Part shown: one piece after another, positions 1 to 32,546 of the stretch
Layout: each line of letters starts with the position of its first letter
Position numbering within the stretch: the stretch's first letter is position 1
Assembly: GCF_015155755.1 (NCBI RefSeq)
Contig: NZ_VWPI01000013.1
Coordinates: 1 to 32,546 of the forward strand
Reading direction: 5' to 3'
Source: Komagataeibacter sp. FXV3
Lineage (GTDB): Bacteria > Pseudomonadota > Alphaproteobacteria > Acetobacterales > Acetobacteraceae
DNA: 32,546 bases
Program-made: the position numbers and the translations under genes
Notes under the pieces: generated by a model
Told to the model about the DNA's origin: nothing
Seen by the model: only the letters and a program-made list of their open reading frames with translations
The model's database searches: none

Positions 1-89
1 AGTTGGAAAGCCCCAAGCGACCGGTTGAGTGATTTCTTTTTGGCCGTCGCCAGGATTGCGTCCAACGACTTCACGCGATCAAATTTCAT
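1..89 (-). CDS. APC-family amino acid permease, N-terminal part only (cut by window edge)
   Basis: Reading the minus strand from an ATG at 89 gives 29 complete codons that run off the window. The protein starts MKFDRVKSLDAILATA and continues KKKSLNRSLGAFQ. This basic, soluble N-terminal tail resembles the stretch just before the first membrane helix of CAT/APC amino acid permeases of acetic acid bacteria (recalled similarity, not searched). The gene follows hutI on the same strand with a 127-base gap, so it may be co-transcribed and may import histidine or another amino acid; substrate and link to hut are inferences. No strong ribosome binding site is seen, only a G-rich stretch before the ATG. 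The membrane domain lies outside the window, so the family call rests on the tail alone. Confidence 0.6.
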   Translation of the reverse strand, partial: MKFDRVKSLDAILATAKKKSLNRSLGAFQ

Positions 90-216
90 CCACCCGGTTT
101 CCCCCGTTTTGCCCCAGACCTGGCATTGCGGAGCAGAACCCACGGATAAAATCGCCAAGCGCAAGCACCGGGGGAAATGCGGCCTTCCACGCAGCGGCAT
201 CACGTATCCGGCATTT

Positions 217-1452
217 CTATGTCGCGTCTGGCACGCCGTGGAAAATCCGGGTGATGGGGGTCAGTCCCCCGATCCAGTATGACAGTTCATGCGGACCACT
301 GACGTTCCATATTGCCATGTCCGCCATCATGCCGGTGGCCAGCGTGCCCGTGCTGTCCTGCAGGTTCAGGCCTCGCGCGCCGATACGGGTGACGGCCGCC
401 AGTGTCTCGGCCGGTGTCATGCGGAACAGGGTGCAGGCCATGTTCATTATGGCCGTCAGGCTGGTCGCGGGGGATGTGCCGGGATTGCAGTCGGTCGCCA
501 GTCCCATGGCCACCCCATGCCTGCGGAACAGGGCGACGGGGGGCGCATGTTTTTCACGAATGAAGTAGAACGCGCCGGGCAGCAGCATGGCGATCGTTCC
601 GGCCTGTGCCATGTCCATCACGCCCGCCTCGCTGACATATTCCACATGGTCGGCGGACAGGGCACGGTACTGCGCGGCCAGGCTGCCGCCACCCGTATCG
701 GATAACTGGTCGGCATGGATGCGTACGGGCAATTGCAATTCCATGGCCCTGTTAAATAGTCGGCGAACCTGCGCGGGACTGAAGGCAATGTTTTCACAAA
801 AGGCATCGACGCTATCGACCAGCCCTTCGGCTGCTGCGCGTGGCAGCACGACATCAATCAGGAAGGAGACGTAATCATCCTGCCTGTCCGCATATTCAGG
901 AGGAAAGGCATGGGCGCCAAGGAATGTTGTATGTACATATACCGGCAGGACCTCGCCCAGCCGTCGGGCGACGCGTAACTGCTTGAGTTCGTCTTCAAGC
1001 GTCAGGCCGTAACCGGACTTGACCTCGATGGTGGTGATGCCCGCGCGGATCATGCGCTGCGCACGTTCCATGGCAAGGGAGAGAAGGGTATCCTCGCTTG
1101 CCGCGCGCGTGTTGGTGACCGTGGACAGGATGCCGCCCCCCTGCCGCGCAATTTCCGTATAGGAAACGCCGTTCAGGCGTTTTTCGAACTCCGTGCTGCG
1201 GTCGCCCGCATAAATGATGTGGGTATGGGCATCAATCAGGCCCGGCGTCATCCAGTGCCCATGCCCATCAATGACGGTATGGGCCAGCGCATCAGGGGCG
1301 GCGGGTAGGTCCGCGCGCGCGCCGATCCAGGCAATCCGGCTGCCGCTGGTGGCGATGGCGGCATCGTGAATGCACCCGTACGGATCATCTGACACGTCAG
1401 TGGCGGGCATCATCGTCGCGATATCCAGGTTGATCCAGAGTCTGTCCCACAT
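217..1452 (-). CDS. hutI: Imidazolonepropionase HutI
   Basis: HutI hydrolyses 4-imidazolone-5-propionate to N-formimidoyl-L-glutamate, the third step of histidine breakdown, in the cytoplasm. The 411-residue protein has the metal-dependent amidohydrolase layout: a PGLIDAHTH metal motif (His76, His78), VKSGYG and [17 protein letters not shown] in the middle, [11 protein letters not shown] for the next metal/substrate histidine, and [10 protein letters not shown] carrying the late aspartate. These are typical of HutI, and the length is normal. The start at 1452 is preferred over an ATG at 1476 because AAGGA lies about 9 bases before it and the family starts close to the MWDRLW segment. It is divergent from hutF, and the shared control region holds a HutC-like box. 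A second HutC-like palindrome lies inside the gene at 928-937. Confidence 0.96.
928..937. promoter_or_regulatory. HutC-like box inside hutI
   Basis: The palindrome TGTATGTACA fits the TGTA-N2-TACA core seen in front of other hut genes here. It lies within the hutI coding region, about 515 bases from the start codon, so it may be coincidental or an auxiliary (looping or roadblock) site. Confidence 0.3.
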
Positions 1453-1476
1453 CGTGCGTTTTCCTTCGTTCCCCAT

Positions 1477-1568
1477 GTTTTTTAGATAAGTATATACAAA
1501 TAAGTCAAATCTGTTATCAATTCATAACAAAATGCAGGATCACCTGCCTATCAGGCATGAGAGTGAAA
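1477..1568. promoter_or_regulatory. Divergent hutI/hutF promoter region with HutC-like box
   Basis: This AT-rich stretch separates the two divergent genes. AGTATATACA at 1489-1498 matches TGTATATACA at 9 of 10 positions, with a further AA on the right arm. On the minus strand a plausible hutI promoter, TTGATA, 18 bases, TATATA, places the box over the -10 element. A separate inverted repeat, TGTTAT-N6-ATAACA, lies at 1512-1529 and could bind a second regulator. Promoter calls are by eye. Confidence 0.55.
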
Positions 1569-2939
1569 ATGGTCACGATTTTTGCAAGACAGGCCATGCT
1601 GCCCACCGGATGGCGCAACAATGTGCGGATCGAAGTGGGAAAGGATGGCTGCTTTTCCGCCATTATACCTGATTCCGCTCCCGACCCTTCGGTAATATGC
1701 ACGGATATTGTCATTCCCCCGCAATACAGCCTGCATTCCCATGCGTTCCAACGCGCCATGGCCGGCCTTGCGGAAGGGCGCAGCAACCCGTCCGATACGT
1801 TCTGGACATGGCGCAGGGCCATGTACCGTCTGGCCGACAATGTTACACCGGAACAGATGCAGGATATTGCTACATTCCTGTATATGGAAATGCTGGAACG
1901 CGGTTATACGCAGGTTGCCGAATTCCATTACCTGCATCATGGCAGGGGGGGCGTGCCGTATGCCGACCGCGCGGAAATGTCGCTGCGTATCGTGCAGGCC
2001 GCGCGAAACGTGGGCATGGGCCTGACGCTGCTGCCGACATTATATGCCCGGTCGGGCTTCGGGGCACAGACGACGTTGTCCCAGCAGCAGCGTTTCGCCA
2101 GTACGCTGCAGACCCTGGCGGATATCATAAGCCGGGTGCGCCAGGCAGATGATCATGCAATGTCCCCCATTGTCGGAGTCGGGCTTCATTCCGTCCGCGC
2201 CGTGGATATTCGTGCGGTCGGGGCGGCAGTCGATCAGCTGGCGGCTGGCGCGCCGATACATATCCACGTGGCCGAACAGCAGGCCGAAGTGGCGGAATGC
2301 CTGCAGGCAACCGGTGCGCGGCCTGTGGAATACCTGTTTGATCATGCCGCTGTCGATGCGCACTGGTGTCTTGTGCATGCCACGCATCTTTCGGCGGCCG
2401 AAACGACACAGGTCGCCCGCAGTGGCGCCGTCGCCGGTCTGTGCCCGATTACGGAGGCCAATCTGGGGGACGGGCTTTTTCCCTTTTCGGCTTACGTGGC
2501 GCAGGGCGGGCGGTTCGGCATTGGTAGCGACAGCAACATCCTGATCAGCCCCGGCGAGGAACTGCGCCTGCTGGAATATGGCGCACGCCTCGATCGGCAG
2601 CAGCGTTGTGTCTGTCTGCCGGAAGGGGAGATGGGTTCGGTTGGCGGCTACCTGTACCGTGCGGCATGCGAAGGCGGCCGTCAGGCCTGCGGCCTGCCAT
2701 CATCGGGGCTGGTTGTGGGGGCGCGGGCCGATCTGTGTGTGCTGGACCCGGAAAAACTGTCCCTGCCGGGACTGCAGGGGGACCGGATCCTCGATTCAGC
2801 CATTTTTGCCTGTCCCACGCTGCCTGTGCGTGATGTGATGTGTGCGGGGCAGTGGGTTGTGCAGGACGGTCGTCATGCCGATCATGACGGCATTACCCGT
2901 AATTTTCATCGTACGCTTGCCGCGCTGGCGGCTGAATGA
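1569..2939 (+). CDS. hutF: Formimidoylglutamate deiminase HutF
   Basis: HutF deaminates N-formimidoyl-L-glutamate to N-formyl-L-glutamate plus ammonia. The 456-residue protein is an amidohydrolase-superfamily enzyme. Visible motifs are LHSHAFQRAMAG (metal ligands His56 and His58 with the start used here), IHIHVAEQ, a HATHL histidine, CPITEANLGDGLFP typical of HutF, and the GSDSNI aspartate. An in-frame ATG at 1557 would add four residues. I prefer 1569 because GAGAG lies close upstream and family members start within a few residues of the FARQAMLPTGW-like segment. It heads a plus-strand operon with hutG 16 bases downstream. HutF together with HutG means the cell uses the two-step formylglutamate route rather than the one-step formiminoglutamase. 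Confidence 0.94.
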   Translation: MVTIFARQAMLPTGWRNNVRIEVGKDGCFSAIIPDSAPDPSVICTDIVIPPQYSLHSHAFQRAMAGLAEGRSNPSDTFWTWRRAMYRLADNVTPEQMQDIATFLYMEMLERGYTQVAEFHYLHHGRGGVPYADRAEMSLRIVQAARNVGMGLTLLPTLYARSGFGAQTTLSQQQRFASTLQTLADIISRVRQADDHAMSPIVGVGLHSVRAVDIRAVGAAVDQLAAGAPIHIHVAEQQAEVAECLQATGARPVEYLFDHAAVDAHWCLVHATHLSAAETTQVARSGAVAGLCPITEANLGDGLFPFSAYVAQGGRFGIGSDSNILISPGEELRLLEYGARLDRQQRCVCLPEGEMGSVGGYLYRAACEGGRQACGLPSSGLVVGARADLCVLDPEKLSLPGLQGDRILDSAIFACPTLPVRDVMCAGQWVVQDGRHADHDGITRNFHRTLAALAAE

Positions 2940-2955
2940 AAGGTTACGATCGATA

Positions 2956-3780
2956 ATGACCAATCTTCCTTCGGGTTCCCCGGTGTTCGACTTCCAGCCC
3001 GGTCATGTGCCTGTCCTGCTGACCCTTCCCCATTCGGGCACGGACCTGCCCTCTGGCATGGGCGCGCGCATGACGCCATATGGCAGGCAGCTGCCTGATA
3101 CGGACTGGTATATTGACCAGCTTTATACAGGCCCTGCACGCGAACGCGGCATAGGTGTCATCTGTGCGCGTTATTCGCGTTATGTAGTGGACCTTAATCG
3201 TGGCGCGGATGATGCCGTCCTGTATCCGGGGCGTCCCACTACCGGGCTTGTTCCCAATCTGGCATTTGATGGCACGCCGATTTATCAGGTCGGACAGGAA
3301 CCGGACCAGAACGAGATCCATGACAGGACCGCCGCGTTCTGGAAACCTTATCATGATGCAGTTGGTCAGGAACTCGAACGGCTGAAGCAGCAGCATGGCT
3401 GGGCGGTGTTATGGGACGGGCATTCCATCCAGACCCATATTCCCCGCCTGTTTGAAGGGCGCCTGCCTGACCTGAATATCGGCACCAACAGCGGCGCATC
3501 CTGCGACAGGCGGCTTCAGGACCGTATCGAGACCCATGCCAAAAGCCTGTCCGGCTATACCCATGTCGTGAATGGCCGTTTTCGGGGGGGATACACCACC
3601 CGGCATTATGGACAGCCGGACCAGGGATTTCATGCCGTGCAGATGGAAATTGCCCAGAGTACCTATCTCCAGCATGAAGACGCGCCATGGCCGCTGGATG
3701 AAACGGCTTTCCGCAGGCTTTCCACAACCATGGCAGGATTTCTTGACACCGTTCTGGACTGGACGCCGCAGGTTCGGTGA
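2956..3780 (+). CDS. hutG: N-formylglutamate deformylase HutG
   Basis: HutG hydrolyses N-formyl-L-glutamate to glutamate and formate, the last hut step. The 274-residue protein belongs to the N-formylglutamate amidohydrolase family. LLTLPHSGTDLP near the N-terminus, DTDWYIDQLY, VDLNRG, LWDGHSI and the glycine-rich NGRFRGGYTTRHYG segment are all visible and typical. An AAAGG lies about 12 bases before the ATG. The open frame extends further upstream inside hutF, but homology begins at this start. The gene sits 16 bases after hutF and 31 bases before the zinc alcohol dehydrogenase, consistent with one transcript. Confidence 0.93.
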   Translation: MTNLPSGSPVFDFQPGHVPVLLTLPHSGTDLPSGMGARMTPYGRQLPDTDWYIDQLYTGPARERGIGVICARYSRYVVDLNRGADDAVLYPGRPTTGLVPNLAFDGTPIYQVGQEPDQNEIHDRTAAFWKPYHDAVGQELERLKQQHGWAVLWDGHSIQTHIPRLFEGRLPDLNIGTNSGASCDRRLQDRIETHAKSLSGYTHVVNGRFRGGYTTRHYGQPDQGFHAVQMEIAQSTYLQHEDAPWPLDETAFRRLSTTMAGFLDTVLDWTPQVR

Positions 3781-3811
3781 CCAGCAGAATACCACGCTAA
3801 AGAGATGGCAG

Positions 3812-4834
3812 ATGCAGGCAGCACGTTTATACGGAATTGGGGATATCCGCATCGAAACCGTTCAGGCACCAACTGCACCGGGTCCGGATCAGGTGCGGAT
3901 ACGGGTCATGGCGGCCGGGATCTGTGGTTCGGACCTGCACAATTTCCGGACAGGGCAGTGGATTACCCGCACCCCCGTCACACCAGGGCATGAGTTTTCC
4001 GGTGAAGTCATGGCGGTCGGCCCCGGCGTAACCGGCTTCCGGCCGGGGGATCGCGTGGTGGCGGATTCCCGGGTGGGGTGCGGGCAGTGCCCATCGTGCC
4101 GGCAGGGACGGAGCAATCTGTGCGCCAAGCTGGCATTTGTGGGCGAGGTCTGTGATGGCGGGTTTGCACAGGAAGTCGTTCTCCCGGCCCGCCAGTTGCA
4201 CCGTATTTCCCCCGACATGCCGTTCTGGCTGGCGGCTCTGGCGGAACCTCTGTCCGTGGCGGTCCATGCCGTAAACCGACTGGCTCCCGATCCGGGCATG
4301 CCTGTCGTGGTCTGTGGCGGCGGAACGATTGGCGGCCTTGCCGCACTGGTGCTGTCTGAACGGCATGATGGCACGGTGTATCTTGTCGAACGCGATCCGA
4401 AACGCATGCGCCTGTTGCAGAAAACCTGCGGCGTTTCGCCCGTGGCGCTGGATGCGGTCGGCACCGCCGTCAATGGTCAGGCGCCCCGTTTCATGCTGGA
4501 CACCACGGGATCGGTTACGGTGGCGGGGCATCTGCTGGATTGTGCCGCGCCGGGGGCGCGACTGGTTCTGGCCGGACTGACCGCGACAAAGCTCAGCCTA
4601 GACCTGAACCTTATTGTCGAGCGTGAACTGGAAGTGCGCGGCGTCAGCGCCTTTGCCGATGAAATGCCACACGCCATCGCCTTGTTGCCAGCCCTGCGCG
4701 AACGGCTGAAGGCTTTCGTCTCCATGATACAGGGGGTAGGGCAGATACCGGATGTCTATGGGGAACTGCTGGCACAACAGCGTGCAGGACTGAAAACGCT
4801 GATCTTTCCCCATTCCATTGCGGAGGAAGCATGA
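3812..4834 (+). CDS. Zinc-dependent medium-chain alcohol/polyol dehydrogenase
   Basis: This 340-residue protein has the standard MDR layout. The GroES-like domain carries the catalytic zinc set (Cys38 in GICGSDLH, His60-Glu61 in GHEFSGEV, Glu145 in AEPLSVA) and a structural zinc loop with Cys90, Cys93, Cys96 and Cys104. The Rossmann domain has GGGTIGG at 169-175, and an acidic residue after the second strand (VERDPKR) favours NAD over NADP. The family oxidises secondary alcohols, polyols or threonine; the substrate cannot be read from sequence. AAAGAG lies 7 bases before the ATG, while the open frame upstream is inside hutG. Its place in the hutFG operon, overlapping the SDR, suggests oxidation of an alcohol side chain on an imidazole compound such as histidinol (inference). 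Confidence 0.88.
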   Translation: MQAARLYGIGDIRIETVQAPTAPGPDQVRIRVMAAGICGSDLHNFRTGQWITRTPVTPGHEFSGEVMAVGPGVTGFRPGDRVVADSRVGCGQCPSCRQGRSNLCAKLAFVGEVCDGGFAQEVVLPARQLHRISPDMPFWLAALAEPLSVAVHAVNRLAPDPGMPVVVCGGGTIGGLAALVLSERHDGTVYLVERDPKRMRLLQKTCGVSPVALDAVGTAVNGQAPRFMLDTTGSVTVAGHLLDCAAPGARLVLAGLTATKLSLDLNLIVERELEVRGVSAFADEMPHAIALLPALRERLKAFVSMIQGVGQIPDVYGELLAQQRAGLKTLIFPHSIAEEA

Positions 4835-5592
4835 TGAAAAACCCCTTCTGTGTGCGCGGGCGCGCCATTGTCGTGACAGGGGGCGGTCGTGGCATTGGCC
4901 GGGCGGTGGCGCTGCATCTGGCAGGGCAGGGGGCACGGGTGTTTATCTGTGGCCGTTCTGTCGTCCCCTTGCAGGAAACCTGCGAGATGGCGCGGGGCGA
5001 TGGCCTGCACATGGACCATTTTACGGTAGATGTGGCCGATACTGATGATATCGAACGGGCTTTTCATGATCTCCACGCACAGGACATCCGGATCGATGCA
5101 TTGGTAAACAATGCCGGTATGGAAGAACTGCGTCCCGCCATTGATGCGGACGAAGCATTGTGGGGCAGGATTGTCGATACCAACCTGCGCGGGGCATTTT
5201 TCTGTGCGTTGCATGTGGCGCGCGGGATGCAGGCCGGTGGGGCGATCGTAAACCTGTGTTCACTGGCGTCTGCGGTCGGCATTCCCGGGGCCGTGCCGTA
5301 TGGTGCGTCAAAATCCGGCCTGCTGGGCGTGACGCGCGGACTGGCCACGGAATGGGGGCCAAAGGGTATCCGGGTCAATGCGGTAGGGCCGGGATATTTC
5401 CGCACGGAAATGACGGAGCCCTTTTTTCATGATGAAAAATGGCGTGAGGCGATGATGGCGCGCATTCCGCTTGGGCGGTTTGGGGAGCCTGCGGAACTGG
5501 GGGGTATCGTGCAGTTCCTGTGCTCGGACGCGGCGGCGTATGTAAACGGCCAGATCCTGTATGTGGATGGTGGTTTCCTGGCGGCCATCTGA
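4831..5592 (+). CDS. Short-chain dehydrogenase/reductase (classical SDR)
   Basis: The 253-residue protein is a classical NAD(P)-dependent SDR. The cofactor motif TGGGRGIG is at 16-23, NNAG at 93-96, and the catalytic set is Ser144, Tyr157 and Lys161 (YGASK). The C-terminal YVNGQILYVDGG segment is typical of the FabG/glucose dehydrogenase-like group. Its ATG overlaps the stop of the zinc dehydrogenase (ATGA) and a strong GGAGG sits 4-5 bases upstream, so the two are translationally coupled. It may perform a second oxidation or an epimerising redox step with that partner. Substrate is unknown; FabG-like activity in fatty acid synthesis is unlikely in this setting. Confidence 0.88.
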   Translation: MMKNPFCVRGRAIVVTGGGRGIGRAVALHLAGQGARVFICGRSVVPLQETCEMARGDGLHMDHFTVDVADTDDIERAFHDLHAQDIRIDALVNNAGMEELRPAIDADEALWGRIVDTNLRGAFFCALHVARGMQAGGAIVNLCSLASAVGIPGAVPYGASKSGLLGVTRGLATEWGPKGIRVNAVGPGYFRTEMTEPFFHDEKWREAMMARIPLGRFGEPAELGGIVQFLCSDAAAYVNGQILYVDGGFLAAI

Positions 5593-5765
5593 AGGTTGTA
5601 TATATATGTATGATATTATCGTTGCCCATTCGTTTTGGAATTGATATGAATCGGGTGAACGGGGACCAGGCAGATCTGCAGCGCGCGGCAGGGAACAGAC
5701 ATGGTTTTTTGCCCGGCTATGATTGCCGGTCGCCTATAATGCGTTGCCTGAGTGGAAGCGACCAG
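5593..5765 (+). promoter_or_regulatory. Control region before hisD-like gene, with HutC-like box and possible -10
   Basis: This 173-base gap begins with an AT run. TGTATATATA at 5597-5606 matches the HutC box TGTATATACA at 9 of 10 positions. A TATAAT sits at 5735-5740 with no good -35 at 17 bases; TTGCCC at 20 bases is weak. A short CCGGC/GCCGG hairpin lies just upstream of the -10. An own promoter for hisD-like under HutC is plausible but not proven. Confidence 0.4.
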
Positions 5766-7088
5766 ATGAACAAGACTGTCAATTTTGTCGATCTGCGGGA
5801 TGCTGAAAATATTCCCGCCCACCTTCTTGACCGTACGGAAGCCGACCTTGGTCCGTATCTGGAACGGGTCAAGCCGATTATCGAGGCCGTCCGGACCGAA
5901 GGTGACGCAGCCCTGCGCCGTTTCGCGCAGGCCTATGACGGCGTGACCATACCCGACATGAGCATCCGCGCCACGGAGGAGGAGTTTGAAACCGCCTTCC
6001 GTGAAATGGATCCCGAACTGATCCGTTCAATTGAATATGCAATTGGCAATATCCGCAAATTCCATGAGGCCCAGAAGCCCGAGGACAGCTGGATGATCGA
6101 GGTCCAGCCCGGCGTATGGGCAGGGGACCGGAATGTCGCCATTGAATCGGTGGCCTGCTACGTGCCGCGTGGCAAGGGCGCGTTTCCCAGCGTCGTGAAC
6201 ATGACCGCCATTCCGGGCATGGTGGCCGGGGTGCCGCGCCTGGTCATCATCACGCCGCCCGCGCCGGATGGGCGCGTGGATGCGGGGACACTTGTCGCCG
6301 CGCGCCTGATTGGCGTGACCGAAGTCTATAAATGTGGCGGTGCGCAGGGCGTGGCCGCCGTGGCGTATGGCACGGAAACCGTTCCGGCCTGCATGAAGAT
6401 CGTGGGGCCGGGCAGCCCGTATGTCGTTGCGGCGAAGAAACTGCTTTCCCACGTCATCGATCCCGGCGTGCCCGCAGGCCCGAGTGAGGCGATCATCCTT
6501 GCCGATGACAGCGTGGATCCCGAACTGGCGGCGCTGGACCTGATTATTGAATCCGAACATGGGCCGGATTCCTCTGCCTGGCTGGTGACGGACAGCCCGC
6601 GCGTGGCAAGGGGCGTGCAGGCGGCGCTGCCCGGTCACTGGCAGCAGATGGACGCCAAACGCGCCGAATTTTCATCCACTGTCCTGTGCGGGGCGTATGG
6701 TGGCATCGTTCTGACGCGTGATTTTGATACGGCAGTCGAATTCACCAATGCCTATGCCCCTGAACATCTGGAAATCCTGACATGCGACCCGATGGCTGAC
6801 CTTGGGCGTATCCGTAACGCGGGCGAGGTGCTGCTGGGCAACCACACACCGGTCAGCCTTGGCAATTACGTCATTGGTCCCAATGCTGTGCTGCCGACCA
6901 ACCGGGCCGCGCGCACGCATTCACCGCTTTCGGTGCATGATTACATGAAACGGATGTCGTTTGCCCGTGTCTCCGCGCGGGGTTACAGGGAAATGGCGGC
7001 CCATACGCATCGTTTTGCATCGTATGAAGGGTTTTCCGGCCATGCGCGTGCGGTGTCTTCCGCCCGCCCACTACCCAAAGGCCAGTAA
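5766..7088 (+). CDS. HisD-family dehydrogenase (histidinol dehydrogenase paralogue, altered zinc site)
   Basis: Biosynthetic HisD oxidises histidinol twice to histidine with NAD and one zinc. This 440-residue protein is clearly in the family: PAGPSE with Ser240, SEHGPDS with His265, the catalytic pair Glu333-His334 in NAYAPEHLE, Glu421 and His426. Aligned by eye to E. coli HisD, zinc ligand Gln259 is Glu262 and Asp360 is Asn367, while His262 and His419 are kept as His265 and His426. The substrate-site His367 is Ala374. It is therefore probably not the biosynthetic enzyme but a paralogue with another substrate, as known for HpsN in sulfopropanediol breakdown. GGAAG lies 7 bases before the chosen ATG. 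A kinase-fold gene follows after 29 bases, then an NCS1 permease. Oxidation of histidinol or a related amino alcohol or diol into the hut pathway is an inference. Confidence 0.85.
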   Translation: MNKTVNFVDLRDAENIPAHLLDRTEADLGPYLERVKPIIEAVRTEGDAALRRFAQAYDGVTIPDMSIRATEEEFETAFREMDPELIRSIEYAIGNIRKFHEAQKPEDSWMIEVQPGVWAGDRNVAIESVACYVPRGKGAFPSVVNMTAIPGMVAGVPRLVIITPPAPDGRVDAGTLVAARLIGVTEVYKCGGAQGVAAVAYGTETVPACMKIVGPGSPYVVAAKKLLSHVIDPGVPAGPSEAIILADDSVDPELAALDLIIESEHGPDSSAWLVTDSPRVARGVQAALPGHWQQMDAKRAEFSSTVLCGAYGGIVLTRDFDTAVEFTNAYAPEHLEILTCDPMADLGRIRNAGEVLLGNHTPVSLGNYVIGPNAVLPTNRAARTHSPLSVHDYMKRMSFARVSARGYREMAAHTHRFASYEGFSGHARAVSSARPLPKGQ

Positions 7089-7117
7089 ACCGCCGGTTGT
7101 GAACAAAGGCTGTATTC

Positions 7118-8401
7118 ATGAATGACTCAGCATCCGCACAGGCGCTACAGGCCTTTCGTGCGAAAGACGTAGCGCGGACCTGCATCATCCTTTCCGACCT
7201 GATACGGGAGGAATTCGGTCTGCAGGTCAGCAATATTACGCTGGGAAATGATGGATACAGCCTGAATTCCGTAAACGGCTTCCTGACCACCCCGACGGGG
7301 GAGGAATATTTCTTCAAATTCCATCATGAGGAAAATGAAGAAAGTACCCTTCAGGAATTCTATCGTGGCGAGGTCCTGCGCGACGCTGGCTACCCGATCG
7401 ACATGCCGGTTTATGTGTCGCGTGCTATCGGCCGGCAGATACTGCTTTATACTAGGCGATCAACGCCACGGCTGGCTGATCTGTGCCGTACATATGACAG
7501 GACGGATGCGGATATCGGACCGGTCGTTGCGGCACAGCGCGAACTTGACGCGCTGACGGCGCGCATTTACCGCGAAACCTTTCACCCGATATCCGAAGCC
7601 GAATGCGCAGCCGAGCCCTTTCATCAGCTATTCCACCATCGGCTGACAACCGATGACCGGCAGCTTGGGGCGCGGGCGGCGCGTTTTTTCGCATCGGGAC
7701 GTACATTTGCGTTTCCGGGCGTAAGTATTGTCGATCACGCGTTGCTGGACATGAAGTGGCGCATCAACGGGGTGATGCATGCCGATACGCTGCGTACTGT
7801 ACTGGAACGCAGCATGCGACTGCTGTCCCCACGCATGCTGGCCCATTCTGGCGGGGTTACGGCGCACGGGGACGCGCATAACGCCAATGTATGGTGGGAA
7901 GGGGCGGGCAGGAGCCTGACCTTCTTTGACCCCGCCTTTGCCGGACAGAATATTCCGGCCATCATGGCGGAGGTCAAGGCGACCTTCCATAACATCTTCG
8001 CCCATGCAGACTGGCTGTATCATCCCCATGACCTGCCTGCTGATATGGCGACCCATGCCAACGTGACGCCCGACGGAATACTGGATGTCACGCTGGGGTG
8101 GGAGATGAATGACCTGCGGCGCGCCTTTCGGGATTCCAAGGCGGTGCTGCTGTGGCGTCCGCTGCTGGAGCATATGCGTGCCACGGGGCATCTGCCTGCC
8201 GAATGGCGCGCGACGATCCGGTGTGGCCTGTTCTGCTGTCCGACGCTGGTAATGGATTTGTGCGCCGATGGGGCTGGTGGCCATACGCCGCTTTCATCCC
8301 TGACGGGGCTGGCGGTTGCTGTCATGTGCGGCAGCGAACCCGTGCCACCAGGGCAGGATGTGGTCAGCCGCTTTCTTGATGCAATTGATCCCGGAAATTA
8401 G
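7118..8401 (+). CDS. Aminoglycoside phosphotransferase-fold (APH-like) small-molecule kinase
   Basis: The 427-residue protein carries the hallmark HGDAHNANVWW at 250-260 (catalytic Asp252, with Asn257) and a FFDPAFAG metal motif with Asp271 in place of the usual D-x-D. A candidate ATP lysine is Lys67 in EEYFFKF. This matches the APH/choline kinase fold. Here it is more likely a metabolic kinase than a resistance gene, because it sits between a HisD-like dehydrogenase and an NCS1 permease in one direction. Phosphorylating the imported substrate or an alcohol intermediate is an inference; no close characterised relative is recognised. Confidence 0.72.
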   Translation: MNDSASAQALQAFRAKDVARTCIILSDLIREEFGLQVSNITLGNDGYSLNSVNGFLTTPTGEEYFFKFHHEENEESTLQEFYRGEVLRDAGYPIDMPVYVSRAIGRQILLYTRRSTPRLADLCRTYDRTDADIGPVVAAQRELDALTARIYRETFHPISEAECAAEPFHQLFHHRLTTDDRQLGARAARFFASGRTFAFPGVSIVDHALLDMKWRINGVMHADTLRTVLERSMRLLSPRMLAHSGGVTAHGDAHNANVWWEGAGRSLTFFDPAFAGQNIPAIMAEVKATFHNIFAHADWLYHPHDLPADMATHANVTPDGILDVTLGWEMNDLRRAFRDSKAVLLWRPLLEHMRATGHLPAEWRATIRCGLFCCPTLVMDLCADGAGGHTPLSSLTGLAVAVMCGSEPVPPGQDVVSRFLDAIDPGN

Positions 8402-8425
8402 AAATATCATTCCGGAACCAATCTG

Positions 8426-8446
8426 ATAACAGTGATCCCCTGTTAT
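8426..8446. promoter_or_regulatory. Inverted repeat before NCS1 permease gene
   Basis: ATAACAG-N7-CTGTTAT is a perfect 7-base inverted repeat ending one base before the GAAGGAG ribosome binding site. It could be an operator or a small hairpin affecting translation. Just upstream, TTCCGGAA at 8410-8417 is a further palindrome. Confidence 0.4.
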
Positions 8447-8463
8447 TGAAGGAGTTGCCGTAT

Positions 8464-9864
8464 ATGGACATTGACGCACCATTGCGCAATTCGGTTCTGG
8501 CCGTTGAGGAAGATACGATTTTCCCCATACCGGCAGACCGGCGCAGGGGAAACACGCGTGGGCTGTGTCTGGTCTGGCTGGGGGCAAACCAGAACATACT
8601 CGCGATCCTGACGGGCATGATCTACTGCCAGGTCTGTCACCTTTCGCTGTTCTGGGCGGCGCTTGCCATTCTGGCCGGCAACGGGGTGGGGGGCATGTTC
8701 ATGGCCCTGCATGCCGCCCAGGGGCCGCATCTGGGCATTCCGCAGATGCAGCAGACACGTGGTCAGTTCGGGGCCTATGGTGCGCTACTGGTCATTGCTG
8801 TCGTCATTGTCATGTATGTGGGGTTCACCGCGACATTGCTGGCCATCGGACGTGAACAGGTGCAGCAGGCCCTGGGGGGGGCGCCACATCAGTTACCCGT
8901 CTATGTGCTGGCCGCGGCCATCCTGTCGCTGTGTATTGTCGGGCATGGGTGGATTGAACGTTTTGTGGTCGGGTTTACCTATGTGGCGGCCACGGCGTTC
9001 TTTGCCCTTGCGGCCTTCTTCCTGTTTTACCTGCATGCCCTGCCGGTCCAGCCGTTGATGGCGATCCCCAGCATGCATGATTTTGTGGCGGCCGTCTCGA
9101 TCGGGGTGCTGTGGCAGGTGGCGTATGCCCCTTATGTGTCGGATTATTCGCGTTACCTGCCCGCCGATACACCCGAACGCGATGCATTCTGGTCATGCAT
9201 GACGGGCAGCATCATTGGAACCGCAGTCCCCACCTTTCTGGGGGCCTATATGGGCAGTACCGCATGGGCGGGGAATTTCTATGCCGCGATCCATGCGCAT
9301 TATACGCTGCCGACTTATGTCCTGCTTGGCATTGTCCTGATTTCGATTGCGGTTTCATGCACGATGCAGATCTATTGCGCAGCCCTGTCCTGCATGACCC
9401 TGTTTTATACCATGTGGCCGACATGGCGCCCCACGGCGCGCAGTCGCGGATTGCTGGCGGGTGGCCTGCTGCTGCTGTCCGTACTGCTGACGATTATGCT
9501 GAGTGGCGACATACTGCATATTCTCAACAGTTTCATTGAATTCCTGCTGGCGGTGCTGTCCCCGTGGACGGCAATCAATCTGGTCGATTATTACCTGATC
9601 CGGCATGGCGATTATGATATCCGGTCCTTTTTCCGTCATGATGGCGGCATATACGGACGTTTCAACCGCCCTGCCATTTTCTGTTACATCATGGGTATTG
9701 TCGTGCAGGTACCCTTTATTTCAAATGAACTGTATTCCGGCCTGATGGCGCGGCAGATGGATGGGGTTGACCTGTCATGGGTGGTGGGAATCCTGCTGCC
9801 CGGCCTGGTTTACTGGCTGATATGCCGGCAGGCAGATTCCCCCGCACGCCCTGCCGTCAGATAA
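8464..9864 (+). CDS. NCS1-family permease (cytosine/purine/allantoin type), copy 1
   Basis: This 466-residue, strongly hydrophobic protein has about 12 predicted membrane segments. It carries NCS1 signature stretches: FMALHAAQGPHLGIPQM, QTRGQFG, VLWQVAYAPYVSDYSRYLP and SPWTAINLVDYYLIRHG. NCS1 carriers import cytosine, purines, allantoin, hydantoins and, in some hut clusters, probably urocanate, with protons or sodium. The ATG at 8464 is chosen because GAAGGAG lies 9 bases upstream; a TTG at 8446 is less likely. It is the last gene of the plus-strand run from hisD-like, and its stop overlaps the end of the convergent amidohydrolase gene by 8 bases. A diverged paralogue is at 21972-23372. Substrate is probably a small N-heterocycle. 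Confidence 0.9.
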   Translation: MDIDAPLRNSVLAVEEDTIFPIPADRRRGNTRGLCLVWLGANQNILAILTGMIYCQVCHLSLFWAALAILAGNGVGGMFMALHAAQGPHLGIPQMQQTRGQFGAYGALLVIAVVIVMYVGFTATLLAIGREQVQQALGGAPHQLPVYVLAAAILSLCIVGHGWIERFVVGFTYVAATAFFALAAFFLFYLHALPVQPLMAIPSMHDFVAAVSIGVLWQVAYAPYVSDYSRYLPADTPERDAFWSCMTGSIIGTAVPTFLGAYMGSTAWAGNFYAAIHAHYTLPTYVLLGIVLISIAVSCTMQIYCAALSCMTLFYTMWPTWRPTARSRGLLAGGLLLLSVLLTIMLSGDILHILNSFIEFLLAVLSPWTAINLVDYYLIRHGDYDIRSFFRHDGGIYGRFNRPAIFCYIMGIVVQVPFISNELYSGLMARQMDGVDLSWVVGILLPGLVYWLICRQADSPARPAVR

Positions 9865-11476
9865 GGTCGTGGACGATACGGCCTGCCGTGACCGTCAGCA
9901 TGCATTTCAGGTCCGGCAGGCTGTCCGGATCCGTCATGAAGGGATTGCCCGACAGGACGGCGATATCCGCGCGGTAGCCCAGGGCAATACGGCCTTCATA
10001 CCGTTCCCGTCCGGCGGCCACCGCGGCCTTGCTGGTATAGCTGTCGAATGCTTCGGGAAAGCGGATCGCCTGTGTCGGGATCCATGCTTCCGATGCAGGC
10101 GCCCCGATGGGACGGCGCAGGACGGCCTTGCGCAATCCACGCAGGGGATCAAGGGATACAATCGGCCAGTCCGTCCCGAACGCCAGCGTGCTGCCCGCAT
10201 CCAGCAGCGAGCGCATTGGAAACGCCAGTTGCGCGCGATTGTCCCCCACGCGTTTTTTCCAGACTCCTTCCATGCCCATCCACTCATCCGCAGGCGCGAT
10301 CATGACGGGTTGCATGCTGGCGATGGTGGATGTGTGGGCAAAACGGGCAATATCATCGGGATAGGGCAGTTCGGCATGTTCCACCCGGATCCGTGGACGC
10401 TCCGGGCTGTTGCCTGCGTTTTCCGCCGCGTCCAGCGCCAGACGGATGGCGCCCGGCCCGATGGCGTGGGTCCATATGTCCAGACCGTTTTCCACGCCGG
10501 CACGGACCGCATCAATATAGGCCCTGCGGTCCCATAACAGGGTGCCGCGTGCATCAGGCTGGTCCGCATAGCCTTCGGGCATGTAGCCGGTATGGGATTC
10601 CAGCACGCCGTCAAGGAAGAACTTGATGCCATCCAGGCGAACCATCGCATTGTCATAGCGTGCGCGCAGGTCAAGCGCTTCGCGCAGGCGCTGTGGCGTC
10701 AGGCCGGGATCGGGTTCTATTTCCGTCATCATCCCGATACGGACCGGCAGCGTGCCCGCCGCATCCCGTGCCGACAGCAGCGGCAGGTAGGCTTCGTCAT
10801 ATGCGGCGCTCTGCATGCGGGTGATGCCCAGCCGGGATGCCGTATCCAGCACCAGACCCAGCGCGTGATCCATTTCCGGCCCGGTCATGGGCGGGATATG
10901 GCTGGTGACAAGGCTGACGGCGTCTTCCTTCAGCCAGCCCGATGGCGTGCCATCGGCGCGGCGCACGATCTCGCCATTTTCCGGGTCGGGGGTATCGGGG
11001 GTAATTCCGGCAATTTCCATGGCGCGCGAATTCGCCCATGCCGCATGTGCCATGCCCGATGTCAGGATTACCGGGCGGTCTGGCAGGATGCTGTCAATCA
11101 TGCGCGCATCGAATTCGCCATCTGGCAGGTCGGGGTAGCCATAGCTCCATTCCAGACCGCGGATCCATGGCGCGTCGGGATGTGCGGCCGCCCATTGCGC
11201 GACCCGTTCCAGCAGGGCCTTCATTGTCCGCACATCCCGCAGCCCGATGGCGGAAAGATAGTCCGCGGCCATGGCGATATGCATGTGGGCATCAATAAAG
11301 CCCGGCATCAGGAACATGCCGCCCAGATCACGGATGACGGTTGTCGGGACACATTGCGCCATGATGTCGAATGATGTGCCGATCGCCACGATATGTCCGT
11401 CCATGATGCCGACTGCATTGACGGGTGGGGCATGGCCGTGAATGTCAGCATTGATGATGGCAAGGTCGAGGGGCAT
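9857..11476 (-). CDS. YtcJ-like metal-dependent amidohydrolase (Amidohydro_3)
   Basis: This 539-residue protein resembles the YtcJ/Amidohydro_3 branch: PGFIDAHMH (His64, His66), RGLEWSYG, the KFFLDGVLESHTG segment, WTHAIG, VEHAEL and a late GTDWPI aspartate. These enzymes hydrolyse amide or amidine bonds, often in cyclic or N-acyl substrates; specificity cannot be predicted. The ATG at 11476 has AGGA about 9 bases upstream, and a longer frame to 11584 lacks homology-like sequence. It is divergent from the M20 hydrolase gene across a 352-base control region. The surrounding oxygenase and RidA genes suggest ring or amide hydrolysis in the same pathway. Confidence 0.85.
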   Translation of the reverse strand: MPLDLAIINADIHGHAPPVNAVGIMDGHIVAIGTSFDIMAQCVPTTVIRDLGGMFLMPGFIDAHMHIAMAADYLSAIGLRDVRTMKALLERVAQWAAAHPDAPWIRGLEWSYGYPDLPDGEFDARMIDSILPDRPVILTSGMAHAAWANSRAMEIAGITPDTPDPENGEIVRRADGTPSGWLKEDAVSLVTSHIPPMTGPEMDHALGLVLDTASRLGITRMQSAAYDEAYLPLLSARDAAGTLPVRIGMMTEIEPDPGLTPQRLREALDLRARYDNAMVRLDGIKFFLDGVLESHTGYMPEGYADQPDARGTLLWDRRAYIDAVRAGVENGLDIWTHAIGPGAIRLALDAAENAGNSPERPRIRVEHAELPYPDDIARFAHTSTIASMQPVMIAPADEWMGMEGVWKKRVGDNRAQLAFPMRSLLDAGSTLAFGTDWPIVSLDPLRGLRKAVLRRPIGAPASEAWIPTQAIRFPEAFDSYTSKAAVAAGRERYEGRIALGYRADIAVLSGNPFMTDPDSLPDLKCMLTVTAGRIVHDLI

Positions 11477-11828
11477 GGATCTGTTCCTGAGATGGCAATA
11501 TGGTGTGATTAGAACATATTGTTTCTTGAATGTAAGGGTATGCCAGCGGCCGCTGCGACACGTCGGTTCACGAACGGACGGCAAAGGGAAAGCCGGGTCT
11601 TCGGGCCGGATGATTCAGTGAATGGTATATTGTTTTCAATCGGTTGTCGGTAATGGTCCCGCTGGTTCGGGAATGATGCGGGCAGGGGAAGGGTGCCATC
11701 GCCAGACCAGTTGCCTTACATGGATGCAGCGCATCGGAAGTTTCTTCCTTTGGCATAGAAACTTCCGAGCAGGCGATGCCCCCGGACTGCCTTACGATAG
11801 GGCGGATGGCCCTGATGATGGAGCGAAC
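11477..11828. promoter_or_regulatory. 352-base divergent control region, no gene seen
   Basis: No convincing coding region is present. The stretch next to the amidohydrolase start (11500-11540) is AT-rich and probably holds its promoter. The part before the M20 gene contains a strong inverted repeat at 11735-11767, listed separately. Confidence 0.5.
11735..11767. repeat. Perfect 11-base inverted repeat before the M20 hydrolase
   Basis: CGGAAGTTTCT at 11735-11745 is repeated in inverse at 11757-11767 with an 11-base loop. Flanking GCATCG (11731-11736) and CGATGC (11774-11779) are also complementary but out of register. There is no T-run after it, so an operator for the nearby LysR protein or an RNA hairpin in the 5' leader is more likely than a terminator. 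Confidence 0.55.
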
Positions 11829-12992
11829 ATGACGTCCCTGCTGCATGACAGTAACCCGACCGTTGCAGCCCTTGCGCATCTGGTTGCGTGGCCGACCCTG
11901 AGCAGGGAAAGCAATCTCGGCCTGATCGAATGGTATGCGCAGCAGTTACGCGCGGTGCATGCCACGGCTACGATCGTGCGGCATGAGGAGACGGATCGTT
12001 ATGGTCTGTTTGCCACGATCGGACCAGATACCGGACAGGGCATCGTGCTGTCAGGCCACAGTGATGTCGTGCCGGTGCTGGGGCAGGGATGGACATGCGA
12101 CCCGTTCAACCTGACGGACCGTGATGGAAAGCTGTTCGCGCGCGGCAGCAGCGACATGAAGGGCTTTCTGGCCTGTATGCTGACGGCGGCACGATACGCG
12201 GCGGGTCGGACATTGCGGTATCCCGTGCATTTCGCCATTTCCTGTGACGAGGAAATCGGCTGCGTGGGCGTGCGTTCCCTTCTGGCGTTCCTGCGTGAAC
12301 GTGGGATCATGGCACAGGGCTGTATCGTGGGGGAGCCAACCGGGCTGCAGGTTGCCGTGGCGCATAAGGGAAAAGTGGCCGCGCGCATTGTATGCCACGG
12401 CCGCGCGGCACATTCCGCCAATCCCATGCTGGGGTGCAACGCCATCCAGATCGCGGCCCGCATGACACAGGAAGTCGCCCGCATCCAGGCGGAAATGATG
12501 GATGCCCCGATACAGGACCCGTCATTCGACGTGCCATTCAACACGGCGCAGGTCGGGCTTATAAACGGCGGGGTCGCGCTGAATATCGTCCCTGACCGGT
12601 GCGAAATCCAGTTCGAGATGCGCCTGCTGCCCGGACAGTCGGCGGATACATGGCTGGAGCGGTTGCGCGAACGCGCAGTGGGTGTGGCAGCCGATTATCC
12701 CGGTGGGGCAATCGACTTCGAAATCATCAATGAATATCCGGGCCTTGTGCCCGAACCTGATACCGCCATCCGCAATATCGCCCTGCAGGCCAGCCAGCAT
12801 AATGCGGTGACCACCATCGGGTTCGGGACGGAAGCGGGACTGTTCCAGCAGGAACTGACCCTGCCCACCGTAATATGCGGCCCCGGATCAATCGATCGTG
12901 CCCATAAGGCGGATGAATACATTACCCGCGACGAACTGGCCGCCGGTGACGCCTTCCTTGCCCGTATTGTTGATACATTGTGCGTGGCGTAA
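11829..12992 (+). CDS. M20-family amidohydrolase, ArgE-like (acetylornithine deacetylase type)
   Basis: The 387-residue protein is a di-zinc M20/ArgE hydrolase: LSGHSDVVPV (His77, Asp79), ARGSSDMKGF (bridging Asp109), DEEIG (Glu141 as general base, Glu142 as ligand), GEPTG and a C-terminal PGSIDRAHKADEY histidine motif. ArgE proper removes acetyl from N-acetylornithine, but many catabolic relatives cleave N-formyl, N-acetyl or N-carbamoyl amino acids. GGAG lies 5-6 bases before the ATG. The gene ends 11 bases from the convergent LysR gene. In this neighbourhood of ring-cleavage-like genes a deacylase for an open-chain intermediate is more likely than arginine synthesis (inference). Confidence 0.88.
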   Translation: MTSLLHDSNPTVAALAHLVAWPTLSRESNLGLIEWYAQQLRAVHATATIVRHEETDRYGLFATIGPDTGQGIVLSGHSDVVPVLGQGWTCDPFNLTDRDGKLFARGSSDMKGFLACMLTAARYAAGRTLRYPVHFAISCDEEIGCVGVRSLLAFLRERGIMAQGCIVGEPTGLQVAVAHKGKVAARIVCHGRAAHSANPMLGCNAIQIAARMTQEVARIQAEMMDAPIQDPSFDVPFNTAQVGLINGGVALNIVPDRCEIQFEMRLLPGQSADTWLERLRERAVGVAADYPGGAIDFEIINEYPGLVPEPDTAIRNIALQASQHNAVTTIGFGTEAGLFQQELTLPTVICGPGSIDRAHKADEYITRDELAAGDAFLARIVDTLCVA

Positions 12993-13003
12993 GGCCGTCG
13001 GCC

Positions 13004-13921
13004 CTAGTCGCTGCCCGGAAGCGGCTTTCCCGCAAGCAGTTCACGGCATACCTGCAGGAAGGCCGTCGCCCGCGCCGTCTGCCGTATGTTTGCGATCGTG
13101 GCCGTGCCGTACAGCAGCGGCTGGGGTGTGTCCTTGAGCGCAAGATAGGCCAGCGGCCTGCCATCCAGCGCCGCCTTGTTGCGGGGACGTGCATTGGCCA
13201 GGCTGTAGCCTTCGCCACGCGCGACCAGCGAACGGATGACATCAATGCTCTGGAACCGTCCCATTATGCTGGGCACGATGCCCGCATGGGAAAACAGGGA
13301 CAGGAAATAATCCCGTGACAGCGGCAGGTCCAGCAACAGGAAGGGTTCATGTTCCAGTTCAGACAGGGCGACATGCCGCCTGCGGGCCAGACGGTGCTGC
13401 GCCGATACAAAGACAAAGGGAGGCAGGGCGGCCAGCGGGAAAAAATCCAGATCCTGCGGCATGTTCAGGTCATAGGCCAGCATGGCGCAGATTTCACCAT
13501 TGCGCAGCTTTTCAATCAGTTCACTGTGATGGCCGGCGATAATGCGCAGCTGGGCATCGGGGTGGCGGGTTTCGAATTCCTGCAGCAGTTCCGGCACGAT
13601 CAGGGAATACAGCGTTGTCATGCATCCGACTTCAATCATGCCGCTGACCTGCCCCGACAGGCCAGACGCCGTCATGTCCAGTTCCGTGGCATGAAGCAGC
13701 AGGTTACGCGATTCACGCAGGAAGCTATGGCCTTCCTGTGTCAGGGACAGTCCGGCGGCATGATGGCGGATGAACAGGGTAATCCCGAACACGGCCTCAA
13801 GCTGGGCGATGGCGGCGGAAATGGATGGCTGGGAGATATGAACCCGCCTGGATGCTGCAGTAATCGACCCCGTTTCGGCAGCCGCGACAAAATATTCGAT
13901 CTGTTTCAGTGTGAAACGCAT
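13004..13921 (-). CDS. LysR-type transcriptional regulator
   Basis: The 305-residue protein has the LysR layout. An N-terminal winged helix-turn-helix (RFTLKQIEYFVAAAETGSIT, then ASRRVHISQPSISAAI) is followed by a linker helix and a periplasmic-binding-like effector domain. Length is normal. It is divergent from the DUF1028 gene across 104 bases, the classical arrangement in which a LysR protein controls itself and the operon facing away from it. It probably activates the DUF1028 gene and perhaps the flavin reductase-HpaB-RidA genes in response to a pathway intermediate. Effector is unknown. Confidence 0.93.
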   Translation of the reverse strand: MRFTLKQIEYFVAAAETGSITAASRRVHISQPSISAAIAQLEAVFGITLFIRHHAAGLSLTQEGHSFLRESRNLLLHATELDMTASGLSGQVSGMIEVGCMTTLYSLIVPELLQEFETRHPDAQLRIIAGHHSELIEKLRNGEICAMLAYDLNMPQDLDFFPLAALPPFVFVSAQHRLARRRHVALSELEHEPFLLLDLPLSRDYFLSLFSHAGIVPSIMGRFQSIDVIRSLVARGEGYSLANARPRNKAALDGRPLAYLALKDTPQPLLYGTATIANIRQTARATAFLQVCRELLAGKPLPGSD

Positions 13922-14025
13922 GGGGTGGCTCCGGCTGCTGTGTCTGTCACGACGGGATCAGGGACCGCATGGCGGCAGGTGGCGCCGGATCGGATGAAAC
14001 AGGATAAAAAAGGAAAGGCAGGATC

Positions 14026-14703
14026 ATGACATTTTCCATCGTCGCGCATTGCGCGCGTACCGGGCAGTTCGGGGTGGCGGTCGTATCGTCGTCGCCCGCC
14101 GTGGCGGCCCGCTGCGCCTATGCCCGCGCGGGCGTGGGGGCGGTCACGTCGCAGAATGTAACCGACCCGCGACTGGGGCCAATGGCCCTCGACCTGTTGG
14201 AACGTGGACTGACACCCGCTGAATGCCAGGTTGTCATGGCCCGCGTCGCAACCCATGCGCAATACCGGCAGATGACCTTTATCGACGGCAGCGGCCATGG
14301 GGCCGCGTGGTCGGGCTCCGGCACGCTGGGCACCCACGCCGAGGCCTTTGGCAAGGATGTCGTGTCCGCTGGCAACCTTCTGGCCAATGCGGATGTGCCG
14401 GCCGCAATTGTCGCCGCGTTTGAAAAGGGTGATCCGTCCCTCGAACTGGGGGAGCGGATATTGCTGGCCCTGCAGGCTGGCGCTGATGCGGGTGGCGAAG
14501 CCGGACCTGTCTATTCCGCTGGCATGCTGGTGGTTGACCGTGAACAGTGGCCGCTTGCGGACCTGCGGGTGGACTGGGGTGAAAATCCGGTCGCGCGCCT
14601 GATGGAACTGTGGGCGGTATGGAAACCCCAGATGTATGATTATGTCCAGCGTGCGCTGCATCCCGCCCAGGCCCCTTCATATGGTGTGCCGGGAGATGAG
14701 TAG
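14026..14703 (+). CDS. DUF1028 family protein (putative Ntn-hydrolase-fold)
   Basis: The 225-residue protein starts TFSIVAHCARTGQFGVAV and continues with ARAGVGAVTSQN and LGPMALDLLERGLTPAE, the recognisable DUF1028 pattern. From memory the family is placed in the N-terminal nucleophile hydrolase clan; if so Thr2, exposed after Met removal, could be the nucleophile (inference). AGGAAAGGCAGGATC before the ATG provides a good ribosome binding site. It is the first gene downstream of the divergent LysR promoter and lies 137 bases before the flavin reductase. An amidase-like role on an opened ring product would fit, but no function is established. Confidence 0.85.
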   Translation: MTFSIVAHCARTGQFGVAVVSSSPAVAARCAYARAGVGAVTSQNVTDPRLGPMALDLLERGLTPAECQVVMARVATHAQYRQMTFIDGSGHGAAWSGSGTLGTHAEAFGKDVVSAGNLLANADVPAAIVAAFEKGDPSLELGERILLALQAGADAGGEAGPVYSAGMLVVDREQWPLADLRVDWGENPVARLMELWAVWKPQMYDYVQRALHPAQAPSYGVPGDE

Positions 14704-14840
14704 AGCATTGCAATAACCTTTGATCAATCATTATTGCTTCGGTTTTCCTGAGGTCGATCTTCGATATATATTTCTTTATCGGAATGATGTTCCGTTCGAA
14801 TATCCCATGGTCATAAGCACTGGTTTTCGGGAGGCATGCC
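14704..14840 (+). promoter_or_regulatory. Likely promoter/operator region of the flavin reductase-HpaB-RidA operon
   Basis: This AT-rich gap contains GCAATAA at 14710-14716 and its inverse TTATTGC at 14731-14737 (14-base loop), and a second palindrome CGGAA-N5-TTCCG at 14780-14794. A clear GGGAGG ribosome binding site precedes the ATG at 14841. The repeats could be regulator sites; no clear -35/-10 pair was fixed. Confidence 0.4.
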
Positions 14841-15377
14841 ATGTCCACCCAGGCATCGGTATCACAGCATGGGCAGGGATCATCCGAACGTGACCTGTTT
14901 GTCGCGGCCATGGGGCATGTTGCTGCCCCCGTGGCCGTGATCACCACGGATGGCCCCGCCGGACGGTTCGGCATTACCGTCAGTTCCGTGACATCCGCAT
15001 CCGCCGACCCGCCAATGATGATGGCGTGCATCAACCGGCGCAGCCCGGCTTTTGCGGCCATTATCGAAAACGGCTGCTTCGTCATCAACATGCTGTCGCA
15101 CGACCATGTGGGGGTTGCGGAAAATTTCGCGGGCCGGGCAGGGGCTTTTCCGGCATTCGATTTCGGCTGCGCGGCATGGAAGCCGGGGCAGGCGGGGGGA
15201 TGGCTGCTGGACGGGGCGCTGGCGTCCTTTGACTGCACCCTTGAACAATCCGTCGATGTCGGGACGCACGGGGTGATTATTGGTTGCGTCCGGCACACCT
15301 GTCTGCGGCCCACGATGACGTTGCTGCATTTCCGCCGGGCGTTTCATCGGCCGGAACCCGTTCTTCATAATTCTTGA
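14841..15377 (+). CDS. Flavin reductase-like protein (HpaC/RutF family)
   Basis: The 178-residue protein matches the flavin reductase-like FMN-binding split-barrel family. AAPVAVITTDGPAGRFGITVSSVTSAS binds the flavin phosphate region, PPMMMACINRRSPAF and NGCFVINMLSHDH follow, and a late GTHGVIIGCV motif is present. Such proteins use NAD(P)H to reduce FMN or FAD and hand it by diffusion to a partner oxygenase. The partner is evidently the HpaB-like protein 15 bases downstream. Length is normal. The last part lacks the usual GG-x-Y-ending motif and ends in RRAFHRPEP, which looks diverged. Confidence 0.88.
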   Translation: MSTQASVSQHGQGSSERDLFVAAMGHVAAPVAVITTDGPAGRFGITVSSVTSASADPPMMMACINRRSPAFAAIIENGCFVINMLSHDHVGVAENFAGRAGAFPAFDFGCAAWKPGQAGGWLLDGALASFDCTLEQSVDVGTHGVIIGCVRHTCLRPTMTLLHFRRAFHRPEPVLHNS

Positions 15378-15392
15378 GCAGGAATATAATTC

Positions 15393-16862
15393 ATGATCCG
15401 TACAGGACAGCAGTATCTGGACTCCATCCGTGATGGCAGGCGGATATGGATGAACGGCGAACGGGTGAAGGATGTCACGACGCATCCGATGTTCAGGCCC
15501 ATCGTGTCCATCCGTGCGCGGATGTACGACATGCAGCATGAAGCGGCTTTCCGTGACCGGCTTGTCTATACGGATGACAAGGGTGATGAATCCCCGCTGG
15601 CCCTGCAGTTGCCCCACTCGCAGGAAGACTGGAAGGCAAAGCGTATCGCGACCGACACCGTGCTGGATGAAGTGGGGGGCATCGTTACGCGTGTCGGTGA
15701 CGAGACGATTGGCGAGATGTGGTCACTGTATGACGGTCAGGACATCCTGAACGAGGTCAATCCCCAGTTCGCTGAAAATATCCGCCATCACGTTCACAAG
15801 GCGATGTATGCGGACCCGTTTCATGTCTCGGCCAACACGGACCCCAAGGGGGACCGTTCCAAGCGGCCGCAGGATCAGGACCCGGACATGCTGCTGCATG
15901 TCGTGCGTGAAACGGATGCGGGCATCATTGTCCGTGGCGCCAAATACGAAACGGCGGCGGCTTACGCCAACCAGGCCTTTACCAAGCCCACCATTGCCAA
16001 CTGGGGTGATGCCGAACTGTCTGATTACGCAGTCGGGTTCATCTGTGACTTTTCCTCACCCAACCTGAAATTCATCTGTCGCACCGGGTTTGCCGGTCGC
16101 GCCCCGATCGAGGATTATCCACTGTCCAACAGATATGACGAGGTCGAAGCCCTTGTCATTTTCGATGACGTGCTGATCCCATGGGAAAACGTACTTTTCT
16201 ACCGGCATACCAAGGCCGCGACCTTCATCCGTGCGACGTTGCATCGCTACAGTGCCTTCGCCTTCGTGCAGCGTAACCAGAAACTGGCCGACATGATGAT
16301 CGGCGCCGCCCTGTTCAACGTGCGCCAGACCGGACTGGACCGCCAGCAGGCGGTGCAGGAGAAGCTGGCGACCCTTGCCTGCTACCGTGAAGGGATCAAT
16401 GCCCACCTGACGGCGTCCATCGCCATGGCGGAAGAAAGCCCTGGTGGCCTGCTCATGCCCAACCAGTCGCTGCTTATGGCCGGGCGTGTGCTTGCGTGTT
16501 CCAAGCTGCATGAAATGATGCACCTGACGCGCGAACTGTGTGGTGGACAGATCTGTGTCACGCCGGACGTGGCGACATTCCGGGATCCCGAAACCGCGCC
16601 ATGGATGGAAAAATTCTATTCCATCAATGAAACATGGCAGGCCGAGGACCGGCGCAAGCTGCTGGCCTATGCCCGTGACATGCTCAATTCCGATTATGCC
16701 GGCCATCGTCTGACATTCCAGCTGTTTGCGCAGGCCCCGCCATTTGCGCATCTGGCTGCGGTCTATCGTAACTTTGACTGGAACGGCGCACTGGAATTCG
16801 TGCAGCGTTCAGCCGGGCTGAGCGAAGGTGTGCTGCAGCAGGGCAAGGGAGGGAACAAATAA
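15393..16862 (+). CDS. HpaB-family FADH2-dependent monooxygenase
   Basis: This 489-residue protein is a group D flavoprotein monooxygenase related to 4-hydroxyphenylacetate 3-monooxygenase HpaB. It shows the N-terminal TGQQYLDSIRDGR motif, a middle domain with YADPFHVSANTDPKGDRS and SDYAVGFICD, FDDVLIPWENVLFYR, and the helical C-terminal domain with LTRELCGGQICVTPD. The family adds oxygen to aromatic rings or N-heterocycles using reduced FAD. It pairs with the flavin reductase upstream and its stop overlaps the RidA start (TAATG). No HpaDEFG-type ring-cleavage genes are present nearby, so classic hydroxyphenylacetate breakdown is not supported. The context of NCS1 carriers, hydrolases and RidA suggests a nitrogen heterocycle (inference). 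Confidence 0.9.
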   Translation: MIRTGQQYLDSIRDGRRIWMNGERVKDVTTHPMFRPIVSIRARMYDMQHEAAFRDRLVYTDDKGDESPLALQLPHSQEDWKAKRIATDTVLDEVGGIVTRVGDETIGEMWSLYDGQDILNEVNPQFAENIRHHVHKAMYADPFHVSANTDPKGDRSKRPQDQDPDMLLHVVRETDAGIIVRGAKYETAAAYANQAFTKPTIANWGDAELSDYAVGFICDFSSPNLKFICRTGFAGRAPIEDYPLSNRYDEVEALVIFDDVLIPWENVLFYRHTKAATFIRATLHRYSAFAFVQRNQKLADMMIGAALFNVRQTGLDRQQAVQEKLATLACYREGINAHLTASIAMAEESPGGLLMPNQSLLMAGRVLACSKLHEMMHLTRELCGGQICVTPDVATFRDPETAPWMEKFYSINETWQAEDRRKLLAYARDMLNSDYAGHRLTFQLFAQAPPFAHLAAVYRNFDWNGALEFVQRSAGLSEGVLQQGKGGNK

Positions 16863-17281
16863 TGACAGGCCAGGTAACACATAAGCGGATCCGCTGTTTC
16901 AACACGCGTGATACCTATCCCGAACAGAACCTGGATAATGACCTGTGTCAGGCTGTCGTCGCGGGCCAGACGGTTTATGTGCGCGGCCAGGTGCCGCAGG
17001 ATCTCGATACGCGTGAAAATGTTGCGGTTGGCGATCCGGTGGGCCAGGCTGAAAAGGTAATGGATAATATCGAACTGCTGCTGAAGGAAGCCGGTTCCGA
17101 ACTGTCCCATATCTGCAAGGTTACGGTGTACCTGACCGATATCCGTTACCGGGAAGCGACATATCGTGTTCTGGGGCGGCGTATGAAGGGGGTCTTCCCC
17201 GTTTTCACGGGGCTGGTTGTCGTGGCGCTGGCCCGCCCGGAATGGCTGATCGAGGTGGATGTTATCGCTGTCATTCCATAA
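16862..17281 (+). CDS. RidA family (YjgF/YER057c/UK114) protein
   Basis: The 139-residue protein has the RidA pattern: FNTRDTYPEQN, VYVRGQVPQD, GQAEKVMDNIELLLKEAG, HICKVTVYLTDIR and FPVFTGLVVVALARPEWLIEVDVIAV. The usual catalytic arginine around residue 105 is not evident, since the canonical GxRP/xxR motif reads ALARPEWLIE with Arg shifted, so the activity may differ from imine deamination. RidA proteins hydrolyse reactive enamine/imine intermediates; RutC of the pyrimidine pathway is a family member acting beside an oxygenase and reductase. The start overlaps the HpaB-like stop by one base, indicating translational coupling. A hairpin terminator follows. Confidence 0.9.
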   Translation: MTGQVTHKRIRCFNTRDTYPEQNLDNDLCQAVVAGQTVYVRGQVPQDLDTRENVAVGDPVGQAEKVMDNIELLLKEAGSELSHICKVTVYLTDIRYREATYRVLGRRMKGVFPVFTGLVVVALARPEWLIEVDVIAVIP

Positions 17282-17307
17282 AGTATTTATACATAAGGTT
17301 TTTTTAT

Positions 17308-17341
17308 CAGGGCTGCTGTTGCTGGCGCGACAGCAGCCCTG
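17308..17341 (+). terminator. Strong hairpin after the RidA gene
   Basis: CAGGGCTGCTGT and ACAGCAGCCCTG form a perfect 12-base stem with a 10-base loop, 26 bases after the RidA stop. The downstream T-tract (AATGTTTGTTG) is weak, so termination may be partial. It closes the flavin reductase-HpaB-RidA operon. Confidence 0.75.
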
Positions 17342-17511
17342 AATGTTTGTTGCAAGTATTTCAGCGGATGGCGATATAACAGCCAGAATAATTGCCAAAA
17401 TGCAACATATCCCGATAAATGTATGGACAGCCAATATGGAGACGTCTGGAATGTAGGAATTCTGTTGCCTTGCCGTTACGGGAACACAATAATACAACGA
17501 TGTTATCTCTG

Positions 17512-17525
17512 CTTGTACATACATG
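17512..17525. promoter_or_regulatory. HutC-like operator before the TonB receptor
   Basis: CTTGTACATACATG contains the core TGTACATACA at 17514-17523, which fits TGTA-N2-TACA. It lies 107 bases before the receptor start codon, a normal operator position. It suggests the receptor is derepressed by urocanate together with hut genes. Confidence 0.55.
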
Positions 17526-17629
17526 TGGTTATGCAGCCGGCCCCGGGCCGGAAAAGTCAGCAGACACAGGCATGGCGCGTGTTGCTGGTGCAATCAGATA
17601 TTTCCTGTCATGATTTTTAAGGGGGCAGT

Positions 17630-19993
17630 ATGCGCAGACGTTCGACTGGCTTGACTGTATGTATGATACTGTCATCAACATTCCTGACTAATGGACTGCG
17701 TCTGCACATGGCCCATGCGGCCGATGTCGTGCAAAAAAATCCTGTCAATGCAAAGGCGACGACTGCATCCGGTGGCGCGACGACGGCTGCCAGGGCGGGG
17801 GGCACGACAGTCAATACGGGCATCAATGCCACCGGGGCGGGTGAGCAGCTGCGTGTCACGCGCACGCGTTCGTATGGGGGCCTGATCCGTAACGAAACGG
17901 CGGCGAAATCGGTCAGTACCGTGTCCCATGATTATATTGCCAAGCAGGCGCCCGCGTCCAACCCGCTGGCGCTGGTGGCCATGTCACCGGGTGCGAACGT
18001 GTCCATGGGCGACCCGTTTGGTGTCAGTGATGAATCCGATATCAATGTCCGCGGCCTGAACCAGCAGGAAATTGGCTTCACCTTCGAAGGGGCGCCAATG
18101 AACGATCCGGATGACTATACCCCCAATTCGTCCGAATGGGTGGATAGCGAGAACATGGATAACGTCCAGCTGCAGCAGGGCGCCCCCAGCATCGAAACCC
18201 CCACCACCACGTCATCTGGCGGCACCATGGCCGTCAAGATGCGCGGACCCAAGCATACCCGTGGCGGCGAATTCGATGTCAGTTACGGCACGCACCAGAT
18301 GAACCGCCAGTTCATCCGGTATGACAGTGGGGATATCGCCAATACCGGTCTGCGGGCATTTGCGTCCTTTTCCGACCTGACCAGTCGCGCCTGGCGTGGT
18401 CCCGGGCGGAACAACCGCTGGCATGTGGACTACAAGCTGATCAAGGAATGGGGTGACGGAAATTACATTTCCCTGTCCGGTTCCTACAACAATGAACATA
18501 CGGCGTGGTACAGCACCCCGACCCTGAGCGACTGGAATAAATACGGGCTGAAGAACAACCCTGATGACATGCAGGGAAAATATACCTTTGGCAGTCCAAA
18601 TTATTACAAATCCTATGCCACCAGCTGGACCGACTATTTCCTGAGCGCACCGTCACATTTCAAGCTGGCGCGTAACCTGACACTGGATGTAACACCTTAT
18701 TATTACCATGGCAGCGGGAACTATCCCTTTGGCGTGACAACCGTTTCGACAACCGGGCCGTATTATAACGGAACGATGCCCAATTCTTCACCGCTTGCAG
18801 GGAACAATTATTCGGAAGATGGTCAGACCGCGGCAATCCAGAACTGGATTGGCGTGGAAGGCTATACAGGATTCAACTCCACCCTGCATTACAAGGTGGC
18901 CAACCATGACCTCGTCTTCGGGTACTGGTATGGCTATACCGACATGCATGTTGATGAACCGCTTAGCGGGCTGGATGCGTCCGGCAATTCAACGGGCTAC
19001 CTGCGGCAGCAGGATGGCACCACGCTGAATGAATGGTCCTATCACACCATTACCCAGACGAATGCGCTGTATATTGGCGATACCATGCATTTCCTGAACA
19101 GGAAGCTGACACTGGATGTTGGCTTCAAGGAAGTCATGGCGGCACGAAATGGCACGCTAAACCAGCCTGGTCCCCAGTACAACGCCAATTATTATTCGGC
19201 ACAGCCGCTGCCGCGCATGTCCATCAGCTACAAGTTCAACCCGAATATCATGGTATTCGGCAACGTGACGACCAGTTATCGCCTGCCATTGGGTTCCGCT
19301 TTCTACAACCAGTATGACAGTCCGTGGGATGGCGGTATGTATCAGACCGCGAACAAGAAACTGCATGATGAATACAGTGTGTCGGAAGAAGTGGGTGCAC
19401 GGTACCATGACAAGTGGATCACGGCATCGCTGACCCTGTTCAATTACAACTTCTCGCATCACCAGATTAACGAATACATCGGTAACGTGCCGTATTATCA
19501 GGATGCGGGCAGCATGACGACGCGCGGTTTCGATGGTGAACTGGCGCTGCATCCATGGCATCACATCACGCCTTACGGGTCGGTTGAATATCTGTATGCC
19601 CGTCAGGACTCCAACATTACAATGGATGGCGTGACCTATCACACGGCAGGCAAGATGGCGACTTCCGCGCCACGCTGGATGGCGGCAGCCGGCCTGCAAT
19701 ATGATGATGGTCGTTTCTTTGGCAGTGTATCGCTGAAATATGTGGACAAGGAATACGGCACGTTCATGAACGATGAACAGATTTCCGGTCACAAGCAGGT
19801 GGACATGATGATCGGTGCCCGCGCGCCGGATATCGGCTTCCTCAAGGCGCCTTCACTGCGTCTGAACGTCATAAACCTGGCGGATCATCACTACCTGTCC
19901 GGGGTGTATAATACCGGGCCGGTTGCGGGCACCGCGCAGTACTACACGGCGCCGAACTTCGCGTGCCTGGGAACATTCAGCACGGGCTTCTGA
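17630..19993 (+). CDS. TonB-dependent outer membrane receptor
   Basis: The 787-residue protein starts with an RRR-containing signal peptide probably cleaved after AHA near residue 30. A plug domain follows (SVSTVSHDYIAKQ, NPLALVAMSPGANVSMGDPFG, INVRGLNQQEIGFTFEGAPMND), then a long aromatic-rich 22-strand-type barrel ending in phenylalanine (LGTFSTGF). Such receptors import scarce or large solutes, classically iron chelates but also other nutrients. The middle region is rich in tyrosine, asparagine and tryptophan, as expected for strands. The HutC-like box upstream suggests uptake of histidine-related or imidazole compounds, or of a histidine-metal complex. No TonB box could be fixed. AAGGGGG precedes the ATG. 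Confidence 0.92.
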   Translation: MRRRSTGLTVCMILSSTFLTNGLRLHMAHAADVVQKNPVNAKATTASGGATTAARAGGTTVNTGINATGAGEQLRVTRTRSYGGLIRNETAAKSVSTVSHDYIAKQAPASNPLALVAMSPGANVSMGDPFGVSDESDINVRGLNQQEIGFTFEGAPMNDPDDYTPNSSEWVDSENMDNVQLQQGAPSIETPTTTSSGGTMAVKMRGPKHTRGGEFDVSYGTHQMNRQFIRYDSGDIANTGLRAFASFSDLTSRAWRGPGRNNRWHVDYKLIKEWGDGNYISLSGSYNNEHTAWYSTPTLSDWNKYGLKNNPDDMQGKYTFGSPNYYKSYATSWTDYFLSAPSHFKLARNLTLDVTPYYYHGSGNYPFGVTTVSTTGPYYNGTMPNSSPLAGNNYSEDGQTAAIQNWIGVEGYTGFNSTLHYKVANHDLVFGYWYGYTDMHVDEPLSGLDASGNSTGYLRQQDGTTLNEWSYHTITQTNALYIGDTMHFLNRKLTLDVGFKEVMAARNGTLNQPGPQYNANYYSAQPLPRMSISYKFNPNIMVFGNVTTSYRLPLGSAFYNQYDSPWDGGMYQTANKKLHDEYSVSEEVGARYHDKWITASLTLFNYNFSHHQINEYIGNVPYYQDAGSMTTRGFDGELALHPWHHITPYGSVEYLYARQDSNITMDGVTYHTAGKMATSAPRWMAAAGLQYDDGRFFGSVSLKYVDKEYGTFMNDEQISGHKQVDMMIGARAPDIGFLKAPSLRLNVINLADHHYLSGVYNTGPVAGTAQYYTAPNFACLGTFSTGF

Positions 19994-20010
19994 TCCGGTT
20001 GTGTTCCATG

Positions 20011-20045
20011 AAGGGGTCATGCCAGCGGGCATGGCCCCTTTTTTT
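20011..20045 (+). terminator. Rho-independent terminator of the TonB receptor gene
   Basis: AAGGGGTCATGCC pairs with GGCATGGCCCCTT (one T-G wobble) around a short AGCG loop and is followed by a run of T. It begins 18 bases after the receptor stop. Confidence 0.9.
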
Positions 20046-20133
20046 GTGGGTCTGGATAGGTTTTGACTATCCATCTGGTACGTTTTTTGTTGTTGTCCTA
20101 TATGGGATAAACATTACGATTTCGGTTATCTGA

Positions 20134-20143
20134 AATACATACA
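20134..20143. promoter_or_regulatory. Weak HutC-like box before the GMC gene
   Basis: AATACATACA matches TGTACATACA at 8 of 10 positions, with the intact half-site continuing TG. It is 177 bases from the GMC start codon. Low confidence. Confidence 0.2.
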
Positions 20144-20150
20144 TGATATC

Positions 20151-20262
20151 AGAAGCTGTTTGAAAAGTCAGATCAGGAAGCATCCTGCAATCATAAGGAA
20201 GTTCCTGCCGAAGCTTTTTTCGAAAAGGCGGAGCCTGGAAACTTTTACTGTTTCTTGTCAAT
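20151..20262. repeat. Possible degenerate dispersed repeat of acetic acid bacteria
   Basis: GAAGCTGTTTGAAAAGTC (from 20152), GAAGCTTTTTTCGAAAAGG and GGAAACTTTTACTGTTTCTT recall, from memory, a dispersed intergenic element of Komagataeibacter with a GAAGCTTTTTT...AAAGCTTC core and a following AAACTTTTA. The copy here would be diverged. No terminal repeats or coding region are visible. Confidence 0.35.
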
Positions 20263-20319
20263 CAATTGTTTTCAGATGGCTTCTTATCATGATTGTGACA
20301 AGGCAAGGTATGTAAATCG

Positions 20320-21936
20320 ATGCGGCAGGCGTCCTTTCCTCGTGAATTTGACTATATCATTGTCGGGGGCGGATCCTCGGGGTGTGTGCTGGCCAATCGG
20401 TTGAGCGCCGATCCGCGTAACCAGGTCTGCCTGATTGAAGAAGGGGGCGGTGATAACACGCCCCGTATCCAGATCCCCGCCGGCACCCTGACCCTGTATA
20501 AAAGCCGCAAGCTGGCCTATCAGTTTTTCTCGGTGCCGCAGGCTGATCTGGATAATCGCCGCATTCATGTGCCGCGTGGCCGGGGTCTGGGTGGTTCCAG
20601 CATAATGAACAGCATGATCTATATCCGTGGAGACCGGTCGGATTATGATGGCTGGGCAGCACGGGGATGTGCCGGGTGGGACTATGCCTCGGTCCTGAAA
20701 TATTTCATGAAATCGGAACATGACTGCCTTGGCCATGATCCCCGCTTTCATGGGGCGCAGGGCGAACTGGATGTCACCGCCCCGCGTGAAGCCAATCCCC
20801 TGTCACGTCTGTTTATCGAAGCGGCCGAACAGGTCGGACAGAAGGAAAATCCCGATTTCAACGGCAGCGTCCTTGAAGGTGTGGGGATTTACAATGTCAC
20901 GCAGCGCGATGGAAAACGGTTGAGCGCCTATCGTGCATTTGTGCATCCCGTACGTCACCGGCCCAACCTGCATGTCATGACAGGTATGACGGTCAGATCC
21001 CTGATTATCCGGCAGCACAGGGTACTGGGGGTCAATGTGGTCTATGGCGGGCAACAGTTTGGCCTGTTCGCCCAACGGGAAACCGTACTGTCGGCGGGGG
21101 CCATTGGCTCCCCTGTCATCCTTATGGCATCGGGGATCGGGCGGGGAAATGACCTGGTGGGGGCGGGTCTGTCCGTGATCCATGAATTACCGGGAGTGGG
21201 ACAGAACCTGCAGGATCATCTGGACGGCTTGGTCACCGTGCGGTCGGATGAGGCGCGCAGCCTTGGCTTTTCATGGAAATCGTTACCCGCCGTCGTGTCT
21301 TCCCCGCATAAGTATGCCCTGTGGCGCAAGGGGTGGCTGACAACCAATTATGTCGAAGCAGGCGGCTTCGCCCGCACGCCATTGGCGGATGGGCTGCCGG
21401 ATGTCCAGTTCCATTTCGTACCCGGCTTCCGCAGCCACCGGGGGCGTCTGTTTGAAATGGGGCATGGGTTTGCCATCCATACCTGCGTGCTGCGTCCGCA
21501 TAGCCGGGGAGAAATCCGTCTGGGCCGAAATGGGCCGCAGAATATCCAGATTGATTTCCGTTTCCTGCATGATCCCCGTGACGGGACGGTCCTGCGGGAA
21601 GGGATCCGTCTGGCGCGCCAGATCATACGCGCCCCGGCCTTTGACGGCATTCGTGGGCGCGAAATGGCGCCTGGCCCCGATGTGGTGACTGACGACGAAC
21701 TGATGGCTTATATCAGGCGTAGCGCCAGTACGGTCTTCCACCCCGCAGGCACATGCCGGATGGGCATGGACGAAAACGCCGTGGTAACCCCGGACCTGAA
21801 ATTACGGGGAATGACGGGACTACGGATTGCCGATGCCTCGATCATGCCGACATTGGTCAGCGGCAATACCAATGCGCCCTGTATCATGATTGCTGAGAAA
21901 GCTGCCGATATGATCCTGTCAGACCGGCAGCAGTAA
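20320..21936 (+). CDS. GMC-family FAD oxidoreductase (choline dehydrogenase-like)
   Basis: The 538-residue protein has the GMC layout: FAD-binding YIIVGGGSSGCVLANRLS (GGGSSG at 16-21), the GLGGSSIMNSMIYIRG signature, a substrate domain, and HPAGTCRMG with the catalytic His474 near the C-terminus, ending in NTNAPCIMIAEKAADMIL. Members oxidise primary or secondary alcohols and pass electrons to quinones or oxygen. AAGG lies about 11 bases before the ATG. It stands alone between the receptor and a convergent NCS1 permease. The common annotation choline dehydrogenase is only a family label; no betaine genes are nearby, and an alcohol related to the local pathways is more likely (inference). Confidence 0.9.
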   Translation: MRQASFPREFDYIIVGGGSSGCVLANRLSADPRNQVCLIEEGGGDNTPRIQIPAGTLTLYKSRKLAYQFFSVPQADLDNRRIHVPRGRGLGGSSIMNSMIYIRGDRSDYDGWAARGCAGWDYASVLKYFMKSEHDCLGHDPRFHGAQGELDVTAPREANPLSRLFIEAAEQVGQKENPDFNGSVLEGVGIYNVTQRDGKRLSAYRAFVHPVRHRPNLHVMTGMTVRSLIIRQHRVLGVNVVYGGQQFGLFAQRETVLSAGAIGSPVILMASGIGRGNDLVGAGLSVIHELPGVGQNLQDHLDGLVTVRSDEARSLGFSWKSLPAVVSSPHKYALWRKGWLTTNYVEAGGFARTPLADGLPDVQFHFVPGFRSHRGRLFEMGHGFAIHTCVLRPHSRGEIRLGRNGPQNIQIDFRFLHDPRDGTVLREGIRLARQIIRAPAFDGIRGREMAPGPDVVTDDELMAYIRRSASTVFHPAGTCRMGMDENAVVTPDLKLRGMTGLRIADASIMPTLVSGNTNAPCIMIAEKAADMILSDRQQ

Positions 21937-21971
21937 ACAGGCGGGAAGACTGGAGCGGATCGGGGATGCCC

Positions 21972-23372
21972 TCAATCCGCTGTGGCGGCAAGGCCGGCCG
22001 GGACTGCGCGTGCCTGCCGCCCCGCTGCCCACCAGTACAGGGGCGTCGTGACAACAAGACCGACAATCCATGACAGGTCAACCCCATGCACCAGCCGCGC
22101 CATGGGCCCGGTGAACAGGGCATTGGACAGGAAGGGGATCTGGATCAGGATGCCGACAAAATAGCAGATGAAGGCCGGTTTGTTGTAACGACCATAACGT
22201 CCGCCCGTCGGGTGGAAAAAGGCTTCGACATCATATTCACCCCGATGGATCAGGTAATAATCCGTCAGGTTGATCGCGGTCCACGGAATCATGACCGACA
22301 TCAGCAGTTCAAGGAATTCGCTGTACAGCGCCATGAAGCTGCGGGCCATGAACACGGCCATAAGCAGTGCGATCGTCAGCAGCCCCGATGTAATGGCAAG
22401 GCGCAGCGCCTTCTGGTGCCGGCGCGTGGAGACAAAGGTCTGGATGATTGTCAGGGTGGACAGGGCGCCGCAATAGACATTCATCGCGTTGGCCACGGCA
22501 ATGCTGAGCGACAGGGCACACAGCACCGGCACGGCCGCGCCATGCAGCATCTGTCCCAGGGTCGCGACAATATTATGGCCACTGGCCAGCAGGCCGATCA
22601 TGGCCCCCAGCGCCATGGGTAGCACGGATCCCAGCACGGCGCCCCAGAAAGAGGCATGGAACGCCTTGCGCTCCCCATCCGGGCCGGGAGGCAGGTAACG
22701 CGATGAATCGGATACATAGGGGGCATAGGCAATCTGCCACAGGGCGGCGGTCGAAATCGTGCCCAGCAGGCCACGCGTGCTGATATGGGCGTGGCTGGCC
22801 TGCAGCAGGTCCGTGCCATGTTCCCAACCGACAAGACACAGGCACAGCATGATGGCGACCCCGCACACCCATGTCATGATACGTGCGGCCGTATGGATCA
22901 TGCCATAACCGTAAATGGCGGGAATGACGGACAGCGCCTGAATGATCAGGATGCCCCCCAGGCGGCTAAGATGCGGCACGATGAACTGCAGCCCTTCGCC
23001 ACCCAGTACCAGGTTGGAGGCGGCAAAGCCCACATACATGATGACGATCAGGGCCGTGATCGGCACGGCGCCGACAATGCCGAACTGGCCACGTGTCTGG
23101 ACCATCTGCGGTACGCCAAGGCGCGGGCCCTGCGCTGCATGCAGCGCCATGAAGATGGCGCCGATCATGTTGCCGGCAATGATGGCGGCAAGGGCGGGCA
23201 GAAAAGGCAGGCCAAAGACACCTGTCGCCAGCGCCCCGGTCACGACTGTCAGCATCATCAGGTTGGAACCGAACCATATCGTAAACAGGTCACGGGGCCG
23301 TCCGTGGCGCTGGTCCAGCGGGATACGGTATATGGTTGCGGATTCGATTTTTGTCGGAACCGTCTCTGCCAT
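21972..23372 (-). CDS. NCS1-family permease, copy 2 (possible urocanate/imidazole transporter)
   Basis: The 466-residue membrane protein shares the NCS1 signatures of the gene at 8464-9864: FMALHAAQGPRLGVPQM, QTRGQFG, LWQIAYAPYVSDSSRYLP and PWTAINLTDYYLIHRG. The same length and clear similarity show they are paralogues that have diverged. It is divergent from hutU across a 284-base control region, a position that suits a hut transporter; NCS1-like carriers in some Pseudomonas hut clusters are linked to urocanate uptake (from memory). GGAG lies about 12 bases before the ATG. Either histidine, urocanate or another small heterocycle could be the substrate. Confidence 0.9.
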   Translation of the reverse strand: MAETVPTKIESATIYRIPLDQRHGRPRDLFTIWFGSNLMMLTVVTGALATGVFGLPFLPALAAIIAGNMIGAIFMALHAAQGPRLGVPQMVQTRGQFGIVGAVPITALIVIMYVGFAASNLVLGGEGLQFIVPHLSRLGGILIIQALSVIPAIYGYGMIHTAARIMTWVCGVAIMLCLCLVGWEHGTDLLQASHAHISTRGLLGTISTAALWQIAYAPYVSDSSRYLPPGPDGERKAFHASFWGAVLGSVLPMALGAMIGLLASGHNIVATLGQMLHGAAVPVLCALSLSIAVANAMNVYCGALSTLTIIQTFVSTRRHQKALRLAITSGLLTIALLMAVFMARSFMALYSEFLELLMSVMIPWTAINLTDYYLIHRGEYDVEAFFHPTGGRYGRYNKPAFICYFVGILIQIPFLSNALFTGPMARLVHGVDLSWIVGLVVTTPLYWWAAGRQARAVPAGLAATAD

Positions 23373-23656
23373 CAGGAAATATACTCCGTAACGATATGGC
23401 GTTCCCTGTCAGGCAGGGGTTCTGTACCTATCGTAAGTGATGCATAGCGTTTGCTTGCATAACTTATTCTGTCTCAACGAAACAAAAAAATATATGCGAT
23501 GCTGAAGTTAAGGGCAGTCCGCGCCCTGGCGAACGGTTGCGGCCGCATCTGCTGCCACAGGAAAACATCATATCATTTCGGGTATGGATTGACAGGGCAA
23601 AATCGATATGCGCTAACTATTGATATATACAAGTGCATGCAAGGTGATCCGACGCT
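23373..23656. promoter_or_regulatory. Divergent control region of permease 2 and hutU
   Basis: No gene is seen in this 284-base gap. For hutU a consensus -35 TTGACA is at 23589-23594 and a TAACTA -10 candidate at 23614-23619, an 18-19 base spacing. Immediately after it, GATATATACA (23622-23631) followed by AG is an 8 of 10 match to the HutC box with a perfect right arm, well placed to block hutU transcription. AAGGTG at 23641-23646 is the ribosome binding site. Confidence 0.55.
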
Positions 23657-25354
<1,698 letters not shown>

Positions 25355-25358
25355 AATT

Positions 25359-26906
25359 ATGACAACAACAGACAAGCTGGTGCTGGAACCCGGTCAACTG
25401 ACACTGGCACAGATGCGCCAGTTCTACCTTGACGGGTCGGATGTCGCGCTGGCGGCGGGCGTGGTAGCGCACCTGCATGAAGCCGCGGCTTCCGTGACCC
25501 GGATCGTGGAACGGGGCGAGCCGGTTTACGGCGTCAATACCGGTTTTGGCAAACTGGCCAAGACACGTATCCCCGATGACAAACTGCGTGACCTGCAGCG
25601 CAACCTCGTGCTCAGCCACGCTGCAGGGATCGGGGAGCCAATGCCCGCGCGTATCGTGCGCCTGATCATGCTGCTGAAGGCAAACGGCCTGGCCCGTGGT
25701 TTTTCGGGTGTCCGGGCGGAAGTGGTCGAACTGCTGATCACCATGCTCGAACGTGGTGTCGTGCCGGTCATCCCGTACAAGGGATCGGTTGGTGCGTCCG
25801 GTGATCTGGCGCCGCTTGCGCATATGAGTGCCGTGATGATCGGGGAAGGCGAGGCCTTTATCAATGGCGAAAGGCATGCCGGGGCTGAGGCGATGCGCCT
25901 GGCCGGGCTGTCACCGCTGGAACTGGGGCCGAAGGAAGGCCTGGCACTGCTGAACGGCACGCAGGTTTCCACCGCGCTGGCGCTGGCGGCACTGTTTGAC
26001 GCCGAACGCCTGCTGCAATGCGCCCTTGCGACTGGCGGCCTGACCCTTGACGCCGCGCGCGGCACGGATGCGCCATTCGACCCACGCCTGCATGAACTGC
26101 GTGGCCAGCGTGGCCAGATCGAATGCGCCAGCGTCTATCGGGCGCTTATGCACGGATCAGCCATTCGCGCGTCCCATGTCGAGGAAGATGAGCGCGTACA
26201 GGACCCGTACTGCCTGCGTTGCCAACCGCAGGTCATGGGCGCATGTCTGGACAGCCTGCGCCATGCGGCGGGTATCCTGCTGCTGGAAGCGAATGCGGTT
26301 TCTGACAACCCCATTCATTTCGCCGATACGGATGAAATGATTTCCGGCGGCAACTTCCATGCGGAACCTGTGGCGATCGCATCTGACCTCATGGCGATTG
26401 CAGTATCGGAAATCGGGGCCATTGCCGAACGGCGCCTTGCCCTGCTGGTCGATGCGCAGATGAGCGGCCTGCCGCCGTTCCTGGTCAATGACAGTGGCCT
26501 GAATTCAGGCTTCATGATTGCACAGGTCACGGCTGCGGCCCTTGCGTCGGAAAACAAGACGCTGGCCCATCCCGCCAGTGTGGACAGCCTGCCAACGTCC
26601 GCCAATCAGGAAGATCATGTCAGCATGGCAACCTTCGCTGCCCGCCGGGTGACGGATATTGTCGATAATGTCCGTGTTATCCTCGCGGTGGAATATCTGG
26701 CGGCGGTTCAGGGCCTGGATTTCCTGGCGCCCCTGTCTTCGTCGAAATCACTGGTCGCGGCAGCGCAGGTCCTGCGCGCGCATGTTCCGTTCTTTGAACA
26801 GGATCGCCTGTTCACGCCCGACATCGAAAAGGCGGCGGAACTGCTGGCGGATGGCAGTCTGGTCACAACCATTGGCCAGCATGTGGCGCTGCCGCAGGTC
26901 GGATAG
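25359..26906 (+). CDS. hutH: Histidine ammonia-lyase HutH
   Basis: HutH removes ammonia from L-histidine to give urocanate, the first step of the pathway. The 515-residue protein carries the self-made MIO electrophile motif [14 protein letters not shown], with Ala146-Ser147-Gly148 as cyclising residues, and the catalytic tyrosine in YGVNTGFG (Tyr58). Further family marks are [20 protein letters not shown] and [15 protein letters not shown]. Length is in the HutH range, and the histidine-typical SCRPQ-like loop supports HutH over PAL or TAL. The start lies 4 bases after the hutU stop. A long hairpin follows the gene. Confidence 0.98.
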
Positions 26907-26913
26907 GGCGGAC

Positions 26914-26962
26914 ATATCCCTTTCCCGATCTTTATTATTGTAAAGTAATGGGTTAGGGATAT
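26914..26962 (+). terminator. Extended hairpin between hutH and the FMN dehydrogenase gene
   Basis: ATATCCCT (26914-26921) pairs with AGGGATAT (26955-26962), CCC (26924-26926) with GGG (26950-26952), and CTTTA with TAAAG near the loop. The T-tract after it is absent, so it may be a weak terminator, an attenuator or an RNA-processing stem that lowers expression of the next gene. Confidence 0.5.
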
Positions 26963-27003
26963 TTCAGGTCATGACGTAACAAGGACGTGGAGAAAGACGG
27001 GCG

Positions 27004-28146
27004 ATGGAATTTTCAGGCATTGATGACCTGTGTCAGATGGCCAACCGTCGCCTGCCACGCCTGTTTCGTGATTATGTGAACGGGGGCGCGCATGGTGAAG
27101 TCACCGTGCGCGCGAACCGACAGGCCTTTCTTGAGTGGAAAATCATTCCGCGCTGCCTGCGCGATGTATCGCAGGTGGATATCGGGTCCACGTGGCTGGG
27201 CAGGTCCCGTGGGGCACCGTTCATGCTGGGGCCGGTCGGTTTCGCAGGCATGATGCATGCCGGTGGGGATGTCATGGCGGCGCAGGCTGCGGCGCGGGCA
27301 GGTATTCCGTTGGCCGTTTCCACCTTCTCCATCGCTTCCATGGAAAAACTGTCCCGTGTGCCGGGCGTGGACCTGCTGGCGCAGATCTATGTCTTCAGGG
27401 ATCGCGACCTGACGCGTGACATGCTGCGTCGTGCGCATGCATGCGGAATAGATGGCATTATCCTGACGGTGGATACTGCCATTACGCCCATGCGGGCGCG
27501 TGATGTCCGCAACGGGTTCCGGCGCATGACGCGTCCTTCGGTTGCCCAGCTTCTTTCGATGGCTGGCAGGCCAGGATGGAGCCTGCGCATGCTGATGGCA
27601 GGAAAAGCCCGCATCGGCAATCTCGCCCCTTATGGCATGGGCCGGAACCTGCTGGAGGAGGCGCGCAATGCTGCCGCTGAAATCGACCCCTCCCTGACAT
27701 GGCAGGATCTGGCATGGCTCCGTAAGGAATGGGGTGGCAGGCTGATCGTCAAGGGCGTGATGGATGCGGCCGATGCCCGCCTGTGCGTGGACAACGGGGC
27801 GGATGCGCTGATTGTCTCCAATCATGGTGGGCGGCAGATGGATCCATCGCCCGCAACACTGTCCGTATTGCCGGAAATTGTGGAAGCCGTCGCGGATCGG
27901 TGCGAGGTCGTGCTGGATAGTGGCGTGCGGCAGGGGGGCGATATTGTCACCGCGCTGGCGCTGGGCGCGTCCGGGGTGGCGTTGGGCCGCCCGTGGGCAT
28001 GGGCGCTGGCGGCGGGCGGACGGGAGGGCATGGACGCCCTGACAACTGGCCTGTCGGGTGAAGTGCGCGATGTCATGGGACTGGCCGGGGTTCGCAATAT
28101 GGCCGAACTGGTGGCCCAACGGAAGCAGGTGCTGCGTCGGGCCTGA
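27004..28146 (+). CDS. FMN-dependent L-2-hydroxyacid dehydrogenase (LldD/mandelate dehydrogenase family)
   Basis: The 380-residue protein has the glycolate oxidase/L-lactate dehydrogenase fold. Visible catalytic and FMN residues are Tyr24 (FRDYVNGGA), Tyr129 (QIYVFRD), Asp157 (LTVDTA), Lys250 (IVKGV), His274 and Arg277 in SNHGGRQMD, and a DSGVRQGGDI phosphate loop. Such enzymes oxidise L-2-hydroxy acids to 2-oxo acids and feed electrons to quinones or oxygen. GGAG is before the ATG. It follows hutH after 97 bases and converges on hutC with a 9-base gap. Given the D-specific partner and aminotransferase on the other strand, L-imidazolelactate is my favoured substrate (inference); L-lactate or mandelate remain possible. 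Confidence 0.9.
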   Translation: MEFSGIDDLCQMANRRLPRLFRDYVNGGAHGEVTVRANRQAFLEWKIIPRCLRDVSQVDIGSTWLGRSRGAPFMLGPVGFAGMMHAGGDVMAAQAAARAGIPLAVSTFSIASMEKLSRVPGVDLLAQIYVFRDRDLTRDMLRRAHACGIDGIILTVDTAITPMRARDVRNGFRRMTRPSVAQLLSMAGRPGWSLRMLMAGKARIGNLAPYGMGRNLLEEARNAAAEIDPSLTWQDLAWLRKEWGGRLIVKGVMDAADARLCVDNGADALIVSNHGGRQMDPSPATLSVLPEIVEAVADRCEVVLDSGVRQGGDIVTALALGASGVALGRPWAWALAAGGREGMDALTTGLSGEVRDVMGLAGVRNMAELVAQRKQVLRRA

Positions 28147-28155
28147 CAATTTCCC

Positions 28156-28881
28156 TTACATATACTGGCGGCCACCCAGACTGTACCGGCTGCCGGGGTA
28201 GGTGAAGATGCCTTTCATCACGATCCTGTCCTGCACCCATGTGCGGCGGACCAGTTGCAGACAGGCTTCCGGCGTTTCCAGTTCCAGCAGGTGCTGGAGT
28301 TCCTGCGACGGGGTGATGGCGAAAATCACGTGTTCGATTTCATCCGGTCCGGCAATATGGTACAGGTGCCGGTGTGGATGCGCGATGGAAAAATCCTGAT
28401 TCAGGTAATCCGGCGCAAAGTGTGGTGAAACATAACGCTCTTCCACCTGCAGGGGCGTATCGTCCTCATAATGCACGATTACGGAATGAAACAGCTTGCT
28501 GCCCGGACGCTGGTCGAACGACATGGCCAGGTCAACATCGGCCCGCGCCGTGTCCAGCGTGATGACGCGGGAGCGGTGGGTATGGCCGCTGGCAATAATA
28601 TCATCAGCAATATCATGTAACTGCAGCAGTTCGGCGCGTGGGGCAGGGCGGGCGACGAAGGTGCCGACACCCTGCGCGCGCGTGACCATTCCTTCCGTCA
28701 TCAGTTCACGCAGGGCGCGATGTACCGTCATGCGCGATACGCCGGTAATTTCCACCAGTTCACTTTCGGATGGCAGGCGCTGGCCCACCTTCCACTCTCC
28801 CCGCTTTATGCGTGCCGTGATATACTGCTTGACCTGTTCATAGCGAGTGATTGCCTGAGTTTCAGCAATACCTGTAGCCAT
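28156..28881 (-). CDS. hutC: Histidine utilisation repressor HutC (GntR/HutC family)
   Basis: The 241-residue protein has an N-terminal GntR winged helix (RYEQVKQYITARIKRGEW, RLPSESELVEITGVSRMTVHRALRELM) and a C-terminal UTRA effector domain with PLQVEERYVSPHFAPDYL, FSIAHPHRHLYHI and a final FTYPGSRYSLGGRQ block. HutC binds urocanate and represses hut genes. The last block is typical of HutC within the GntR family. It ends nine bases before the convergent FMN dehydrogenase gene and is the last gene of the operon hisC-like, FAD dehydrogenase, hutD, hutC. The ribosome binding site is poor. It probably recognises the TGTA-N2-TACA boxes listed here, including one in its own operon promoter. Confidence 0.94.
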   Translation of the reverse strand: MATGIAETQAITRYEQVKQYITARIKRGEWKVGQRLPSESELVEITGVSRMTVHRALRELMTEGMVTRAQGVGTFVARPAPRAELLQLHDIADDIIASGHTHRSRVITLDTARADVDLAMSFDQRPGSKLFHSVIVHYEDDTPLQVEERYVSPHFAPDYLNQDFSIAHPHRHLYHIAGPDEIEHVIFAITPSQELQHLLELETPEACLQLVRRTWVQDRIVMKGIFTYPGSRYSLGGRQYM

Positions 28882-28965
28882 ATTACAGCACTCAATTCAT
28901 GGTCTATGGCAGCCTGCGGGGCGCCGGATGGAAAAGAAATGATCAGGCATCATTTAAACATAGTC

Positions 28966-29523
28966 TTACATACATGATGAGGCAACGTAACACAACGCGG
29001 ATTGCTGGTCCTGACCGGGCAAGGGCGCAATATACCGTATTCTGCCATGTATGATTTCGCCTGTCGTAACATGGTGGACCGTATTACTGGCGCAGGTTGC
29101 GCGCCACGAACCGCGCACGGGAACAATAACGGCATCCGCTTCTGCATTGGGAAAGAACGTTGTCGTTACCGACCGGATCGCGGCATCGGGGAACCTGTCA
29201 GGCGCAAACATGATGTTCAGTACGGAAACTGCACCTTCATCCAACCGGCACGTAAGGGGAAGCATGCCAGAAAACGACAGGACCGCACCCACACGTTCCA
29301 GCCGCATGCATTCACGTGTGGGCAGGATCAGTTCCAGCCCGGCACCGGACAGCAGCGCCTGCTGGCGCCGCATGTCGGGATAGGCGGAAAAGGAACATGA
29401 CCGGTCAATGGTCGCGATACTGACCCGCCAGCCGGGAGATTCCGTAACGGGCCGGGTTATGCCCTGCCCATTTTTCCATGGGCGGGCAGGCAGTCTCCGG
29501 ATGGAAGATATCCGCAATATCAC
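28966..29523 (-). CDS. hutD: HutD family protein
   Basis: The 185-residue protein is a HutD family member, a cupin-like protein near hutC in many Proteobacteria. The N-terminal PWKNGQGITR (Trp16 to Arg23) and WRVSIATIDRSCSFSAYPDM match the family pattern. In Pseudomonas fluorescens HutD is thought to limit hut activity, by a mechanism that is not settled (from memory). Its ATG overlaps the stop of the FAD dehydrogenase gene (ATGA), and it lies 84 bases before hutC. A weak HutC-like sequence, CTTACATACA, covers its stop codon at 28965-28974. Confidence 0.85.
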   Translation of the reverse strand: MILRISSIRRLPARPWKNGQGITRPVTESPGWRVSIATIDRSCSFSAYPDMRRQQALLSGAGLELILPTRECMRLERVGAVLSFSGMLPLTCRLDEGAVSVLNIMFAPDRFPDAAIRSVTTTFFPNAEADAVIVPVRGSWRATCASNTVHHVTTGEIIHGRIRYIAPLPGQDQQSALCYVASSCM

Positions 29524-30917
29524 GGGCTGACTGCCGCAGGCAGCAGCATGCCGGGATTAAGGATATTGCGCGGGTCCAGCGCCCGCTTGATTGCGTGCAT
29601 GACCATAATCGCGTCGTTGCCGTGCTGGTTGTGCATGAACATCTGCTTGGCAATGCCAATGCCGTGTTCTCCGCTTATGGAACCCCCAAGGTCAAGGGCG
29701 CGCTGGATGATCTTGTGATCAAGCGCCTGTGCGCGCGCCCATCCGTCCGGTTCTGGCGGGATCAGGATGACAGTATGGAAATTGCCGTCCCCCACATGGC
29801 CAACAATGGGGGCGACCAGACCGGATTCCTCAATGTCCTGCTTGGCCAGTGTAATCATGTCGGTCATGGCGGAAATCGGCACGACCGCGTCGGTAGTCAT
29901 GCCCTTGTGCCCCTGTCGGTAGGCCATGCAGGCCCAGAAGGCGTCATGACGGGCTTTCCATAACCGGGTGCGTTCCTCCGGGCTGGCGGATGCCCGGAAT
30001 GACAGCCCGTTATGGTATTCGGTGATTTCGCGCAGCAGGTCCGCCTGTTCCGTGACCGATGCCGGGGATGCATGCAGTTCAAAGAACAGGGTGGGCAGGG
30101 GACGATATCCTTCCAGTGATGAATATCTGATGCAGGCATCCATCTGCACGTCATCCAGCAGTTCCAGCCGCCCAATGGGCAGGCCGGCCTGAATGATGGA
30201 GGTGGCCGTGTCTACGGCATCCGCCAGTGTGCTGAACTGGCAGGTCGCCCCTAGAATGGTTTCAGGCAACGGATGCAGGCGGGCCTGGATTTCCGTAATG
30301 ATGCCCAGCGTGCCTTCCGATCCGATCAGCAGGCCGGTCAGGTCATACCCGGTCGCGGATTTGCGGACATTGCCCCCCGTCTGGATGATTTTGCCATCCG
30401 CCATCACGGCGGTCAGGCCCAGCACGTTCTCGCGCATCGTGCCATAGCGTACGGCCCCCGTGCCGGACGCACGGGTGGCGCACATGCCACCCAGCGTTGC
30501 TTCCCCACCGGGGTCCACGGCAAAAAACAGCCCGTCGCTGCGCAGCAGGTCATTCAGCTGCTGGCGCGTCACCCCGGCCTGCACCCGGCAGCTGAGATCC
30601 TGCGGACGGATGTCGGGAATGGCGTTCATCTGCGACAGGTCAAGACTGACGCCGCCTTTCGTCGCGGTCAGCTGCCCTTCCAGGGATGTTCCCCCGCCAA
30701 AGGGAATGACCGGCAGGTACAGGTCATGACAGACAGAAACGATGGCCGCGACTTCTTCCGTCGTCCGGGCAAATACCACCACATCTGGCTGTGTGGCCGG
30801 GTCGGGGGATTGCCAGCCTTCGCCATGCGCATGATGCTGCCGGACCGTCGCATTGGTGGAAATCCTGTTCCCCACCAGGGGCTGGATGCGTGCGATGAAG
30901 GTCTCAATGGCTGTCAT
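29520..30917 (-). CDS. FAD-linked D-2-hydroxyacid dehydrogenase (D-lactate dehydrogenase/GlcD family)
   Basis: This 465-residue protein has an N-terminal FAD-binding domain ([12 protein letters not shown] near 72, [25 protein letters not shown] near 135-158 in parts) and a C-terminal FAD oxidase domain with [10 protein letters not shown] and SGEHGIG. It belongs to the VAO family with D-lactate and 2-hydroxyglutarate dehydrogenases, which oxidise D-2-hydroxy acids to 2-oxo acids. The start at 30917 overlaps the end of the hisC-like gene by 14 bases and its end overlaps hutD, so all four genes are one operon. In that setting D-imidazolelactate to imidazolepyruvate is the favoured reaction (inference); D-lactate is the default alternative. 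Confidence 0.88.
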
Positions 30918-32058
30918 CGGTCTGTCCCGTTTCAATGGAGAGGGCACGGAGGAAACGGTCATTATCCGCGGGCAGGCCAACGCTGACGCGCAGGCATGTT
31001 TCGAATCCTTTTTCACGCCAGGGTTTGATGATGACGCCATGTCGCAGCAGACGTTCCGCAAGGGCGGAAGCGTTCTGACCGACGTCAAGGAATATGAAGT
31101 TGGTATGCGACGGCACGGGGGCATAACCCTGTCGCGTCAGTTCATTCATGAAGCGTGCGCGTTCCGCCACGGTTGTTGCGACGCTGTCGTGCATGTGCGT
31201 CCTGTCGTGCAGGCATGCCAGCGCCATGTCCTGTGCCGCCATGTTGGTGTTGAACGGATCACGCACCTTGTTCAGGGTGCCGATGACGCTGGTATCGGAT
31301 GCCAGCGCGTAGCCAATCCTCAGACCGGCAAGGGCATAGGCCTTGGAAAACGTGCGCAGCACCAGCCATGGCCGTGCCTGCCGGGGCAGGATTTTCGTGG
31401 CGTCGGGATAATCCGGGCTGCCAAGGGCGTATTCGTAATAGGCCTCGTCAATGACAATCAGGGTATCTTGCGGGCAGCATGCTACCAGTTCCAGTATGTC
31501 GGTTGCGTTCATCATGCAGCCGACCGGGTTGGAGGGATTGGAAAACATGAGGATTTTCAAGGGGGCGGCCTGAACTGCCTGCTTCATCGCCGGCAGGTCG
31601 AACTGACCTTCGGCGGTAATGGGAACCGCATCGACCCGTGCGCCCATCATTTCAGGCCATATCACATGCAGCCCGAAGGACGGCAGCACGGTCACGACCC
31701 GGTCGCCAGGAGAAAGATAGGCCTCGCAGATCAGGCGTATGATCTGTTCCGATCCATTGCCCAGCATGATGTGGTCCGCTGGCGTGTCTGTTGCCTGCGC
31801 CAGCGCATGTCGCAATGTCGATGCGGTTGCATCGGGGTAGCGGAATAGCTGGCGTGTCAGATTCTCCCACTGCTTCAGGGCGGCGGGAGAAGGACCATAG
31901 GGGTTTTCGTTGCTACCCAGTTTTGAAATATGGGATGCATTGTATTTCTGGCGTACCTCATCTTCCGACAAGCCTGCGTTATAGACGGGCAGGGCGGCAA
32001 CTTCGGGACGGGCGGGCACGCATATTGACCGGGTAGGCACGGAAGAAGAAGCTGCCAT
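30904..32058 (-). CDS. HisC-like PLP aminotransferase (fold type I)
   Basis: The 384-residue protein resembles histidinol-phosphate aminotransferase His[17 protein letters not shown] (44-60), [21 protein letters not shown] with Asn177, IDEAYYEY with Asp204 and Tyr207, and the PLP lysine Lys239 in [15 protein letters not shown]. Biosynthetic HisC transaminates imidazoleacetol phosphate, but relatives act on phenylalanine, tyrosine and imidazolepyruvate. It heads the operon with FAD dehydrogenase, hutD and hutC and has a perfect HutC box over its promoter, so a catabolic role is likelier than histidine synthesis. Transamination between imidazolepyruvate and histidine would close the scheme with the two 2-hydroxyacid dehydrogenases (inference). 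The ATG at 32058 has AAGG about 8 bases upstream; upstream in-frame ATGs lie in the operator region. Confidence 0.9.
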
Positions 32059-32152
32059 GGAGATAGCCTTTTTCAATAAATTGCATCTACTTGTATATAC
32101 ATAGCGGTCATAGCGGTTGTTGTAAATATGCAACGAGCATCTGCCATCCCGC
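32059..32152 (-). promoter_or_regulatory. Promoter of the hisC-like/FAD-dehydrogenase/hutD/hutC operon
   Basis: On the minus strand TTTACA (32121-32126) and TATGTA (32098-32103) are spaced 17 bases apart, a good sigma-70 pair, 40-70 bases before the start codon. The rest of this 94-base stretch contains the HutC box and the ribosome binding site; no gene is seen. Confidence 0.55.
32090..32103. promoter_or_regulatory. HutC operator (perfect core)
   Basis: CTTGTATATACATA holds the perfect palindrome TGTATATACA at 32092-32101, overlapping the -10 of the minus-strand promoter. It is the best HutC box in the window and fits autoregulation of the operon that contains hutC. Confidence 0.65.
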
Positions 32153-32419
32153 TCACTGGGTCAATAACATGTGCGGATATGGTACCCGGACGGGCATGGG
32201 CCATGCGCAATGGACAGGTATGGCGAACCCTGTCCGCGCACCAGCATCCGCTTCGTCTTCCGGGTCGATATCGTCGTCATGCGCCGGGTCCCCATCATCG
32301 TCATCCGCTCCGGATGGTGGGGCGAGCGCTTCCGCGAAGGTGGCGTTCAGCGCTGCGACATCGACCTGGAAACGCGCAGCAGGATGCACCCAGATCCCCA
32401 GCCCGACATGGTCCATCAG
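32153..32419 (-). pseudogene. Truncated ORF next to IS21-type element, unrecognised
   Basis: An open frame runs from the IS boundary at about 32419 to a stop at 32153 (about 88 codons), with sequence such as LMDHVGLGIWVHPAARFQVD and AALNATFAEALAPPSGADDD, then a very acidic stretch. The frame enters from within the IS end without its own clear start or ribosome binding site, so it may be the tail of a gene cut by the insertion. The acidic run suggests a C-terminal tail. I do not recognise the family; it may also be non-coding. Confidence 0.3.
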
Positions 32420-32546
32420 TGTTGATTTTCACTGAGAACTGACCCGGGTAGGGCGGAAATTTTCATCGAGATTTGACCCATGCCTTCACACTCCCCGGCA
32501 GCATCTGCTGGGGGTTTGAGGAGTGATTGACATGGAGCTTCTGAGT
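32420..32546 (+). mobile_element. Left end of an IS21-family insertion sequence (partial)
   Basis: The end begins about TGTTGA at 32420. Two imperfect 20-base direct repeats (16 of 20 identical), TTTTCACTGAGAACTGACCC at 32426-32445 and TTTTCATCGAGATTTGACCC at 32460-32479, 34 bases apart, look like the multiple terminal transposase sites of IS21 elements. The istA start codon is at 32532. The element continues outside the window. Confidence 0.65.
32532..32546 (+). CDS. istA: Start of istA-like transposase (five codons, cut by window edge)
   Basis: ATG at 32532 opens MELLS, like the first residues of IstA transposases of this IS group. GAGGAG at 32517-32522 is a good ribosome binding site 9 bases before. 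Only five codons are visible, so this rests mainly on the IS end upstream. Confidence 0.45.

Follow-up and report, generated by a model that had tools for sequence, protein, structure and literature searches.

The operon at 14026-17281 of a 32,546-nt stretch of DNA from Komagataeibacter sp. FXV3 (GCF_015155755.1, contig NZ_VWPI01000013.1, positions 1-32,546; here, the window), together with nearby M20 hydrolase and LysR regulator genes, probably encodes the hin branch of imidazole-4-acetate breakdown, with the monooxygenase HinF displaced by an unrelated two-component enzyme. Imidazole-4-acetate is a product of histamine and histidine, and the pathway itself is known (the imidazole-4-acetate half of the histamine pathway, ending at aspartate); the new point is probably the oxygenase.

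Gene content of the window

Twenty-eight proteins of the window were scanned by Pfam-type domain search, which recovered every family listed in an earlier, sequence-only reading of this DNA (HpaB-family oxygenase, flavin reductase, RidA-like, DUF1028, M20, YtcJ, LysR, and NCS1). The module is flanked by two NCS1 permeases (Table 1). Domain and profile searches also identified a hut-type island (HutI, HutF, HutG, HutU, HutH, a GntR/UTRA regulator, and HutD), with HisD-like and HisC-like enzymes and two 2-hydroxyacid oxidoreductases encoded in the same window.

Table 1. Features of the window, with supporting matches and proposed roles
Feature	Position	Strand	Basis or remark
HutI	217-1476	-	Above NCBIfam equivalog cut-off
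HutF	1557-2939	+	Above NCBIfam equivalog cut-off
HutG	2842-3780	+	Above NCBIfam equivalog cut-off; true start probably later
ADH	3572-4834		Proposed imidazole-alcohol oxidation with SDR and HisD-family gene
SDR	4831-5592		Proposed imidazole-alcohol oxidation with ADH and HisD-family gene
HisD-family dehydrogenase	5520-7088	+	TIGR00069, 446.7 vs cut-off 243.8
APH-like phosphotransferase	7118-8401	+	Weak Pfam match
Second NCS1 permease	8446-9864	+	Domain match
YtcJ-type amidohydrolase (Amidohydro_3)	9857-11584	-	Pfam match
M20 hydrolase, acetylornithine-deacetylase type (HinG-like)	11829-12992 (open frame from 11622)	+	PRK07522
LysR regulator (presumptive HinK-like role)	13004-13921	-	Pfam; divergent from DUF1028
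DUF1028 protein (HinH-like)	14026-14703	+	Pfam, 208 bits
Flavin reductase (Flavin_Reduct)	14841-15377	+	Pfam, 122.7 bits
HpaB-family oxygenase	15393-16862	+	Pfam HpaB_N/HpaB
Rid-family protein (HinL-like)	16862-17281	+	Pfam; start overlaps HpaB stop
TonB-dependent receptor	17630-19993	+	Domain match; proposed outer-membrane uptake
GMC alcohol oxidase/dehydrogenase, choline-dehydrogenase type	20320-21936	+	Domain match
NCS1 permease	21972-23372	-	Domain match; proposed imidazole(acetate) importer
HutU	23657-25354	+	Above NCBIfam cut-off
HutH	25359-26906	+	Above NCBIfam cut-off
FMN 2-hydroxyacid dehydrogenase	27004-28146	+	
GntR/UTRA regulator, HutC type by domains	28156-28881	-	
HutD	28966-29523	-	
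GlcD-like FAD oxidase	29520-31124	-	
HisC-like aminotransferase	30904-32133	-	

As described in two papers, Pseudomonas uses HinFLHG to make aspartate from imidazole-4-acetate, with HinF an FAD-monooxygenase (EC 1.14.13.5), HinL an enamine deaminase, HinH and HinG amidases, and HinI an aspartase (PMC8231116, PMC6467879). We infer from gene order and these named activities that HinL, HinH, and HinG belong to the Rid, DUF1028, and M20 families, and from gene order and EC class that HinF is a Pyr_redox_3-type enzyme. The window has Rid, DUF1028, M20, and LysR in common with the hin pathway of Pseudomonas putida U and P. aeruginosa, and its genome holds an aspartase; the substrate, which the sequence-only reading had left unnamed beyond suggesting an imidazole, is thus probably imidazole-4-acetate, by match to hinF-hinL-hinH-hinG and hinK. 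The two differ in the oxygenase (a single FAD monooxygenase in hin, a flavin reductase plus HpaB-family protein here) and in the setting of the module, which lies in a hut island alongside genes for GMC, NCS1, and a TonB receptor. For HinC and HinD, the aminotransferase and ALDH that serve histamine, no close counterpart was found in the genome; queries from hin-type clusters gave best matches of 35% and 40%, respectively. The best HinF match in the genome was 37%, with no HinF type in the window.

Recurrence and oxygenase exchange

The best 80 of 216 HpaB-like relatives from one scan were read as loci, with identity limits for neighbor genes and distance limits for adjacency set by us. A Rid gene lay directly 3' of HpaB in 61 of the 80, and flavin reductase, HpaB, Rid, and DUF1028 were all adjacent in 35; the association of these four is more than chance, and the gene set recurs elsewhere as the earlier reading had claimed. 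Relatives of the flavin reductase (at least 36% identity) were present in 52/80 loci, with no recognized reductase in 28, while LysR (at least 34%) was found in 59 and M20 (at least 40%) in only 19. Neither Rid nor DUF1028 was seen in 11/80 of the stretches read, some of them on short contigs. Aspartase accompanied HpaB in 8/80 loci, and also in Aminobacter, and an aminotransferase and ALDH accompanied the set in Bacillus badius. One locus (L103, HpaB 62%) was rejected as a Pseudomonas hin locus, its stretch containing HpaB and reductase without Rid or M20, and DUF1028 lying just outside.

In other bacteria, the Rid-DUF1028-M20 set is accompanied by a single FAD monooxygenase of the HinF type (about 420-470 aa). 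The order [FAD monooxygenase]-Rid-DUF1028-M20 was found in 12 of the 20 regions examined in Halotalea's order, where the HpaB type occurs in only 3/390 genomes, and on plasmids of Caballeronia, Ideonella, Pantoea, and Klebsiella variicola. The candidate identification of the HpaB-like gene as HinF itself was dropped, since an unrelated 442-aa enzyme fills the HinF slot in operons from Halotalea's order.

Exchange was seen in matching neighborhoods in Caballeronia and in acetic acid bacteria. Either HinF or reductase plus HpaB lies between LysR and Rid in Caballeronia, the transporter, Rieske, and LysR proteins being 74-85% identical. The downstream enzymes of the window are 41-83% identical to their HinF-type operon counterparts (Rid, 83% to that of Acetobacter pomorum and 64-65% to those of two other such operons; M20, 41-56% to argE-named genes of three). 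Judged by sequence, the ring oxygenase of the imidazole-4-acetate set appears to have been exchanged for an unrelated two-part enzyme.

Window genes occur with HinF in A. pomorum and in genomes G745, G770, G620, and G780. The GMC relative is 66% identical in the hin cluster on an A. pomorum plasmid and 58% next to one of K. variicola, and reaches at least 50% in only 3/80 HpaB loci, two of them Komagataeibacter. The NCS1 permease is 55% and 47% identical to NCS1 genes of two HinF-type clusters. In G745, G770, and G620, the second NCS1 permease (55-57%) lies beside the HinF-type module and the TonB-dependent receptor (63-67%) between Rid and GMC. The order ADH-SDR-HisD-APH-NCS1 recurs in G745, with the YtcJ-type amidohydrolase (54%) in the same island; the APH-like protein is in the same place there and in G770 (53-58%).

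Among 397 Acetobacteraceae genomes, 42 hold the HpaB type and 39 the HinF type (34 at ≥56% identity, 5 at 48-50%), one holding both; in each of five acetic-acid genera, some species have one type and some the other. Avoidance was weak over all 397 genomes (P = 0.062) and stronger within the 230 with DUF1028 (P = 0.0025), the species being related. About half of the 42 HpaB matches are 60-66% identical, and the surroundings read for one of these (L188, 63%) have no Rid or DUF1028 near, nor do those of two of the five HinF matches at 48-50% (L185, L186), which are perhaps not HinF. Genus g19 is represented among the HpaB-type genomes by G410 alone, a fragment that lacks DUF1028. DUF1028 was rejected as a pathway marker, as its presence in 230/397 genomes is not specific; in the genus of the window its distribution follows that of the oxygenases, with DUF1028 in 6/14 genomes, exactly the 4 HpaB and 2 HinF ones (Fisher p = 3.3e-4).

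It is possible, though unlikely, that the HpaB-like enzyme takes a close relative of imidazole-4-acetate (e.g., N-methylated) and passes its product to the same Rid-DUF1028-M20 enzymes, the unmethylated acid being left to HinF. Both oxygenases are present in 5/86 HpaB loci (L049, L069, L074, and L080, or 4/80, plus plasmid locus L100) and adjoin in L080 and L100, where two steps or two substrates fit as well as redundancy; a Rieske gene with distant similarity to glycine betaine monooxygenase (17/80 loci) and an old-yellow-enzyme-like gene in L100 recall N-demethylation enzymes. However, the HinF-type operon of Caballeronia NK8 likewise has a Rieske neighbor, the window protein scan found no Rieske gene, and the two types share only the one Acetobacteraceae genome.

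Proposed route to aspartate

The flavin reductase scored 116.5 against RutF (cut-off 254.75) and 111.7 against HpaC (cut-off 205.95) and is therefore neither; it is proposed to supply FADH2 to the oxygenase. The Rid protein scored 33.1 against RutC (cut-off 169.1) and has Phe at the catalytic Arg105 position, where Arg was found in 0/98 relatives. Imine hydrolysis by RidA depends on Arg105, with Ser there in about 10% of RidA proteins, and Arg-less Rid subfamilies have been termed mysterious, in passages of one paper (PMC4433059). Canonical RidA imine deaminase function was rejected for the window Rid, which lacks this Arg. These results undercut the earlier proposal of a Rut-like module, and we regard one acting on another nitrogen heterocycle as improbable: the Rut pathway of Escherichia coli has the same types of part (oxygenase, flavin reductase, Rid, hydrolase, permease), but its oxygenase RutA belongs to a different family than the HpaB-like enzyme, no RutA-type domain was found in the 28 window proteins, the RutF and RutC cut-offs were missed by more than half, the Rid lacks the imine-hydrolase Arg, and the gene set matches hin and is located in a hut island.

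Thr2 of the DUF1028 protein is conserved in 97/97 sequences, and HslV and 20S proteasome chains are among the matches to its structural model, residue 2 pairing with residue 1 of several of these chains; by this N-terminal nucleophile and fold it is a predicted Thr Ntn-hydrolase. The M20 enzyme (PRK07522, 446.7 bits, above the cut-off of 412) is a proposed N-formylaspartate deformylase, with a start near 11829 likelier from profile and ATG positions, since the profile match begins at residue 79 of the 11622 frame.

In the hin-type route preferred here, the flavin reductase would produce FADH2, a C4a-hydroperoxyflavin would form on the HpaB-like enzyme, which retains Arg100, and the imidazole-4-acetate ring would be hydroxylated. 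The imidazolone acetate would be opened and deiminated to N-formylaspartate by Rid and the DUF1028 protein, formate would be removed by the M20 enzyme, and the resulting aspartate could pass to fumarate via an aspartase encoded elsewhere in the genome (57% match at G000:C131:10935, unlinked). Hut chemistry is parallel, with imidazolone, formimino, and formyl intermediates; the hut genes share the island, but the Pfam families of HutI, HutF, and HutG differ from Rid, DUF1028, and M20. The GMC, NCS1, and TonB receptor genes may supply imidazole alcohols or imidazole acetate, with the GMC enzyme taking the alcohol to imidazole acetaldehyde/acetate and the HisD-family dehydrogenase, ADH, and SDR oxidizing an imidazole alcohol such as histidinol. 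The 2-hydroxyacid oxidoreductases and HisC-like enzyme might carry imidazole lactate through imidazole pyruvate to histidine. These latter genes, in a hut island, would suit an oxygenase for a histidine-derived acid that lies upstream or on a parallel branch (imidazole lactate, imidazole propionate, or urocanate), a very improbable substrate given that the aspartase, aminotransferase, and ALDH found as neighbors elsewhere indicate a C2 side chain with aspartate as end product and that the C3 acid is already served by HutI/F/G.

A wider account, which we offer tentatively and would not yet favor as a whole, is that an undescribed HpaB-type imidazole-ring hydroxylase repeatedly displaced HinF (in Proteobacteria, Actinobacteria, and at least one Bacillus plasmid), that Arg-less Rid and a DUF1028 Thr Ntn-hydrolase perform ring opening and deimination, and that the acetic-acid-bacterial island drains imidazole alcohols and acids made by yeast (imidazole ethanol, imidazole lactate, histidinol) to aspartate and glutamate. 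If true, a HinF search would miss some of the bacteria for which breakdown of imidazole-acetate or histamine is to be predicted, with a bearing on histamine removal in fermented foods; many proteins labeled 4-hydroxyphenylacetate hydroxylase could be imidazole oxygenases, one scan having found 216 relatives. It would also offer a clear example of one step passing to an unrelated enzyme while the enzymes around it remain, and would link Arg-less Rid and DUF1028, two poorly understood families, to one defined, assayable chemical sequence.

The HpaB-like oxygenase

The reductase and HpaB-like protein are proposed to form a two-component imidazole-4-acetate monooxygenase in HinF's place, an activity suggested by gene context and sequence. 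Searches of open-licence paper listings found no HpaB-type or two-component imidazole-acetate oxygenase. HpaBC of T. thermophilus and E. coli shares the protein family, two-component logic, and Arg100 with the window enzyme, which public records label phenol or 4-hydroxyphenylacetate hydroxylase. Arg100-Tyr104-His142 is given as the catalytic triad of HpaB phenol hydroxylases in part of one paper (PMC10537072). In the window clade, Arg100 is kept and Glu104 and Ser146 stand at the Tyr104/His142 sites in 86/86 members, where they would replace the phenol-binding residues. By a quick method, the clade formed its own branch apart from HpaB references, and only this group separation was used because branches to the references are long. 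Despite family membership and public annotation, a phenol or 4-hydroxyphenylacetate hydroxylase is scarcely credible, with scores under both HpaB equivalog cut-offs (233.7 vs 480.2 and 170.7 vs 885.2 bits), no ring-cleavage enzymes in the scanned set of window proteins (the sequence-only reading had noted their absence), although such genes lie beside a Deinococcus hpaB, and both phenol-site residues replaced throughout a separate branch.

The HpaB-type module and its recurrence

The genes named in the sequence-only reading of the window (contig C35 in a 3.6-Mb genome) were all located where it had placed them. The genes for DUF1028, flavin reductase, the HpaB-like protein, and Rid are codirectional (spacing of 137 and 15 nt, then an overlap of the HpaB stop by the Rid start), and the LysR gene is divergent from that for DUF1028. 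The HpaB-like protein is 99 to 100% identical to its counterpart in Komagataeibacter europaeus LMG 18890. One scan of species genomes returned 216 relatives, of which the best 80 (69 to 100% identity) were kept for locus comparison; by record titles, these loci come from Alpha-, Beta-, and Gammaproteobacteria, Actinobacteria, and Thermomicrobiales. Among these best 80 of 216, neighbors (counted with identity limits of our own choice) were Rid (64/80), DUF1028 (60/80), LysR (59/80), and flavin reductase (52/80), and more rarely M20 (19/80), aldehyde dehydrogenase (ALDH) (12/80), aspartase (8/80), and GMC oxidoreductase (3/80). Rid lay directly 3′ in 61 of the 80, and both Rid and DUF1028 were absent in 11. 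The gene set proposed as a module does recur elsewhere, with all four core genes directly adjacent in 35/80 loci.

Among the best 25 of 271 HpaB-like matches in plasmid records, the top 15 had 54 to 80% identity, the next 38%, and the remainder ∼31% and lower, and this fall gives the HpaB-like group an edge. The run on the Bacillus badius plasmid (L099; see the table) resembles a full gene set for histamine, or perhaps acetylhistamine, in a Gram-positive bacterium.

Coordinates of loci discussed in the text
Locus	Source	Coordinates	Genes
Window	Komagataeibacter sp. FXV3	3572-8401	ADH, SDR, HisD, APH, NCS1
Window	Komagataeibacter sp. FXV3	27004-32133	FMN and GlcD-like 2-hydroxyacid oxidoreductases, HisC-like aminotransferase, adjoining hut genes
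L080		10001-13000	HinF-type and HpaB-type oxygenases, adjacent, codirectional
L100		7493-10533	HinF-type and HpaB-type oxygenases, adjacent, codirectional
L099	Bacillus badius plasmid pPM400	8402-19440	Single run: flavin reductase, HpaB-like (54%), FAD synthetase, Rid, DUF1028, amino acid permease, class II histone deacetylase, cytosine permease, aminotransferase, ALDH
L155	Own genome, contig C147	37805-39010	HinF-like (37% to L136 HinF type)
L162	Paracoccaceae plasmid pLA6_003	4330-7693	38% HpaB-like relative labeled TftD, reductase, carboxypeptidase G2-like gene, polyamine-type ABC genes

HinF-type operons and oxygenase exchange

According to excerpts of two papers on Pseudomonas histamine catabolism (PMC8231116, PMC6467879), imidazole-4-acetate is made by HinCD and converted to aspartate by HinFLHG (HinF, FAD-monooxygenase, EC 1.14.13.5; HinL, enamine deaminase; HinH and HinG, amidases), aspartate is converted to fumarate by the aspartase HinI, and the LysR regulator HinK responds to imidazole-4-acetate. 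No description of an HpaB-type imidazole-acetate oxygenase was found in searches of an open-licence library. The order of Halotalea, which we take to be Pseudomonadales in GTDB, had DUF1028 in 38/381 genomes and the HpaB type in 3/390. A DUF1028 region was read in 20 of the 38 genomes, and 12 of these 20 regions had a 418- to 467-amino-acid protein followed by Rid, DUF1028, and M20. In L136, one such region, this protein belongs to the Pyr_redox_3-type FAD/NAD(P) oxidoreductases and not to HpaB; its relatives occur in 14/20 regions, including all 12 with the ordered set, and the same order is annotated on plasmids of Caballeronia NK8, Ideonella dechloratans, Pantoea At-9b, and Klebsiella variicola. 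We infer that this oxidoreductase is HinF.

The Caballeronia NK8 locus (L156) reads ABC transporter, Rieske, LysR, and HinF-Rid-DUF1028-ArgE, and ten Burkholderiaceae loci (L022 to L028, L030, L032, and L033) have the same order with HinF replaced by reductase and HpaB. Three of these (L023, L028, and L030) were compared with L156: transporter, Rieske, and LysR were 74 to 85% identical, Rid 64 to 66%, and DUF1028 49 to 51%, so that divergence is greater on the far side of the swap than on the near side. ArgE was 49 to 50% identical in two and had no match in L023. From the lower Rid and DUF1028 identities, the replacement may have brought both genes along, as a block from the oxygenase through DUF1028. 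Rieske genes with distant similarity to glycine betaine monooxygenase adjoin the module in these ten loci, L078, and L156, most with polyamine-type ABC transporters; N-demethylation of methylated imidazoles is possible.

Across 397 Acetobacteraceae genomes, the HpaB type (scored at E 1e-120 or better) was present in 42, about half at ≥70% identity and most others at 60 to 66%, and the HinF type in 39 (34 at ≥56%, 5 at 48 to 50%). Both occurred in a single genome (G406, 7% contamination); five genera (g1, g19, g43, g54, and g68) hold both in different species, the g19 HpaB being a fragment. Avoidance between the types was weak over the 397 genomes (P = 0.062) and stronger within the 230 that carry DUF1028 (P = 0.0025), with species non-independent. 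These 230 include 41/42 HpaB-type and 39/39 HinF-type genomes; DUF1028 is often multicopy (up to 6), and the family therefore probably has roles outside this pathway. In the window's genus, DUF1028 was found in 6/14 genomes, exactly the four HpaB and two HinF genomes (Fisher P = 3.3e-4). The HinF type was also present in 5/86 HpaB loci (L049, L069, L074, L080, and L100), and L155 is the sole reported HinF-like match in the window's own genome.

Active site of the HpaB-like protein

In the HpaB of Thermus thermophilus and Escherichia coli, Arg100, Tyr104, and His142 (T. thermophilus numbering) hold and deprotonate the phenol, according to excerpts of PMC10537072 and PMC10816480. We aligned 86 clade members with six references, four of them HpaB-annotated. 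All 86 members retain Arg100; the four HpaB-annotated references carry Tyr and His, whereas the clade has Glu at 104 (86/86) and Ser at the His142 position (86/86). A CoA-dehydratase-type reference has neither pair. In a tree with long branches to the references, the 86 members stood apart from them. The replacement fits a loss of phenol chemistry; by itself, it is no proof of an imidazole substrate. The TftD-labeled relative (L162) also carries the Glu/Ser pair and is perhaps a sister enzyme for another substrate.

Upper steps and the surrounding island

The remainder of the window forms an island of histidine- and imidazole-related genes. HutI, HutF, HutG, HutU, and HutH scored above curated cutoffs, and a GntR/UTRA regulator and HutD are also present. 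Non-hut genes encode a HisD-family enzyme, an aminotransferase barely above the histidinol-phosphate transaminase cutoff (541.2 of 540), two 2-hydroxyacid oxidoreductases (one FMN, one GlcD-like), two NCS1 permeases, one TonB receptor, and one GMC oxidoreductase. An Acetobacter pomorum plasmid cluster holds DUF1028, HinF type, ALDH, Rid, NCS1, GMC, ArgE, and LysR, its genes being 55 to 83% identical to those of the window. Genomes G745, G770, and G620 have window-like HisD, NCS1, Rid, TonB receptor, GMC, M20, and DUF1028, but with HinF; APH is found in G745 and G770, and G745 adds ADH, SDR, FMN dehydrogenase, YtcJ, a second NCS1, and ALDH. The stretches searched of these three genomes yielded no hut genes; genome G780 has hut genes, NCS1, Rid, DUF1028, M20, and HinF together.

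The hin-type cluster aminotransferase and ALDH had no close match in the own genome (best, 35% and 40%, respectively). Because GMC adjoins hin genes in Acetobacter, Klebsiella, Hansschlegelia (L019), genome G068 (L149), and others, an alcohol such as imidazole ethanol is suggested as the source compound. The oxidoreductases and aminotransferase beside the hut genes may form a route from D/L-imidazole lactate to histidine. The ADH-SDR-HisD-APH-NCS1 block is whole in G745 (L191, L182) and partial in G770 (L194) and G620 (L196), and could serve imidazole alcohol or diol catabolism. The PDB relatives of its HisD-like protein include histidinol dehydrogenases and, below them, sulfopropanediol dehydrogenases.
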